From Paenibacillus sp. BIHB 4019 (GTDB lineage Bacteria; Bacillota; Bacilli; Paenibacillales; Paenibacillaceae): a stretch of DNA of 64,000 nt. Made by a program: the position numbers and the translations under genes. Location of the stretch: contig NZ_CP016808.1 of NCBI RefSeq assembly GCF_002741035.1, positions 2,005,001 through 2,069,000 of the forward strand, read 5' to 3'. Below are positions 1-64,000 of this stretch, in pieces; position 1 is the stretch's first letter; each line of letters begins with the position of its first letter. The notes under the pieces were generated by a model, which saw only the letters and a program-made list of their open reading frames with translations, was not told the origin of the DNA and made no database searches.

Positions 1-3000
1 TCTCCCTCTGCTCAGCATTCCCTGTGCCAGATACAAGCGCACGCTTGGAAGCTGCATATTGCTTGTAGCGATCGAACAAAGAAAGTCCCAACATAACAGC
101 AAGCCCTGCCCCGCCATAAAGAACGATCCATTTGGACGCGGCACCGATGCCGAATACGCCCCCTGCGAGCGATAGCGGAACGAGCGTCTTCCTTAGTGCT
201 ACTAAATAGAAGTTCATTCTATAGTAACGGTACATGAAGTAGAACATCAGCATAATGAAAAATACGGCGTACACATCGATCGTCGCAATGCGCGTCTGTG
301 TGAAATGCATGAAATCGGCCGCCAGCAAAATCGCGCCAGCCGCTGCAAAAACTGTGCGATAGCGGAACAGCCTCAGCACGAATATATACATAAGCGGTAT
401 CATCGCAATGCCGAACAGCGTTCCAATGATCCGCCAGCCGAAGGGACTGAGCCCGAACAGCTTGATGCCGATGGCGATGAGTATTTTGCCCAGTGGCGGA
501 TGTGTATTTTCATATACGGGCAAATCCTCTAGGAACTCATACGCAGTACGTGCATGATAAATCTCATCGAAGTATGAGCCGTTCCAATACGTCGACTTGT
601 AGGCTGCCGAGCTTTGCTCATCAAATAGATGCTCAACAGGGCCAAAACGCGGGTCCTCGGTCGCTGCCGCATTAGAGCCGATATAAACAATGTCTCCAAT
701 AGGCAGCGGCTGATCGCTTCCGCTCGGATAAAAGGCCATTTCCTGCAGCGAGAATCCAGTTGAAGCGACCGTAACCTTGGCATATCTCGCGCTCACATTA
801 AGCGGCTGGACGACCCATTTTAGATCATCGCCGATTTTCAGCTCGACTTCTACCCCGCCGCTCCACGCATCCGGTGAATTTCCAAACTCCAGCTTGAGCT
901 TGCCGGCTCCAACGCCTCCGAACATATTGACCCGCTCCAGCTGCTGCGTCTGTCCAAGATCAACATAAAAGCTCTGGCCATTCTGCTGCGGCTTCCAGCC
1001 TGTATTCAGGCTGTTAAACGAGCCCAAATTAAGCAGCGCCACAATCGCATAGACAACCGTAATGCCGCCCATCCACCACCAGTCCTTGCGGGTGAGCTTA
1101 TTGCCGCTCTTATCTGAGGTGGAAGCTTGCAGTTCCTTGCCTTTAGGAGTGCTTTGCGGCTCCAGCTCCTTGAGTGCCTGCCGGTCTGCTTCCCGAAGTT
1201 CTTCCTGCGTCAGCGGTGGAACTGGTTTGGGATCATTTTTCACATAGAGAGAATAACCGACATAAAGCAAATAGGCGAACAAGCACAAATTCGTAATGGA
1301 GCACAAAATGACAATGCCGTCGGTCACCGTATGCTGACCTGCCTCGCTAAATGCAAGCACGTAGCCGACATTAATGAAATGCGTGACACTGAAACCCATC
1401 ATGAGATGCAGCAGCCGCCGATCCTGCGACTCGATATAGGCGAATACATACAGCAAGATGACAGGGAACAGATAACGCTCATGCATTTTCGTCGCAAACA
1501 GGAAAACGATTGTGATAAGAACGATCGCAATAAAATAAGAGATGCCCAGATTGCGCTTTGGCTTGCCCTTGAAGGAGAACCATACTGCCGCCACCACAGC
1601 TAGCACTATGGCAATATTGCCCCATGTTTTATAAGACAACAGCAGCCAATTGCTGTCCAGTGACGCCCAGTTCCCTCCCGTAAGCGCATATAAGTTGAAC
1701 GCATTCAGCGTTGCGTACGGATAGGAGGATAACGTTGCTTTGTAAAGCTCAATAACACCCATCAGACCGCCATTATTCAAGAAAAATGGAGCTGCAAGCA
1801 CTAGAAAAGCGATCACGCCATAAGCGACGCTCGTCAAGGCGCGCTTCCAATCGCGTTTATGCCAATAAGCAAGCAGGACAACCGGGGCGAAAATTAAAGC
1901 CTGCGGTTTAATGAGCACAGCTAGCGCGAACCAGATACCGCCCCGTTCCAGACGCTCCCCCGCCATGCTGCTAATCGCCATAATGAGAAACAGGGTGAAG
2001 AAGGAATCCACCTGCCCCCAGCCTGCTGAATTGATCCAGATCGCCGGGTTAAACACATAGAGCATGGCAAGGCCTGCCGCTGCTGCCGGATTGAGCTTTG
2101 TTTTGGCAAAGCGGTAAATGAGCCAGCTGGACACTAGATCGGCCACGATGGCCGGGAGCTTGAAGAGCAGCGTTGCTCCGCTTGTATCCGGATTTATGCT
2201 GAACCATGACTTGATGGCAGCAAGAACATACAAAATGTAGACGTAGCCTGGCGGGTAGTCTGCAAAGACCCCTTCTTCATAAAACTGCTGTACGCCATTC
2301 TGATAGGCGCGATCCGCCCAGTACATAAAGGTTTTAATATCGTTGACGTAGCCCGGCACCTTAATCGCAACCCATAGCCTGAAAATAAGAGCTGCTGCCA
2401 TAGCGGCAATCAGCCAGCTACGATAGGAAGTGCTGGATTTTTCCAGCGGCTGCGTCCGAAGCATTTTTCGATAGAGAAAAACAAACAAGAGGCCGAATAA
2501 GGCCGATATCGATAATACGGGAAAAGCGGATATCTTTTTCGGGTCCATCTTTTCAGCCTCTGTCGCTCCGCCCCCACCGCCTGTCAGCTGCGATGGCTCG
2601 AAGGACATGATTTGAACGTTTTCAGGCTTTGCTGGAAGCTGCTCCATTTTCAAATCGTCGAACAGCGCTGTTCCCGTGTTCAAGCTTCCGTAGCCGCCCA
2701 GGCTAATGCCCATTTGCAGCTCCTTCTGCTCTGGCCCTGTCCGGCCGTAAAATTCGAGCAGCTTCCACTCGCCCGCCGTATCAGTCAACTGTGGAAATGG
2801 ATCCCCCACTCCTACAATAAACAAATTTGCCCCGATTGCATCGCTTTTTGCCTCTGAAACCTTGACCCAGCCGCTCACATGGTAATAAGCGTCCGGACTT
2901 ACGGTCAGCTTCTGTATCCATTTGGCATGGTTCGGTTGAAAGTTCTGAATTTTAGCTGCGCCGGTGCCCGAATAAACATCGGATTGCTCCAGCGTAAAGC

Positions 3001-3199
3001 GCGATACGCTCTCCCCAGCCTCCCATACATCCTGTGTCCATGACAAAGGTACACCAGACTCCGCATCCTCGAAGCCAGCATTATGTATAATATTAAACTC
3101 CTCCGCAAACACCTGCTTGCCGCCATAAGGCAAAAAACTGAATAAGAGCATTACCATGCATATGACCAACCGCAAACTTCTCATTGAACCTTTCAGCAA
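1..3199 (-). CDS. Large membrane glycosyltransferase with two GT-C modules (PMT/GT39-like), 3' end outside window
   Basis: The frame is open from the start to position 1 (about 1066 codons), so the gene is partial. I chose the TTG at 3199: a GAGGTG ribosome site lies 8 nt upstream and the product begins with a basic residue cluster and a hydrophobic signal segment. An in-frame ATG at 3184 is the alternative. Order of parts: signal peptide; an extracytoplasmic beta-rich region of about 170 residues that resembles a carbohydrate-binding module; a membrane anchor; a first polytopic GT-C-like block (YPPGYVYILY, KMHERYLFP); a soluble region resembling a discoidin fold; then a second polytopic block with FDEIYHARTAYEFL and ENTHPPLGKILIAIG, typical of PMT-type protein/lipid glycosyltransferases. 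It probably moves a sugar from a polyprenyl-phosphate donor to a surface acceptor. The acceptor cannot be predicted. Confidence 0.75.
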   Translation of the reverse strand, partial: MLKGSMRSLRLVICMVMLLFSFLPYGGKQVFAEEFNIIHNAGFEDAESGVPLSWTQDVWEAGESVSRFTLEQSDVYSGTGAAKIQNFQPNHAKWIQKLTVSPDAYYHVSGWVKVSEAKSDAIGANLFIVGVGDPFPQLTDTAGEWKLLEFYGRTGPEQKELQMGISLGGYGSLNTGTALFDDLKMEQLPAKPENVQIMSFEPSQLTGGGGGATEAEKMDPKKISAFPVLSISALFGLLFVFLYRKMLRTQPLEKSSTSYRSWLIAAMAAALIFRLWVAIKVPGYVNDIKTFMYWADRAYQNGVQQFYEEGVFADYPPGYVYILYVLAAIKSWFSINPDTSGATLLFKLPAIVADLVSSWLIYRFAKTKLNPAAAAGLAMLYVFNPAIWINSAGWGQVDSFFTLFLIMAISSMAGERLERGGIWFALAVLIKPQALIFAPVVLLAYWHKRDWKRALTSVAYGVIAFLVLAAPFFLNNGGLMGVIELYKATLSSYPYATLNAFNLYALTGGNWASLDSNWLLLSYKTWGNIAIVLAVVAAVWFSFKGKPKRNLGISYFIAIVLITIVFLFATKMHERYLFPVILLYVFAYIESQDRRLLHLMMGFSVTHFINVGYVLAFSEAGQHTVTDGIVILCSITNLCLFAYLLYVGYSLYVKNDPKPVPPLTQEELREADRQALKELEPQSTPKGKELQASTSDKSGNKLTRKDWWWMGGITVVYAIVALLNLGSFNSLNTGWKPQQNGQSFYVDLGQTQQLERVNMFGGVGAGKLKLEFGNSPDAWSGGVEVELKIGDDLKWVVQPLNVSARYAKVTVASTGFSLQEMAFYPSGSDQPLPIGDIVYIGSNAAATEDPRFGPVEHLFDEQSSAAYKSTYWNGSYFDEIYHARTAYEFLEDLPVYENTHPPLGKILIAIGIKLFGLSPFGWRIIGTLFGIAMIPLMYIFVLRLFRYRTVFAAAGAILLAADFMHFTQTRIATIDVYAVFFIMLMFYFMYRYYRMNFYLVALRKTLVPLSLAGGVFGIGAASKWIVLYGGAGLAVMLGLSLFDRYKQYAASKRALVSGTGNAEQRE

Positions 3200-3370
3200 C
3201 GTCTGTTCACCTCTAATTTCTATAGTCAATACCTCGCTAAGATAGCTTTTTTTGTCTGAAAATACATATTCACTTTAAAGGAAAATACGGCACGGGTCAA
3301 TGGACGGAGGCGGCATCAGCTTATTGCCTGGCATAAAGCTCGTTTAAACAGCTTTCCTGGCCTATTATAG

Positions 3371-3405
3371 AAAAAAACCTGCTGAAGCCGCAGGCCTCAA
3401 CAGGT
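3371..3405 (-). terminator. Intrinsic terminator after lysS
   Basis: Read on the minus strand, AACCTGTTGAGGC pairs with GCTTCAGCAGGTT and is followed by a T-run. It lies about 20 nt after the lysS stop codon. Confidence 0.85.
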
Positions 3406-3425
3406 TAGTAGAAAAATATGATCGG

Positions 3426-4976
<1,551 letters not shown>

Positions 4977-4985
4977 TTAACGTTC

Positions 4986-5012
4986 AAAAAGCTTCCGCTT
5001 AAGGAAGCTTTC
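4986..5012 (-). terminator. Intrinsic terminator after greA
   Basis: On the minus strand AAAGCTTCC-TTAAGC-GGAAGCTTT is followed by a short T-run. It separates greA from lysS. Confidence 0.75.
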
Positions 5013-5034
5013 TGAATCAGACACAGTGCAAACC

Positions 5035-5511
5035 TTATTTTTTAATATCGACGATTCTATATTGTATAACACCGGCTGGTACGCTGACATCAACGACCGT
5101 GCCTTCCTTTTTACCCAAAATCGCTCTGCCTACAGGGCTCTCATTGGAAATCTTATTGTTAAGCGGATCCGATTCTGCGGAACCGACAATGGCATATTCC
5201 ATTTTATCGCCAAATTCCAAATCTTCTACAGTTACCGTGGAGCCGATGCTGACCACATCTGTATCGATCTCATCGCTGTTGATGATCCGAGCGTTGCGGA
5301 GCATCTTCTCCAACGTAATGATACGACCTTCGATGAAGGCCTGCTCATTCTTAGCATCTTCATACTCGGAGTTTTCGCTAATATCGCCGTAGCCAATCGC
5401 GATCTTGATCCGCTCAGCTACTTCGCGACGCTTGACCGATTTCAGCATCTCCAGTTCGTCCTCAAGCTTTCTCAAACCTTCCTGAGTCAGAATGATCTCT
5501 TTATCGCTCAT
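5035..5511 (-). CDS. greA: Transcription elongation factor GreA
   Basis: Rescues backtracked RNA polymerase by stimulating transcript cleavage. The 158-residue product has the standard length: an N-terminal antiparallel coiled coil (about 1-78) with the conserved tip segment [16 protein letters not shown], whose acidic residues enter the polymerase secondary channel, and a C-terminal FKBP-like domain ([23 protein letters not shown]). The gene has its own sigma-A promoter about 145 nt upstream and a structured leader. The order dusB-greA-lysS is common in Paenibacillus. Confidence 0.97.
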
Positions 5512-5541
5512 CTTTCCGATTCTCCCGTCGTGTGACCAATT

Positions 5542-5558
5542 TTCATACCAGGTATGAA
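5542..5558. promoter_or_regulatory. Perfect palindrome in the greA leader
   Basis: TTCATACC-A-GGTATGAA is a perfect inverted repeat with 8-bp arms, 31 nt upstream of the greA start codon and inside the predicted transcript. It could be an operator or an RNA hairpin near the ribosome site. No known regulator is assigned. Confidence 0.5.
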
Positions 5559-5581
5559 TTCACTGTTAATTAATATATTAC

Positions 5582-5613
5582 GCTCCTCTTGCCTCAGACC
5601 AGCTGAGGGAGCA
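5582..5613 (-). other. Hairpin in the greA leader
   Basis: On the minus strand GCTCC and CCTCAG pair with CTGAGG and GGAGC around a short loop. No T-run follows, so it is more likely a stability or regulatory element than a terminator. Confidence 0.45.
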
Positions 5614-5655
5614 GATAAGCCGCGTTGACTATAGTCATTAAGGTTATATTGCACG

Positions 5656-5684
5656 ATTATATGCAATGTTCTCCTGAATGTCAA
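5656..5684 (-). promoter_or_regulatory. Sigma-A promoter of greA
   Basis: Perfect consensus on the minus strand: TTGACA (5684-5679), a 17-nt spacer and TATAAT (5661-5656). It predicts a leader of about 140 nt. Confidence 0.8.
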
Positions 5685-5973
5685 TCAAAGCCAAACGACT
5701 GGAACGACTTTCGCATAAGGCCTCTTGAAAGCGTTGCCCACCATATATGTACACCTGGCTGCAAGGAACACGCCGCTTGTAAAAGCGCCTGTGCTTGAAC
5801 CCTTTATTTCAGTTGGCGGGATAGCCAAACGGCCCTTCTTTTTTATTCGTTGCAAAACCGCACAATCCTTCCTAACTCGTCTACAAAAAACACAAAGTTC
5901 CAAATATATAAGGTTTTTTACATAACCTTTCCATTTTCTCATAAGCCGCCATGGGTCTCCTCATCTATTATCC

Positions 5974-6081
5974 AAGGCGAAACGGCTGTCGCCGTTCTAT
6001 GAAAAAATAACAAATGTTTTGTCGTTAGGCGTCACACGAGCATAAGCAGGAGACTCGCCTTTACAATCTTATATTTTAAAA
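5974..6081 (+). repeat. Intergenic structured repeat, degenerate copy (R1)
   Basis: Keeps the start of the family (GGCGAAACGGCTGTCGCC) and its end (CTTATATTTTAAAAAAA), but the middle has diverged. The A-rich end touches the T-run of the terminator at 6078-6118. The rest of the 5512-6295 gap holds only the greA promoter and leader, this terminator and copy R2; no gene is seen. Confidence 0.5.
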
Positions 6082-6118
6082 AAAGGCAGGCCTCTGAACG
6101 TTCTCAGATAACCTGCCC
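6078..6118 (-). terminator. Intrinsic terminator downstream of dusB
   Basis: On the minus strand GGGCAGG ... CCTGCC is followed by seven T residues. It would end the long pab-fol-dusB transcript after it has passed through repeat R2. Confidence 0.7.
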
Positions 6119-6192
6119 GTTTATTTCATTTGCAAATCAAGTATAGGGATTGCCGAATTTCCGCTCAGCCGTTTCCTGAACAGCCTGCTCGT

Positions 6193-6294
6193 GCAAGGTG
6201 AAACGGCTTGCGCCTTCCTTTGGCGGCGCAACGCGTTTCATTCCGAGAAATATAGAGAAAGGATCGCGTTAGGAAATCCTTTCCTATATTTCAA
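6193..6294 (+). repeat. Intergenic structured repeat (R2)
   Basis: Complete copy immediately after the dusB stop codon. Hairpin 1: AAACG ... CGTTT enclosing GCGCC-TTCCTTT-GGCGGCGC. Hairpin 2: GAAATATAG and GAAAGGAT pairing with ATCCTTTC and CTATATTTC. Confidence 0.75.
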
Positions 6295-6295
6295 G

Positions 6296-7294
6296 CTAGA
6301 AGCTTGCAGCAACCAGACCTTGCTCCTCGAGCGACACCAGATACTGATCCAAAATGTCCACCATCCGATCCCGGCCGGTTTCTTCCATAATAACATCCTT
6401 GACGCGGGCACCGCCCGGCAAGCCCTTCAAATACCAAGCCAGATGCTTGCGCATATCCCGTACGGCAGCGGCCTCGCCCTTCAGGTCAATGAGACGATCC
6501 AAATGAAGAATAGCAACCTGCATCTTCTCGCGCGGCATTGGATCAGGCAGCAGCTCGCCATTCGTCAAATATTGAATGGTCCGATACAGCATCCATGGGT
6601 TTCCAAGCGCACCACGGCCGATCATGACGCCGTCGCAGCCTGTATGCTCCAGCAAGCGCTTGGCATCTTCAGGTGAAAAAACATCCCCGTTGCCGATTAC
6701 CGGAATCGACACCGCCTGCTTCACATCGCGAATGATGTCCCAATTCGCTACACCTGTGTACTGCTGCTCGCGCGTACGACCGTGAACGCTGACCGCTTTG
6801 CCGCCAGCACGCTCAACGGCGCGCGCATTTTCCACCGCATAAATATGCTCGTCATCCCAGCCGATGCGCATTTTCACCGTTACCGGCTTATCAACAGCTT
6901 CTACTACGGCAGAAACCATCTCGTAAATTTTGTTCGGGTCAAGGAGCCAGCGCGCACCAGCATCGCATTTCGTTACTTTAGGTACTGGGCAGCCCATATT
7001 GATATCAATAATATCAGCATTGGTTTGCTTATCCACGACCTTCGCCGCCTCGACCAGCGATTCACGGTCACCGCCGAAAATCTGCAAGCTAAGCGGCTTC
7101 TCACGTTCGTCCACGAACAGCATTTCCCTCGTCCGCTTATTGCCGTGCAAAATCGCCTTGTCGCTCACCATCTCCGCGCACACAAGACCTGTTCCAAACT
7201 CTTTCGCAATTAGACGGAAGGCTGGATTGCACACGCCGGCCATCGGCGCGAGCACAACTCTGTTCTTCATCTCGATGTCGCCGATTTTCAGCAT
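6296..7294 (-). CDS. dusB: tRNA-dihydrouridine synthase DusB
   Basis: FMN-dependent enzyme that reduces uridine to dihydrouridine in tRNA. The product starts MLKIGDIEMKNRVVLAPMAGV, matching the known start of the family, with GGAG just upstream; an in-frame ATG ten codons earlier has no ribosome site. It has the TIM-barrel signature DINMGCPVPKVTKCDAGARWL with the catalytic Cys, and the FMN-phosphate region GNGDVFSPEDAKRLLEHTGCDGVMIGRGALGNPW. The length of 332 is normal. It is the last gene of the pab-fol operon, as in Bacillus. Confidence 0.95.
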   Translation of the reverse strand: MLKIGDIEMKNRVVLAPMAGVCNPAFRLIAKEFGTGLVCAEMVSDKAILHGNKRTREMLFVDEREKPLSLQIFGGDRESLVEAAKVVDKQTNADIIDINMGCPVPKVTKCDAGARWLLDPNKIYEMVSAVVEAVDKPVTVKMRIGWDDEHIYAVENARAVERAGGKAVSVHGRTREQQYTGVANWDIIRDVKQAVSIPVIGNGDVFSPEDAKRLLEHTGCDGVMIGRGALGNPWMLYRTIQYLTNGELLPDPMPREKMQVAILHLDRLIDLKGEAAAVRDMRKHLAWYLKGLPGGARVKDVIMEETGRDRMVDILDQYLVSLEEQGLVAASF

Positions 7295-7319
7295 GCTTCT
7301 CCACGATCCTTCTGGTTTG

Positions 7320-7433
7320 ATCAAATATAAGCATTTAAAAGCTATACCCTTATATTGGGCTTATATTTCACCTGCGAAACAGCAGCTTTACCCCCAGAGG
7401 ATGGCGGCAGCCATTTCCGCTTGCTTACGCGTT
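7320..7433 (-). repeat. Intergenic structured repeat, inverted orientation (R3)
   Basis: The only clear copy in the opposite orientation. On the minus strand it starts GCGTAAGCAAGCGG, continues GCCATCCTCTGGGGG, and ends GAAATATAAGC ... GCTTATATTTGA. Its GCGTAA start supplies the TAA stop codon of the upstream small HTH gene. It fills the gap between that gene and dusB. Confidence 0.7.
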
Positions 7434-7646
7434 TCCATTTGATTCCGAATCCGTCAATTCTTCATAGCTAACGCCAAGGGTGTTTGATATATGAATCAAT
7501 AACTTCGCGTCTGCCTTGCGGGTGCCGCGCTCAAGGGAGCCTAACACCGCTACCGACACGCCAAGTACTTTTGCTAATTCCTGCTGTGTATAGCCCTTTA
7601 GCTTACGAAATGCCCGGACTCGCTGTGCCAATTGATGATTTTCCAT
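7425..7646 (-). CDS. Small Cro/C1-type HTH regulator (YazB-like)
   Basis: A 73-residue protein that is almost entirely one helix-turn-helix domain: RVRAFRKLKGYTQQELAKVL and SVAVLGSLERGTRKADAKLL. Its start lies 49 nt inside folK in another frame, so translation is probably coupled. Bacillus subtilis has the same arrangement (folK-yazB-dusB). The target is unknown. The stop codon and last residues lie within an intergenic repeat, so the C-terminus may have been changed by that element. Confidence 0.85.
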   Translation of the reverse strand: MENHQLAQRVRAFRKLKGYTQQELAKVLGVSVAVLGSLERGTRKADAKLLIHISNTLGVSYEELTDSESNGNA

Positions 7647-8155
7647 AACATGATGCCTTCCTTTCCATCCTGAAGCGCTGAAGCCGCGGCCGCAGCCACC
7701 TGTTCCTTAAGCGGATGGGACTGCTCAATTACATCACCAAGCGGAACGAGCACGAAGGAACGTTCCATCATTCGCGGATGCGGAAGTGTCAGTTCCTCGC
7801 CATCCATCACGACATCAGCATACAACAGCAAATCGAGATCTATAGTGCGCGGCCCCCAGCGTATATCTCTAACACGCCCAAGCTGCTGCTCGGTATCCAG
7901 CAGAACGTGCAATAAAGCAAGCGGGGACAGCGTAGTTCGTACGGCGATAACCATATTCAGAAAAGGGGGCTGATCCGTATAGCCGACCGGATCGGTCTCA
8001 TATATGCCCGAAACGCGAAGCACTTCGATGTCTGGGCGGCCGCTTAACTGCTGGATCGCTTGCAGCAAAAGCTGCTGCCGATCCCCTACATTTGAACCGA
8101 GAGCCACATACGCATCTGCGGGCGAATTAAACGGAGACAATGCGTCCATCAGCAT
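7598..8155 (-). CDS. folK: 2-amino-4-hydroxy-6-hydroxymethyldihydropteridine diphosphokinase
   Basis: Transfers diphosphate from ATP to 6-hydroxymethyl-7,8-dihydropterin, the step before dihydropteroate synthase. The product has YVALGSNVGDR at the N-terminus, FLNMV, and the signature RWGPRTIDLDLLLY with the metal-binding Asp pair, then LPHPRM. At 185 residues it is slightly longer than usual. Start ATG 8155 or 8149. It overlaps folB by 29 nt and the HTH gene by 49 nt, indicating tight coupling. Confidence 0.96.
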   Translation of the reverse strand: MLMDALSPFNSPADAYVALGSNVGDRQQLLLQAIQQLSGRPDIEVLRVSGIYETDPVGYTDQPPFLNMVIAVRTTLSPLALLHVLLDTEQQLGRVRDIRWGPRTIDLDLLLYADVVMDGEELTLPHPRMMERSFVLVPLGDVIEQSHPLKEQVAAAAASALQDGKEGIMLWKIINWHSESGHFVS

Positions 8156-8513
8156 CCCGCTTTCTGCGCAGCTCTACCGTCACGCCATCAAAATGAATGT
8201 CGAACGGCGGGTTTGGCTTCGTCACACGAACCGTTACTTCATTTATCATAGTATAAGCCGCCAGCAACTGCGTTGCAATGCTACCCGCTAAAGCCTCAAT
8301 CAATTTAAACGGCGCTCCTTCGACGATTTTCTTCGTTAGCGCATGCAATTCGGCATAATTCACCGTTGCTTCCAAATCATCCATCGTTGCCGCTTTCTCC
8401 AAATCCAGCAGCAGTTCCAGATCGACACCGAATTTTTGCCCCAGCCTGTTCTCTTCCGCAAAAACACCGTGATAACCGTAAAACTGCATGCCTTTCACAA
8501 GCATTCTATCCAT
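8127..8513 (-). CDS. folB: Dihydroneopterin aldolase
   Basis: Cleaves 7,8-dihydroneopterin to 6-hydroxymethyl-7,8-dihydropterin and glycolaldehyde. I start it at MDRMLVKGMQFYGYHGVF, preceded by AAGGGG, giving 128 residues, the normal size; the frame stays open upstream into folP but without a ribosome site or homology. The motifs FYGYHGVFAEENRLGQKF, NYAELH and FKLIEALAG, with the catalytic Lys-containing strand VRVTKPNPP, fit the family. Confidence 0.95.
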   Translation of the reverse strand: MDRMLVKGMQFYGYHGVFAEENRLGQKFGVDLELLLDLEKAATMDDLEATVNYAELHALTKKIVEGAPFKLIEALAGSIATQLLAAYTMINEVTVRVTKPNPPFDIHFDGVTVELRRKRDADGRIVSV

Positions 8514-8544
8514 AAGCTTACGCCCCTTATACTTATATCTGAAT

Positions 8545-9417
8545 CTATGAATAACGCCGATAGGTAATCGCATCCGACATGATAGCAGTTCTTTTATTCG
8601 CGCGCACATCATGCACCCTGACGATTTGACAGCCTTGAGCAATGCCCAGCGCCGTCGTTGCTGCCGTGCCCTCTACCAGCTCTTCCCTTGGCAACTCTAG
8701 CGTCTGCCTAATGAAGCTTTTGCGTGAAGTGCCCAGCAGGACAGGATAGCCAAGGGCGTGCAGCTCGGCAAGCCGTCCTAGAAGCTCCATATTTTGCTCA
8801 TGGGTTTTGGCAAAGCCAAGGCCAGGATCAAGCCAGATCTGCTCCTCTTTCACGCCCGCATGTCTTGCGATTTCGATGCTTTCTTCCAAATCGGCAATAA
8901 CATCCTCCACAAAATCGGCTGCCAGGTAGACAGGATTCGTCCGATTATGCGTTAAAATAACCGGGCAGCCGTATTCCGCTGCGGCTGCCGCCATATCCGC
9001 ATCAAATTTGAGTCCCCAAATATCATTAATAATCGTAGCCCCTGCGGCGAGCGCGTGACGTGCTGTCTTTGCCTTATACGTATCGATCGATATCGCAATA
9101 TGCGGCAGCGCAGCACGGACAGCTTGTATGACCGGAATAACGCGGCGCAGCTCCTCCTCGGCATCGACCGGCACAAAGCCCGGGCGCGTGGATTCGCCGC
9201 CGATATCGATAATATCAGCGCCTTCTGCCGCCATCTCCACCGCACGGCTGGCAGCCGCCTCCGCTTCATTAAACTTCCCGCCATCGGAGAAGGAATCGGG
9301 TGTAGCATTCAAAATGCCCATAATCAGCGTGCGCTTGCCCAGCTCCAGCTGCTTCCCTCCAGGCAGCTCATAGCTCCTGCTGTAATATTCAAGCTTGCTT
9401 TCTCTTGTTATATTCAT
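8545..9417 (-). CDS. folP: Dihydropteroate synthase
   Basis: Condenses p-aminobenzoate with hydroxymethyldihydropterin diphosphate; this is the sulfonamide target. The 290-residue TIM barrel has the two signatures MGILNATPDSFSDGG and ADIIDIGGESTRPG, the pterin site around DPGLGFAKT and the PABA-loop region LLGTSRKSF. It sits in the run pabC-folP-folB-folK with short gaps. Confidence 0.97.
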   Translation of the reverse strand: MNITRESKLEYYSRSYELPGGKQLELGKRTLIMGILNATPDSFSDGGKFNEAEAAASRAVEMAAEGADIIDIGGESTRPGFVPVDAEEELRRVIPVIQAVRAALPHIAISIDTYKAKTARHALAAGATIINDIWGLKFDADMAAAAAEYGCPVILTHNRTNPVYLAADFVEDVIADLEESIEIARHAGVKEEQIWLDPGLGFAKTHEQNMELLGRLAELHALGYPVLLGTSRKSFIRQTLELPREELVEGTAATTALGIAQGCQIVRVHDVRANKRTAIMSDAITYRRYS

Positions 9418-9478
9418 AAGTTCCGCTCACACCTTTAGCTATTCTAGTCTTCATGCGCAGCTGATTGACGCCTCCACC

Positions 9479-10450
9479 TTACTTGCTTCTCATCGTATCG
9501 GAGCGGTAAGCCTTTAGCAGCTGGCGCGTGATCGGGCCGGCGACAGTCCCTGCTTTCCCGGCTTCCGCTTCCGCTTCCGCCTCAAGCATGGCTGCATTTC
9601 TGGCCTTTCCATAGCCCGCGCCGCTTCCTGCACCCGCCTCTTTGCCAACCTGCACCAGAGTGCCGTCGGGACCTGATAACCGCGTCACTGGCACCAGCTC
9701 CTGAACGGAGCCCGTCAGCCAAATTTCATCTGCCCCAAGCAGCTGGTTCCAACTATAATGGCCTTCCTCCACCTGAAAGCCCGCCGCACGGGCCAGTTCC
9801 ATAACGCGCTCTCGCGTAATGCCCGGCAAAATGCCTGTATCAACTGCGGGCGTCCGAATGACACCATCCTGGGCGAAAAAAAGATTGCTGACGATGCCCT
9901 CCGTCAGCAGGCCAGCACCGCTCAGCATCAATCCTTCTGCTCCAGGCGAGGCATTGCTCGCGGCCAGCTCGCGCTTCGCTATAATATTATTCATATAATG
10001 CAGCGATTTAAGCCGAATCTCGCCTTCGGGCGTATTGCGCTTCGTATGCAGCAGCCTAAGCTCGCGGCCATGCTCATAAAGCGTAGCCTGATAGGGCGGC
10101 AGCGGCTTCATCAAGATCAGCTCCTGCGGCTGCTCATAATCGCCTGCCGGCAAGCCTAGCCCGCCATCTCCTGCTGTAACGGTCAGCCGGACATAACCAT
10201 CCTTCAGCTCATTGGCATGAAGCAGCTCGGCGATCCTCGCCTCAAGAGCGCTTTGATCCGGTTTGTAGCGAATGCCCAGCGACAAACAGCCCGCCTCCAG
10301 CCGCCGCAAATGCCGTTCCAGCAAATAAGCGCGGCCGCCATAGGTCCGAAACGTCTCGAACAAACCCAAACCGTACAAAAAGCCGTGATCATATATTGAG
10401 ATCACAGCTTGACCGGCATCCATGACAACGCCGCCAAACGCGACCTTCAT
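9479..10450 (-). CDS. pabC: 4-amino-4-deoxychorismate lyase (PLP-dependent)
   Basis: Converts aminodeoxychorismate to p-aminobenzoate and pyruvate. It is a fold-type IV PLP enzyme: [15 protein letters not shown] near the N-terminus, the PLP-Lys region [16 protein letters not shown], and EGIVSNLFF. At 323 residues it is longer than usual because of a Gly/Ala/Glu-rich insert near the C-terminus ([13 protein letters not shown] and a short AE repeat), which is probably a flexible, dispensable loop. It overlaps pabA by 4 nt (ATGA). Confidence 0.93.
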
Positions 10451-11028
10451 CGCGGCGCGCCTGTACGAATTTTCAAAAAGTTGCGCAGCAGCGTCAGCCC
10501 ATGCTCGGAAATAATCGATTCCGGATGGAATTGCACCCCTTCAATCGGGTATTCTTTATGGCGAAGGGCCATAATTTCGCCTTCCGCTGTTTCTGCGCTG
10601 ATTTCAAGACAGTCTGGCAGGGTCTCTTTTTTCACGATAAGGGAATGGTAACGGGTTGCGGTGAACGGCGAAGGGATGCCTTCAAAAATTGTTTTGCCGT
10701 CATGCACCATTTGTGATGTTTTTCCATGCATCAAACGTTCAGCGCGAATGACATCGCCGCCAAAAGCTTGTCCAATCGCCTGATGGCCAAGACACACGCC
10801 GAAAATCGGAATTTTTCCTTTAAAATGCTCAATGAGCGACAGGCTGATGCCCGCCTCGTTCGGAGAGCAAGGTCCCGGAGAAATCAAAATATGATCAGGT
10901 GCCAGCTGCTCAATGTCCGCCAGCCCCAGTTCATCATTTCTTTTCACAACAATGTCCTCGCCAAGCTCGCCTAAATATTGCACCAGGTTGTAGGTAAACG
11001 AATCATAGTTATCTATTACGAGAATCAT
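10447..11028 (-). CDS. pabA: Aminodeoxychorismate/anthranilate synthase glutaminase subunit
   Basis: Class I glutamine amidotransferase that supplies ammonia to PabB, and often to TrpE as well. The 193-residue product shows the oxyanion strand [14 protein letters not shown], the nucleophile motif [15 protein letters not shown] and the His-Glu of the triad in GVQFHPESI. It sits 14 nt after pabB. In Bacilli one such subunit can serve both folate and tryptophan synthesis; no trp genes are in this window. Confidence 0.95.
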
Positions 11029-11042
11029 CGCATGCGCCCCCT

Positions 11043-12680
11043 CTAATGTTTGCGCCCGCTTGGCGCAGCCTGCCTGAACCGTTCACTATACTCAATCGCC
11101 TTCCACAGCGCCTTCGCCTTGCTTAATGATTCCTTATATTCGCGCTCCGGCTTGGAATCAATGACGATGCCTGCTCCGGCCTGAATATGCACCATGCCAT
11201 CTTTGACGACCATAGTCCGTATGATAATATTAAATTCCATATCGCCATTATAGTCAATCCATCCGAGCGAGCCGGTATAAGGACCACGCCTTACAGGCTC
11301 CAGCTCCTCAATGATTTCCATCGTGCGGATTTTGGGAGCGCCTGTTATAGTGCCGCCTGGGAAAGTGGCCGCAATCACATCATATGCATCCTTGCCCTCG
11401 GCAAGCCGTCCCTCCACTTGGGATACCAAATGCATCACATGCGAATATTGCTCTATGACCATCAGCTCTTCCACCTTCACCGTGCCGTAAGCCGAAATCC
11501 GCCCCAAATCGTTGCGCTCCAAATCGACCAGCATAATATGCTCGGCGCGCTCCTTCTCGCTCGTCCGCAGCTCCTCCGCCATGAGCTCGTTTTCCGCCTC
11601 TGTTCGGCCGCGTCTGCGCGTTCCGGCAATTGGACGGGCTGCAAGCAAGTCGCCGCGGCGCTCAACGAGCAGCTCCGGCGAAGCCGAAACGAGCTGAAAG
11701 TCAGGACAGCGCAGAAAGCCCATATATGGCGATGGATTAATGAGACGAAGCCATTCGTACAGCTCCTCTGGCTGCACACCAAGCGCCCGGCTCTGCCTCA
11801 CCGATAAATTAACCTGAAATACGTCGCCTTGCCCGATGTAACGCTGAATTTGCCGAACAGCCTCCTCAAAGGCTTCCTTCGAAAAACGCGTGCTGATCCC
11901 GCCCATCTCATCCAGATTGCTCTGGAGGGAATCGTCCGTGGCAAGCTGCAGACGCTCTTGACGCAGCTGGCGGCTCTCGCTTGTGCTTGAGCTAGCAGCA
12001 TGATTCACGCCTCGCTGTCCATTCGCTTCGCTTCCGAACCGCTGCTCCCAATAAACGGCCATCTCATCGGCCCGCGAGCAAGCCTGCGCATAAAGCAGCC
12101 GCAGCTCCTCTTCCCTCGCATCGCTTGGCACAAGCGTATGCACCGCGCAATATAGCTTCTTGTCGCTATGATCGACAATCCATAGTTCATTTAAACGCAG
12201 AAACAAATAATCCGGCAAATTCAAGTCGTCTTCCGTCAGCTCCGGCAGCCGCTCAATCGAACGAATGACGTCATAGCTCCAAAATCCGACACAGCCGCCC
12301 GTCCATTTCGGCGTTCCAGCTGCTTCAAGCTTCGGCGCGCGATAAGGCTCCATCCAGCTCCGCACCACTTCGAGCGGTTTGCCCTGATAGCGCACGACTG
12401 AATCAGCTGACTGTGAAGCATCGGCGAGATCTGGGCTCAACGCCCGGGCTTCCGCCTCCAGGCCTTTGCCGCGAATGACGCTTTCCGGCTGCAGGCCGAG
12501 ATACGTATAGCGCCCGCCCTTGCCGCTCTCCAGCACAAAAGCATACGGCGATGCATCCCGCCATGCCTCCTCCCATGAAGCGACGCCTTCTTCTCCAAGC
12601 GGCAGCTCCCGCAGCAGTGGAAAAGTCGTATATTTCTGCTCGGCGTGCCACCCTAACCAATAGTCCAAGGCGGTGAACAT
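11043..12680 (-). CDS. pabB: Aminodeoxychorismate synthase component I
   Basis: Makes 4-amino-4-deoxychorismate from chorismate and ammonia with PabA. The ATG at 12680 (MFTALDYW) is preferred over an upstream TTG because GGGGG and GGAAGG precede it. The product of about 545 residues has a TrpE-like N-terminal half, a low-complexity Ser/Gln-rich linker near the middle, and the chorismate-binding core: [51 protein letters not shown] and [11 protein letters not shown]. It is the first gene of the folate operon. Confidence 0.95.
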
Positions 12681-12789
12681 CACCTTCCAACCCCCGATCG
12701 ACAAGCATGTTTATTTTGCCTAGTATACAGAATACCTGCCCAAAAGGAAAGAGCGCTGATAGGGTGAAACTTATACCTTCTTATAATTG

Positions 12790-12822
12790 AAAAAAGCCCT
12801 CCACTCAAATGAATGGAAGGCC
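12790..12822 (-). terminator. Intrinsic terminator after cysK
   Basis: On the minus strand GGCCTTCCATTC-ATTT-GAGTGGAGGGC is followed by a T-run. It separates cysK from the pab-fol operon. Confidence 0.8.
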
Positions 12823-12875
12823 AGTCAAACGGTACACCGCTCCAATTAAGGCACGGCCCCGCTTGGTCATAAGTG

Positions 12876-13814
12876 TTAGTTCTCGAAGTTGAACAGCGGC
12901 GTACTGAGGTAACGCTCACCGTTACTTGGAACAACCGCGATAACGCGCTTGCCTTTGCCGAGTTCCTTCGCTACTTTCAAAGCAGCATAGATTGCAGCAC
13001 CGGAGGAAATTCCGCACAAAATGCCTTCTTCTTTCGCAGCACGGCGTGCGTAGTCGAATGCATCATCATTTTCAACAGTAATCACTTCGTCATAGATCTC
13101 ACGGTCCAAAATCGTCGGCACGAAGTTAGCGCCAATCCCTTGGATTTTGTGAGGGCCAGGCTGTCCGCCCGAAAGCAGTGGGGAAGCCGCTGGCTCAACC
13201 GCGTAAATTTTAATATCTTTGAAGTTCTTCTTCAGCACTTCGCCAGTACCCGTAATTGTACCGCCAGTACCAATGCCCGCTACGAATGCATCCAGCTTGC
13301 CGTCCAGGGAGTTGATCGCCTCAACGATTTCTGGGCCTGTCGTCTCGCGGTGGATTTTCACATTCGCTTGGTTATTGAACTGCTGCGGGATAAAATAGGA
13401 CGGGTTTTCTTTCGCCAATTCCTCGGCTTTGCGAACAGCTCCGTTCATGCCTTCCGAACCTGGCGTCAGAACCACTTCTGCGCCATAGGCACGAAGCAGG
13501 TTGCGGCGCTCAATACTCATCGTCTCAGGCATAACAAGAATAGCTTTATAGCCTTTAGCCGCTGCTACCAAGGCAAGACCGATACCTGTGTTGCCGCTCG
13601 TAGGCTCAACAATTGTATCGCCCGGCTTAATGATGCCTTCCTGTTCAGCTACTTCAATCATGCTGATTGCGATACGGTCTTTTACGCTCGCACCTGGATT
13701 TTGATATTCAAGCTTCACATAAATTTCAGCGCTGTCCTCAGGAACAAGACGATTCAAGCGAACTAGCGGTGTATCACCAATTAGATCAGTAATGCTTTGC
13801 ACGATTTTTGCCAT
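12876..13814 (-). CDS. cysK: Cysteine synthase (O-acetylserine sulfhydrylase)
   Basis: PLP enzyme that makes cysteine from O-acetylserine and sulfide. The 312-residue product has the PLP-Lys motif [14 protein letters not shown], the substrate loop [11 protein letters not shown], the phosphate-binding loop [16 protein letters not shown], and GISSGAA. A strong ribosome site (AAGGAGG) precedes it. It has its own promoter and terminator, so it is monocistronic between the PPIase gene and pabB, as in Bacillus. Confidence 0.97.
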
Positions 13815-13838
13815 GTGTCATACTTCCTCCTTATTCCG

Positions 13839-13898
13839 ACTAATTCAGTTGGTTTTTTAACTAATTCCATCTTATCAATGAGTTGTATTCGTTGTCAA
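13839..13898 (-). promoter_or_regulatory. cysK promoter with downstream direct repeats
   Basis: Minus strand TTGACA (13898-13893), an 18-nt spacer, then TAAGAT (13874-13869). Just after the -10, ACTAATTC occurs twice on the plus strand (13839-13846 and 13860-13867), 21 bp apart, i.e. two helical turns. This looks like an operator for a sulfur-responsive repressor, but I do not recognise a definite CymR box. Confidence 0.55.
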
Positions 13899-13912
13899 TA
13901 CCTTCATTTCCT

Positions 13913-14024
13913 TCAAGCGACAACGGCAGGCTAACGCCATCCCCGACCGAAAAAGTACCGTTTTGCATTGAAATATAAGCCTGATAGAAGTGGAAGCCTT
14001 ATAAATGCTTATATTTTGAAAAAG
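13913..14024 (+). repeat. Intergenic structured repeat, diverged copy (R4)
   Basis: Hairpin 1 is diverged; hairpin 2 is clear (GAAATATAAGC ... GCTTATATTTT). The A-rich end overlaps the T-run of the terminator at 14019-14054. Confidence 0.6.
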
Positions 14025-14054
14025 ACGGATTGTTCGCCCATTTTCCAATCGTCT
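14019..14054 (-). terminator. Intrinsic terminator after the PPIase gene
   Basis: On the minus strand AGACGATTGG ... CAATCCGTCT is followed by TTTTT. It probably ends the transcript carrying the PPIase, hslO and coaX genes. Confidence 0.75.
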
Positions 14055-14121
14055 GGCGAATACGGCTATATGATGCTCCAATATAATGGAAGCTTATAAA
14101 CAAACCTAAAATTTCTTATAT

Positions 14122-15093
14122 TTACGGAAAGGTGACAGCATCATATTTCTCCAATAGCTGCTCCTCAATTTGGCTTAGCGAAGGAGCCTGTGATAAAGCC
14201 AGCTCTTTGCGAACCAGTTCATGCAATTGCTGCCCCTGTGGCTTATCCGTTGTATGACGCTCCATCAAACGAATAATGGCATAACCTTCGGCAATGGCTA
14301 TCGGGCCGGCAATCTCTCCCGTACCCAGCTTGCTTGCCGCTGAAAGAATCGCCAGCTCATGAAACGGGTCATTCGCATCAATAAGGCCTAAATCACCGCC
14401 AGCCTCTGACGTAAAAGCATCTATCGAGTTTTCAGCCGCGGTTTGCGCGAAATCCGCTCCTTGGGACAGTTTGTCCAGCACGCGGTTCGCCTCTTCCTTA
14501 TTCGCCGTCACAATCCAGGATAAGCGATATTGCAGCTTGTCTCCGTACTGTTCCTCATGATCCGCAATGTAGCGTTCAACCTCATCGTCCGGCACGTCCA
14601 CTTTTTGGATCGCTATTTTTTCAGTCAACAGCCTGTACTTCACATCCTTCAAAACTTCCTCTTTGGACATGCCAAGCTGCTGATTCATGACCCGGTAAAA
14701 ATCCTCTTCGCTATCGTACCCTTCTGCCTGCTCCTCCACAGCTCTCTGCTGTTCCTGAGCGGTAACCTCAAGCTGCTGCGAGGCAGCTTCTTGGTCAATG
14801 GCGCTGTGAATCATCATCAGCTTGAGGGTAGCTTCGCCATATTGCTCGCTGAGCCTGTTCATCAGCTCGCTTACCCTAATGCTGTGATTGCCAATGATGG
14901 CAATAATTTTATCGTTTTCCGAGCTGCCGGGTACTATCTCATTGCCCGTCTCCGTACGTGTTCCCGAATCCGGCTCATGCTCTGGCAGCCCTTCAGAAAA
15001 AGGCGACAATCTCACTACAACAACTACACTGAGCACGATCATGCACAACGCCTGAATGACGACGATCGTCCTGACGACACCGATTTTATTCAT
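14122..15093 (-). CDS. Membrane-anchored parvulin-type peptidyl-prolyl isomerase (YacD/PrsA-like)
   Basis: Predicted extracytoplasmic folding factor. The 323-residue product has one N-terminal membrane segment (about 7-28, no lipobox), a SurA/PrsA-like helical N-domain with coiled-coil character (about 60-175), and a PpiC rotamase domain (about 175-290: LSWIVTANKEEANRVLDKLSQGADF, GGDLGLID, GPIAIAEGYAIIRL). The position between hslO and cysK matches Bacillus yacD. Lack of the lipobox Cys separates it from true PrsA. The client proteins are unknown. Confidence 0.85.
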   Translation of the reverse strand: MNKIGVVRTIVVIQALCMIVLSVVVVVRLSPFSEGLPEHEPDSGTRTETGNEIVPGSSENDKIIAIIGNHSIRVSELMNRLSEQYGEATLKLMMIHSAIDQEAASQQLEVTAQEQQRAVEEQAEGYDSEEDFYRVMNQQLGMSKEEVLKDVKYRLLTEKIAIQKVDVPDDEVERYIADHEEQYGDKLQYRLSWIVTANKEEANRVLDKLSQGADFAQTAAENSIDAFTSEAGGDLGLIDANDPFHELAILSAASKLGTGEIAGPIAIAEGYAIIRLMERHTTDKPQGQQLHELVRKELALSQAPSLSQIEEQLLEKYDAVTFP

Positions 15094-15111
15094 TGCCCGG
15101 TAGCCTCCATC

Positions 15112-16011
15112 TTAATGGATCGGCTTCGGTTTGGCTTGGTCGAGCAATTGCTCCAGCTCAGTACGGTTAAACTGGTAAGCTTCATTACAGAAGTGGCATA
15201 CGACCTCTGCTTTTCCTTCTTCTTCAATCGTTTGCTGCAATTCCGATTCGCCCATGCTGATCAGAGTCTGCTCTACGCGCTCGCGCGAGCATTTGCATTG
15301 AAAACGCAAATCCAGCGACTCATGGATGACAGCATCGTCGCCGACGACCCATTTGAGCAGCCCTTCTGGCGTCTCGCCCTGATCGAGCAGCGCAGTGACA
15401 GGAGGCATCGCACTGAGCGCTTTCTCCAGCTTTGTGATTTCCGCATCCGTAAGCCCCGGCATCAGCTGTACGATAAAGCCGCCAGCGTGGATGACGCGGC
15501 CGTCTTCATCGACCAGCACGCCGAGCCCAACTGCGGAAGGCGTCTGCTCCGATACGGCAAAATAATAGGTGAAGTCTTCGCCCAGCTCGCCGGAAACAAT
15601 CGGAACACTGCCGCGGTAAGGCTCTTTCAGGCCTAGATCCTTTGTAATATGAATATAACCGCTATGGCCTACTGCACCTGCAACATCAAGCTTGCCCTGC
15701 GCATTGCTTGGAAGCAGAACGAGCGGATTGTCCGTGTAGCCTCGCACTTCTCCATGAGCATTTGCATCAACAACAATTTGTCCCATTGGGCCATCGCCCT
15801 TCACTTGAATCGTCAGCTTTTCTTCGCCCTTCAGCATAGCGCCCATAATAGCTCCGGCTGTTGCCGTTCTGCCGATCGCCGCCGTTGCTGTCGGCAGTGT
15901 ACCGTGCCGGCGCTGCAGCTCATCGACCAACTGCGTTGTACGGGCAGCGAAAACACGAATTTTGCCTTCCCATGCCGTGCCGCGCACCAAAAAATCTTTC
16001 CTTTGCTCCAT
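15112..16011 (-). CDS. hslO: Redox-regulated chaperone Hsp33
   Basis: Holdase activated by oxidative unfolding. The 299-residue product has the N-terminal substrate-binding fold and the C-terminal zinc switch with four Cys, in FQCKCSRERVEQ and VVCHFCNEAYQF. It is 3 nt downstream of coaX, as in Bacillus, and probably belongs to the nad-coaX transcript. Confidence 0.96.
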   Translation of the reverse strand: MEQRKDFLVRGTAWEGKIRVFAARTTQLVDELQRRHGTLPTATAAIGRTATAGAIMGAMLKGEEKLTIQVKGDGPMGQIVVDANAHGEVRGYTDNPLVLLPSNAQGKLDVAGAVGHSGYIHITKDLGLKEPYRGSVPIVSGELGEDFTYYFAVSEQTPSAVGLGVLVDEDGRVIHAGGFIVQLMPGLTDAEITKLEKALSAMPPVTALLDQGETPEGLLKWVVGDDAVIHESLDLRFQCKCSRERVEQTLISMGESELQQTIEEEGKAEVVCHFCNEAYQFNRTELEQLLDQAKPKPIH

Positions 16012-16014
16012 CGT

Positions 16015-16785
16015 CTATCCCTCCTGATTCCGTTCATATATAATACGCAAGCCTTCTAATGTCAGAAGCGGATCAACTTCATCTATCGTTTCCGATTCTG
16101 AGCTAATTAACTCAGCCAAGCCGCCCGTCGCGATGACACGCGGCGAAACTTTAAACTCCTTGCGAATTCTCCGCACGATACCGTCCACTTGTCCAGCATA
16201 GCCGTATATAATGCCCGCCTGCATAGATGTGACCGGATTGCGGCCGATTACGCTTGGCGGCTTCACCAGCTCAATGCGCGGCAGCTTCGCCGCCCGCTGA
16301 TAAAGCGCCTCTGTCGAGATAGCAATGCCCGGCACAATGGCGCCGCCCAAATAGCTGCCAGCGGCATCAATGTAATCAAATGTCGTTGCGGTGCCAAAGT
16401 CGACGACAATAAGCGGGCTGCCATATTTGACGATGCCCGCCACCGAATTCACGATGCGGTCAGCACCGACCTCGCGAGGGTTTTCATACCGGATATTGAG
16501 TCCTGTCTTCACGCCTGGGCCGACGATATACGGTTTCTTGCGCAAATACTTCATGCACAGCTGCTCCAGCGTCCGCATGAGCGGCGGAACGACGGATGAA
16601 ATAATGACGCCTTCCATCTGCTCCAAACGCATGCCGGCAAAATGAAACAAATGATGAAAGTTGATGCCATATTCATCAACTGTAGCGGAACGATTCGTGC
16701 TGAGCCTCCAGTGATGGAGCAGTTCCTTGCCTTGATAAATGCCCAGCACTATATTCGTATTGCCGACGTCAATGACGAGAATCAA
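16015..16785 (-). CDS. coaX: Type III pantothenate kinase
   Basis: First step of coenzyme A synthesis; phosphorylates pantothenate and is not inhibited by CoA. The 256-residue product has the N-terminal phosphate loop [12 protein letters not shown], the substrate region [11 protein letters not shown] and the acetate-kinase-fold motif [13 protein letters not shown]. It overlaps nadC by 4 nt (ATGA), which links NAD and CoA synthesis in one transcript. Confidence 0.96.
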
Positions 16786-17666
16786 GACATTGCCCCTCCC
16801 TTCTTCGCATGAAGGTCGAGACTAATATCAAGCGATTGGAAGGAGTAGGTAAGGCCTCCTACCGAAATGACATCTACACCGCAAGCGGCTATGCCGTGAA
16901 TCGTATCAAGCCGCACATTGCCCGAAGCTTCTACAATAACATGTGGCGCGCGCTGCTTGATTTGCTTGACAGCTGCCTTCATCATGTCTTGCGGCATATT
17001 GTCGAGCATAATAATATCAGCGCCGCATGCAATCGCCTCATCGACTTGCTCCAAAGATTCCGTCTCCACTTCGATCTTCATCGTATGGGGAATGCCGGCT
17101 CGCGCTGCTTCCACCGCTTCCCGAATACCGCCTGCGCCCTTAATATGATTATCCTTGATCATAACGGCATCATACAAGCCAAACCGGTGGTTCGAGCCGC
17201 CGCCAACGCGAACGGCATACTTTTCAAGCAGGCGATGGCCTGGCGTCGTTTTGCGCGTGTCGACCAGCCTAACCGGCAAGCCCTGCAAAGCCGCTACAAA
17301 TTCGCTTGTCTTCGTCGCAACGCCGGACATCCGCTGCATTAAATTAAGCGCAAGGCGCTCCCCTGTCAGCAGGCTATGGATGCTGCCCTCTACTTCCGCG
17401 AGCACGGTGCCTTTTTCCACATACTGGCCATCCTCAACCTTCGCCGTGAAGACCAGCGAGCGGTCAACGGTTTCAAACACAAGGCGAGCAATCGGAATGC
17501 CGGCAATCCGTCCATTTTCCTTTACATGAATTACAGCCTTCGCCTGCGCTCCGAGCGGAATCGTCATAGCGGTCGTTACATCGCCGCTTCCGATATCTTC
17601 CGCAAGCCAGCTGCGTATTTGCGCACGCAGTGCTTCATTATAGCCGTCCAGCGTCGTCTCAAACAT
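16782..17666 (-). CDS. nadC: Nicotinate-nucleotide pyrophosphorylase (carboxylating)
   Basis: Converts quinolinate and PRPP to nicotinate mononucleotide. The 294-residue product has [20 protein letters not shown], the active-site strand [26 protein letters not shown] with KDNHI, and [10 protein letters not shown]. It overlaps nadB by 8 nt. It completes the de novo NAD pathway nadA-nadB-nadC. Confidence 0.97.
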
Positions 17667-19275
17667 TGGTTAACCGCTCCTCTGTCCTCCCGTATACACG
17701 GTGCATTACAGTATGCTTGCGCCAAGCCTGATCATTGCGCTCCGGGAAGTCCTCACGGTAATGCGCGCCGCGGCTCTCCTCCCGCTGCAAAGCGGAATCC
17801 GCCGTCAACAGGGCACATGTCAGCATATTGGCAAATTCAAACTCTTCCCGCTTGGTCAGCATCGCTTGAAAAATCGGAAGCTGGCGCCGCAGCTCCTCAA
17901 GCCCCCTCTCCAAACCCTTGGCATCACGCTGCAGGCCTGCGTACCTGACCATAATCTTTTGCAGCTTCAATCTCCGCTCCACAACGGCCTGAATCGGCAC
18001 GCTGCTGCGCGGTACGCTGCTCTCTATTATAGGCTGAATCTCTGCATGCTCTGCAAGTTTATCAATCGCCTCGACGATTCGCTTGCCGAAAACGACCGCT
18101 TCCGACAGCGAATTGCTCGCCAAGCGATTCGCTCCGTGAACGCCTGTCGAGGAAACCTCGCCGCAGGCGAACAGCCTTTTAATGTTTGTTTCTCCATCGA
18201 GATCGGTTTTTACGCCACCCATCATATAATGTGCAGCAGGGGCAACCGGAATCCAATCCGTCGTCAGGTCCAAGCCATAACGCAAGCAGAATTCATAAAT
18301 ATTCGGAAAACGATGCTTCACCATATCCGGCGACTCATGCGTCACATCCAAATAAACGAAGGTTGATTTCGTTGCCTCCATCTCGCTAATAATGGCGCGG
18401 GCCACCACGTCACGCGGCGCCAGCTCCAGCTGAGGATGGTAACGCTCCATAAAACGCTCGCCCCGCGTATTGCGAAGCACAGCTCCCTCGCCGCGCACCG
18501 CTTCTGAAATCAGAAACCGCGGCGCCCCTGGGTAGCATAGGGAGGTCGGATGGAATTGAACAAACTCTACATCCTGTATATAAGCTCCTGCCCGGTAAGC
18601 CATTGCAATCCCATCGCCTGTGGCTACCTCAGGATTCGTCGTGTAACGATAGAGCTGTCCAGCACCGCCGGAGCATAGAATGGTCGCCTTGCCGCGCACA
18701 AGCAGACGCGTGCCGTCAGGCTTTTGCACAACAGCGCCAACGCATTCTCCATCATTAGTTACCAAATCGATGACAAAATGGTCGTCCCATACTTCAATAC
18801 CAGGCTTAGACAATGCTTTCTCCGATAAGGCTCGTACAATTTCGTAGCCCGTCGCATCCCCATTGGCATGCAAAATACGGCGCTGGCTGTGAGCGCCTTC
18901 CTTTGTCAGCGCAAACTCGCCATTTTCCAAATCGAACTGCGTGCCCATTTCAATGAGCTGATTTACACCCTCCGGTCCCTCATGCACCAGCACATTGACC
19001 GCATCCTCCGAGCACAAGCCCGCTCCCGCAATCAACGTGTCCTCGCTGTGATAAGCGGGTGAATCATCTTCCGATATGACCGCGGCAATGCCGCCCTGCG
19101 CATAGCGGGTGTTGCTGTCCAGCAGCGACTTCTTCGTAATCATCAGCACGGAATGCCGATCACTTGCCCGAAGTGCGGTAAAAAGACCGGCAATGCCGGC
19201 ACCAATCACAATAACATCCTTCTCGATTACCGGCAGTTCGTCTAATTTGATGTCTACAAGGTATCTGGGAATCAT
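17659..19275 (-). CDS. nadB: L-aspartate oxidase
   Basis: FAD enzyme that oxidises L-aspartate to iminoaspartate for NadA. The 538-residue product has the Rossmann motif VIVIGAGIAGLFTALRA, the FAD-loop TRYAQGGIAAV, the active-site region EFVQFHPTSLC with SEAVRGEGAVLRN, AAHYMMGGVKTDLDG, and GEVSSTGVHGANRLASNSL. It lies 39 nt after nadA. Confidence 0.97.
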   Translation of the reverse strand: MIPRYLVDIKLDELPVIEKDVIVIGAGIAGLFTALRASDRHSVLMITKKSLLDSNTRYAQGGIAAVISEDDSPAYHSEDTLIAGAGLCSEDAVNVLVHEGPEGVNQLIEMGTQFDLENGEFALTKEGAHSQRRILHANGDATGYEIVRALSEKALSKPGIEVWDDHFVIDLVTNDGECVGAVVQKPDGTRLLVRGKATILCSGGAGQLYRYTTNPEVATGDGIAMAYRAGAYIQDVEFVQFHPTSLCYPGAPRFLISEAVRGEGAVLRNTRGERFMERYHPQLELAPRDVVARAIISEMEATKSTFVYLDVTHESPDMVKHRFPNIYEFCLRYGLDLTTDWIPVAPAAHYMMGGVKTDLDGETNIKRLFACGEVSSTGVHGANRLASNSLSEAVVFGKRIVEAIDKLAEHAEIQPIIESSVPRSSVPIQAVVERRLKLQKIMVRYAGLQRDAKGLERGLEELRRQLPIFQAMLTKREEFEFANMLTCALLTADSALQREESRGAHYREDFPERNDQAWRKHTVMHRVYGRTEERLTNV

Positions 19276-19314
19276 TTCTCGCGCCTCCAGGCATAGGAGT
19301 AGCGCATGCTGCTC

Positions 19315-20253
19315 CTATTTCACGAGTAACATGCGCTCCAGGGACAAGCGTGCTTGATCCGCCACATGCGGCGGTACATAGATTTGCGGCTGCATCGTTT
19401 CGAGGCATTTAACCAGCTTCTTGAGGTTATTAACCTTCATGTTCGGGCAGACCAAATATTTAGATGCAAAAAGGAATGTTTTTTCCGGGCTGTCCAGCCG
19501 CAGCTGATAGCCCGTGCCATCCTCCGTGCCGACGATAAACTCCTTGCAATCCGATTCCTTGCAATATTTAATAATCGCTGTCGTACTGCCGACAAAATCA
19601 CCCAGCTCCACCACTTCAGGGCGGCACTCAGGATGCACAACAAACTGCGCATTCGGGTGTTTCGCCTTCATTTCCTCTACATCCTTCACCGTCAACATGT
19701 CGTGCGTGTTGCAGTAACCTTCCCAGATAATCATGTTCTTATCGGTTTTCTGCTGCACGTAATGCCCCAGGTTTTTGTCCGGTACCCAAATGACGTCTTG
19801 GCCTTCCACGGAATTTACAACGTTAACCGCATTGGCCGATGTACAACAGATGTCAGTCTCTGCCTTAATTTCGGCAGATGAGTTAATATACGTAACGACG
19901 GTCGCATTCGGATGCTGGGCTTTCAGCTTGCGAAGACCATCGACATTGACCATATCCGCCATCGGGCAGCCTGCACGCTCGTCCGGAATAATAACCGTTT
20001 TGTTCGGTGCCAAAATTTTTGCGCTCTCGCCCATAAAATGCACGCCGCAAAATACGATAACATCCGCGTCCGTCTGCGCCGCTTTTTGTGCTAGCAAAAA
20101 CGAATCTCCACGGAAATCTGCAACCTCTTGAATTTCATCACGCTGATAATAATGAGCAAGAATGATGGCGTTGCGCTCTTTCTTCAATTGCATTAGCCGT
20201 TCCCGCAGTTCGCGGTTCTGCTCCGCCTTGCGTTCCAGTGCCAGTGCTTCCAC
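19315..20253 (-). CDS. nadA: Quinolinate synthase
   Basis: Iron-sulfur enzyme that condenses iminoaspartate with dihydroxyacetone phosphate. I prefer the GTG at 20253, because GAGGAGAGG lies 7 nt upstream; an ATG 33 nt earlier has no ribosome site. Three [4Fe-4S] Cys positions are visible, in DERAGCPMADM, CCTSANA and ESDCKEFIVGTEDG; HPECRPE also fits. Long Bacillus-type NadA, about 312 residues. First gene of nadA-nadB-nadC-coaX. Confidence 0.95.
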   Translation of the reverse strand: MEALALERKAEQNRELRERLMQLKKERNAIILAHYYQRDEIQEVADFRGDSFLLAQKAAQTDADVIVFCGVHFMGESAKILAPNKTVIIPDERAGCPMADMVNVDGLRKLKAQHPNATVVTYINSSAEIKAETDICCTSANAVNVVNSVEGQDVIWVPDKNLGHYVQQKTDKNMIIWEGYCNTHDMLTVKDVEEMKAKHPNAQFVVHPECRPEVVELGDFVGSTTAIIKYCKESDCKEFIVGTEDGTGYQLRLDSPEKTFLFASKYLVCPNMKVNNLKKLVKCLETMQPQIYVPPHVADQARLSLERMLLVK

Positions 20254-20399
20254 AGTTAATCCTCTCCTCTTATGAGGGAAGGGCAAGCTGATTGCCCATT
20301 CCAGATATGGCTACTTCCGACTTTGTGAATTGATGCACAAACCTAAAAAGTCGTTCGCCTTTCATTTGACCTTTACGGTAAATTCATTTGATAAGGTTT

Positions 20400-20441
20400 A
20401 ATTTACTCCAGGCAGATCATGCTGTCAATGCGTTTATGACA
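20400..20441 (-). promoter_or_regulatory. nadA promoter overlapped by an inverted repeat
   Basis: Minus strand TTGACA (20428-20423), 17-nt spacer, TAAATT (20405-20400). The inverted repeat TGTCA-N9-TGACA (20423-20441) covers the -35. In Firmicutes the nad genes are commonly repressed by NiaR (YrxA); whether this is a NiaR site cannot be settled from the sequence alone. The rest of the 20254-20670 gap holds only the terminator of the next operon. Confidence 0.55.
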
Positions 20442-20599
20442 AAAGTGTGAATTCCCTTTGAAAATAGCGCCTGCCGCAGCTGAACTTTCCATCATTGGCG
20501 ACTATTGTGTATAAATGCAGCATTTACGCACATGGTTATCAACAAGTTATCCACAATCGTGGATTTTCTGTGACTAACCTTGCGCAAATAATCAGAATA

Positions 20600-20653
20600 T
20601 AAAAAAACTTCCCATGGATTAATCACGGCATACGTGATATCCATGGGAAGTTT
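20600..20653 (-). terminator. Intrinsic terminator of the nucleoside ABC operon
   Basis: Very strong hairpin on the minus strand: AAACTTCCCATGGAT and ATCACG pair with CGTGAT and ATCCATGGGAAGTTT, followed by TTTTT. It lies 18 nt after the last permease gene. Confidence 0.9.
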
Positions 20654-20670
20654 GGAGCTCTTTGATCCTG

Positions 20671-21633
20671 TTAGCGTTTTGCCGGATCGTATGGTTCGCC
20701 AAGCGAGCCTGGAGCAGAAGAACGTCCTACTGCACCTACGAGTACAACCAGCGTCAATACGTATGGCAGCATATAGAAAAACTCGGTCGGAATTTGCTGC
20801 GACCAATCGAACAGCTGGGCAAAGTTGCGAATCGCTTGCGCGAAGCCGAAGAAAATAGCAGCTCCCGCAACGCCGAGCGGATTCCATTTTCCGAAAATTA
20901 CAGCCGCGATAGCGATAAAGCCTTGGCCCGAAATCGTATTATGGGCAAAGTTGCTCGTCGTTGTTAACGTAATGGTCGCACCGCCAAGACCTGCAAGTGC
21001 GCCGCTGAGCAGCACGCCGATATAACGATATTTTGTTACGCTGATCCCCACTGTGTCGGCCGAGCTCGGGTATTCGCCGACTGCGCGAAGGCGCAAGCCG
21101 AAGTGCGTTTTGTACAGTACAATATAGCTGATAATGACAAGCAAAATAACAACATATGTCGTCGGATAAGCTTTAAAGAACGCCTCGCCAAAAAACGGAA
21201 TATCCGATAAATAAGGGATTTCCCATTTGTTGAATACATGAGTCAGCGTCGTTGTCTGTCCCGAACCTTCATACAAGCTTTTCGTTAAATAAATGGCGAT
21301 GCCCGCTGCCAAAATATTAATAACGACACCGACTATCGTCTGATCCGCCTTAAATGTAATGGTAGATACCGCATGTAGAAGGGCAAATATCACCCCATAT
21401 ATAGCCGCCCCCACTAAGCCTATCCACGGAGCAGATTCCTCATAACCAGCTTGTATCGCATAGTCGGTAATGACTGCTGCCGCGAACGCGCCTGACACCA
21501 TCAAGCCCTCGAGACCGATATTAATAACGCCAGATCGCTCGGAAAAGAGACCGCCGAGACCGGTAAAAATAAGCGCCGTAGAAAATACAAGCGTAACGTT
21601 AATAAGCTGACCCAATATTTCCAGTGCATTCAT
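20671..21633 (-). CDS. Nucleoside ABC transporter permease (NupQ-like)
   Basis: Second inner-membrane subunit of a BMP-type nucleoside importer. Start at MNALEILGQLINVTL (21633): GGAGG overlaps the end of the upstream permease gene, and a longer upstream start would overlap that gene. The 320-residue product has about 8-10 hydrophobic segments and the family motif RSGVINIGLEGLMVSGAF; the coupling-helix motif is LRAVGEYPSSADTVGI. Similar in position and type to Bacillus NupQ. Confidence 0.9.
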   Translation of the reverse strand: MNALEILGQLINVTLVFSTALIFTGLGGLFSERSGVINIGLEGLMVSGAFAAAVITDYAIQAGYEESAPWIGLVGAAIYGVIFALLHAVSTITFKADQTIVGVVINILAAGIAIYLTKSLYEGSGQTTTLTHVFNKWEIPYLSDIPFFGEAFFKAYPTTYVVILLVIISYIVLYKTHFGLRLRAVGEYPSSADTVGISVTKYRYIGVLLSGALAGLGGATITLTTTSNFAHNTISGQGFIAIAAVIFGKWNPLGVAGAAIFFGFAQAIRNFAQLFDWSQQIPTEFFYMLPYVLTLVVLVGAVGRSSAPGSLGEPYDPAKR

Positions 21634-21634
21634 A

Positions 21635-22729
21635 TTAGATCGCCTCCTTACGCTTGTCTGCACGTCGTCCAAGGAATGGTTTTATGAAAAACTTTACTAT
21701 GCCATGCGAAGCAATAAAGAAGATGATCGAGCCGATAACGATTCGAACGAGCTCGGGCGGTACGCCCGCTCCAAAGCTCATGCCCGCAGAGCCATAGCTG
21801 AGACCACCGAACAGTATAGCACCGAACAATACGCCAATTGGCGTATTGCCGCCAAGCAAAGCAACCGCGATACCATCAAAGCCATAGCCCCATGGCGCTG
21901 CCAGAATTGTCTGATAGCCAAATACGCCCAGCGACTCAAACACGCCTGCCAGCCCCGCAAACAAGCCGCTAATAAACATCGACTTTACAATGGTGCGATT
22001 GACATTAATCCCTGCATACAGCGCTGCGTCAGGGCTTTGTCCCACTGCTCTGAGCTCATAGCCCTGCTTCGTTCTCCACAAAATAATATAAAATACACCA
22101 ATACCAAGCAAGGCAATGACAGTACCCCAATGCATACGGGCATGATCCATCGCATCAGACAACCAGCCAATCGATACCAGTGCAGATTCTTGGATTGGAT
22201 CTGATTTTTGCTGCCCTTTTGCCACAAAAAATGCGCGAATAATGTAATTGGACAAATAAAGCGCAACCCAGTTCAACATAATTGAGGAAATAACTTCGTT
22301 AACGCCGCGAACAGCCTTCAAATAGCCGGTCAATGCCGCCCATAAGCCTCCGCACAGCGCTCCGACAATAATAGCAAGCGGAGCATGCAGAAACCACGGT
22401 AGGTCAAGCGTAATCCCGATGACGGTTGCACCAGTCATACCCATCATGAACTGGCCTTCTACCCCGATATTGAACAGGCCTGTACGGAAAGCGAAAGCAA
22501 CCGCTGTGCCTGTGAATATCAGCGGGGTAATCGCACGAATAGCCTCGCCCATATCGTAAGGACTGCCAAATAGCTTTTTAATCAGCGATTGGTAAGCCAG
22601 TATAGGATCGAACCCGCCTGCCAGCATGGCTATCGCCCCGCATAACAGACCCAAAATGATAGCCACCAAGGGGACGAGGAAAGATGTTTTATTGAATGTT
22701 TTGCCAGCAATTCCTTTGACTTTATCCAT
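21635..22729 (-). CDS. Nucleoside ABC transporter permease (NupP-like)
   Basis: First permease of the importer, 364 residues, polytopic. Motifs FRTGLFNIGVEGQFMMG and the coupling-helix motif LRAVGQSPDAALYAGI match the paired family; GYGFDGIAVALLGGNTP is also typical. It starts 5 nt after the ATPase stop codon and ends next to the nupQ-like start, so the three transport genes are one translationally coupled unit. Confidence 0.9.
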   Translation of the reverse strand: MDKVKGIAGKTFNKTSFLVPLVAIILGLLCGAIAMLAGGFDPILAYQSLIKKLFGSPYDMGEAIRAITPLIFTGTAVAFAFRTGLFNIGVEGQFMMGMTGATVIGITLDLPWFLHAPLAIIVGALCGGLWAALTGYLKAVRGVNEVISSIMLNWVALYLSNYIIRAFFVAKGQQKSDPIQESALVSIGWLSDAMDHARMHWGTVIALLGIGVFYIILWRTKQGYELRAVGQSPDAALYAGINVNRTIVKSMFISGLFAGLAGVFESLGVFGYQTILAAPWGYGFDGIAVALLGGNTPIGVLFGAILFGGLSYGSAGMSFGAGVPPELVRIVIGSIIFFIASHGIVKFFIKPFLGRRADKRKEAI

Positions 22730-22734
22730 GGTTG

Positions 22735-24282
22735 CTATCTCCCACCTTTGCTCGGCTCATTTGCCGCCGAATTGCCTGCCATCATTAGACCCAGCTGCTG
22801 ATCATCACGCTGATCAGCATCGGCATAGCCCATTATTTTACCTTCATACATAACCGCAATGCGGTCAGACAACGCGTACAGCTCATCCAGCTCGAACGAT
22901 ACAAGCAAAATCGCTTTACCTGCATCCCGCGCTTCAATCAGCCGCTTATGCACATATTCGATTGCGCCTATATCCAAGCCACGAGTCGGCTGCACTGCTA
23001 TGAGCAATGATGGGTTTTTCCAGAGCTCACGGGCAATAATAGCTTTCTGCTGGTTGCCGCCCGACAAGGAACGTGCCTTCGCTCCGATACCCGATGAACG
23101 TACATCAAATTCCGTTACTAACTGATTCGCAAGCAAGTCTATCGCTTTATAATCGATAAAGCCGTTTTTGCCGAACTGCGGATCAAAATACGTATCCAGC
23201 ACCATGTTTTCGCTGAGCGTGAAATCCAGTACCATTCCATGCTTGTGACGGTCCTCTGGAATGTGGCTTACACCTGCAACGGATAACTGGCGCGGCGTTT
23301 TATTGATCATTTCCTTACCCTGAAGCTTTACAGATCCGCCTGATGCTTTACGCATTCCTGTGATGGCCTGTACCAGCTCACTTTGTCCATTGCCATCAAC
23401 ACCAGCAATACCCAAAATTTCGCCCGCACGGATATCAAAAGCTACCCCGTTCAGAACGAGTTTTTTCTCTTCGCCCTTCATTGTAAGGTTGTCAACGGAT
23501 ACGATAAGCTCTCCGGGCTCTTTCTTAGTCTTTATAGCCTGGAAATTAACATCGCGCCCTACCATAAGTTCAGCAAGCTGCTGCTCATTCGTTTCTTTGG
23601 TCGTGACGGTACGCACAACCTTGCCGCGACGAATAACCGTAACGGAATCTGCAAGTGCCATAACCTCTTTGAGCTTATGCGTAATCAAAATAATGGACTT
23701 GCCTTCGGCAGCCAAATTGCGCAAAATGCCAATCAGCTCTTCGATTTCCTGTACGGTCAGCACCGCTGTCGGCTCATCGAAGATCAAAATTTCGGCCCCG
23801 CGGTACAAAGTTTTCAAAATTTCCACACGCTGCTGCATGCCCACCGTAATATCTTTAATCCGCACCTGCGGATCTACTTTCAATGCATAACGCTCCGAGA
23901 TGGAACGGACTTTGTCATTTGCTTGCTTATAATTGACGAATGTGCCAAACTTGCGCGGCTCATTGCCAAGCACAATATTTTCAGCCACCGTAAATGGCTG
24001 TACGAGCTTAAAGTGCTGATGCACCATGCCAATTCCGAGTTCAATCGCCTTACCTGCACCTTCAATAACTGTTTTATTGCCGTTAACCCAAATTTCTCCT
24101 TCATCCGGCTGATACAGCCCGAACAAAATGTTCATCAATGTGGACTTGCCTGCACCATTCTCGCCCAGCAAAGCATGGATCTCGCCTTTCTTGAGCTCAA
24201 AATCGATCGAATCATTGGCTACAAGACCGGGAAAGCGTTTCGTAATCCCCTTAAGTGTGACAGCCGCTGCACTTTGTTTCAT
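22735..24282 (-). CDS. Nucleoside ABC transporter ATPase, two fused nucleotide-binding domains (NupO-like)
   Basis: The 515-residue tandem ATPase energises uptake. Domain 1 (about 8-240) has Walker A GENGAGKSTL, signature VGMQQRVEI and Walker B LIFDEPTAVL. Domain 2 (about 260-500) has a degenerate Walker A (GVDGNGQSELV), signature SGGNQQKAI and AVQPTRGLD. This asymmetry is normal in the RbsA/NupO class. It follows the lipoprotein gene after a terminator, which should lower its expression relative to the binding protein. Confidence 0.93.
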   Translation of the reverse strand: MKQSAAAVTLKGITKRFPGLVANDSIDFELKKGEIHALLGENGAGKSTLMNILFGLYQPDEGEIWVNGNKTVIEGAGKAIELGIGMVHQHFKLVQPFTVAENIVLGNEPRKFGTFVNYKQANDKVRSISERYALKVDPQVRIKDITVGMQQRVEILKTLYRGAEILIFDEPTAVLTVQEIEELIGILRNLAAEGKSIILITHKLKEVMALADSVTVIRRGKVVRTVTTKETNEQQLAELMVGRDVNFQAIKTKKEPGELIVSVDNLTMKGEEKKLVLNGVAFDIRAGEILGIAGVDGNGQSELVQAITGMRKASGGSVKLQGKEMINKTPRQLSVAGVSHIPEDRHKHGMVLDFTLSENMVLDTYFDPQFGKNGFIDYKAIDLLANQLVTEFDVRSSGIGAKARSLSGGNQQKAIIARELWKNPSLLIAVQPTRGLDIGAIEYVHKRLIEARDAGKAILLVSFELDELYALSDRIAVMYEGKIMGYADADQRDDQQLGLMMAGNSAANEPSKGGR

Positions 24283-24318
24283 CCAGTTATCCTCCCCGGT
24301 TTGTTAGCTCCCAATCTC

Positions 24319-24354
24319 AAAAAAGGACAAGACCAGCTCATAGCAGGTCTTGTC
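24319..24354 (-). terminator. Intercistronic terminator between binding-protein and ATPase genes
   Basis: On the minus strand GACAAGACC-TGCTATGAGCT-GGTCTTGTC is followed by CTTTTTT. It is placed to let most transcripts end after the lipoprotein gene, with partial read-through into the transporter genes. Confidence 0.8.
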
Positions 24355-24400
24355 GGCTGTACATAATAAACAAACGACATCTAGATAAATTGATTGAAAA

Positions 24401-25468
24401 TTATTTAATATCAGCTGGAACTACAAGCGATCCGCTAATAATTTGTTGTTTGTAATCTTCAACTTTTTTCATAATTTCTTCAGAAACGTTAGGGTTGTTT
24501 TCTGGCAGACCTACTGCACCGTCTTTCAGACCAAGAACAAGCGATTTGCCGCCTTCCCATTTGCCGCTAATCAGGTCATTAGAAACTTGGTAAATCGCAG
24601 CTTCAACGCCCTTAAGCATGGAAGTAAGCGTGACTTCGTTGCCGAATTCGATCGATTGGTCTTTATCAACACCGATTACCCAAACATCTTGGCCTGCTTT
24701 TTTACGAGCCGTTGCTTCGTTAAATACGCCGTTACCAGTACCACCAGCAACTTGGAAAATAACATCTACGCCATCATTATACATAACAGCTGCTGCTGCT
24801 TTACCTAGATCTGGTTTACCGAACTCGCCTGTGTAGTTGCGAATGATTTTCGCATCAGGGTTTACTGCTGCCACGCCTGCGTTGAAGCCTGCTTCAAACA
24901 CAGTTACGCTTGGAATTTCCATGCCGCCCACAAAACCAATTTTATTCGATTTTGTTGTCAAGCCAGCAACTACGCCTACAAGGAACGAACCTTCGTTAGC
25001 TGCGAAGTTAACGGAAACCACGTTCGGTGCGTCAACAGCGGAGTCGATGATGCCGAACTTGGAGTCCGGGTTGTCTTTCGCCACTTTACCCATTGCATCT
25101 TGGAACAGGAAGCCTACGCCCCAAATCATATCGTATTTTTCAGAAATGAATGCGCGCAGATTCGGTTCCATATCAGCGTCGCCTTTACTTTCCAAATATT
25201 TCGTTTCGGAGCCTGTATCTTTCGTTACACGTTGCAAGCCATCCCAAGCGCTTTGGTTGAAGGATTTATCATTTACGCCGCCCGTATCTGTAACCATACC
25301 GATTTTAAGCTTAGCACCCGCTGCTGCCGATTCTTCAGGTGCAGTAGACGCTTCAGGCGACGCTGCTCCGTTTGTGCCAGAAGTACCCTTGTTGCCGCCG
25401 CCACAAGCAGACAATACTAATGCGAACATAAGAACAATAGACAACATAAAACCTAAACGTTTTTTCAT
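24401..25468 (-). CDS. BMP-family nucleoside-binding lipoprotein (NupN/BmpA-like)
   Basis: Extracellular substrate-binding subunit. The 355-residue product has a lipoprotein signal (MKKRLGFMLSIVLMFALVLSAC), a Gly/Ala/Ser/Glu-rich linker, and a BMP domain: GMVTDTGGVNDKSFNQSAWDGL, IWGVGFLFQDAM, FAANEGSFLVGVVAG, GKVGFVGG-like IGFVGGMEIP and VIGVDKDQS. The BMP family binds purine nucleosides in characterised members. First gene of the operon. Confidence 0.93.
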   Translation of the reverse strand: MKKRLGFMLSIVLMFALVLSACGGGNKGTSGTNGAASPEASTAPEESAAAGAKLKIGMVTDTGGVNDKSFNQSAWDGLQRVTKDTGSETKYLESKGDADMEPNLRAFISEKYDMIWGVGFLFQDAMGKVAKDNPDSKFGIIDSAVDAPNVVSVNFAANEGSFLVGVVAGLTTKSNKIGFVGGMEIPSVTVFEAGFNAGVAAVNPDAKIIRNYTGEFGKPDLGKAAAAVMYNDGVDVIFQVAGGTGNGVFNEATARKKAGQDVWVIGVDKDQSIEFGNEVTLTSMLKGVEAAIYQVSNDLISGKWEGGKSLVLGLKDGAVGLPENNPNVSEEIMKKVEDYKQQIISGSLVVPADIK

Positions 25469-25556
25469 CTTCGATTTCTCCCCTTAATATAGATGTGTTG
25501 TAACTGCAACCTGCTTGCTTATATTATTGTTGTTGTGCTTGGCTGCTATTCTCTTT

Positions 25557-25611
25557 ATTATAATTGCTTATCTACATACGTCAACATTTTTACGTCATGT
25601 AACATGACATA
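25557..25611 (-). promoter_or_regulatory. Promoter of the nucleoside ABC operon with a GlnR/TnrA-like box
   Basis: Minus strand TTGACG (25584-25579), 16-nt spacer, TATAAT (25562-25557). Upstream is an inverted repeat GTCATG-TTA-CATGAC (within 25591-25611). Read as TGTCATGTTACATGACG it matches TGTNA-N7-TNACA at all but the last base. Its centre is about 51 nt upstream of the expected start, the usual position for TnrA activation. Confidence 0.55.
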
Positions 25612-25764
25612 GAAATTTTGTTCACGCCTATATCTCACAATTATTTAACATTTGTGCCAAACACGCCATTTAAACCTTACACACACCCGACAAAACCAAA
25701 TAATGGGTACGTTTTACCTCTATTATTATAGGCTAAACCCGAACATTAATAAAGTAAAATTAAT

Positions 25765-25872
25765 CAAGCGTAAACGCTGAAGCCGTCCTCTGGCGGTAAT
25801 GCTCCCGTTTCGAGGCTGAAATATAAGCTCATTATAAGTGTGTACCTGATAAATGCTTTTATTTCAAAAAAA
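25765..25872 (+). repeat. Intergenic structured repeat (R6)
   Basis: Starts CAAGCGTAAACG, then GCCGTCCTCTGGCGG and CGTTTCG, then GAAATATAAGC ... GCTTTTATTTC with an A-run. The A-run is the T-run of the ftsH terminator. Between 25612 and 25764 I see only AT-rich sequence and no gene. Confidence 0.75.
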
Positions 25873-25913
25873 GACAGCTATTTTCTCGGTCACTGCTGAG
25901 AAAATAGCTGTCT
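25866..25913 (-). terminator. Intrinsic terminator after ftsH
   Basis: On the minus strand GACAGCTATTTTCTC ... GAGAAAATAGCTGTC is followed by seven T residues, which are shared with the end of repeat R6. Confidence 0.9.
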
Positions 25914-25984
25914 CCATAAACAACGGGAAAGGACGATTGTTCGACGACCGACAATACCGGGTTTAAAACACGTCCTTATCCTGT

Positions 25985-27985
<2,001 letters not shown>

Positions 27986-28089
27986 CTCCTACCTCCTCTC
28001 AAGACGCTTTTCATATTTTAACATAGCATGACTTTCCATCACAATAGAACCACTTGGAGGACAGCCACACTGGCTAAGCCCATTTACGA

Positions 28090-28629
28090 TTACTTCTCGT
28101 ATACTTCCGGTTTCAAAACGCCAATGAACGGCAGGTTGCGGTAACGCTCGGCAAAATCAAGGCCATAACCAACAACAAATTCGTCCGGCAGCGTAAAGCC
28201 CGTATAGTCTGCTTCGAGATCTACTGTACGGCGTGCTGGCTTATCAAACAGCGTAGCCACCGTAACCGACTTGGAATTGCGGCGCTCCAAAACATCAATC
28301 AAGTAGCTCAGCGTCAAGCCGCTGTCAATAATGTCCTCAACGATGAGCACATCACGGCCTTCAACCGATACATCAAGATCCTTGATAATCTTGACCACAC
28401 CTGAGGACTTGGTCGATTGACCGTAGCTCGACACCGCCATAAAATCAATTTCCAGCGGAATTGTCATTTCCTTAATCAGGTCGGACATGAAAATGATGGC
28501 CCCTTTAAGGATACAAATAACGAGAGGGTCGCGCCCTTCAAAATCCTGACTGAGCTTCTCGCCCATCTCACGCACCTTGGCCTGAATCTGTTCTGCATCG
28601 TACAGCACTTCTTGAATGTCGTTTAACAA
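28090..28629 (-). CDS. hpt: Hypoxanthine-guanine phosphoribosyltransferase
   Basis: Purine salvage enzyme, 179 residues, normal length. The PRPP motif [17 protein letters not shown], the N-terminal PRTase strand [16 protein letters not shown] and the base-specificity segment [20 protein letters not shown] are present. It lies 49 nt after tilS, the usual order tilS-hpt-ftsH. Confidence 0.96.
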
Positions 28630-28678
28630 CGGATTAATCCCCCTACAGTACTTATGTTTATGAGTGTAACAGTGCTTC

Positions 28679-30109
28679 TTATTCTTTCGTCAGACGAATG
28701 AATAACAGTTCCTTCGTGCTTGGGCTGATAAGCGCATGGCCTGACCGCCTGATGCCTGGAATCCACAGCAGCCGCCCGTCTGCATCAAATAGCAGAGGAT
28801 AGCTTTCACGCTGTGAAGGAGGCAGCTTTTCGTCAACGAACATATCTTGCACTTTTTTAGACCCATTTAATCCTAAAACTTGAATTCGGTCACCACGGCG
28901 CCGATTTCGTACAGTCAGCGGAAACGCAAGCTGCTCCATATCGAAGCATGCTTCATGGCGGCCTGCCAGTTTTCCAGCAGCCTGATCATCAGCTGTCCGC
29001 CGCTCAAATGCGAGCTTCCAGCCGCCCGCCTCTACCTCTATGTATTGCTGGGTCAAAGGTGCAACTGCAAGCGCATAGTCCGTATTCACGTCCTCCAGTT
29101 TCGGCAATCTGACAAAACGCATATGGTCGTATTCACGCAAACAGCGCAAGCCGTTGCCAATATCCATACGCCAGGTGCTTGAACTTTCGGGCGCTGCGGC
29201 AAGCCGCATAGACTCGATATGCTCGAAGGAGACCACATCAGCATCCCTCGAAAGATAATCTAATATTAGTTTAATCAATCTCCTTTGTAAAGCGACATGA
29301 AGGCCTGCCAAACGACTGCAGCTTACAGAACATTCCTCCGGCTCCGTATAGGCTAATTCCTCGAATAAAGCTTTAGTCTGGCTATCCAGCCATTCATCCT
29401 CGGCCCCCGCCACTTCAGCAAGGCGGCCAAGCGATTCGGACAGCTGCGGATTGAAGCTAGATAACTGCGGAATAACATCCAGACGGACAACATTGCGAAA
29501 GTAGTGGCGCTTCTCGTTGCTGCTGTCCTCGCAATACGGAATGCCATAATGATGGCAGTATCGTAAAAGGTCTGTTTTGTTCTTACGCATGAGGGGGCGA
29601 ATGAGTTCCACGTTTTTTTCTCGCCTGCGCAGCGCCATCCCAGAAAGCCCCGAAATGCCGCTCCCGCGAATGAAATGCATGAGCACCGTTTCCGCTTGAT
29701 CATCCGCATGATGGGCAAGGGCTATCGCCTGGGCTCCCCGCCTCTCAGCAACCTCATGCAAATAGGCGTAGCGTTTTGCGCGCGCCGCCGATTGTGCGTT
29801 CATTTTTGTTTCTTCTATATAAGCAGGCAAATCGAGTTCTGCCAGCTCAAAGGGTAGCCCAAGCTCGCCTGCATAGCGCCGAACGACCTCCGCCTCCAGC
29901 GCCGACTCCTCCGGCCGGAAGCCGTGATTCACATGAGCCGCCACAACGCTTATTGCCCCGCTTGACTTCAGGCGGCTCATGAGATGCAGCAGCGCCATGG
30001 AGTCCGGTCCCCCGGACACGGCAACAACTATGCAGTCTCCTTCGCTCCACAGCCGTTCAGCCGCTGCCAGCTTCTGGACTTCGGGAAGCATATCGATTCC
30101 TGTCGTCAT
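28679..30109 (-). CDS. tilS: tRNA(Ile)-lysidine synthase
   Basis: Modifies C34 of the minor tRNA-Ile to lysidine so that it reads AUA codons. The N-terminal PP-loop motif [16 protein letters not shown] is followed by [11 protein letters not shown] and [20 protein letters not shown]; the C-terminal tRNA-binding region includes [25 protein letters not shown] place the start at 30109 ([11 protein letters not shown]), after AGGGAAGAGG; the longer upstream frame overlaps the kinase gene. About 476 residues, typical. Confidence 0.94.
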
Positions 30110-30188
30110 TTCCTCTTCCCTCATTCCCTTCTGGCCGCCGCCTTCAACAAAAAAAGCTGGCAAAGCCCTCCTATAACATCTTATGTCA

Positions 30189-31112
30189 TTACATACCCAC
30201 GCGAAGCAGCCAATAAACCGACACAGCCAGCATAATTGCCGAGCCTGCAACTAGTCCTTTAAGCCAAAAAGGAGTCGGAACAGTCTGCTTTCCGTTCGTT
30301 CGATGCATAAGCAAGCGCCACGCCTCTGCGCCTTCAGCAGCATCCGCGTATCGTCCCGCAAGCGCTTCTGCCAGCCAGCCCGCAATCGGCTTCAGTGAAG
30401 CATTGGTTGCGATGAGCTGCTCCAAATCCTCGGTCGAACGGTTTTGCGGGAGCAGCGTCAAGGTAAGCTGGTGCAGCCGCTTCGGGTCGTGCATCTGGAT
30501 GCATAGCACCGCGAAAGAAAATAAGTCGTATTTCAAATCGGCTGCCCGGGACCCTGCATTCCAGTAGCCGCGGTCATAAATTTCAGTAAACTGGCGAATG
30601 CTCTTTCCTACCGCCGTCACCCCGCCGTAATCCACCAGCTCGACATGCCCATAATCGGCTACCATCACATTTTCCATCTTCAAATCGCAAAATACCCAGC
30701 CCTTGCTGTGAAGCTCCGCCAATTTATTCAATAAATTGAGGCTGACCAGCGGGAACCATTCCTTGCCGTTTTGCAGCAAATACGCAGACAAGTTCACTCC
30801 GCGCACATACTTCATAATATAAAAAGGGTAATCTCGTCCATCGGAGCCTTGCAGATCATCCACATCATACAAGAATGCAGGCGCCTGGCGCCTTCCCTGC
30901 TTCGCAAGCGTCTGAAGCACATTAATTTCCGACTGCAGGTCGACCGCGTCAGCGCCTACCTTAAGCGCGACCCAGCCCTGGTCCGAGTGGACCAAGTACA
31001 CTTTGCCATTGGCGCCTTCCCCAAGCAGACGCTCGACCCGATACTTACGGCGCTTCCATTTTCCAGTCACCACAGTGCCACGGCGGAGACTGATTCTAAA
31101 CGACGTAGTCAC
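30189..31112 (-). CDS. Hanks-type serine/threonine kinase with C-terminal membrane anchor (YabT-like)
   Basis: 307 residues. Kinase features: a modified glycine loop LLGEGANGKVYLV, the VAIK-like lysine in GWVALKVG, the catalytic loop FCDLKMENVMV and the metal-binding DYGG in place of DFG. The C-terminus has one hydrophobic anchor (about 283-303). Bacillus YabT is a DNA-stimulated sporulation kinase at the same position between spoIIE/yabS and tilS, so a sporulation role is likely by context. It overlaps the VWA gene by 17 nt. Confidence 0.9.
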   Translation of the reverse strand: MTTSFRISLRRGTVVTGKWKRRKYRVERLLGEGANGKVYLVHSDQGWVALKVGADAVDLQSEINVLQTLAKQGRRQAPAFLYDVDDLQGSDGRDYPFYIMKYVRGVNLSAYLLQNGKEWFPLVSLNLLNKLAELHSKGWVFCDLKMENVMVADYGHVELVDYGGVTAVGKSIRQFTEIYDRGYWNAGSRAADLKYDLFSFAVLCIQMHDPKRLHQLTLTLLPQNRSTEDLEQLIATNASLKPIAGWLAEALAGRYADAAEGAEAWRLLMHRTNGKQTVPTPFWLKGLVAGSAIMLAVSVYWLLRVGM

Positions 31113-31821
31113 TCATCATCCCATCCGTTTCTTCTCTGCTCCTCCTACCATAATCCCCCTGACGATAAAAATCAATGACCTGCATCAGCGCAGGACCCGT
31201 TGGCGTCGTTCCGCTCATTTGCAATTTTGGAAAAATGGACTGCGCTCCCGTCAAATTATCCGTCCAGCCCAAATCCATTTTGCACTCTTCTCCGTGCCTC
31301 CCGCCTGGAAAATGAAAGACAGCGATTTCGCTTTTCCCCTGCCTTGCTTGCAGGCTCAGCATTAGGTCGCGGATTGCTTCTTCTACCGCAATCAGCTTGG
31401 GCTTCATGCTGGCGCTGGCGTCGATAAGCAGCGCCACCTGCAGACTTGAGCTTTCCCCAAGCTCATCCATCACCCTCACGACCTCGCTGCGTGTCTCCGG
31501 CGGCAAATCCTCAATCGCCCCGCTGCCCAGCACATGCTTAAGCTCCTTCTGCACAGCCAGCTGAATCGTCTGTACGACCGTCTTGCGCGTCATCATCTGA
31601 ACAGTCTGCGCCAGCTGCCGCGTATGAACCATTCGGCTGATGCCGCCGCCAGCCCTTGCGATTTCCTCAATCTCCATGCTGCCGGATTCGCCTGCATCGC
31701 CATGATCAAGCACCCCGACGACATTGACCGCAATACCTTCCGCCTTCGCATGCGCCGCTGCTACAATCGGACTAAGCCCTACATTCGAACAACCATCGGT
31801 AATAAGCAAAATTTGTTTCAT
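31096..31821 (-). CDS. VWA-domain protein (YabS-like)
   Basis: 241 residues from MKQILLITDGCSNVGLSP; the upstream extension runs into a repeat and lacks a ribosome site, whereas GGGAG precedes this ATG. Two VWA-like halves can be seen: the N-terminal ILLITDGCSNVG strand and a MIDAS-type DASASMKPKLIAVEEAI in the middle, followed by SGTTPTGPAL. The pairing with the membrane kinase is conserved in Bacillus (yabS-yabT). The molecular role is unknown. Confidence 0.88.
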   Translation of the reverse strand: MKQILLITDGCSNVGLSPIVAAAHAKAEGIAVNVVGVLDHGDAGESGSMEIEEIARAGGGISRMVHTRQLAQTVQMMTRKTVVQTIQLAVQKELKHVLGSGAIEDLPPETRSEVVRVMDELGESSSLQVALLIDASASMKPKLIAVEEAIRDLMLSLQARQGKSEIAVFHFPGGRHGEECKMDLGWTDNLTGAQSIFPKLQMSGTTPTGPALMQVIDFYRQGDYGRRSREETDGMMSDYVV

Positions 31822-31840
31822 CCCTATCAATCTCCCTTCA

Positions 31841-31946
31841 CAAGCGTAAACGGCTTCGCCATCCTCTGGCGGCAAAGCTTTCGTTTCGCGATGAAATATA
31901 GAGAAAGCATGGCGAAATCATATACTTTCTCTATATATTAAAAAAC
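31841..31946 (+). repeat. Intergenic structured repeat (R7)
   Basis: Best copy for structure. Hairpin 1: AAACG, GCTT, CGCC, loop ATCCTCT, GGCG, AAGC, CGTTT. Hairpin 2: GAAATATAGAGAAAG pairing with CTTTCTCTATAT. It lies just upstream of the VWA gene. Confidence 0.8.
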
Positions 31947-32055
31947 GAATAAAATGCACAAACATCCACGGATCAGCTTTCCGCCCTGCCAAGGAGACAA
32001 GGAGCTGATTCTATCAGTTTTGCCCATTTTAAGAGAGATAAACGGCTAAGCGCAG

Positions 32056-32119
32056 AAAAAAACCAGCGTTTATTCATAGCCGCTTCCCTTTGAAGCCCGC
32101 TATGAATGAACGCCGGTTC
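32056..32119 (-). terminator. Intrinsic terminator after spoIIE
   Basis: Long stem on the minus strand: AACCGGCGTTCATTCATAGC pairs with GCTATGAATAAACGCTGGTT, then a T-run. Apart from this and repeats R7 and R8, the 31822-32333 gap holds no gene. Confidence 0.9.
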
Positions 32120-32200
32120 GGCTGATCACCTCCAAGAAAACACTTTGTTTAAGCTTCCTAGCTGCCGTCCAGCTGCTTCACCTCCGTTTAGTATGTGAGC

Positions 32201-32277
32201 CAAGATGAAACGGCTGTCGCCTTACTTGGCGGCGCGGCGCGTTTCATTCCGAGGAATATCCTTTCCTATATTTCTAG
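32201..32277 (+). repeat. Intergenic structured repeat, shortened copy (R8)
   Basis: Hairpin 1 is intact (GAAACGGCTGTCGCC ... GGCGGCGCGGCGCGTTTC). Hairpin 2 is shortened to GGAATATCCTTTCCTATATTTC. Immediately after the spoIIE stop region. Confidence 0.65.
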
Positions 32278-32333
32278 CAAATCATCCCGGCCTTCACTCC
32301 TTTCTTCTTTTTATTATCCCATTGTTTCAAAAG

Positions 32334-34826
32334 CTAACTTACCGTCCGCGGCCGCTCCATCCGCGACAGCCCCGGCCAGCGGAATGCCGCCCACTCCGGC
32401 AAATGCTTGTCCACGCGTGCCACCAGCACGGTCATATCATCGACAATCTCCCCCTTATGATGGCGCACAACCGTATCGAGCAGCACATCCGCCATCTCCT
32501 GCGGGTCCTCTGTTTTCAGCTCATGAATAATTCGTTTCATCCACATCTCCTTATTGACCGCATGGCCCGGCGCATCATAAATGCCATCGCTCATCATAAT
32601 GAGCGCATCCCCCGGCTGCAGCTGCATCGAAATCATATCCACATCAATATCCTGTAAAATGCCGATTGGCAAATTGTTAGCCGTAACTGGAATCACTTCC
32701 TTGCCGCGCTTAATAAAGCTCGGCGTTGAGCCGATTTTCATAAACATCGTTGAGGCGGTATAAAGATCGATAATGGCGAGGTCCACGGTTGCGAATACTT
32801 CATCTGAGGAACGCAGGAGCAGGATTGAGTTGACCGATTTGACCGCGAGCTTCTCGTCCATACCCGACTTGAGCAGCTGCTGCAAAATCGACAGCGCTGC
32901 GCTGCTTTCCTGGCGCGCCCTCTCTCCATTTCCCATGCCATCGCTAATCGCCACGGCAAATTTGCCGTTGCCAAGCTCCACCATGCTAAAGCTGTCGCCT
33001 GACAGCAGATCGCCCCCTTTGGCCGCACCAGCAACGCCCGTTTCAATTTCAAATACTTTGGCGGAGCCAAATACGACTCTTGTTGCTTCTCCATTTTTCT
33101 CCGGTTCCTCCTCAAGTTTAACTGCAATATGCTCACCTAAAATATCCGTAAGCAGCGGCGCAATAATTTTGCGACACTCGTCATATCCCTTGCTAAATGT
33201 ATGGTACAGCTCAATATCAACATTGCCCTCCTCCAAATTAATCACTTCAATTTCTCGAATCGACAGGCCCAGCCCCTCCAGCGCCTCCCTAATTTGCTCC
33301 TCCTGCAAATGCAGCGTTTGTCCCTCGCGGCGAATTTCCTTCGCCAAGTCCTCCATAACCTGGGACACGCCGGTTAATTGCTCGGCCACCAGCTGACGGG
33401 AGTCGAATATTTGCTTCTTCCAGTGCATATTATTTTGATATAGCTCGTACTGCTGCTTCATGACAGACATCACCTGCGTCGACTTCGAGCAATGGGCAGT
33501 CCACGTCCGCGGCATATCCTTGGCTCCAGGAGCCCGCTCCTGCTCGACCGTCGTCATCATCTCGGTCATCACTTTATAGGTTTGATAAAATTTATCCCCC
33601 CAGCATGCGTTTTGCCGATGGCAGCTTGCACAGCTTCGAGCCGCCACCTCATTCATAAAATGGGTAATCTCGTCTTCGCGGTTCACCGTCACGACACTGC
33701 CATTTAATTGTCCGAAGCTTCGCGAGAGCTGCCGGAACATCTCGGAATATTGCGTGACCCGCTCCGCCGTCACTTCCCGCACCCGCTTGGCATATTCATG
33801 CTGCGACTTGGCATGCTCATTCGTTCCCGGCACATAGCGGGATATCGTCCGGATCATGACCCGCGGCGTCAAAATCAGCATGATAGCTGCTGTAACGGAT
33901 TCCCAAGTGGACGCCATCACATCGCCTTGGCCGCCTACATATACAGCTAGAATGGACGTCCCGAGCAGCATGCCGAAGGCTACGGCCATCTTCCCTCCAT
34001 CCCGCAGCAGCCCCGCTAATAGGCCCGCAAATGCGAGCAGGCTCATCTGCACAATGGCGTTAAAGTCCGCAAGGCTGAGTATAAGCCCCGCGATGACTCC
34101 AACCGATGCTCCAAGCGGCGCTCCTCCAGCAAGCGCGAACAGCACCAGCATATACCGCGACATAATATGCTCCACCGACATGCCGTAAATCACCCAGCCA
34201 ACTGCCCCCGTCATGACGGAAGCGAGCAAAATCATTAGACATATAATCTCCTCGCTCCGCAGTGCCGCCGTTTTCTTAGACATGGTCAGCACCGGTATGG
34301 CCTGAATGAACACGAGTGTGAGTACGAAGCCAAGCGCCGCTTCCACGACAACCAGCATGATGCTGTACCAGGTCAGCGTGTCCAAGGTGAAGGCATGAAA
34401 CAATTGGACGAGCAAGGTGGCGGTAAATACGAGCAGCGGAGCCGAAGCAAGCTCAGCTTTCTCATAGGCTTCGAGCCCCTTGAACAAAAGAAATAATGCT
34501 GCAATTTCCATCGCAATCCAGACCGGGGAGGGTGTAACCGCAAAGAAGCTCCCCACCACCACTGACAGCCCGACCCAAGCAACCGCATCCTTTCGAAGAA
34601 AATATATGACGGCGAAATAAGCGGCGGCAAACGGCATAAGCGACTCCAAAATGACGGCTCGTCCAAGCAAAAAACCAACAGCAACAAGCAGGAAGGTCCA
34701 TTTTTTCGCCAGCACCAGCTGAATAAATCGCTGCGAGGCAACGCGCTCCTTGATTTTACCGATTCGAGGCTGCAGCCATCCTTCTTTCTTTCCTCTGGGA
34801 AATACGAGTACACTTTCCTTGTTCAT
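32334..34826 (-). CDS. spoIIE: Stage II sporulation protein E (PP2C phosphatase)
   Basis: Dephosphorylates SpoIIAA-P at the polar septum, activates sigma-F in the forespore and takes part in septum formation. The 830-residue product is nearly the Bacillus length. About ten membrane segments occupy residues 45-330, a central oligomerisation/FtsZ-interaction region follows (it includes CASCHRQNACWGDKF), and the C-terminal PP2C domain (about 595-810) contains GDSFSMVELGNGKFAVAISDGMGNGERARQES and ALIMMSDGIYD. It has a Spo0A-type promoter. Confidence 0.97.
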   Translation of the reverse strand: MNKESVLVFPRGKKEGWLQPRIGKIKERVASQRFIQLVLAKKWTFLLVAVGFLLGRAVILESLMPFAAAYFAVIYFLRKDAVAWVGLSVVVGSFFAVTPSPVWIAMEIAALFLLFKGLEAYEKAELASAPLLVFTATLLVQLFHAFTLDTLTWYSIMLVVVEAALGFVLTLVFIQAIPVLTMSKKTAALRSEEIICLMILLASVMTGAVGWVIYGMSVEHIMSRYMLVLFALAGGAPLGASVGVIAGLILSLADFNAIVQMSLLAFAGLLAGLLRDGGKMAVAFGMLLGTSILAVYVGGQGDVMASTWESVTAAIMLILTPRVMIRTISRYVPGTNEHAKSQHEYAKRVREVTAERVTQYSEMFRQLSRSFGQLNGSVVTVNREDEITHFMNEVAARSCASCHRQNACWGDKFYQTYKVMTEMMTTVEQERAPGAKDMPRTWTAHCSKSTQVMSVMKQQYELYQNNMHWKKQIFDSRQLVAEQLTGVSQVMEDLAKEIRREGQTLHLQEEQIREALEGLGLSIREIEVINLEEGNVDIELYHTFSKGYDECRKIIAPLLTDILGEHIAVKLEEEPEKNGEATRVVFGSAKVFEIETGVAGAAKGGDLLSGDSFSMVELGNGKFAVAISDGMGNGERARQESSAALSILQQLLKSGMDEKLAVKSVNSILLLRSSDEVFATVDLAIIDLYTASTMFMKIGSTPSFIKRGKEVIPVTANNLPIGILQDIDVDMISMQLQPGDALIMMSDGIYDAPGHAVNKEMWMKRIIHELKTEDPQEMADVLLDTVVRHHKGEIVDDMTVLVARVDKHLPEWAAFRWPGLSRMERPRTVS

Positions 34827-34864
34827 CCGCAGACACCACCATTTCCGAATGTATTGTGTTTCCC

Positions 34865-34962
34865 ATTATAGGAGGTCGTCCACAGGAAGTTTGTCAGTTT
34901 AACGTAGGCGGCCCAAAAGTTTTTTCCGACAAAATCAACTGCCCTCGCAGTCCTTGTCAAAA
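34865..34962 (-). promoter_or_regulatory. Spo0A-dependent sigma-A promoter of spoIIE
   Basis: Minus strand TATAAT (34870-34865) and CTGACA (34897-34892) are 21 nt apart, the unusual long spacing known for spoIIE and spoIIG. Upstream are 0A-box-like sequences: TTTTGTCGGAA (34934-34924, minus) and TTGTCAAAA (34954-34962, plus). The rest of the 34963-35135 gap shows no gene, and the tRNA genes found here in Bacillus subtilis are absent. Confidence 0.75.
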
Positions 34963-35135
34963 GCAAATTTTCGCTTGCCCTGACTGGGCTCATGCCGTCC
35001 TCTTTGCAGCCATTGCCTTGAACAGCTTCAACAAAAACCGTCTATGGGCACTTCCATTTGTTGGCGAATATACAGGTGAATGTGTCGGTATTGAAAGAGT
35101 AGGGGAGGAAAAAACTTTGAGGCGGCACATAAACG

Positions 35136-35165
35136 CAAAAAAAGCAGAACCATAAAGGCTCTGCT
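35136..35165 (-). terminator. Intrinsic terminator after the S1-domain gene
   Basis: On the minus strand AGCAGAGCC-TTTAT-GGTTCTGCT is followed by a T-run. Confidence 0.85.
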
Positions 35166-35190
35166 CTTGTCATTAAAATATGGCTCTTAC

Positions 35191-35742
35191 TTAAACCCGC
35201 TTGGCTCCGCGTCCACCGCGTTTGCCTTCGGTATTCTTCTTCAGGGAGGAAATGCGTTCTTCACTGTCTTTCAGGAAGCGCGACACTTTATCCTCAAAAG
35301 TTGGTTTTCCGTAAGCTGGTCTCCCGGCCTGCTGCTTGAATGGACGTCCACCACCGCCGCCACCGTGTCCTCCACGGTCGCCACGATCCTGACCGCCACC
35401 ACTGCCGCCACGATTAAAGCGTTCTCCGCCGCCACCACCACCAGGCCCGCCACTTGGACGAGTGCTTGGACGTGATTCGCGTGCAGGAGGCAGTTGGCCT
35501 TCTGGTCGATCAATTGCCTGTTTAATGGAAAGTCCAATTTTTCCGTCTTTGTCAACGTTAATCACTTTGACCTTGACCACGTCTTCGATCTTCAGGTGAT
35601 CTTTCACGTCTTTGACGTAATTATCAGCAATTTCCGAGATGTGAACGAGACCTGTGACACCTCCAGACAAATCAACAAATGCCCCGAAATGCGTAATGCC
35701 TGTCACTTTGCCCTCTAACTTCGCGCCTACTTCAATTGCCAT
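35191..35742 (-). CDS. S1-domain RNA-binding protein with Gly/Arg-rich tail (YabR-like)
   Basis: 183 residues. The N-terminal S1 domain (1-75: GAKLEGKVTGITHFGAFVDL, VHISEIADNYVKDVKDHL, VKVKVINVDKDGKIGLSIKQ) is followed by a Gly/Arg/Pro-rich low-complexity tail with RGG-like and GGGGGGRPF stretches (about 85-150), then a charged end (KGKRGGRGAKRV-like). Bacillus YabR, in the same position after divIC, has a shorter tail. It probably binds RNA or ribosomes. Confidence 0.9.
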   Translation of the reverse strand: MAIEVGAKLEGKVTGITHFGAFVDLSGGVTGLVHISEIADNYVKDVKDHLKIEDVVKVKVINVDKDGKIGLSIKQAIDRPEGQLPPARESRPSTRPSGGPGGGGGGERFNRGGSGGGQDRGDRGGHGGGGGGRPFKQQAGRPAYGKPTFEDKVSRFLKDSEERISSLKKNTEGKRGGRGAKRV

Positions 35743-35845
35743 AAAATAAAATGTTCCTCCCTAAAAGTTTCGCTTAATGTACTATTAACGTGATTATAAC
35801 CGAACGGAAGAAGGAAGGTCAACAGACGTTCACCCGTTTGTGCGT

Positions 35846-36157
35846 CTATTTAACTACCTGTATCTGTTGTTCGCCCTCTTTAACCATGCCTTGACCTTTG
35901 GTTGCCAGTTGGGCAATATATTCCGGATCGTTAAGCCGCTCAATTTCCTGTTGCAGCTGCTGCGCCTGATTTGTAGCTTCTTCCTTCTGTTTCATTACAG
36001 CTGCAAGCCGCAGTTCGGTAGCGTTTTGCTGCTGGATTTGTCCAAAGAAGGTATAAGCCGCCCAGCCCATGAAGAGGACAATAAACATCATCCACATCTT
36101 GATCCGACGCTTGGAGCCTGGATTAACGGTTAACTTGTTTGCTGCTGCTGTCGCCAA
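35846..36157 (-). CDS. divIC: Septum formation initiator DivIC
   Basis: Bitopic divisome protein that works with FtsL and DivIB in septal peptidoglycan synthesis. The 103-residue product has a basic cytoplasmic end, one membrane segment (about 22-40) and an extracellular coiled coil (MKQKEEATNQAQQLQQEIERL). TTG start with AGGGGG about 9 nt upstream. The order yabP-yabQ-divIC-yabR matches Bacillus. Confidence 0.9.
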   Translation of the reverse strand: MATAAANKLTVNPGSKRRIKMWMMFIVLFMGWAAYTFFGQIQQQNATELRLAAVMKQKEEATNQAQQLQQEIERLNDPEYIAQLATKGQGMVKEGEQQIQVVK

Positions 36158-36226
36158 TTGCTTGTACCCCCTTAAGAAATTGAACCAGATGCATCCATCA
36201 CCCGATCTGCTTCATGCCATGAAAAC

Positions 36227-36829
36227 TTAGAATAACTTCCGCCAAAGCGCAACTACGCGTGCAACCGCTGCCTTAAAGCGCTCTGTAAGCTTAAGCTTAT
36301 CGGCGTATTTGATAAACAGGCGGTTTAACGGTCGTATGATAGGACCTAATACCCACCATAGCAATAGCCATAATGGACGAGTCAATTTTAACACAATTTT
36401 TAGAACAAAAATAGTGAAAGCAGTCCCAAATCCCAGTGCTACAATACCTAACTTGTATATCAGTAGGATCGGCTTAATAATGACAAATTCCACTGTTTTG
36501 ACAATTCCTCTGATGAGTGCGCGGATGGCGCGAATGATGCCCTGTACCAGTTTGATGACTGGCTTGCTAAACAGAAAGTAATAGCTGGTCACACCTATCG
36601 CCAGCCCTAGGAAAACGTACGCCCGCACCTCGCCATTGTTGCTTGCGTACAGCACACGAAACACGATAATCGACGCCACCAGCCAGTAAATAATGTCCAG
36701 AACCGGCAGCCACCACCGTGGAAACCGCAGCTCATTCGACACCACACGATAGCCGTCAAAAGCGACTCCCATGCCGATTCCTGACAGAAGCATCATCGCG
36801 AGCGTGTACCACTGCATCGTCAGTGTCAC
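36227..36829 (-). CDS. yabQ: Spore cortex protein YabQ
   Basis: Membrane protein needed for cortex formation in Bacillus. The 200-residue product has several N-terminal membrane segments (residues about 8-100, including SGIGMGVAFDGYRVVSNEL) and a basic C-terminal region that contains further hydrophobic stretches. It overlaps yabP by 4 nt. A mother-cell sigma-E promoter is expected by family knowledge but was not identified. Confidence 0.92.
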   Translation of the reverse strand: MTLTMQWYTLAMMLLSGIGMGVAFDGYRVVSNELRFPRWWLPVLDIIYWLVASIIVFRVLYASNNGEVRAYVFLGLAIGVTSYYFLFSKPVIKLVQGIIRAIRALIRGIVKTVEFVIIKPILLIYKLGIVALGFGTAFTIFVLKIVLKLTRPLWLLLWWVLGPIIRPLNRLFIKYADKLKLTERFKAAVARVVALWRKLF

Positions 36830-37110
36830 TTAAATAATTTACCAAATAAGCTTTTGGATTTGCTTGGGGCATTGCCGTCCAGATAGGCGAGCGAATGAAC
36901 GAGCCCCTCTATAGCGACAAAGCCTTGCTCCAGGCTGAGATGCTTAATATGCAGGTTCTGCCCTTTAATCGTCAGGAAGCCCAGATCCGTTTCCAGCAAA
37001 AACTCCTCGCTGTCAAAGCTCTCCACGTTTAATACGCCGGTAATCTCCAGAAGCTTTCGATTGAGCATTTTCACTTCCTGACGCTTCTGTCCTTTATTCT
37101 GTTCCACCAT
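36826..37110 (-). CDS. yabP: Sporulation protein YabP
   Basis: 94 residues from ATG 37110 (GGAGGG upstream; an ATG seven codons earlier has no such site). The family core is visible: LEITGVLNVESFDSEEFLLET and FLTIKGQNLHIKHLSLEQG. It is required with YabQ for cortex formation in Bacillus. A gap of about 210 nt without features separates it from the DUF817 gene. Confidence 0.92.
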   Translation of the reverse strand: MVEQNKGQKRQEVKMLNRKLLEITGVLNVESFDSEEFLLETDLGFLTIKGQNLHIKHLSLEQGFVAIEGLVHSLAYLDGNAPSKSKSLFGKLFK

Positions 37111-37320
37111 TGACCCGTCCCTCCACTTCAAAAGCGTAGCTTATGCTAAAGCTTATGGGAGTGGGACGAACTTTAGAACCTGTCCAGAGGGACAAACCTA
37201 TGGAATCTATGAAAGGGCTCATGAAAATAGAGCAGCTACCGATATATACCCTATTCTATGATTTTGAAACAGCAGAATGCCTTGCCTTTCTATCTATTAA
37301 AAAGAAAGCTTCTATTGCGC

Positions 37321-38085
37321 TCAGCGGGCGCTTTTTACCCGTTTCAGCTGGGCTACAATAATGATGCTGATCACGACGAGCAGCAGCCATGAGCTGATTT
37401 TGCTCACATGAACGAGCGTCCATTGCTTTTCCTGGTCCGGATAGGCCCACGCCCCGAAAAAAGTCATAATATTTTCCGCAATCCAAATAAAAAATCCGAT
37501 TAGAACAAAAGCCAGCGTAAGCGGCATCTTATATACAGCTTCCCCAAGCTTGAAGTGGACACTGGTACGCCAGAATACGATAATCAGCCCTGCCATCAGC
37601 ACCCATCTGAAATCCCACACATAATGATGGGTAAAAAAGTTCAAATATATCGCTGCGCTGATCGCTACCGCATACGCCATTTTTGGCCAGCCCACCATCT
37701 CCAGATGGAGCCTGCGCCAAGACTGGCAAATATAGCTTGCTACGCTCGCATACATGAAGCCGCTGTAAAGCGGAACATCGAATACTCTTGACCAGCCTTC
37801 GCCCGGATACGTCCAAGAGCCCATTTTCACCTTATACACCTCAAGCGCCAGCCCGATAATGTGAAACAGGCAAATGACCTTCAGCTCATCCCACGTCTCC
37901 AGCTTCGTAGCTACCATAACAGCCTGCATGGCCAAGCAGATGAGCAGAATAAGATCATAGCGGGCGATGCCCGGCACATGGACGTAATGCGTAAGAGCCA
38001 TAGCCCCGAAGATCGTAACCGGAAACAGGCAGTTCAGTGCCTGCAAGTACCCGAACAACAGCAGCTTTTTCAGAAAAAATATCAT
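37321..38085 (-). CDS. DUF817 integral membrane protein (YoaT-like)
   Basis: 254 residues with about eight hydrophobic segments. Conserved-looking elements are KMGSWTYPGEGWSRVFDVPLY, NFFTHHYVWDFRW and FFGAWAYPDQ, which match the DUF817 family (Bacillus YoaT). The function is unknown. It overlaps the phosphatase gene by 4 nt (ATGA). This pair is inserted between yabP and rqcP, which are adjacent in Bacillus. Confidence 0.85.
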   Translation of the reverse strand: MIFFLKKLLLFGYLQALNCLFPVTIFGAMALTHYVHVPGIARYDLILLICLAMQAVMVATKLETWDELKVICLFHIIGLALEVYKVKMGSWTYPGEGWSRVFDVPLYSGFMYASVASYICQSWRRLHLEMVGWPKMAYAVAISAAIYLNFFTHHYVWDFRWVLMAGLIIVFWRTSVHFKLGEAVYKMPLTLAFVLIGFFIWIAENIMTFFGAWAYPDQEKQWTLVHVSKISSWLLLVVISIIIVAQLKRVKSAR

Positions 38086-38690
38086 TTCGCCGCTGCTTCA
38101 TTAACCACGCCGCTCAAATGCAGCGCACAATTAAACTTCTCGCATGTCCACCCGCCTGCGGCATTCGCATGAATCGTCGAAATAGACGTATTTTGAAGCG
38201 GCTCGTTCTTATAAGCATCCGGCACAAGCTCCTTCAAGCAGCGGCCGATGAGCGCACCATGGCTGACGATGAGTACATTTTCGCCCGGATGGTTAAGGGC
38301 AATCTCCCTCAGCACCTCGCTGCCGCGACCAACAACGGATTCATGGCTTTCACCCTGCCAGTCCATTTCCCGCCAATCGGCTCCCCACTTCTCGATACGC
38401 TCCGCCTCCGTGGTGCCCTCCAGCAGGCCGCCTCCCATTTCCCGCAGCCGTTCATCCTGCTTGACCGCCATGCCGCCGCCCAGACGCTTTGCCACCGCCT
38501 CAGCCGTCACAAGCGCCCGCTGCAGATCACTGGAGTAAATATGATGCCATTCCTCCTTGCTGAGCCGCTCCGCCAATACCTCCGCTTGCCGCAAGCCTTC
38601 CTCATTTAACGGAATATCCGTAGAGCCCTGCGCTCTCCCCTCGACGTTCCATTGCGTAACCCCATGTCTAATCCAACCAATTTTCGTCAT
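38082..38690 (-). CDS. Histidine phosphatase family protein (phosphoglycerate mutase-like)
   Basis: 202 residues from MTKIGWIRHGVTQWN. The phosphohistidine motif RHG near residue 8, the second Arg in SSDLQRALVTAEAV, and the C-terminal catalytic His in VLIVSHGALIG are all present. The broad-specificity family includes cobalamin phosphatase and phosphoserine phosphatase types, so the substrate is uncertain. Translationally coupled to the DUF817 gene. Confidence 0.88.
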   Translation of the reverse strand: MTKIGWIRHGVTQWNVEGRAQGSTDIPLNEEGLRQAEVLAERLSKEEWHHIYSSDLQRALVTAEAVAKRLGGGMAVKQDERLREMGGGLLEGTTEAERIEKWGADWREMDWQGESHESVVGRGSEVLREIALNHPGENVLIVSHGALIGRCLKELVPDAYKNEPLQNTSISTIHANAAGGWTCEKFNCALHLSGVVNEAAAK

Positions 38691-38743
38691 GCTCCACTTT
38701 CCCTCCTTGATTTGCTCCATCCATGGTTATATACGTAAATTAA

Positions 38744-38793
38744 TAAAAAAAGGGCCGCTCTGCACATAATTACCATGCGCGAGCAACCCTTTA
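38744..38793 (-). terminator. Intrinsic terminator after rqcP
   Basis: On the minus strand AAAGGGTTGCTC ... GAGCGGCCCTTT with an inner CAT/ATG pairing is followed by a long T-run. Confidence 0.8.
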
Positions 38794-38796
38794 TCT

Positions 38797-39078
38797 TTAT
38801 TGCCATTCAAGATCATTGTCACGCGGACGCTGTTCTTCCTTCAGCACCGTGTAGAGCTCACCGGCTTCATCCTTGCGGGTCGTTTCGGCAATTCGCTCAA
38901 TTCGAACGGTTACTGTCTTCTGCCCGTATTGGATAGCAAGCTCATCCCCAACCTTTACGGCGCTGCTCGCTTTCGCTTCGCGGCCGTTGATCCAGACGCG
39001 TCCCTGCTCGGACACATCTTTAGCGACTGTACGCCGCTTGATCAGGCGGGATACCTTGAGAAACTTATCCAGACGCAT
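38797..39078 (-). CDS. rqcP: S4-domain ribosome quality-control protein RqcP
   Basis: 93 residues, almost one S4 RNA-binding domain: MRLDKFLKVSRLIKRRTVAKDV, GRVWINGREAKASSAVKVGD. In Bacillus RqcP (YabO) helps RqcH add alanine tails on stalled 50S subunits. It starts 3 nt after hup and ends at a terminator. Confidence 0.93.
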   Translation of the reverse strand: MRLDKFLKVSRLIKRRTVAKDVSEQGRVWINGREAKASSAVKVGDELAIQYGQKTVTVRIERIAETTRKDEAGELYTVLKEEQRPRDNDLEWQ

Positions 39079-39081
39079 GAA

Positions 39082-39354
39082 TTACTGGATAGCTTCTTTC
39101 AGCTTGTTGCCTGCTTTGAATGCAGGAACTTTCGATTCTGGAATGTTAATCTCTTTGCCTGTTTGTGGGTTGCGGCCAACACGGCTGGAGCGTGTGCGCG
39201 TTTCGAAAGTACCGAAGCCGATCAATTGTACTTTGTCTCCACCAGCAAGAGCATCTGTTACTTCACCAAGAAAGCCGTTAAGAACAGCCTCTACATCACG
39301 TTTAGTCAAACCGCTTTTTGTTGCAATGTTGTTAATCAAATCTGTTTTGTTCAT
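39082..39354 (-). CDS. hup: DNA-binding protein HU
   Basis: 90 residues, the standard length. It begins MNKTDLINNIATKSGLTKRDVEAVL and has the beta-arm core VQLIGFGTFETRTRSSRVGRNPQTGKEINIP. A nucleoid protein. An upstream hairpin (GCCGCAC/GTGCGGC around 39393-39408) and AGGAGG precede the gene. Location between mazG and rqcP is common in Paenibacillus. Confidence 0.97.
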   Translation of the reverse strand: MNKTDLINNIATKSGLTKRDVEAVLNGFLGEVTDALAGGDKVQLIGFGTFETRTRSSRVGRNPQTGKEINIPESKVPAFKAGNKLKEAIQ

Positions 39355-39546
39355 TCTAAAATCCTCCTAATAATAAGCTTAGCTAATGGTATAGCCGCAC
39401 AGTGCGGCCTACGTTCGTGAAAGTTTGAAACTGTTACACTTACGAAGTTAACTTATTCTGCTTGCCGACATGAATTCCTGCCGCTGACCGCAAATTTTTT
39501 TCACGAAAAGTGCGGAATCTTTGCTGCTCTTAGCGAACCGCGTCCC

Positions 39547-41028
39547 TTACTGTCGCTTTGCTTCTTCCCACCAGCGGTCCATTTCTGTTAAATCAGTCTG
39601 GTCAAATGTTTTGTTGTTTATACGAAGCTGTTCTTCAATATAGGCAAAACGAGACTTGAATTTCCGGTTAGTCATCGTCAAAGCTTCCTCTGGATCCGCA
39701 TGGATGAATCTCGCAGCATTGACGACGGCGAACAGCAAATCGCCTAGCTCGCCCGCCTGCTCCAGCTCGTCCTTCGAGGCAATCGCTTCACGAAGCTCGG
39801 AGAGCTCCTCCTGGATTTTATCGAGTACCGGCCCAAGATCATCCCAGTCAAAGCCGACCTTCGCCGCTTTCTTCTGCAGCTTGTACGCCTTCATCAGCGC
39901 CGGAAGGTCCTGCGGAATGCCATCCAGCTGCGACGGACGGCTGGCAGCTGTGCCATTGCGCTCCTTCTCCTCGGCCTTCATCTGCTCCCAATTGCCAAGC
40001 GCCTCATTGGCATCCGATGCGCTGCTGGCGCCAAATACATGCGGATGACGGAACAGCAGCTTCTCGTTCAGCGTCTCAATGACATCATAGACGGTAAACG
40101 CGCCCGTCTCCTCCTCCATCTGGCTATGCAGCATCACCTGCAAAATCACATCGCCGAACTCCTCGCGCATTCCGTCCGGATCATCATTATCTATCGCTTC
40201 AAGCGCCTCGTAAAGCTCTTCGATGAAGTTTTTGCGGATAGACGAGTGCGTCTGCTCCCGATCCCATGGGCAGCCTTCAGGGCTGCGCAAAATGGCCACA
40301 ATCTCATGAAGCCGATCAAAAGAGCGGTTCAGCACCGCGTCCTCCGTCGTACGCGGCACATACAGCAGCGATAGATTGCCAAAGCCTTGTGTACGATCAA
40401 GCTCATAGAGCGGCACGCGAATAATCTGCTCCTCGCCGGCAACGCCGAGTGCATGCCCGATGACAACCTCGAAGTCGTCGGGATAACGCTCCATTAAAGC
40501 CAGCTTCACATCGGATGCGGTAAACGCATCGTAAATTTGCCCAATAATCGTATGTACGCGCGGTTGAAGCATGGCGGGCTGAAGCTCTGCGGCATCCAGC
40601 AGCGCAAAACCTTCAATTGGATCAATGCCGAGCCGGATAAAGGCTTGATCCAAGAAGCTCTCGCCGCCGATAATGTCGAGCTGCACGCCCGCAGCTGCAC
40701 AGCGCTCGCGAAGCAGCTGCACCGTGCGCTCTGCGACCATCGGGTGCCCCGGTACGGCGTATACGAGCGCCCCTTGCAGCGATTGAGCCTCCAGCAGCAG
40801 CGTGGCCGCTATCGCCTCATATACCTCCGGAAACGTATCATGCTGCTCGTACACGGAATCAAACGAGGTATACGCCAGCTCATGCTCCTTGAGCAGCGAT
40901 ATCGCCGGATGCTGCTCCGTCCTGACATAGACGCGCGCCGCCTGCTGAAGTCTGCGCCATACGCCAAGCGTCATTTGATCGGCATCGCCAGAACCGAGTC
41001 CAACAACCGTAATATGCGGTTTACTCAT
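39547..41028 (-). CDS. mazG: Fused tetrapyrrole-methylase-like / MazG nucleotide pyrophosphohydrolase (YabN-like)
   Basis: 493 residues. The N-terminal half (1-230) has the SAM-methyltransferase fold (ITVVGLGSGDADQMTLGVW, VYAVPGHPMVAERTV). The C-terminal half carries tandem MazG regions: LRSPEGCPWDREQTHSSIRKNFIEELYEALEAID and EELSELREAI...GELGDLLFAVVNAARF, with the metal-binding EExxE and ExxD motifs. It probably removes aberrant NTPs. The same fusion occurs in Bacillus YabN. Confidence 0.94.
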   Translation of the reverse strand: MSKPHITVVGLGSGDADQMTLGVWRRLQQAARVYVRTEQHPAISLLKEHELAYTSFDSVYEQHDTFPEVYEAIAATLLLEAQSLQGALVYAVPGHPMVAERTVQLLRERCAAAGVQLDIIGGESFLDQAFIRLGIDPIEGFALLDAAELQPAMLQPRVHTIIGQIYDAFTASDVKLALMERYPDDFEVVIGHALGVAGEEQIIRVPLYELDRTQGFGNLSLLYVPRTTEDAVLNRSFDRLHEIVAILRSPEGCPWDREQTHSSIRKNFIEELYEALEAIDNDDPDGMREEFGDVILQVMLHSQMEEETGAFTVYDVIETLNEKLLFRHPHVFGASSASDANEALGNWEQMKAEEKERNGTAASRPSQLDGIPQDLPALMKAYKLQKKAAKVGFDWDDLGPVLDKIQEELSELREAIASKDELEQAGELGDLLFAVVNAARFIHADPEEALTMTNRKFKSRFAYIEEQLRINNKTFDQTDLTEMDRWWEEAKRQ

Positions 41029-41153
41029 TATTCTCTCACTCTCCTACAATTGGCTTGTCCCATTAGTATACTAAAGATGACGCCGCTACTACAAAAAAGC
41101 GGACAAGCACATTTTAATCAATTCCCTTTTATGGAAAATTGAGGTATTATTTA

Positions 41154-41168
41154 ATCGAAGGGTTCGAT
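41154..41168. promoter_or_regulatory. Inverted repeat upstream of the plus-strand cassette
   Basis: ATCGAA-GGG-TTCGAT is a perfect inverted repeat, followed 4 nt later by another TTCGAT. TATTAT lies just before it, so it could sit at a transcription start and act as an operator. The regulator is unknown. Confidence 0.45.
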
Positions 41169-41212
41169 GCCGTTCGATACACCCTCTATAACCAGAAAGG
41201 TGGAGAATTAAT

Positions 41213-41956
41213 TTGAAGAAATCCTTAATCTTAATAACGACATCGGCAATGATTTTAGCCGCTATTCCTAATGCAGCATCAGCAGCGGAAACCACAAAAT
41301 CAGCCGATACGACTATGAATTCCGAAAAATCATTAAGCACGGCCCTAATCAAGAACGGAAATTATTTTTTAACTTTGGATCAGAAAACCAAAGGTTTTCT
41401 TCAAACGATGACAGGCAGCGGTGTATTACATGAGATATCATCAGGCCCGGATGGTCAAATGATTTTGCTAAATGAAGACGAAAGCTACTTAAAGCTAAAA
41501 TATGATTTAAATGATGAATTTGTTTTGCTTCTTAAGAATATAATCGCAGATGCGAATAACAAAGGTGTTCTGCAGGGCGGGCAAGCGCAGCAAAATGTAC
41601 GAGTTTCCTTACCCCAAGGACCATCAATTAATAATCAAGCTCCAAATGTAGTTTCACCGCAAATTTTCCTTCAAGACTCTAAAATATACTTTACACAAGA
41701 AGATATTGATTTATATCTTTTTGTGGCAGCAGGGATCGGGCCAGAAGCCTTAGCAGCGGCATTGTCAGCTGTTGCCTTTTTATTTGGGGGACCAGTAGGG
41801 TCTGTCATCACTTTAGCTTTAACACTCATCGGAATCGGGACATTGACTAATCTTTGTTATTTAATTATCCAAGCCAAAGTTAATAATAAAAATGGTGTTT
41901 ATATCGGCTTAAATTGGGACGGATTTTTCCCAAATTACTCGCAAGGCACCTGGTAA
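41213..41956 (+). CDS. Secreted protein with C-terminal hydrophobic Gly/Ala-rich region, unknown function
   Basis: TTG start with AAAGGTGGAG 8 nt upstream. The 247-residue product has a clear signal peptide (MKKSLILITTSAMILAAIPNAASA, cleavage before AET), a polar region (about 30-165) and a long hydrophobic segment (about 168-220: AAGIGPEALAAALSAVAFLFGG, then LTLIGIGTL). It ends with an aromatic, Asn/Gly-rich tail (YIGLNWDGFFPNYSQGTW). I do not recognise the family. The hydrophobic small-residue region next to a small membrane protein gene resembles bacteriocin precursor/immunity pairs, but this is inference. It lies against the direction of all neighbours and is AT-richer. Confidence 0.75.
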   Translation: MKKSLILITTSAMILAAIPNAASAAETTKSADTTMNSEKSLSTALIKNGNYFLTLDQKTKGFLQTMTGSGVLHEISSGPDGQMILLNEDESYLKLKYDLNDEFVLLLKNIIADANNKGVLQGGQAQQNVRVSLPQGPSINNQAPNVVSPQIFLQDSKIYFTQEDIDLYLFVAAGIGPEALAAALSAVAFLFGGPVGSVITLALTLIGIGTLTNLCYLIIQAKVNNKNGVYIGLNWDGFFPNYSQGTW

Positions 41957-41960
41957 CTAT

Positions 41961-42347
41961 ATGAAAAGGAGCTACTACAATTTAAATGCCAACGAACAAA
42001 AACTGCATAAATTTTCCAGTATTGCCTCATCACTGCTTTATGGCGCCTTATTCGGCTACTCGCTCAATAAAGACATTTTTTTTATTTGGCTCATATTGAT
42101 GCTGTGCGGCGGAATCGTTCTTTTACAAGTGAAAAAATGGATCAGGACCGAGCTGCGAACAAAAATGATGACCCAAATCATCGTGTTCACCGTCCTGTTG
42201 GATGTTTGGATCGTTTCTGACTTCATTCCTGTGCCTATGCTGATTAAACAACTCGTTTTTTTAATTGCTTTTTGTATATTGGGCTACAAATATTTCAAGC
42301 TGCTTTATGCAGGAAAGCTCGCCGTTCAAGATGATGCCGCTTTTTAA
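41961..42347 (+). CDS. Small four-helix membrane protein, unknown; candidate immunity partner
   Basis: 128 residues with four hydrophobic segments (about 22-36, 41-55, 70-88 and 94-110), a basic N-terminus and no signal peptide. It begins 4 nt after the upstream stop codon and has no good ribosome site of its own, so it is probably translated by coupling. Size and topology are similar to many immunity or accessory membrane proteins, but no family is recognised. Confidence 0.7.
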   Translation: MKRSYYNLNANEQKLHKFSSIASSLLYGALFGYSLNKDIFFIWLILMLCGGIVLLQVKKWIRTELRTKMMTQIIVFTVLLDVWIVSDFIPVPMLIKQLVFLIAFCILGYKYFKLLYAGKLAVQDDAAF

Positions 42348-42410
42348 ATAACAAAATAAAATGAGCTCATCTATGCTCAGACATCCAGTTCCCGGCAACA
42401 TAAACACGCA

Positions 42411-42455
42411 AAGGCCCGGTGCTTAAACAGCTAACCTGCTGTGTGCACCGGGCCT
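42411..42455. terminator. Terminator shared by the plus-strand cassette and spoVT
   Basis: GGCCCGGTGC pairs with GCACCGGGCC around an inner CAGC..GCTG-type stem. It lies between two converging transcripts; T-rich tracts follow on both sides but are short. Confidence 0.65.
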
Positions 42456-42479
42456 GTTCGTTTGTAGGGACAGCCTGTC

Positions 42480-43022
42480 CTACTGCTCCATTTGCTTCGC
42501 TAAAAAACCAGCGGCGGTCTCAGCCATTTTTTGCTCCATAATCGACATTTTCACAGCTTCATCCTTGCTCAGCAGCACCACAGTACCGATCGGATCTCCG
42601 CCTGCAATAATAGGTGCTATAACGAAGGCTGAAAAAGTGTCACTTATATCTTTAATCATCTCATAAGCGCCAGGAGTCGTTTCGGCTACAGCCTTGCGGT
42701 TCTCCATGCAGCTCTCCAGTATCGGCCCAACCTGCTTGTCCAACAGATCTTTCTTAGAGGCTCCGGCTACCGCAATAATCGTATCCCGGTCAGAGATGAG
42801 CGCCACGTGATTCGTGCTCTCGAACAGCGATTCTGCGTATTCTTTGGCAAAATCCCCGAGTTCGCCAATAGGAGAGTACTTCTTGAGAATAACCTCCCCA
42901 TCGCGATCCACAAATATTTCAAGCGGGTCACCTTCCCGAATGCGTAGTGTCCGGCGAATTTCCTTCGGAATAACTACACGCCCAAGATCATCAATGCGGC
43001 GTACAATTCCAGTTGCTTTCAT
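42480..43022 (-). CDS. spoVT: Stage V sporulation regulator SpoVT
   Basis: Forespore regulator of sigma-G genes. From MKATGIVRRIDDLGRVVIPKEIRR (ATG 43022, which matches the known start) the product is 180 residues. An AbrB-type swapped-hairpin DNA-binding domain (1-50) is followed by a GAF-like domain (about 55-175: ISDRDTIIAVAGASKKDLL, FSAFVIAPIIAGGDPIGTVVLLS). It normally precedes spoVB and mazG; spoVB is not present here. Confidence 0.96.
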   Translation of the reverse strand: MKATGIVRRIDDLGRVVIPKEIRRTLRIREGDPLEIFVDRDGEVILKKYSPIGELGDFAKEYAESLFESTNHVALISDRDTIIAVAGASKKDLLDKQVGPILESCMENRKAVAETTPGAYEMIKDISDTFSAFVIAPIIAGGDPIGTVVLLSKDEAVKMSIMEQKMAETAAGFLAKQMEQ

Positions 43023-43084
43023 TTCATGTTGCCCCACTTTCCTAGAGGATTTTAAGTCTACTGGGTACGAACTACCTGTCTAAT

Positions 43085-43188
43085 AGCGTAAACGGCTATC
43101 GCCGAAATGCAGCGGCAAAGGCTCGTTTCGCGCTGAAATATAAGCGGGTTATAAGCAAGGAACTTATAAAGTCTTATATTTTAAAAAA
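43085..43188 (+). repeat. Intergenic structured repeat (R9)
   Basis: Starts TAGCGTAAACGG. Hairpin 1 uses GCCG-AAATGCAG-CGGC inside AAACG/CGTTT, a sequence change that keeps pairing. Hairpin 2 is GAAATATAAG ... CTTATATTTT with an inner ATAAG/CTTAT. It lies just upstream of spoVT. Confidence 0.75.
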
Positions 43189-43405
43189 CACGGCTAACAG
43201 GCGGGAAGCCTCGAATGCTGAAGCAGTCGTTTTTCGATGCATGACGAAGGCCGCCACACGAATGACCGTTCTTTACTTGATCAAGCCAGGCAACTCGTTT
43301 GCTGTGAATCTGACCATAGTATTCATCCGCTCCCAATTTCTTATGCACGCACCTTGAACAGCAACCCTTCAAATCATTTTACCCTTTACATCCCCTTCAT
43401 TAACA

Positions 43406-43432
43406 CCGCCTTTCAGCACTCCTGAAAGGCGG
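43406..43432. other. Perfect 11-bp hairpin of unknown role
   Basis: CCGCCTTTCAG-CACTC-CTGAAAGGCGG is a perfect stem with a 5-nt loop and no T-run on either side. The 43189-43544 stretch contains only this hairpin and a 28-codon minus-strand frame (43452-43538) with no good ribosome site. Confidence 0.5.
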
Positions 43433-43544
43433 CAGGCAGCTCGTTCCCGGACTAATTTCCTAGTTCCAGCGGGTGAATATCCACGAAATTTTTAAATATT
43501 TGTCGCTTCATCCAGCTCTTGGTCAGCAGCTCCATCATTTTGAT

Positions 43545-43793
43545 CTAAACCTGATCCGGTGAAGCCTTTCGTTCTTGCCCTCCGCAGCCCTCCTCTTTTT
43601 GCCCTTCCTCTCCCCGAAAAGAAAAACATCCCGCTGCTCCATTAAGAGCGGCAGGATGCCTGAATAACATGACGGTAGCAAGCAATGCCATAGCCGCAAG
43701 CAGTTTGGGACGAGCCTTGAGAACCTCGGCAGTAGGGAAATTCCGCTGATCTTTCTGTTCCTCTTCCAGCACAGCCCCAGTCAGTTTCTCCAT
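43545..43793 (-). CDS. Small membrane ORF after the ABC ATPase gene, possibly a gene remnant
   Basis: A very good ribosome site (AAAGGAGG, 8 nt upstream) precedes ATG 43793, only 25 nt after the ATPase stop codon. The frame begins MEKLTGAVLEEEQKDQR, has one hydrophobic stretch (KLLAAMALLATVMLF) and then runs through a terminator hairpin into a charged low-complexity end. The start looks real but the end does not. It may be the 5' end of a lost permease gene, because an ABC permease would be expected here. Not assigned. Confidence 0.4.
   Translation of the reverse strand: MEKLTGAVLEEEQKDQRNFPTAEVLKARPKLLAAMALLATVMLFRHPAALNGAAGCFSFRGEEGQKEEGCGGQERKASPDQV
43617..43659 (-). terminator. Intrinsic terminator after the ABC ATPase
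   Basis: On the minus strand CATCCTGCCGCTC-TTAAT-GGAGCAGCGGGATG is followed by TTTTTCTTTT. It lies inside the small ORF listed above. Confidence 0.85.
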
Positions 43794-43817
43794 TATTAAC
43801 TCCTCCTTTAAAATCAC

Positions 43818-44666
43818 TCAATCATGCTTCAGCAGCTCGGCAAGCTCGCGCTTTAAAGCTAAAAATGATTGGTGCTCACGCACTTCTGGCGAACGCTCCG
43901 CAGGCAAATTCACTTTAAATTGCTTTAAAATCCGCCCAGGGCCAGCCCCCATTACGACAATGCGCTGCGACAGAAAGATGGCTTCATCAATATCGTGCGT
44001 AATGAAAAGCACGGTCGTTTTCTCCTTTTGCCACACATCCAGCAGCATTTCCTGCATCTCCAGCTTCGTCTGGGCATCCAGCGCGCCAAATGGCTCATCC
44101 ATCAGCAGCACCTTCGGGCGATTGGCTAGCGCTCTGGCAATGGCTACCCGCTGCTTCATCCCTCCTGAAAGCTGCTTCGGATAAGACTTGTCGAACCGCT
44201 CAAGCCGGATAATTTTGAGCCAGTAGTTGGAGATGGAACGGCGGGCAAGCGTTGGTATCCCTTGCAGCTTGAGGCCATATTCGATGTTCTCACGCACCGT
44301 CAGCCACGGAAACAGCGTGTAGCCTTGAAAGACCATGCCCCGCTCGGCACCGGGTCCAACGATTTCTTCTCCATCCAAGGCAAGCATGCCGCTCGAAGGC
44401 TCATCAAGTCCGGCGACCATGCGAAGCAGCGTAGATTTGCCGCAGCCAGACGGGCCCAGTATCGTTAAAAACTCATTGGAGCCAATAGTGAGCTGAATAT
44501 CGCGCAGCGCTTCAAAGCTGCTTTTTTTCGTTTGGTATACCTTATGGAGATCGCGGATTTCGATCATTCCGCTGCCAGCTGCCGCTATGGCAGCTGGCTC
44601 GTTTTGCGCCAATACATTCTCCTCCGGCTGCTCTTTCTCTTTCGCTGTTAACGTCGCCATATTCAA
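43818..44666 (-). CDS. Nitrate/sulfonate/taurine-type ABC transporter ATPase, probably for guanidine uptake
   Basis: 282 residues with Walker A GPSGCGKSTLL, signature LSGGMKQRVAIARAL, Walker B VLLMDEPFGALDAQT and the H-loop ITHDIDEA. About 35 polar residues precede the domain. TTG start with GGAGG 9 nt upstream. The matching permease and binding protein are 10 kb away at 54.8-56.6 kb. All three units use the same nitrogen-box promoter design, so this is the likely ATPase partner. It has its own promoter after the allophanate hydrolase gene. Confidence 0.88.
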   Translation of the reverse strand: MNMATLTAKEKEQPEENVLAQNEPAAIAAAGSGMIEIRDLHKVYQTKKSSFEALRDIQLTIGSNEFLTILGPSGCGKSTLLRMVAGLDEPSSGMLALDGEEIVGPGAERGMVFQGYTLFPWLTVRENIEYGLKLQGIPTLARRSISNYWLKIIRLERFDKSYPKQLSGGMKQRVAIARALANRPKVLLMDEPFGALDAQTKLEMQEMLLDVWQKEKTTVLFITHDIDEAIFLSQRIVVMGAGPGRILKQFKVNLPAERSPEVREHQSFLALKRELAELLKHD

Positions 44667-44707
44667 ACGTGATCGCCTCCAAAAGCGTTCAATTTGCGCT
44701 GCCTAGT

Positions 44708-44729
44708 CTGCTTGCGAACCAGCAAGCAG
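44708..44729 (-). other. Leader hairpin of the ABC ATPase transcript
   Basis: CTGCTTGC-GAACCA-GCAAGCAG without a T-run, about 60 nt upstream of the start codon. There is no riboswitch in this leader, unlike in the two related operons. Confidence 0.5.
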
Positions 44730-44763
44730 ATCGGCATCGGATTTGACTAACTGCCGCCCAATT

Positions 44764-44842
44764 TGTCAGGTATCCTAACAATTTTAATAAGAATACCGCA
44801 AATTTTTACTGTTTGTCAATTTATATGTTAGGTTTATTTACA
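44764..44842 (-). promoter_or_regulatory. ATPase-gene promoter flanked by two GlnR/TnrA boxes
   Basis: Minus strand TTGACA (44819-44814), 18-nt spacer, TATTCT (44795-44790). Upstream box TGTTAGGTTTATTTACA (44826-44842) is 6 nt from the -35 and overlaps the end of the allophanate hydrolase gene. Downstream box TGTCAGGTATCCTAACA (44764-44780) is 9 nt after the -10. Both fit TGTNA-N7-TNACA exactly. Confidence 0.75.
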
Positions 44843-46664
44843 TTATACTTGTAGCCTGCTCATATTTTCGCCAGCCGCCATAAGCCGAAATTCGCTCCGC
44901 CCCTTCAAGAGCATAGCCTTCACAAATAAAGCCCGGCACCTCTTCTCCATGCTCCAGCTCCACTTTTCCTATGCCCAGTGGCGCCGGTATTAGAGCAGCA
45001 AACTCGCCGAAACGCGCTAGCGGCATTCGCCAAATCTCCAGCGCGACCGATACGCCACCTCGATCCAGCTTAATCATGCCAGGCTTTGCCGGCGTCGTAG
45101 GAAGCTTGATCAGCTCATATTTAGCCGCCGTGCTCGCTTCCCTGACAAAACTCGCTCCGAAAGCGTGCATTTGCCGCTCTAATGCGAATCCGCGCATATG
45201 GAGACCGCATACAGCGACTAACGTCGTCTGATCGGCGTCATTGGTTTCGGATAACACTTCTGCAACTGCTCCATTTTGGCTGCACTCCGCCCAGCCCGAT
45301 TGCCCAGACTCCATTGTCTGGTTGGCATACAGCCTTCCCAAGCCTTCAAGCAGATGCTCTTGATCCGCTAATGCGAACAGCGTTATGCCAAAAGGCAATC
45401 GCTCCGCTGCATCGCCCGAAGGAAGCGCCACTGCACTTAGATCAAGCAAATTGCAGTGGTTCGTATAAGCGCCCATTGCCGTATTCGTCTGTATAGGCTG
45501 CTCGCGCACCTGCTCACGCGTCCACGTTCCGCCTGAGGTAGGCATAACCAGCACCGCATCATCGAGCAGACTCTTTGCCGCCAGCTTGAAGGCTTGCAAG
45601 CGATGCATGGAAGCAAATACGGAAGCTGCCGTATGACGCTCGGCAGCTCCCGAACGAAGCACCTGCTCCGTTGCTGGCACCGTAGCCCCCGGGCGGCTTT
45701 CGATAAACTCGCCCAGATCAGCCCAGCGTTCTGCCACCCAAGGACCTTCATATAGCTCAGCTGCCGCTTCCGCGAACAAGCTGCAATCCACATTTTCAAT
45801 GGCAATCCCCAGCAATTGCAGCTGTTGCACGGAGGCATCCCACGCCTGAGCGTAATCTTCCGCAAACGGTCCAAAAAAAGCCGGACGCTCTAGCGGCAAA
45901 TACAGCTTGGACGGCAGGCCGCGAGCAGAGCGCGCAACCTCCCTTGACCATGGGTCAGCGGGATCAAGGCCGCGAGCGGAGCTGTCGACGGCGAGCGCAT
46001 CATCTATACTGTGGGCGAACACTGTCACACAGTCCAGGCTGGCGCAGGCGGGCACGACACCCTTGGTCGGCCACGCGCCAAGGGTCGGCTTATAGCCGAC
46101 AAGCCCATTCAGCGCGGCCGGCACGCGGCCGGAGCCGGCGGTGTCTGTGCCAAGCGAGAACACCGCTTGGCCGCGGGCAACAGCGACAGCCGAGCCGGAG
46201 CTGGAGCCGCCGCTGATCAGCTCGGGGCGCAAAGCATTGTGCGCCTCGCCGTAAGGGCTTCTCATGCCGACCAAGCCGGTGGCGAATTGGTCGAGGTTGG
46301 TTTTGCCCAGCGGGATGGCTCCCGCCCGAACTAAACGCTCCACTACAGTTGCGTTTTCTTCTGGAGTATAGGCAAATTCCGCACAAGCTGCCGTCGTTGG
46401 CAAGCCGGCAACGTCGATATTGTCCTTGATCGCGAAGGGGATACCCCAGAGCGGCGTTTTTGCTGGATCAAGCAGCGCGAGCCGCTCCAAATAAGGGCGC
46501 AGCCGCGCAAGCGCAGGCGGTGTAATCCAGATGTTCATTGCGGCATCCCGCTCGGAACGGCGGATGATTTCTTCAATAACCGCCTCAGGCGCCAGCTGCT
46601 TGGCGGCATATTTTTCACGCAGCCACTGCATGGTAATCACTTCAGGAAAAGTAACAGCCGTCAT
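44838..46664 (-). CDS. atzF: Allophanate hydrolase
   Basis: Hydrolyses allophanate to ammonia and carbon dioxide, the last step of guanidine or urea breakdown. The 608-residue product has an amidase-signature domain (about 1-450) with catalytic Lys in PFAIKDNIDVAG, the cis-Ser region SGGSSSGSAVAVA and nucleophile loop GTDTAGSGRVPA. A C-terminal domain (about 480-608) matches AtzF/DUR1-type proteins. It overlaps the carboxylase gene by 4 nt (ATGA). Confidence 0.95.
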   Translation of the reverse strand: MTAVTFPEVITMQWLREKYAAKQLAPEAVIEEIIRRSERDAAMNIWITPPALARLRPYLERLALLDPAKTPLWGIPFAIKDNIDVAGLPTTAACAEFAYTPEENATVVERLVRAGAIPLGKTNLDQFATGLVGMRSPYGEAHNALRPELISGGSSSGSAVAVARGQAVFSLGTDTAGSGRVPAALNGLVGYKPTLGAWPTKGVVPACASLDCVTVFAHSIDDALAVDSSARGLDPADPWSREVARSARGLPSKLYLPLERPAFFGPFAEDYAQAWDASVQQLQLLGIAIENVDCSLFAEAAAELYEGPWVAERWADLGEFIESRPGATVPATEQVLRSGAAERHTAASVFASMHRLQAFKLAAKSLLDDAVLVMPTSGGTWTREQVREQPIQTNTAMGAYTNHCNLLDLSAVALPSGDAAERLPFGITLFALADQEHLLEGLGRLYANQTMESGQSGWAECSQNGAVAEVLSETNDADQTTLVAVCGLHMRGFALERQMHAFGASFVREASTAAKYELIKLPTTPAKPGMIKLDRGGVSVALEIWRMPLARFGEFAALIPAPLGIGKVELEHGEEVPGFICEGYALEGAERISAYGGWRKYEQATSIM

Positions 46665-49600
46665 ACGAGCGACACCTCTTTCTGGATTTGCATAATGCCA
46701 GCAACAAGCTGGCCGGTATGAACCTCATCACCAGGCTTGACATAGATCGAAGCAACAACCCCGTCACAGGATGCCTGCTGGGAAAACTCCATTTTCATGC
46801 TTTCGACAATGATAAGCGTATCGCCCTTTTTCACCTGATCACCTGGACCTACGAGCACTTTCCAGACGCTTCCCGGCATATTGCAGCGAATGGCCTCCGC
46901 TCCCGCAGGAAGCTCCTCTTCTTCGCCTTGAGCCGCACCATCCTGCTCAGACACATATTCCGCAAGCCCAAGCGCCTTCCAGCTCTCGCGCTCTGCCTTG
47001 AACGCCGCCTGCTGGGTGTCGCGGAACGACGCCGCATCCTTTTCAATAGAAGCAAGAAACAGCAAATAGTCATTCAGTTTAAAGGCCGTCTCCGTAATTT
47101 CGACATCAAAGCGACCACGCGGGAAGTCCTCGCGCATCTTCAGCAGCTCATCCGCAGCAACGGGATAAAACTGAATTTGGTCAAAAAACCGCAGCAGCCA
47201 CGGCTTGCCCGCCGTGAAGCTCTTCGTCGCCTGCAGCTTATTCCACATTTGAATCGTGCGCCCAACAAATTGATAGCCGCCCGGCCCTTCCATGCCATAG
47301 ACGCACATGTAGGCTCCGCCAATTCCAACTGCATTTTCAGGCGTCCACGTCCGCGCCGGATTATATTTGGTCGTCACCAGACGATGCCGCGGATCAATGG
47401 GCGTAGCAACTGGCGCACCCAAGTACACATCTCCCAAACCTAGCACCAGATAACTGGCATCGAAAACAATTTGCCGCACAGCCTGCCTATCCTCCAAGCC
47501 ATTGATCCGGCGAATGAACTCTATATTGCTCGGGCACCACGGAGCATCCGGACGCACCGTTTGCTGATAGCGGTCTATCGCCAGCTGTGTGGACGGATCG
47601 TCCCATGACAGCGGAAGCCGCACAATTCGCGATGGAACTTCAATGGTCTCAAGCGGCGGCAGCAGGCTATCCAGCTCCAGCAAGCGGCGGCAAGCATCGC
47701 GGGCCGTAATGCGAGTGCGATCGATATGCACCTGCAGCGAGCGAATGCCCGGCGTAAGATCAAGCACCGGAAGCGAAGCATCCGCCCGTATGGCCTCCAT
47801 CAGCACATGCACCTGAAAACGGAGCAAAATGTCCAGCTTCAGCTCGCCATATTCCACGAGCAAATTCTCATCCCCGCTGCACCGAATAGCGATGGGAAAA
47901 CGCCGCCCCGCCTCCTCGCTGACGAGCAGCGGATAGGACGGCGAAAGCAGCTTCCCCCTAGGCTCAGGGAGCTTCAGCTCTTGAAGTGGCGCCATGTCGC
48001 CTTCGCCAAGCGCCAACAGATTAGCTTCCTGTGCTTCGCGCAGCACATCAGCCTCTTCAAGCGTCAATAGCTGAAAATAGACCTTGTCGCCGGGATGCAG
48101 CTGCCCCAGCTTCCAAAATTCGGCCGAAGCCGTCGTAACCGGACATACAAAACCGCCGAGGCTCGGGCCATCCGGCCCCAGCAGAATCGGCATATCGCCG
48201 GTCAAATCAAGCGTTCCCACAGCATAGGCATTGTCGTGAATATTAGAAGGATGCAGACCAGCCTCCCCGCCATCCTCTCTAGTCCAAAGCGGTGCCGGGC
48301 CAATTAAACGCACGCCTGTGCGGGAGCTGTTAAAGTGAACCTCCCACTGCGTTTCGGTTAACTGCTGCAAATATTCCGGCCGCAAAAATTCCTCTGTACA
48401 ATGCGGTCCCGGTATCACGCCGATTGTCCACTGCCCTGTAATGGCCGGACGGTACGCAGGAGCAAGCTCCTTCGCTAACGGTGCGGATAAAAAGTCTCGC
48501 GACAGCTCCGAATGTTGATCAGAGTCATGCGATAGCATGCCGCCAGCGCCGTGAACTCTCAGCACATCCCCAGCCCGCAGTGCCCGGCCGCCATGACCGC
48601 CAAAGCCGCCCAACGTAAACGTTGCAGCACTACCCAGAATAAGCGGCATATCCAGTCCGCCTGCAATTTGCAAATACGTCCGAAGCCCCGCCGCCGCCTC
48701 GCCGAAGCTGAGTACCTGTCCCGCTTTTGCTAGAATAGGCGCATACAGAGGAACAAGCTCGCCATCCAGCTTCGCTTGCATATCAGCGCCCGTCAGGCAA
48801 AACCGCATAGCAGCGCGGAATCGATAAGAACCGCCGCGCAATGTCAGCTCCAGGCCCGCTGCCTGATCCGAATTGCCGAGCAGCTTGTTGCCGAGACGGA
48901 AGGAGTAAGGGTCCATCGGTCCGCACGGCGGCACACCGACATCCCAATGCCCGACTCTTCCGGGCCAATCCTGCACCGTCGTCTGCACGCCGCCATCCAA
49001 TACCTCAATGGCTTGCTCCACTGGCGCAAAGCCCTCCAGCATCCGCGTATAAACAAGCCCCTCCTTGCAAGCTGCATCCTCAAGCAGCGCCTGCACATAT
49101 TGCAAATTCGTCGTCAGGCCGTACATCCGCGTCTGGGCCAGCGCCTCGCCCAATTTGCGCAAAGCATCGTCGCGATCCGTGCCGTGCACAATAATTTTCG
49201 CTAGCATCGGGTCATACAGCGTCGTAATGGTCATGCCGTCTCTCACCCATGTTTCATTGCGCGCCTGCTCTGAAAATCTCGCTTGATCCAGCTGCCCTGC
49301 ACTTGGACGGAAGCCCTGCAAGCAATCCTCAGCATAGATGCGGGCCTGAATGCTATGCCCCTGCGGCTTCCCCACCAGTGATTGCAGATCACGCAGATCG
49401 CCCGCCGCTTCCCGCACCATCCATTCCACCAGATCGAGGCCAAGCACCTCTTCCGTAACACCATGCTCTACCTGCAGCCGCGTGTTCACTTCCAGAAAAT
49501 AAAAAGCGGCCGTTTCCGGGTCATATAAATATTCCACCGTCCCCGCACTGCGGTAGCCCACTTCGGCAGCGAGCCTCGTTGCCGACTCCATCATGGCCTC

Positions 49601-50353
49601 GCGGACACTATCTGGCAAATGGGGCGCCGGACTTTCCTCCAGCACCTTCTGATTGCGCCGCTGCACGGAGCAATCCCGCTCACCGAGCGCAACAACCTCG
49701 CCATAGCTGTTGCCGAAAATCTGCACCTCGACATGGCGCGCCTTGGCGATGTATTTTTCCAAAAACATGCCGCCGTTCTTGAAATTCGTCTCCGCCAGAT
49801 GACGAACCCCCTCATAAGCAGCAAGCAACGCCTGCTCATCGCCACATACCCGCATGCCGATACCGCCGCCGCCTGCCGTGCTTTTCAAAATAACCGGATA
49901 TCCGATTTGCTCCGCACGCAGCGCCGCTTCTTCCACGCTGTCAATCAGTTCGGTTCCCGGCAGCATCGGAACACCCGCCCTTGACGCCAGCTCACGGGCT
50001 GAGTGCTTCAGCCCAAACTGCTCCATTTGCTCCGGGGTAGGGCCGATGAATACGATACCGCGCTCGGCGCAAGCACGGGCAAACTCTGCATTTTCACTCA
50101 AAAATCCATAGCCCGGATGAATCGCCTCCGCACCTGTTGCGATCGCCGTCTGAAGAATGAGCTCTGCATTCAAGTAGCTCTCTTTGGCGGGACCATCCCC
50201 AATCCATATCGCTTCGTCGGCATTATCGACATGTCTGCTGTCTTGATCAGCCTGCGTATAGACAGCCACAGATTGAATGCCCAGCTTGCGCAGCGTGCGC
50301 TCGATTCTTACGGCAATTGCGCCGCGATTAGCAATCAGTACCTTTGTAAACAT
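46661..50353 (-). CDS. Biotin-dependent guanidine/urea carboxylase
   Basis: Carboxylates its substrate with ATP and bicarbonate. About 1230 residues from [17 protein letters not shown] (GGGGAGAGG upstream). Order: biotin carboxylase (1-450: [41 protein letters not shown]), carboxyltransferase parts related to KipA (about 465-760: [24 protein letters not shown]) and KipI (about 825-1000), then a C-terminal biotinyl domain with VESMKMEF. Annotated families call this urea carboxylase. Together with the two associated proteins and a guanidine-I riboswitch, guanidine is the better-supported substrate. The substrate-selecting residue was not checked. Confidence 0.93.
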   Translation of the reverse strand: [1230 protein letters not shown]

Positions 50354-50375
50354 AGCGACCTCTCCCCGCATTTAT

Positions 50376-51026
50376 TTATTCATTCCAGATCAGCACCTGT
50401 ACAGGTGTTGGGTTATAGGCATTGCAAGGATTGTTCAGCTGCGGACAGTTGCTGATGAGCACCGTTGTCCTGCCGTGCGATTGCATCTCTACGTAATAGC
50501 CAGGCGCGGATACGCCGTCCGCAAACTGCAAGCCTCCTTCAGCGGTCACCGGCACATTCATGAAAAAATTCACGTTCGGCGCCAAATCGCGCTTTGTATA
50601 ATCCGCCTCCCGCTTCGACAGCTGGAGCATGAACGTATCGCGGCAGTTGTGCATATGCAGCTTTTCATGGGCATATCTCACCGTGTTGCTCTGGGCAGAG
50701 CAGGAGCCGCCAATCGTATCGTGGCGTCCGCATGTATCGGCAATGATTGTCACAAGCGGCTTGCCTGATTCCGCCCGCAGCACCGACCCCGCCGTTAAAT
50801 ACACATTCGCCTGCCCCGCAATCGTCGCGATGGCACTATAGTGATCTTCCGGCTGATCAGCGTCGTAAAAAAGCGTATCCGCCGCCTGATTGCCTTCCAG
50901 ATCGACAATTCTGAGCACTTGGCCAGGCAGCAGATCATGCATCCAGCCATCGCCTGCCAAAATCGTTTTACTATAAACAGCCTCCGCTACCTTACGCGGG
51001 CTTTCTATTAGATTAAATGCGGCCAT
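50376..51026 (-). CDS. Urea-amidolyase-associated protein 2 (carboxyguanidine deiminase subunit)
   Basis: 216 residues from MAAFNLIESPRKVAEAVY, after AGGAGG. DUF1989 family: LPGQVLRIVDLEGNQAADTLFYDA, DTCGRHDTIGGSCS, CRDTFMLQLSKREADY, NVNFFMNVPVTAEGGL. In characterised systems UAAP1 and UAAP2 together hydrolyse carboxyguanidine to allophanate and ammonia. It lies 22 nt before the carboxylase gene and 2 nt after its partner. Confidence 0.92.
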   Translation of the reverse strand: MAAFNLIESPRKVAEAVYSKTILAGDGWMHDLLPGQVLRIVDLEGNQAADTLFYDADQPEDHYSAIATIAGQANVYLTAGSVLRAESGKPLVTIIADTCGRHDTIGGSCSAQSNTVRYAHEKLHMHNCRDTFMLQLSKREADYTKRDLAPNVNFFMNVPVTAEGGLQFADGVSAPGYYVEMQSHGRTTVLISNCPQLNNPCNAYNPTPVQVLIWNE

Positions 51027-51028
51027 TA

Positions 51029-51754
51029 TTATTCGCCTCCTCGCAAAGCGTCGTATTCCCACGTATTTTCAAACGCACGGCGATTTTCCGCACGATAGTT
51101 CACACAGTAATCATGCTCCCGATCTACCGCTTCCGCAGCCAATACTTCAATCAGCACAGGAACCGATGGATAATCCCTTCTTGCATCGAGCGGGTTAGGC
51201 GTATTCGATAACACTAGCAGCACATCCATTTCCGTCCTAAGCGTTACAGCGCTGCCCGCCTGGCAATGATGCTCCGCATAATGCATATCACCCTGCTCGT
51301 CGCAGCTGATTTTGGAAAACCAATTGACGACCGGCATTAAATCTCTGACACCCATGCCGCTTCGCACGAGCTCCACCGCCAAATTTTCCTGCCCGCTTCG
51401 CAGCCAAGCGTTTCGAAGCTCCTGATAAGTCGTCGCGCCATAGCGCTCATCCGTCAGCTTGCGGCTTGTGTAGCCGCCAAGCGGATCATGCCAGCCCAGC
51501 TCATCTTCTACAATGCTGGCCATTGCGCGTCCATTGTCGCTCATCAACACATTCCCTTTGGTCAGATGTGAGGTATGCTGCGCCTTAAGGGTATCGGGCA
51601 TATTGTAGCGTTCATTCAGATCTGCGGCACTGAACAGCATGGCAGACACATTAGCCCCACCTTCAAGGGCAGTCAAACGAATGAGCTTCCCCCGTCCAAT
51701 AACGCCTGACCACTTGCCTCCAGCTTCAATTGTCTTGCTCCACCCTTTACTCAT
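51029..51754 (-). CDS. Urea-amidolyase-associated protein 1 (carboxyguanidine deiminase subunit)
   Basis: 241 residues from MSKGWSKTIEAGGKWSG; a GTG two codons earlier is possible. DUF1989 family, paralogous to the next gene: GKLIRLTALEGGANVSAMLFSAADLNERYN, SIVEDELGWHDPLGG, PVVNWFSKISCDEQGD. First gene of the carboxylase operon, directly downstream of a guanidine-I riboswitch and its terminator, with GGGGAGG as ribosome site. Confidence 0.92.
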   Translation of the reverse strand: MSKGWSKTIEAGGKWSGVIGRGKLIRLTALEGGANVSAMLFSAADLNERYNMPDTLKAQHTSHLTKGNVLMSDNGRAMASIVEDELGWHDPLGGYTSRKLTDERYGATTYQELRNAWLRSGQENLAVELVRSGMGVRDLMPVVNWFSKISCDEQGDMHYAEHHCQAGSAVTLRTEMDVLLVLSNTPNPLDARRDYPSVPVLIEVLAAEAVDREHDYCVNYRAENRRAFENTWEYDALRGGE

Positions 51755-51784
51755 TTCCACTCCGCCTCCCCGTGAATATAAATA

Positions 51785-51951
51785 AAAAAAGCCTGGGAGA
51801 TTGATCTCCCAGGCTTTTATCCTTCCGTGTTATACAGCGATTCGCGCCGCAGCGCTTATATTCGACTGTATGCCGTCTCTCGGACCAGGCTTAGCTTTCA
51901 TCAGATGAGGCACTCCCCATATGCAGCTAACGGAACCCTAGACAGCGGTTT
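51785..51951 (-). ncRNA. Guanidine-I (ykkC) riboswitch with terminator, carboxylase operon
   Basis: On the minus strand the conserved blocks appear in order: CTAGGGTTCCG, GGTCCGAGAGACGGC, and ACACGGAAGGATAAAAGCC. The last block runs into the terminator stem GCCTGGGAGATCAATCTCCC with a T-run (51787-51817). Guanidine binding is known to stop formation of this terminator, so the operon is switched on by guanidine. Confidence 0.93.
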
Positions 51952-51989
51952 GTTTCCAGTTTATTTAGCAACGGAAACCTATATTCAAT

Positions 51990-52067
51990 TGTCATATAAC
52001 CTAACATTAAATAGATTATATGACTGTTGAATATCATTTGTCAACGATTATGTTAGATAATATAACA
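51990..52067 (-). promoter_or_regulatory. Carboxylase-operon promoter flanked by two GlnR/TnrA boxes
   Basis: Minus strand TTGACA (52044-52039), 18-nt spacer, TATAAT (52020-52015). Upstream box TGTTAGATAATATAACA (52051-52067) is 6 nt from the -35, centred near -51. Downstream box TGTCATATAACCTAACA (51990-52006) is centred near +10. Both match TGTNA-N7-TNACA exactly. Confidence 0.8.
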
Positions 52068-52100
52068 TTTAATGCATCGCTATATAATCACATCAGCCCT

Positions 52101-52892
52101 CTACGGCATTGAGTATGCGTCTAATCGCTCCTCCTGGTTTAGCAAAATAGTCATCTTCTTGATTTTTCGCTCACTTGAAGCGAACCAATTTCGAACTTCT
52201 TCAAACCCCGCTTGAGATGATTGCAGATCAGCCGAAGCCATCCAAAATTGATCATTATCTACCCATTCGTAGTCAGGAATCGGCCAAGTTGGCGTGAACA
52301 TATACACTTTAGCCAGCTCCGCCCTCTCATAAGGAATGACCTTCATCCGCACCAAATCAACAGCAAACAAAACATGCCGAACAACCTGCCCGCCTTCATT
52401 GTAGCCAAATCGCAATAACAGCCTATTTTTCTCCGGTGAAAGCTTATAATCTTGAAAAATGCCATCCGCCAAGCCAACGCTCACAAGCCCGGAATTGCTT
52501 TCCTTCACCAAAATAGTCGAGCATTGCTTATTGGCACAATTGTACTTCAGCAAAATAAAACGTTCTTGATCCGCGATATCGAGCGTTTCCACTTGAGTTC
52601 GTTCGACTTCTTTTTCAATATCAGCAACATCAGCTTGCAAGCCCAAGTATTCCTTATAGAGCGGGATATCGCCAATAGCCAATTCCACCTTCTCGCCGTT
52701 AGCCCCTTCGACCACGAGCATCTCAGGCCCAACCTTCTTCACTTCCAAGCGAACCGAATCAGCCGCATCAGCACCAGCAGGAGCCTCCTTATGATTAGCC
52801 TTCAAGAAATAAACAGCCGCTGCTCCCGAGACAAATACAAATGCCATCACAATTACAAGCACCAGAGATGACCTCTGCCGCTTTTTGTTCAT
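52101..52892 (-). CDS. Membrane-anchored protein of unknown function
   Basis: 263 residues from ATG 52892 (GGGGGG 6 nt upstream; the longer frame lacks a ribosome site). A basic N-terminus and one membrane segment (about 9-29) are followed by an extracytoplasmic domain with a short coiled-coil-like stretch (LQADVADIEKEVERTQVE) and a Cys pair (KYNCANKQCSTI). No family is recognised. It is bounded upstream by a terminator and lies tail-first against the carboxylase promoter. Confidence 0.7.
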   Translation of the reverse strand: MNKKRQRSSLVLVIVMAFVFVSGAAAVYFLKANHKEAPAGADAADSVRLEVKKVGPEMLVVEGANGEKVELAIGDIPLYKEYLGLQADVADIEKEVERTQVETLDIADQERFILLKYNCANKQCSTILVKESNSGLVSVGLADGIFQDYKLSPEKNRLLLRFGYNEGGQVVRHVLFAVDLVRMKVIPYERAELAKVYMFTPTWPIPDYEWVDNDQFWMASADLQSSQAGFEEVRNWFASSERKIKKMTILLNQEERLDAYSMP

Positions 52893-53043
52893 TTTCATCC
52901 CCCCATCCGTCATACCACTAACCCTCACGCCTGCAACATACGTACTACTAGCTTTACAGTTAACGACGCTTCCTTCTATAAAAAAGTTACAAGGCAGCCG
53001 CGCTCGTTCAATGACCACTGACCCGTTGAACCACCCACCTCAA

Positions 53044-53096
53044 ACAAAACCAAACAGCAGCTTATCGTCCTTAGACGGCAGCTGCTGCTTGGTTTT
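53044..53096 (-). terminator. Intrinsic terminator of the SPFH-Arc operon
   Basis: On the minus strand AACCAAGCAGCAGCT ... AGCTGCTGTTTGGTT is followed by TTGTTT. Confidence 0.75.
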
Positions 53097-53133
53097 GCTC
53101 TTTCCTATAATTAGGCTCTCTATCTGCTTCTCT

Positions 53134-53334
53134 CTATTCCTTAGGCTCACCAGCATTTTCCGGAGGCTCGGCAGGTTTTGGCTTGGGTAGCCTGCCAGAG
53201 CGGCTGAGCGCCTCGCGCAGCAGAAACTCAATATGCCCATTAACGCTGCGAAATTCCTCATTAGCCCATTGCTCCAGAGCGCGGTGAATGTCAGGATTCA
53301 GTCGGAGCGGAAAAGCTTTCTTTTCTTTTCCCAT
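53134..53334 (-). CDS. Arc-type ribbon-helix-helix protein
   Basis: 66 residues: the RHH core FPLRLNPDIHRALEQWANEEFRSVNGHIEFLLREAL and a Pro/Glu-rich tail. Such small Arc-like proteins are often encoded directly after SPFH genes in Firmicutes. It starts 13 nt after the SPFH stop codon. Probably DNA-binding; the target is unknown. No toxin gene is adjacent, so a toxin-antitoxin role is not supported. Confidence 0.8.
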   Translation of the reverse strand: MGKEKKAFPLRLNPDIHRALEQWANEEFRSVNGHIEFLLREALSRSGRLPKPKPAEPPENAGEPKE

Positions 53335-53347
53335 TATCGACAGCTCC

Positions 53348-54220
53348 TTACGTGTACAAAGACCCGGTATTAATGACCGGAGTAGCAGAACGATCCGATA
53401 CGATCGCCACCATCAGATTGTTGACCATCGCCGCACGCCGCTCCACGTCCAGCTCAATTCCACTATCCTCCAATTGCTTCAACGCCGCGTCCACCATGCC
53501 AACTGCGCCTTCAACGATTTTCTGGCGAGCCGCCACAATCGCTGTCGCCTGCTGCCTTTGCAGCATAGCGCTAGCAATTTCCGGCGCATAGGCCAGATGC
53601 GTCAGCCGCGTCTCAATCACTTCAACTCCCGCAACAGCAAGCCTGCTTTGCAGCTCCTTGAGCAGCTCTTCAGCCACTTCCTCCGAATTGCCTCTGAGCG
53701 ACATCGCATTCTCATCCGTATGCGTATCATACGGGTGCTGCGCCGCCGTGTGGCGAACAGCCGTCTCGCTTTGGATTTCTACAAAACGCTCATAATTGTC
53801 GACATCGAAGCTGGCACGGGATGTATCCGTTACTTTAAATACAACAACCGCCCCAATTTCAATCGGATTTCCATCAGCATCATTGACTTTCAGCGTATGG
53901 CTGTTAAAGTTGCGCACTTTAAGCGACACCTTCTGCTTGTTCGTCAGCGGAAGCGTCATCCACAGCCCCGCATTTCTTACCGTACCGATATATTTTCCGA
54001 AAAAGGTGATGACCTTCGCTTCATTCGGCTGCACAATCGTCAGCGAGGAAGCCGCGATAATAAAAACAAGAATCAGCAGAGCACCTGCAATTATCAAAAG
54101 AAAGTCCGGCTGCGAGTCCGATGCGCCAAACACAATAAGAATGACTCCCCCAACAAGTGACAATATGCCAATGAGCAATGCTAAAAATCCATTCACATGC
54201 CAAGCTTTGTACTCCTTCAT
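53348..54220 (-). CDS. SPFH/Band 7 (stomatin-like) membrane protein
   Basis: 290 residues with two N-terminal hydrophobic segments (about 10-32 and 38-58), then an SPFH domain (about 65-250: [76 protein letters not shown] in pieces) with a C-terminal helical region. Family members scaffold membrane microdomains or bind proteases. Its relation to guanidine use is unclear; it may be a separate insertion. Confidence 0.88.
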
Positions 54221-54297
54221 CTGTCAGAACACCCCTTAGTATTAATTTGATATATTTATGATATCACTTTTTACATTTATATGCAAACCAGCGCACA

Positions 54298-54391
54298 CAG
54301 CTAAAGCCGTCCTCTGGCGGCAAAGCAGTCGTTTCGCGAAGAAATATAGAGAAAAGACGGAAAAATCATATACTTTCCTATAATTAAAAAA
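54298..54391 (+). repeat. Intergenic structured repeat (R10)
   Basis: Contains GCCGTCCTCTGGCGGCAAAG, CGTTTCGCG, GAAATATAGAGAAAAG and CTTTCCTATAATT. The A-run is the T-run of the terminator at 54386-54437. The remaining 54438-54795 stretch has no convincing gene; it has a short direct repeat of CGATCCC and a weak plus-strand frame. Confidence 0.7.
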
Positions 54392-54437
54392 AGGCCCGCA
54401 ATCCTAAGGGAACTCTCCCCATTAGACTGCGGGCCTT
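54386..54437 (-). terminator. Intrinsic terminator downstream of the guanidine ABC permease
   Basis: On the minus strand GGCCCGCA ... TGCGGGCC is followed by seven T residues. It lies about 360 nt after the permease stop codon, so the operon would have a long 3' UTR. Confidence 0.8.
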
Positions 54438-54795
54438 GCATAGCAGGCACTGCTATTCTTTTTTTCAACCAGAATTTGGACGCAAACGTGAACGTGATCT
54501 TGATTGTAAGCGCAAGCACGCCAGATCCCTATAACTTCCGATCCCGATCCCGCTCCAACGCTTCGCGTTCATCATTTCAGAAGTTCATGCCCTTCACCAA
54601 GGTAGACTTGGCGGTCACAATAGCAGCTATTTCAACAAAATCAAGGGTTAAGGACAGACAACGGACTCAGGAGCAGCTAATACACTCCCCCAGCCCCATT
54701 TTGACAGGATAATATAGGCGATAACGGATTCCCTGTCCGCTTACGGCCCGAAATCAGATCAAAAGCCAAAATAGCGGAACCTCCGTCCTCGAACG

Positions 54796-55605
54796 CTATA
54801 CCCAAGGAAATAATCTGCGGTTCAAAAAGGCAAAAATGCGGTCGCTAATCAAGCCCAGCAATCCGATGACGAAAATGCCAACAAAAATTTCCTCCGTATT
54901 CAAAAATCGCTGTGCCTTCATAATCGCATACCCCAGCCCGCTGTTGACCGCAACCAACTCCGCCACAACCAGATACGTCCACGCCCAGCCGAGAATAAGC
55001 CGCATCGTATGCATAAGCTGCGGTTGGATTGCTGGTATCAGCACCGTTTCAATCGCCTTCCAACGACCTGCTCCAAGCGTAAAGGAGGCTTGCAGCAAAT
55101 CTTGCGACACCCTGCGCGTATTGTCAGCTACCATCAGCACCAGCTGGAAGAAGCAGCCGATGAAAATAAGCAGCACCTTGGCCCATTCCCCAATCCCTGC
55201 CCATACCATAATAAGCGGAATGAAAGCGACCGCCGGCATATAGCGAATAAATTCCATCGGCGGCTCCACCAGCGCTTCGCCGAACTTGAACGTTCCAGCC
55301 AATATCCCAATGGGAATGCCTAATACACACGCCAACAGGAAACCCGACATCACGCGGAATAAGCTAACGCCAATATGGTTCCAATAATCAGAGCTGCCGA
55401 GCAGCTCTATAAAGGCAGCGAGAACGACATGCGGCTTCGGCAAAAATACAGGATTCACAGCCTCCGTATAGCTGAGCAGCGACCACAGCAGCAGAAGGAG
55501 CAGAAAAGAGCAGCTAGCGGTAATCGCAAACGCCCGGGACCCAATATCTTTAAAAATCTGTATCCGATGCGGCTTCCGCCGCCGAACTGCTTTCATCGCC
55601 ATCAC
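54796..55605 (-). CDS. Nitrate/sulfonate/taurine-type ABC transporter permease, probably for guanidine
   Basis: 269 residues with about six hydrophobic segments. The binding-protein-dependent transport motif is visible as EACFTLGAGRWKAIETVLIPAIQP-like ASFTLGAGRWKAIETVLIPA. It overlaps the binding-protein gene by 4 nt; the start could be GTG 55605 or an ATG at 55602 or 55596. The ATPase partner is missing from this operon and is most likely the gene at 43.8 kb. Confidence 0.9.
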   Translation of the reverse strand: MMAMKAVRRRKPHRIQIFKDIGSRAFAITASCSFLLLLLLWSLLSYTEAVNPVFLPKPHVVLAAFIELLGSSDYWNHIGVSLFRVMSGFLLACVLGIPIGILAGTFKFGEALVEPPMEFIRYMPAVAFIPLIMVWAGIGEWAKVLLIFIGCFFQLVLMVADNTRRVSQDLLQASFTLGAGRWKAIETVLIPAIQPQLMHTMRLILGWAWTYLVVAELVAVNSGLGYAIMKAQRFLNTEEIFVGIFVIGLLGLISDRIFAFLNRRLFPWV

Positions 55606-56618
55606 TTCCCTGCTGTTGTATTTTTGATGAATTGCGCGTCGAACAACCCGCTCACGTCATCAATGTCACCGACCATATCAAGTCCGCGCAAGAAATCCGC
55701 CGTCTGCCCCGCCGTATATTCAAGCGAGGTATATTCATCACGCTTCTCGAAGGCATGGAGATTATCCGCTTGCGAGAACAGCTTGATGCCGTCAAATCCA
55801 AGCTTGAGATCCTCCGGGGTCGTCTCCGCCTTAGCCGCGAGCAGCTTCAGCACCTCTTCCTGATTGGCTTCATAATACGCAAGCGCATCGAACCAAGCAT
55901 CCACCACCTTCTGCACTTCAGCGGAACGCTTCTGCACGACCTCTTCACGGAACACAAGCAGATCCGGAATAAGCCCCGGCGTATCCTTAGAGGAGAACAA
56001 CACCTTGCCCTTGCCTTCTTTCACCGCAATTGTCTGGAACGGCTCCCATAGAACAGAAGCATCAGACTTTCCGGAAATAAAAGCAGGGCCCGCATCATTC
56101 ACCGTCATATTGACGTAGTTCACATCTTCTTCCTTCATGCCATTTTGCGCCAAGGCAGTCAGCAGCAGCAAATGATCGACAGTTCCAAGCTCCGTCGCAA
56201 CCGTTTTTCCCTTTAAATCCTCAATCGACTGAATTTCCGGTTTGCTGACAATAGCATCGCCGCCAAAAGAATTGTCATTTACCAAAACCGCTTTAAGCGG
56301 AATTCCTTTTGAAAAAGGAGCAAGCGTATCGCTCAGCGTCTGGCTGTTCGCATCGACTCTCCCCGTTGCCAAAGCTTGAAGCGAGTCGCTGTATACCGGG
56401 AAAAACTCCAGCTTGACGTTAACGCCATGCTTTTCAAAAAAACCTTTTTCCTCTGCTACATACCACATATACCAGCCCGGCCACGGGCTTAGGGCAATCG
56501 TGATCGGCTCCCCCGCCCCTCCTTCCTCCGCTTTGCCACCTGAATTGCTGCAACCCGACACAACAAACACCGACACGACAAGCAACCCTAAGAGCCAAAC
56601 CTTCCACGACTGTCTCAT
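55602..56618 (-). CDS. ABC transporter substrate-binding lipoprotein (NMT1/taurine type), probably for guanidine
   Basis: 338 residues. Lipoprotein signal VWLLGLLVVSVFVVSGC, then the periplasmic-binding fold: ITIALSPWPGWYMWYVAEEKGFF, VDANSQTLSDTLAPFSKG, VATELGTVDHLLLLTAL and ASVLWEPFQTIAVKEGKG. Many members of this cluster are controlled by guanidine-I riboswitches, and here one lies 158 nt upstream. This makes guanidine or a close relative the likely ligand. Confidence 0.9.
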   Translation of the reverse strand: MRQSWKVWLLGLLVVSVFVVSGCSNSGGKAEEGGAGEPITIALSPWPGWYMWYVAEEKGFFEKHGVNVKLEFFPVYSDSLQALATGRVDANSQTLSDTLAPFSKGIPLKAVLVNDNSFGGDAIVSKPEIQSIEDLKGKTVATELGTVDHLLLLTALAQNGMKEEDVNYVNMTVNDAGPAFISGKSDASVLWEPFQTIAVKEGKGKVLFSSKDTPGLIPDLLVFREEVVQKRSAEVQKVVDAWFDALAYYEANQEEVLKLLAAKAETTPEDLKLGFDGIKLFSQADNLHAFEKRDEYTSLEYTAGQTADFLRGLDMVGDIDDVSGLFDAQFIKNTTAGK

Positions 56619-56670
56619 TGTCCCACCCCTTGTTTTTATAGCTCCAGCCCTTGAATAACGGGAGATTGAG

Positions 56671-56779
56671 CCAAGTGTAAACAGCTGTCGCTGTCCTCTG
56701 GCAGCAAAGCTGCCGTTTCGAGGGCGAAATATAAAAATGTATAAGTATGTAACTCATACTTTTTTATATTTCTAAAAAA
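56671..56779 (+). repeat. Intergenic structured repeat (R11)
   Basis: Starts AAGTGTAAACAGCTGTCGC; the inner stem has changed to GCTG ... CAGC, keeping pairing. Hairpin 2 is GAAATATAAAAA, AGTATG, CATACT, TTTTTATATTTC. It lies between the riboswitch terminator and the binding-protein gene, i.e. inside the 5' leader. Confidence 0.75.
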
Positions 56780-56945
56780 ACAAAAGCCCGGGAGATTGTG
56801 ATCTCCCAGGCTTTTATCCTTCCGTGTTATACAGCGGTTGCCGTCATCTCTCAATGGATGCACACTCGCCGTACGCCGTCTCTTGGACCAGGCTTGATAA
56901 GGCGCAAGCGCGCTTGCGACCTGTCAACGGAACCCTAGACAGCTT
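56776..56945 (-). ncRNA. Guanidine-I (ykkC) riboswitch with terminator, transporter operon
   Basis: On the minus strand CTAGGGTTCCG, then GCCTGGTCCAAGAGACGGC, then ACACGGAAGGATAAAAGCC, which passes into the stem GCCTGGGAGATCACAATCTC with CCGGGC and a T-run. Same architecture as the copy at 51.8 kb, with a longer variable arm (GTCGCAAGCGCGCTTGCG). Confidence 0.93.
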
Positions 56946-56991
56946 GTCGTTCCCGATGTGTACAGCCAGCATAGGAACCATATTTTCTTTT

Positions 56992-57072
56992 TGTTAGAAT
57001 ACCTTACATTTATCTGTATTATAGTAGGCCATCCAACATTCTGTCAATACTCATGTCATGTTAATTTACGTT
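56992..57072 (-). promoter_or_regulatory. Transporter-operon promoter flanked by two GlnR/TnrA boxes
   Basis: Minus strand TTGACA (57049-57044), 18-nt spacer, TATAAT (57025-57020). Upstream box TGTCATGTTAATTTACG (57056-57072) has one mismatch at the end and lies 6 nt from the -35. Downstream box TGTTAGAATACCTTACA (56992-57008) is exact. Confidence 0.78.
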
Positions 57073-57095
57073 GTTTTCATCTAAAATGCTTTGTA

Positions 57096-58271
57096 TTATG
57101 CAGCAGCTTTCACCGTAGTATTTTCCGGCACTTCCAGCGCTCCGTAAGTAGTGAACCATTTTTGCATAGTTGGGAAATCGCTTGTGTAAGTCAGAGTCAG
57201 CATAAGCAGAATACGAGCGTGAGACGCATTCAAATTATCCCCTGCCAAAATCCCATCGCTGCCGCCGTAAATGTTGCCCGATCCGGTTCTTGTCGTTGTT
57301 ACAAAAACAACGCCCTTCTCAATCGCCTTCGTACGCTCTTCTCTCATTGCAGCGGAAATGCCGCCAGCTCCTGTACCCGCTGTTACAATCCCTTTTGCCC
57401 CGCCGTCTACGAAGCCTTTAATCGCCTCGCCGCCAGCTCCTTGATACGAATAAGCAATTTCAACCTTCGAGAAGCCGGCCTTCGGCAGCTTGGACAGATC
57501 AAACGGCGTCACCCACTCTGCATCGGTTTTCAGCGCTCTTGTCGGCACGCGGTAAATTTGAATAATTGATTCATCAATGTAGCCCAGCGGGCCAAATCCT
57601 GGCGACTCGAATGTATCAAGACGCAGCGCGTTTGTTTTCGTCACTTCGCGCACAGCATGAATCTCATCATTCAGCATGAGCACGGTGCCGAATTTCTTCG
57701 TCTTGCCGCTTGCTGCCAGCTTGATCGCATTAAACAAGTTCGCCGGAGCATCGCTTCCGATTACTGTCCATGGACGCATAGAGCCTGTAATAACAACCGG
57801 CTTCGAGCTGCGAACCGTAAGATCGAGGAAATAACCGATCTCCTCCATCGTATCTGTACCCGTCGTAACGACTACACCGTCATATTTCTTCAACGCTGCA
57901 TCCACTGTCATCGACAGGCTTGCCAAGTCGTCCATCAGATAAGCCGATGAGCCTTTGTTGCCAAATTGCACAGTCTCAACGTCCGCCATCTTATCCAGAT
58001 TCGGCAGGCTCTTCACCATATCTTTAATTAAAAGCGTACCCGCACGGTACGTTTGAAAGCTTGTCTCATCCGTTGATTGTCCAGCAATCGTGCCGCCTGT
58101 ACCAATAACCAGAATGTTAGGGAGCTTCGATTTCTGGAAGGAAGCAGGCACCTCAGGGAAAGCAATTGCCTGGATAGCAGCCTCAGCGGCTCCTACAGGA
58201 GAAATAAATGTTACGAGTGCGATAATGGCAGAAAGCGAAAAAACAGTCATCCTTTTAATAGACAGCATCAT
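57096..58271 (-). CDS. Secreted L-asparaginase, copy 1
   Basis: Hydrolyses asparagine to aspartate and ammonia outside the membrane. 391 residues from MMLSIKRMTV (GGAGGG upstream, in line with copy 2). Signal peptide to about residue 29, then the type II asparaginase fold: first catalytic Thr in GTGGTIAG (Thr61), second motif TGTD (137-140), and ITGSMRPW. Copy 2 differs at only 8 positions by direct comparison. A perfect GlnR/TnrA-like box lies upstream. Confidence 0.94.
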   Translation of the reverse strand: MMLSIKRMTVFSLSAIIALVTFISPVGAAEAAIQAIAFPEVPASFQKSKLPNILVIGTGGTIAGQSTDETSFQTYRAGTLLIKDMVKSLPNLDKMADVETVQFGNKGSSAYLMDDLASLSMTVDAALKKYDGVVVTTGTDTMEEIGYFLDLTVRSSKPVVITGSMRPWTVIGSDAPANLFNAIKLAASGKTKKFGTVLMLNDEIHAVREVTKTNALRLDTFESPGFGPLGYIDESIIQIYRVPTRALKTDAEWVTPFDLSKLPKAGFSKVEIAYSYQGAGGEAIKGFVDGGAKGIVTAGTGAGGISAAMREERTKAIEKGVVFVTTTRTGSGNIYGGSDGILAGDNLNASHARILLMLTLTYTSDFPTMQKWFTTYGALEVPENTTVKAAA

Positions 58272-58307
58272 CTTGGTTCCCTCCACTTAACTATAATATA
58301 ATCTCTA

Positions 58308-58379
58308 TTGCGTTATATTATCTCACACAATTAAATCAAACAAGTGACTTTATACCTAGTTATGTAAGAATAGCTGACA
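58308..58379 (-). promoter_or_regulatory. Putative nitrogen-regulated promoter of asparaginase copy 1
   Basis: Box TGTAAGAATAGCTGACA (58363-58379) fits TGTNA-N7-TNACA exactly. A weaker box (58311-58327, last base mismatched on the minus strand) overlaps the likely -10 TAATAT (58320-58315); a possible -35 is TTGTTT (58343-58338). Confidence 0.5.
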
Positions 58380-58410
58380 TTAATTTAATAATGGTGTGAA
58401 GTCTTCCGCT

Positions 58411-58438
58411 AAACAATCCAACCGCAAGATCGCCTTGT
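58411..58438 (+). pseudogene. Fragment of the tetR 5' end left at a duplication junction
   Basis: 28 nt that match the beginning of the tetR gene (59939-59966) at 27 positions. It lies upstream of asparaginase copy 1, where no tetR gene follows. It marks the edge of a tandem duplication. Confidence 0.75.
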
Positions 58439-58446
58439 CCCGCCCC

Positions 58447-58566
58447 TTATATTTCTAAAAAAAACAAAAGCCCGGGAGATTGTGATCTCCCAGGCTTTCA
58501 TCCTTCCGTGTTATACAGCGGTTGCCGCCAGCTCTCAATGGATGCACGCTTACCGTACGCCGTCTC
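58447..58566 (-). pseudogene. Truncated guanidine-I riboswitch (3' half only)
   Basis: Matches the transporter riboswitch from the A-run and terminator through ACACGGAAGG to GAGACGGCG, then stops and is joined directly to the stop codon of asparaginase copy 2. The 5' half with CTAGGGTTCCG is missing, so it cannot form the aptamer. The terminator hairpin is intact and probably ends the copy 2 transcript. Confidence 0.85.
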
Positions 58567-59742
58567 TTATGCAGCAGCTTTCACCGTAGTATTTTCCGGC
58601 ACTTCCAGCGCTCCGTAAGTAGCGAACCATTTTTGCATAGTCGGGAAATCGCTTGTGTAAGTCAGAGTCAGCATAAGCAGAATACGAGCGTGAGCCGCAT
58701 TCAAATTATCCCCTGCCAAAATCCCATCGCTGCCGCCGTAAATATTGCCCGATCCGGTTCTTGTCGTTGTTACAAAAACAACGCCCTTCTCAATCGCCTT
58801 CGTACGCTCTTCTCTCATTGCAGCGGAAATACCGCCAGCTCCTGTACCCGCTGTAACAATCCCTTTTGCCCCGCCGTCTACGAAGCCTTTAATCGCCTCG
58901 CCGCCAGCTCCTTGATACGAATAAGCAATTTCAACCTTCGAGAAGCCGGCCTTCGGCAGCTTGGACAGATCAAACGGCGTCACCCACTCTGCATCGGTTT
59001 TCAGCGCTCTTGTCGGCACGCGGTAAATTTGAATAATTGATTCATCAATGTAGCCCAGCGGGCCAAATCCTGGCGATTCAAATGTGTCGAGACGCATTGC
59101 ATTTGCTTTCGTCACTTCGCGCACAGCATGAATCTCATCATTCAGCATGAGCACGGTGCCGAATTTCTCCGTCTTGCCGCTTGCTGCCAGCTTGATCGCA
59201 TTAAACAGGTTCGCTGGAGCATCGCTTCCGATTACTGTCCATGGACGCATAGAGCCTGTAATGACAACCGGCTTCGAGCTGCGAACTGTAAGATCGAGGA
59301 AATAACCGATTTCCTCCATCGTATCTGTACCTGTCGTAACGACTACACCGTCATATTTCTTCAACGCTGCATCCACTGTCATCGACAGGCTTGCCAAGTC
59401 ATCCATCAGATAAGCCGATGAGTCTTTGTTGCCAAACTGCACAGTCTCAACGTCTGCCATCTTATCCAGATTCGGCAGGCTTTTCACCATGTCTTTAATT
59501 AACAGCGTACCCGCACGGTACGTTTGAAAGCTTGTCTCATCCGTTGATTGTCCAGCAATCGTGCCGCCTGTACCAATAACCAGAATGTTAGGGAGCTTCG
59601 ATTTTTGAAAGGAAGCAGGCACCTCAGGGAAAGCAATTGCCTGAATAGCAGCCTCAGCGGCCCCTGCTGGAGAAATGAATGTTACGAGTGCAACAATGGC
59701 AGAAAGCGAAAAAACAGTCATCCTTTTAATAGATAGCATCAT
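58567..59742 (-). CDS. Secreted L-asparaginase, copy 2
   Basis: 391 residues, same domain layout, signal peptide and catalytic motifs as copy 1 (GTGGTIAG, TGTD). The differences are conservative (for example G/D after FGNK, T/A before NA(L/M)RLD). Start ATG 59742 after GGAGGG. The upstream nitrogen box of copy 1 is degraded here (TATAAGAGTAACTAGCA), so the two copies may be expressed under different conditions. Confidence 0.94.
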   Translation of the reverse strand: MMLSIKRMTVFSLSAIVALVTFISPAGAAEAAIQAIAFPEVPASFQKSKLPNILVIGTGGTIAGQSTDETSFQTYRAGTLLIKDMVKSLPNLDKMADVETVQFGNKDSSAYLMDDLASLSMTVDAALKKYDGVVVTTGTDTMEEIGYFLDLTVRSSKPVVITGSMRPWTVIGSDAPANLFNAIKLAASGKTEKFGTVLMLNDEIHAVREVTKANAMRLDTFESPGFGPLGYIDESIIQIYRVPTRALKTDAEWVTPFDLSKLPKAGFSKVEIAYSYQGAGGEAIKGFVDGGAKGIVTAGTGAGGISAAMREERTKAIEKGVVFVTTTRTGSGNIYGGSDGILAGDNLNAAHARILLMLTLTYTSDFPTMQKWFATYGALEVPENTTVKAAA

Positions 59743-59894
59743 ATCGAATCCCTCCAGTTAACTATAACGCAGTCATTATTGTATTATACTACCTCATATG
59801 TATATATTTAACAAGATATTTTATAAGAGTAACTAGCATTCATTTTATGATAATGTCATAGGTTCTATTGAAGCAGCCTGTACCTGTGCAAGCA

Positions 59895-59927
59895 TTGACA
59901 AAATAATTTTAGTGCTATACAGTACTA
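59895..59927 (+). promoter_or_regulatory. tetR promoter with overlapping operator
   Basis: TTGACA (59895-59900), 17-nt spacer, TACAGT (59918-59923). The near-palindrome TAGTGCTATACAGTACTA (59910-59927) covers the -10. The predicted start falls at or next to the ATG at 59930. Confidence 0.7.
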
Positions 59928-59929
59928 AT

Positions 59930-60505
59930 ATGAAAACAAAACAATCCAACCGCGAGATCGCCTTGTATACGGCCCAACAGTTATTTTTGAGCAAAGGTTA
60001 TTTGGTTACGAGCATGGATGACATCGTTGCCGCCAGCAAAGTGTCCAAAACGAATATCTATTATTATTTCAAAAGCAAAGAAGAGCTGCTATCCGCCATT
60101 ATTGAACGGATGATCAGCCAATATGAAAGCTTATTCCAGCACATTGGCAGGCAGACTGACGTCCCTGTACTTACGCGTCTGGATAAATTAGTCCAGCTTT
60201 TGACCGAGCAGGATGCACGCTGCCTTGGCGGCTGCCCATTTCTGACCCTCTATACGCAGGCGCCGCTGGAGAACGGACCATTCCGCGAGCAGTTTCGCCG
60301 TTTTTTCCAAAGCCAGCTTTCCTTTATTGAGCAATTGCTGCATGAAGGCATAGCGCGCCAAGAGCTCAAGTCCGACCTGCCAGTCGAACCAACCGCCGCG
60401 CTCATGCTGTCTACGATTGAGGGAGCGTTATTTTTGCAGCATGCCAGCCAGAATCCAAATACCGTTCAACATGCGTTTCATGCTTTAGCAGCCTTGCTAA
60501 AGTAA
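59930..60505 (+). CDS. TetR-family transcriptional regulator
   Basis: 191 residues. N-terminal HTH: REIALYTAQQLFLSKGYLVTSMDDIVAASKVSKTNIYYYFKSKEELL. The C-terminal ligand domain contains CLGGCPFL, where two Cys could sense thiol-reactive or oxidising ligands, as in NemR-like proteins (inference). No ribosome site precedes ATG 59930, and the promoter places transcription at this codon, so the mRNA may be leaderless; a GTG at 59912 lies in the operator. It probably represses itself and the next gene. Confidence 0.88.
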   Translation: MKTKQSNREIALYTAQQLFLSKGYLVTSMDDIVAASKVSKTNIYYYFKSKEELLSAIIERMISQYESLFQHIGRQTDVPVLTRLDKLVQLLTEQDARCLGGCPFLTLYTQAPLENGPFREQFRRFFQSQLSFIEQLLHEGIARQELKSDLPVEPTAALMLSTIEGALFLQHASQNPNTVQHAFHALAALLK

Positions 60506-60510
60506 TTTTT

Positions 60511-60539
60511 TTGAACATTTTAGTACTGTATAGTACTAT
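60511..60539 (+). promoter_or_regulatory. Promoter and operator of the SDR-hydrolase gene
   Basis: TTGAAC (60511-60516), 17-nt spacer, TACTAT (60534-60539). TAGTACTGTATAGTACTA (60521-60538) is the same operator as before tetR, in reverse orientation, with one changed base. It overlaps spacer and -10, as expected for repression. Confidence 0.72.
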
Positions 60540-60599
60540 TTCTTGGGAAGATGATTCCCTTTTAACTAATAAAATGATTGAAACAGAAGGAGCAAGCAT

Positions 60600-62444
60600 A
60601 TGGCACATTTATTCGTTACGGGCGGTACAGGATTTATTGGACAACGATTGATACAGACCCTTGCACAAACCAAACAGCACATAACCGTTCTCGTTCGTTC
60701 TTTAAACAGATATGAGCAGCTTTTGGACAAGCTGAACCTTCAGCATAACGAGTACATCAAACCGGTATGCGGTGATTTGACGCGGCCTTTGTTGGGTTTG
60801 AATGAAGAGGATTTGGCGCGAGTGAAAACGGCAGAAGTCATTATTCATGCGGGAGGCCCTATGGATATCAGGCTGAGCGACGAGCAGGCAAAGCAGGTGT
60901 TTTTACAAGCCTCGCAGCATATGGCAGATATAGCCTCACTTATTCATGCGGAGACGACGCTGCGCCATTTTATCCATTTGGTCGGCTTTAAAAGCCCCTT
61001 CCGCAATGAGGATCTATCGCAAAAAGAGCAGGCTATTGCGTCTCTCAACCATGAGCCGCCATACGAACAGGCCAAGTTCCTCGCCGACCTGCACATGCGG
61101 GAGCAAAGCGCAAAGCAAGGCTACCCCCTGTCCGTCGTTCACCCCGGCGTCGTCATTGGCGATTCCGCAACAGGAGAGACGGAGCAGCTCGGCGGTCTGG
61201 GCCTGTTAGTTGATGCTGCACGCCGAAAGTTGATGGCGCTTGTGCCGGGAGGCGAGAAATATTGGCTGCCCCTGTTCCATCTTGATCACGCCGCAGCCTT
61301 TATCGCCGCGCTTGCCCAAGAAAAGCATCCCATCAGCCAAACGTATTATTTGCTGCAAGCAAAGGAAGACAGCCCTAATATGAAGCAGCTTATTACAACG
61401 ATGGCAGAGGAGCTTCGCGTAGCAAAACCCATTGGTTCTCTGCCGCTTGGCTTCCTATCCAAGGCGCTTGGAAGCCCGCTGGGCAGCAAGCTAGGCATTC
61501 CCCAAGAATCGCTGGGCTTTGTCGTAGACGATTCTTATTCGCTCGATTCAGCCCGACATATCCAACAAAAATATGCGCTGGACTACAGGGTAACGCCGTC
61601 CGCTCTGCGCCATACGATCACTGACCTCGATTTTCGCCTCTCGCATTCAGTGACAGCACATAAAGGCTACAGGCAGAGCAAGTTAGGCAATATGACTGCA
61701 CTGCACAATAACAATAACAATAACAATAACAGCGGAAATCCGATTATTTTCATACCTGGCACCTTTAGCGGAGCGGATTGCCTAATTCCTCTGGCTAATC
61801 ATTTTCAGAATGCCCATGTATGGCTCCCCGATCTCCCCGGGTTGGGCAGAAGCCCTTATCATCATAAGTCCCAGGTAATGGACGGCCATGTGGAGAGCTT
61901 TATAGAAGCCATCGAAGCAATGGATACTCCCGTCACCTTAATCGGGCATTCTTACGGAGCGCTCCTTGCTGCCAAAATCATGGAGCGTCTGCCGGATCGA
62001 GTTGAAGCGCTCGGACTGCTGCAGCCCGTCTTCCATCCGGCACCGTCCATGTATAAACAGCGCTGGCTTACAGAAATGGCGCTCTCGCGCATGAGTGAGG
62101 CTGCGCTAGTGAAGTCGCTGATCAAGCAAAGCTGCTTCGAATCAGAGGCACAAATTCCAGCTGAATATATCCGCTATGTGCAGGAAGAGCTGCGCTCCCC
62201 GCGAGTAAGAAAGACGCTTGCCGGGCTGCTGCGCGAGCTGACCCTTCCGCAAAGCTTTCAGCTTTCGCCAAGCCAGTGGGACGAGAAGAAGGTTTTTATT
62301 TTATGGGGAGAGCAGGAGCGGAACTATGAGCTGCCTGATCGCTACCGCCATTTGCAGATGGAACTCCTTCCTTATGGGCATCATTTCCCGATCTCCCATC
62401 CGGAGCAGACCGCCCAGTTGCTGCAGCAAAGGTTCGGATATTAA
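60600..62444 (+). CDS. Fusion of NAD(P)-dependent SDR/epimerase-type domain and alpha/beta hydrolase
   Basis: 614 residues, strong AGAAGGAG site. The N-terminal extended SDR domain (1-360) has the nucleotide motif TGGTGFIGQ and catalytic YEQAK, and resembles the reductase-type NAD_binding_4 group. A linker with eight Asn residues (about 370-378) leads to an alpha/beta hydrolase (380-614) with nucleophile elbow GHSYG and a C-terminal GHHFPISHPEQ that supplies His. The fusion suggests two steps on one substrate, such as an acyl or lactone compound, but the substrate is unknown. Controlled by the adjacent TetR. Confidence 0.85.
   Translation: MAHLFVTGGTGFIGQRLIQTLAQTKQHITVLVRSLNRYEQLLDKLNLQHNEYIKPVCGDLTRPLLGLNEEDLARVKTAEVIIHAGGPMDIRLSDEQAKQVFLQASQHMADIASLIHAETTLRHFIHLVGFKSPFRNEDLSQKEQAIASLNHEPPYEQAKFLADLHMREQSAKQGYPLSVVHPGVVIGDSATGETEQLGGLGLLVDAARRKLMALVPGGEKYWLPLFHLDHAAAFIAALAQEKHPISQTYYLLQAKEDSPNMKQLITTMAEELRVAKPIGSLPLGFLSKALGSPLGSKLGIPQESLGFVVDDSYSLDSARHIQQKYALDYRVTPSALRHTITDLDFRLSHSVTAHKGYRQSKLGNMTALHNNNNNNNNSGNPIIFIPGTFSGADCLIPLANHFQNAHVWLPDLPGLGRSPYHHKSQVMDGHVESFIEAIEAMDTPVTLIGHSYGALLAAKIMERLPDRVEALGLLQPVFHPAPSMYKQRWLTEMALSRMSEAALVKSLIKQSCFESEAQIPAEYIRYVQEELRSPRVRKTLAGLLRELTLPQSFQLSPSQWDEKKVFILWGEQERNYELPDRYRHLQMELLPYGHHFPISHPEQTAQLLQQRFGY
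61707..61730 (+). repeat. Hexanucleotide microsatellite coding the Asn linker
   Basis: Four tandem AATAAC units inside the SDR-hydrolase gene. Slippage by whole units changes the linker by two Asn without breaking the frame. Confidence 0.85.
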
Positions 62445-62541
62445 GCAGCCCTACCAAGGTAATGAACAGTCTGGGTGTAATTCCCCCTCTATATTTCCGA
62501 TATAAAGGAAAATAGATTTTTTTAGGAAGGACTACTGATTC

Positions 62542-63579
62542 ATGACCACACGTACAAAAACGAATCCTTTATTTGTAACTGCCTTGTTTATTTTAGGGCC
62601 TATTTTGGTAATTGCTTGTTTTGCCTGGTTTTTGAATACAGGCTTTATCGGTGTAGGCCTCAGCGATTTTGCCAAAGCTCTCATACACAAAGAATGGGAT
62701 TCAAAAGCATTTATGATAATGAGCGAATTTCGGCTTCCAAGCGCAGTAGCCCTGACCTTGGCAGGGGCCGGCCTCGCCGCCTCGGCAGCTATTCTGCAAG
62801 GGCTCATGCGCAATCGCTTGGCTGCGCCTACGGCTTTTGGGTTGACCGAAATGTCGAGTCTTGTCCTATTTTTAGCTTGGCCGTTTATTTGGAGTGAAGA
62901 AAATCCTTCTTCTATACCCATTCTCTCAGCCGCACTCTGTATCGCCGGCTGTCTGGCAGGATGCATGATAATGTATGTATTCGTACGCCTCCTTAAAATC
63001 CCATTATCCTCCATGCAGCTTATATTTGCTGGAGCTTTTCTTGGGACAGCCGCCCATTTCACTATATTGCTTGTTCGTCTTTACGCCAATGACCGTTACG
63101 ATCTCAGCGCAGCTTTGACAGCAGTAAGCGGCGTATACATGACAGGGAAAGGCTCTTATGCCTTAGCTTCCCTCATTATTGCCGCCTTGGTCGCTGCTGT
63201 AGGGTTATCCTTCTTTATTTCTAAGCATTTTTATGGAGTGAGGCCAGCCGGAGCTGTTGTATATGGCTTATCCGCCGCAGTCGTTATTTTTATGACGGGC
63301 CTTTCTGTTTGGCTGGTTGGCCCAGTAGCCTGCATAGGCTTAATAGCATCTGCTTTGCTCAGAAAATGGTGCGGCAATGATTACCGCATCATTATTCCAG
63401 GCTCGGCCATCATTGGAGCGATTGCATTACTACTCATAAGCATTTTAAGCAAATCCGTATCGCCCCTTGGAGATATCCCGATTGCCCACACAAGCAATGC
63501 CATTGCGATTCCATTATTTATCATTATATTATGGAGGCATTATCGCAAGGCGGAGACACAGGACATAGACAGGGTATAG
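62542..63579 (+). CDS. FecCD-type ABC permease (iron-siderophore family), orphan
   Basis: 345 residues with about nine hydrophobic segments. The family core SEFRLPSAVALTLAGAGLAASAAILQGLMRNRLAAPTAFGL (shown here as a span around residues 55-95) and the C-terminal VGPVACIGLIASALLRK are visible. No ATPase, binding protein or second permease is adjacent, and no Fur-type box was recognised. It may share subunits with a siderophore system elsewhere. AGGAAGG precedes it at a rather long 11 nt. Confidence 0.82.
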   Translation: MTTRTKTNPLFVTALFILGPILVIACFAWFLNTGFIGVGLSDFAKALIHKEWDSKAFMIMSEFRLPSAVALTLAGAGLAASAAILQGLMRNRLAAPTAFGLTEMSSLVLFLAWPFIWSEENPSSIPILSAALCIAGCLAGCMIMYVFVRLLKIPLSSMQLIFAGAFLGTAAHFTILLVRLYANDRYDLSAALTAVSGVYMTGKGSYALASLIIAALVAAVGLSFFISKHFYGVRPAGAVVYGLSAAVVIFMTGLSVWLVGPVACIGLIASALLRKWCGNDYRIIIPGSAIIGAIALLLISILSKSVSPLGDIPIAHTSNAIAIPLFIIILWRHYRKAETQDIDRV

Positions 63580-63602
63580 TACGGCATTCTTCATAAAATA
63601 CA

Positions 63603-63660
63603 AAATAGGCTTACCTCTCTAAAAATCAGCTTGCGCCTTTAGAGAAGTAGGCCTTTCTTT
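63603..63660 (+). terminator. Intrinsic terminator after the FecCD-type permease
   Basis: AATAGGCTTAC and TCTCTAAA pair with TTTAGAGA and GTAGGCCTTT, followed by CTTTTTTT. Confidence 0.85.
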
Positions 63661-63724
63661 TTTTCGCTTATTATCTGCTTTGAGGCGGGGATGCCAGAAC
63701 CGGGGCAAGGGATGAATCGGGGCA

Positions 63725-64000
63725 TTAAACTGTCAAATACTTCTTGATTACGTCGTCGCTCAGCTGCGCGAGTGTTCCTTCCCATGCGATAGCGCCCTTT
63801 TCTAATATATAAAAATAATCGCCCACGCTTTTTACAAAGTCGAGGCTTTGTTCAATGAGCAAAATCGCCGTCTGGCCGTCCGCCTTAATGGAACGAATGA
63901 CCTCGCGGATATCATCCACAATGGAGGGCTGAATCCCCTCGCAAGGCTCATCGAGCAGCAGCAGCGACGGCTGCGAAGCGAGCGCTCTGGCGAAAGCGAG
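63725..64000 (-). CDS. urtE: ABC transporter ATPase, UrtE/LivF type, 3' part only
   Basis: The reading frame enters from the right edge and ends at 63725 (about 91 residues seen). Visible parts: signature end ARALASQPS, Walker B SLLLLDEPCEGIQPSIV, H-loop LLIEQSLDFV and the family end GTLAQLSDDVIKKYLTV. The EGIQPSIV segment is typical of UrtE of urea/short-amide ABC transporters. This would be the last gene of a urtABCDE operon lying to the right, which fits the nitrogen theme, but upstream genes are not in the window. Confidence 0.75.
   Translation of the reverse strand, partial: LAFARALASQPSLLLLDEPCEGIQPSIVDDIREVIRSIKADGQTAILLIEQSLDFVKSVGDYFYILEKGAIAWEGTLAQLSDDVIKKYLTV

Follow-up and report, generated by a model that had tools for sequence, protein, structure and literature searches.

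Guanidine assimilation genes of Paenibacillus appear to combine paired GlnR boxes with guanidine-I riboswitches

Introduction

Promoters activated by TnrA in Bacillus subtilis carry a box centred near -50, and the sensor in the leader RNA of the B. subtilis ilv-leu operon is a T-box. This operon is controlled by TnrA and CcpA as well as by its leader sensor (PMC12452182), and TGTNA-N7-TNACA has been given as the TnrA consensus (cited in PMC9948412). Paenibacillus polymyxa has been described as being without tnrA; its GlnR both activates and represses nif via sites that flank the promoter (PMC6191146, PMC9948412). In the nif promoter of strain WLY78, site I is located 58 bp upstream of the -35 element and site II lies 24 bp downstream of the start, with 118 bp between the sites (PMC6191146). 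GlnR mapping published for P. polymyxa gives 17 targets without any for guanidine, in a strain that may or may not carry the guanidine locus. For guanidine-I (ykkC) operons, the main text of PMC12186494 does not contain the terms nitrogen limitation, nitrogen starvation, NtcA or NtrC. Here we describe a locus in a 64,000-nucleotide stretch of the genome of Paenibacillus sp. BIHB 4019 (the window), in which both kinds of control seem to be joined.

Results

Genes of the locus

All genes of the locus are encoded on the minus strand. An ABC substrate-binding protein of the SsuA family (55602..56618), with a weaker match to a putative urea type, is encoded next to an ABC permease (54796..55605). 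The second group of genes comprises UAAP1 (51029..51760) and UAAP2 (50376..51062), both DUF1989 proteins, a guanidine carboxylase of the urea-carboxylase family (46661..50371), an allophanate hydrolase (44838..46664) and an ABC ATPase (43818..44666). UAAP1 and UAAP2 presumably represent the subunits of carboxyguanidine deiminase. In the carboxylase, the position that aligns with Asn1330 of the Kluyveromyces lactis enzyme is Asp722, and Asp instead of Asn at this position has been reported to specify guanidine (PMC11410670). UAAP1, UAAP2, carboxylase and allophanate hydrolase are all present together. This gene set and Asp722 identify the operon as encoding the guanidine carboxylase pathway, in agreement with an earlier note on this DNA that had proposed a guanidine-degradation locus. 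The substrate-binding protein is a probable component of a guanidine importer, and the ATPase probably belongs to the importer at 54.8-56.6 kb. A homologue of this ATPase was found under GlnR/TnrA boxes and a guanidine-I riboswitch in 11 leaders of the genus.

Promoters and riboswitches

Three minus-strand promoters have a common layout: a GlnR/TnrA box lies 6 bp before TTGACA, the -10 element follows after an 18-bp spacer, and a second box comes 8-9 bp further on. At 57.0 kb, predicted box 1 (57054..57070) has one mismatch (CGTAAATTAACATGACA) and lies 6 bp before the -35 element; it is followed by the core promoter (57018..57047; TTGACA 57047-57042, 18-bp spacer, TATAAT 57023-57018) and by predicted box 2 (56992..57008), which is exact and begins 9 bp after the -10 element. 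At 52.0 kb, both predicted boxes (box 1, 52051..52067; box 2, 51990..52006) are exact and surround a core promoter at 52015..52044 (TTGACA 52044-52039, 18-bp spacer, TATAAT 52020-52015), with 8 bp between the -10 element and box 2. The promoter at 44.8 kb likewise has two exact predicted boxes. Box 1 (44826..44842) overlaps the stop codon of the allophanate hydrolase gene, the core promoter is found at 44790..44819 (TTGACA 44819-44814, 18-bp spacer, TATTCT 44795-44790) and box 2 (44764..44780) begins 9 bp after the -10 element, with no riboswitch following. Five of the six boxes therefore match the consensus exactly and the sixth has one mismatch. From start to start the two boxes are 61-62 bp apart. 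Relative to the predicted start sites, box 2 would lie at about +3 to +19. The shared geometry and the five exact boxes were as described in the earlier note; its second box does lie downstream, but its range of 8-11 bp past the -10 element narrows to 8, 9 and 9 bp.

The same note had assigned guanidine-I riboswitches to two of the three leaders, and both were recovered on the minus strand. In the 57.0-kb leader the aptamer (56801..56949; RF00442, 70.1 bits) overlaps at its 3′ end with an intrinsic terminator (56774..56814; -22.9 kcal/mol), and in the 52.0-kb leader the aptamer (51804..51952; RF00442, 73.2 bits) does so with a terminator at 51781..51817 (-22.4 kcal/mol), the overlaps being taken from coordinates. 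Both aptamers are full-length with a conserved core (model positions 1-107) and score above the Rfam gathering score of 63, and both hairpins end in U-tracts. A riboswitch in the 44.8-kb leader was rejected, as a search of region 44400-45000 against Rfam found nothing at E values of 1 or lower.

Distribution in the genome

When searching the 7.25-Mb genome for box-N6-TTGACA, only three sites with 0-1 mismatch were found, and all three are the promoters described here. The scan gave 66 matches in total, the other 63 with two mismatches, compared to 35 in all for the reversed control. Exact boxes occur 95 times genome-wide (56 for the reversed-pattern control), which corresponds to an expectation of about 0.18 per 13.6 kb; the interval from 44764 to 58379 contains six, namely the five of the promoters and one at 58363. 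Dual boxes 62 bp apart with up to two mismatches were found at four genome sites versus one in the control. For a distance of 61 bp there was one genome site, the exact 52.0-kb pair, versus two in the control, and thus no excess by count alone. The dual box as a general GlnR layout of this genome was rejected, since the genome offers just one further 62-bp pair at a single mismatch. That pair is located at genome position 324679, ahead of the gene of an ANTAR-domain protein; another 62-bp pair, with two mismatches, lies close to a MarR-type gene at genome position 5947845.

GlnR as the candidate regulator

Three queries revealed one GlnR of 138 aa and no TnrA in this genome. TnrA as a regulator encoded here was rejected, because the TnrA query returned only GlnR (55 bits) and three matches of at most 25.5 bits. 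With a single GlnR and no TnrA, the regulator of the boxes is most likely GlnR. Of the TnrA/GlnR boxes claimed earlier, the consensus conserved at the promoters stands, whereas the tnrA gene is missing from this strain. Among the 19 Paenibacillaceae genomes typed, nine have a TnrA-like match of 70 to 101 bits, and TnrA presence and promoter wiring are therefore not cleanly linked. Within the genus, a short TnrA-like protein was present in 14/14 genomes with other box layouts versus 7/17 with the flanking layout, one of these seven being counted at 74 bits (p 0.0005), in an exploratory tally by hand that is confounded by phylogeny.

Boxes in assimilation and efflux leaders

Conservation of the boxes in relatives was a check set beforehand by the earlier note, and it held. 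Among leaders with a guanidine-I riboswitch, an exact box at most 150 nt upstream was found in 140 of 163 assimilation/import leaders, but in none of 30 SMR-efflux leaders (Fisher p 4.8e-21). In a later family-wide validation set the numbers were 36/39 and 0/58 (p 1.8e-23), and both sets pooled gave 176/202 versus 0/88, counts that are not independent because the species are related. From the first set, 17 of 211 leaders were dropped for identical 120-nt upstream sequence, and from the validation set 19 that were already in the first. The comparison omits leaders without a recognised downstream gene (1 in the first and 15 in the validation set); an exact box was present in three of these 15. 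From the family search, five rows with weak matches (E 1.7e-7 to 9.8e-5) were left out, and the motif finder saw no riboswitch in 12 of 80 named loci. An exact box was missing from 23 of the 163 leaders of the first set. In the genus, 6 of 29 UAAP1 leaders had no box even at one mismatch, and these sit downstream of importer genes with boxes. The data support that the boxes are tied to guanidine assimilation and not to guanidine riboswitches as such.

The spacing is conserved as well, with 62 bp in 26 and 61 bp in 8 of 40 pairs counted. In 23 promoters, the consensus positions of the two boxes had mean information of 1.90 and 1.86 bits versus 0.57 bits in the 18-bp spacer. Could the boxes be non-regulatory, arising by chance or from an AT-rich background? 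No more than eight letters of the consensus are fixed, the window holds 25 sites at up to one mismatch versus 14.6 expected, and 5 of 19 binding-protein leaders of the validation set contained an exact match to the reversed pattern. This explanation is nevertheless strongly disfavoured, to the point of being very improbable, by the separation of assimilation/import from efflux leaders, by the first-set controls (reversed pattern exact in 1/194 leaders, shuffles at most 0.5 per class) and by the conserved spacing and information content.

Box layouts in Bacillaceae and Paenibacillaceae

TnrA-bearing Bacillaceae have mostly the upstream box alone, while Paenibacillaceae have mostly a box closer to the riboswitch, at or beyond the promoter; the cut-off for this proximal box (-77) was picked after the data were seen. 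The Bacillaceae leaders show the same box-to--35 offset, and their -35 elements look weak by eye, suggesting that they are activator-dependent. The flanking design has a consensus -35, and its -10 is mostly TATAAT or TATACT. For other Paenibacillaceae, promoters were called automatically, by a procedure that is biased towards those close to boxes and pools different families; it placed a box over the -35 plus one downstream in 10/85 UAAP1 leaders, and a box over the -10 in 29/85 UAAP1 and 24/44 APC leaders. Such positions suggest repression.

These layouts bear on a possible reading, somewhat less probable than its opposite, in which GlnR represses from both boxes. When nitrogen is in excess, it would occupy them together with feedback-inhibited glutamine synthetase, perhaps with cooperativity, 61-62 bp being about six helical turns; limitation would relieve the repression, giving the same two-key output with no activation. 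The consensus -35, the -10 elements of the flanking design, the boxes over -35 or -10 in other Paenibacillaceae and the tightly maintained spacing are in line with this. In contrast, the box-to--35 offset is that of the Bacillaceae leaders with their weak-looking -35s, and GlnR of P. polymyxa is reported to activate nif from the upstream site. For the wiring across Bacilli, we give even chances to a scenario in which nitrogen control was built into assimilation/import and withheld from efflux under the same riboswitch. The wiring would then have diverged between families: TnrA-bearing Bacillaceae would use an upstream activator box with a weak -35, and Paenibacillaceae, many without full TnrA, would have added boxes at repressing positions or shifted them there, so that an activated promoter became a dual-site or repressed one, with the same AND output.

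Discussion

Taken together, we consider it quite likely that these are two-key promoters, in which GlnR gates initiation by nitrogen and the riboswitch gates elongation by guanidine. GlnR would bind the predicted boxes that flank each promoter. The centre of box 1 falls near -51, the classical position for TnrA-type activation, and protein bound at box 2 would block RNA polymerase, so that initiation would be permitted only under nitrogen shortage. The earlier assignment of activation to box 1 and repression to box 2 fits these positions, but with a consensus -35 and TATAAT as the -10 element in two of three cases, an activator may be dispensable, and the boxes over -35/-10 in other Paenibacillaceae suggest repression. 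In the catabolic and import leaders (52.0 and 57.0 kb) the transcript would halt at the terminator unless guanidine binds the aptamer, and full transcription would then need nitrogen limitation AND guanidine. For the two riboswitch leaders, this AND logic, proposed before, is the reading we prefer; it fails at the 44.8-kb ATPase promoter because the riboswitch is absent there. The ATPase promoter would have the nitrogen key only, and transcripts reading through from the guanidine-gated operon might contribute a guanidine-dependent supply of ATPase. Efflux genes of relatives have the riboswitch without the nitrogen key.

A strict AND may be too strong, if the riboswitch dominates and GlnR tunes the maximum level only a few-fold. 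The consensus -35 suggests notable basal activity, and, as guanidine is also toxic, cells might benefit from some expression when nitrogen is plentiful. We regard this as unlikely: the efflux genes that handle toxicity have no boxes, and the conservation of two boxes at each promoter points to strong control. With two-key control as the preferred reading, genes that convert guanidine to ammonia in Paenibacillus from soil and in related bacteria seem to need both nitrogen shortage and guanidine, while genes that pump it out seem to respond to guanidine alone. The same RNA sensor is coupled to a nitrogen gate for consumption/import but not for export, which argues on genetic grounds that these bacteria use free guanidine as a source of nitrogen, apart from its role as a toxin. 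The promoters also offer a compact natural system for studying how a single GlnR could permit transcription as well as prevent it, and comparing Bacillaceae with Paenibacillaceae provides an example of rewired regulation between families.

Comparison with known systems

The locus resembles known guanidine-I operons in riboswitch class, in its set of carboxylase, deiminase and allophanate hydrolase, and in the association with ABC or APC importers (PMC12186494, PMC11410670). The available portions of these papers mention no nitrogen-control promoters for the carboxylase operons. The earlier note knew of no description of nitrogen boxes combined with a guanidine riboswitch, and likewise we found none of such two-key control in the literature searched. 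As in TnrA-activated promoters of B. subtilis, a TGTNA-N7-TNACA box is found near -50 ahead of a sigma-A promoter; unlike in those, a second box near +10 and a riboswitch are added. The ilv-leu operon also combines a nitrogen regulator at the promoter with a leader RNA sensor (PMC12452182), but it serves branched-chain amino acid biosynthesis and has no catabolic two-key design.

A close parallel is nif of P. polymyxa WLY78, where in a GlnR-only organism two GlnR sites flank one promoter, the upstream site activating and the downstream site repressing (PMC6191146). For this system the available portions of PMC6191146 mention no riboswitch. The geometry also differs from the nif-like design that had been suggested: the boxes lie 6 bp instead of 58 bp before the -35 and at predicted +3 to +19 instead of +24, that is, 8-9 bp after the -10 and 61-62 bp apart. 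What the two systems share is the arrangement itself, with predicted GlnR sites on both sides of the -35/-10 in all three promoters.

A shared dual-box promoter at the guanidine genes

Reading of the sequence confirmed the earlier note's proposal that three promoters share one dual-box geometry. The promoters at 44.8, 52.0 and 57.0 kb, all on the minus strand, consist of a GlnR/TnrA box (TGTNA-N7-TNACA; box 1), 6 bp, TTGACA, 18 bp, a -10, 8-9 bp and a second box (box 2), with start-to-start distances between the boxes of 62, 61 and 62 bp, respectively. Taking a start site about 7 bp past the -10, box 1 would be centred near -51 and box 2 would cover roughly +3 to +19. Downstream of the 57.0-kb promoter come a guanidine-I riboswitch (56801-56949) and genes for an ABC binding protein and its permease; downstream of the 52.0-kb promoter, a guanidine-I riboswitch (51804-51952) and the genes for UAAP1, UAAP2, a carboxylase and allophanate hydrolase. 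The 44.8-kb promoter lacks a riboswitch and is followed by an ABC ATPase gene; its box 1 overlaps the allophanate hydrolase stop codon. Both riboswitches have an intact conserved core and lead into strong terminators.

By family match, the two DUF1989 proteins of the 52.0-kb operon are a UAAP1/UAAP2 pair, described as the subunits of carboxyguanidine deiminase. Judged from gene context, guanidine is the presumed substrate of the ABC importer. The carboxylase (1236 aa) matches urea carboxylase with 1735 bits, and its residue 722, aligned to Asn1330 of K. lactis, is Asp, which is given as a mark of guanidine carboxylases in passages of PMC11410670 and PMC12186494. Between the two riboswitch operons lie an ORF without Pfam or NCBIfam match (52101-53018) and a gene for a Band-7 protein (53348-54220); both have counterparts in the two nearest species, at 97-98% in the case of the Band-7 gene.

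The genome harbours 95 exact boxes in 7,246,671 bases, compared to 56 for a reversed-pattern control, and six of the 95 fall within 44764-58379. When the genome was scanned for the motif, as the earlier note had advised, box-N6-TTGACA with at most one mismatch occurred three times, each time at one of the three promoters, which argues that the design is peculiar to the guanidine genes in this genome and is not a general GlnR layout. Elsewhere, a third guanidine-I riboswitch (L087; genome 5660703-5660806) precedes a different ABC importer, and one exact box overlaps the likely -10 of its leader. A box pair with 62-bp spacing and one mismatch (L089; genome 324679-324757) lies ahead of a gene for an ANTAR-domain protein.

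In total, 29 promoters with a box spacing of 62 bp were collected, of which 23 were left after filtering at 85% identity. The consensus positions of box 1 averaged 1.90 bits of information and those of box 2 averaged 1.86; the mean was 1.74 for the -35 and 1.76 for the -10, and 0.80 for the 6-bp linker, 0.97 for the stretch from the -10 to box 2 and 0.57 for the 18-bp spacer. Since these promoters were picked for having boxes, which raises box information, the telling features are the low information of the spacer and the fixed distance between the boxes. Box 2 departs consistently from the consensus, with C instead of T as its first letter in 17 of the 23.

Boxes precede assimilation and import genes

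Guanidine-I riboswitches were found in 45 of 51 genus genomes, this one included, and all 103 were recovered with upstream sequence (one with just 347 nt). Genome contigs were also scanned, and of the 587 relatives obtained the best 80 were included as named loci; these span Bacillaceae and Clostridia as well as Paenibacillaceae. A riboswitch motif finder, which picks up every one of the 103 Infernal matches, detected riboswitches at 68 of these 80 loci, giving 108 leaders. Once identical upstream sequences were dropped, this first set held 194 leaders. Within 150 nt upstream, exact boxes were present for UAAP1 (65 of 85), APC permease (43 of 44), ABC binding protein (17 of 18), ATPase (10 of 11) and other ABC binding proteins (5 of 5), and for none of 30 SMR efflux pairs or the one unclassified leader; APC and SMR identities come from Pfam for five representatives and tblastn for the others. 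Allowing one mismatch, 1 of the 30 SMR leaders had a box and 2 matched the reversed pattern. Exact reversed matches occurred in 1 of the 194 leaders.

For a later, wider-family set, 118 genomes were drawn, 90 of them with a match (16 of 19 genera); 125 loci were fetched and yielded 112 new leaders, which may share species with the named loci, only sequence-identical leaders having been removed. Exact boxes were found in 36 of 39 assimilation/import, 0 of 58 efflux and 3 of 15 unclassified leaders. With one mismatch, 6 of the 58 efflux leaders had a box and 5 the reversed pattern, and exact reversed matches were seen in 5 of 19 binding-protein leaders, 1 of 57 SMR1 leaders and no other class. 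Combined, exact boxes precede 176 of 202 assimilation/import leaders versus 0 of 88 efflux leaders, counts that are inflated by species kinship, though the riboswitch matches are spread over 16 genera of the family sample and the named loci over Bacillaceae, Clostridia and Paenibacillaceae. Low-score guanidine-I matches without boxes, before genes unrecognised by our queries (L308, L311, L312, L315, L316, L318, L319, L321-L324), are possibly ykkC-like riboswitches for other ligands.

Conservation within the genus

Absence of the boxes from related strains had been named as a refutation, and the boxes are kept in the genus. With one mismatch allowed, paired boxes are present in all 16 ABC binding-protein leaders and 10 of 11 ATPase leaders; in the remaining one (G037), two boxes lie farther upstream. 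The riboswitch-less ATPase promoter of this genome, with its paired exact boxes, recurs in the two nearest relatives (L044, L047). Two other species (L033, L034) have boxes and a riboswitch at this position, and in three more (L046, L110, L132) the ATPase gene follows within the operon, with neither box nor riboswitch just upstream. Six of 29 UAAP1 leaders are box-less at one mismatch; their riboswitches all lie on the same strand downstream of importer genes whose own leader is boxed, and could serve as a second check for guanidine within a longer transcript.

A type II asparaginase is tandemly duplicated on the minus strand (57096-58286 and 58567-59742; 98% identity over 391 aa). A truncated guanidine-I riboswitch (58485-58570; 25.7 bits) with a terminator lies between the copies and is apparently a leftover of the duplication; in the two nearest relatives, the sequence retrieved shows a single copy. 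One copy keeps two GlnR boxes (58311-58379, spacing 52), preserved in two relatives. No box at one mismatch was found in the 260 nt upstream of the other (59743-60002), which suggests a loss of nitrogen control following the duplication.

Regulator and promoter wiring

A single GlnR of 138 aa is encoded in the genome; searching with TnrA returned this protein at 55 bits and otherwise three matches of at most 25.5 bits. Boxes were divided into proximal (at or past the promoter) and distal at -77, a cut-off chosen after seeing the data, and TnrA typing covered 35 of 36 genomes. Among 26 Bacillaceae leaders from 16 genomes with a TnrA match of at least 124 bits, 23 had distal boxes only, 2 both and 1 none, whereas among 23 Paenibacillaceae leaders from 18 genomes, 13 combined distal and proximal boxes, 8 had proximal and 2 had distal boxes only, and no leader was without a box (p 1.5e-9, one mismatch allowed). 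With exact boxes only, a proximal box was present in 1 of 26 versus 15 of 23 leaders (p 5e-6). Because TnrA presence largely coincides with family, cause is inseparable from ancestry here; TnrA-like matches of 70-101 bits occurred in 9 of 19 typed Paenibacillaceae genomes.

Short TnrA-like proteins of at least 100 bits were found in 22 of the 51 genus genomes and not in this one. Such proteins (L180-L193, L195-L198) end soon after the DNA-binding domain and so apparently lack the C-terminal region, which in B. subtilis TnrA senses glutamine synthetase.

The earlier note had assigned activation to the upstream box. In the Bacillaceae leaders inspected, some of them from two TnrA-untyped genomes, the box stands 6-7 bp ahead of a -35 that looks poor by eye, which would fit activation. 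In contrast, the -35 of the flanking promoters of Paenibacillus equals the consensus or differs from it by one letter, with TATAAT, TATACT or TATTCT as -10, and in other Paenibacillaceae layouts boxes lie over the -35 or -10, as called automatically with a bias to promoters near boxes. From these sequences, nitrogen gating of the guanidine promoters appears quite probable, whereas activation from box 1 and pure repression are about equally plausible.

Among the papers returned by full-text searches of a collection with few subscription papers, none describes joint control by a nitrogen regulator and a guanidine riboswitch in its title or abstract opening. A 2025 PNAS study reportedly addresses guanidine regulation in cyanobacteria and may provide a precedent for control by nitrogen and guanidine. 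The main text of a study of the GlnR regulon in Bacilli (PMC3412718) contains neither the term urea carboxylase nor allophanate. According to parts of PMC9948412 and PMC6191146, P. polymyxa WLY78 resembles this genome in having GlnR without TnrA, and its GlnR both activates and represses nif via two flanking sites.
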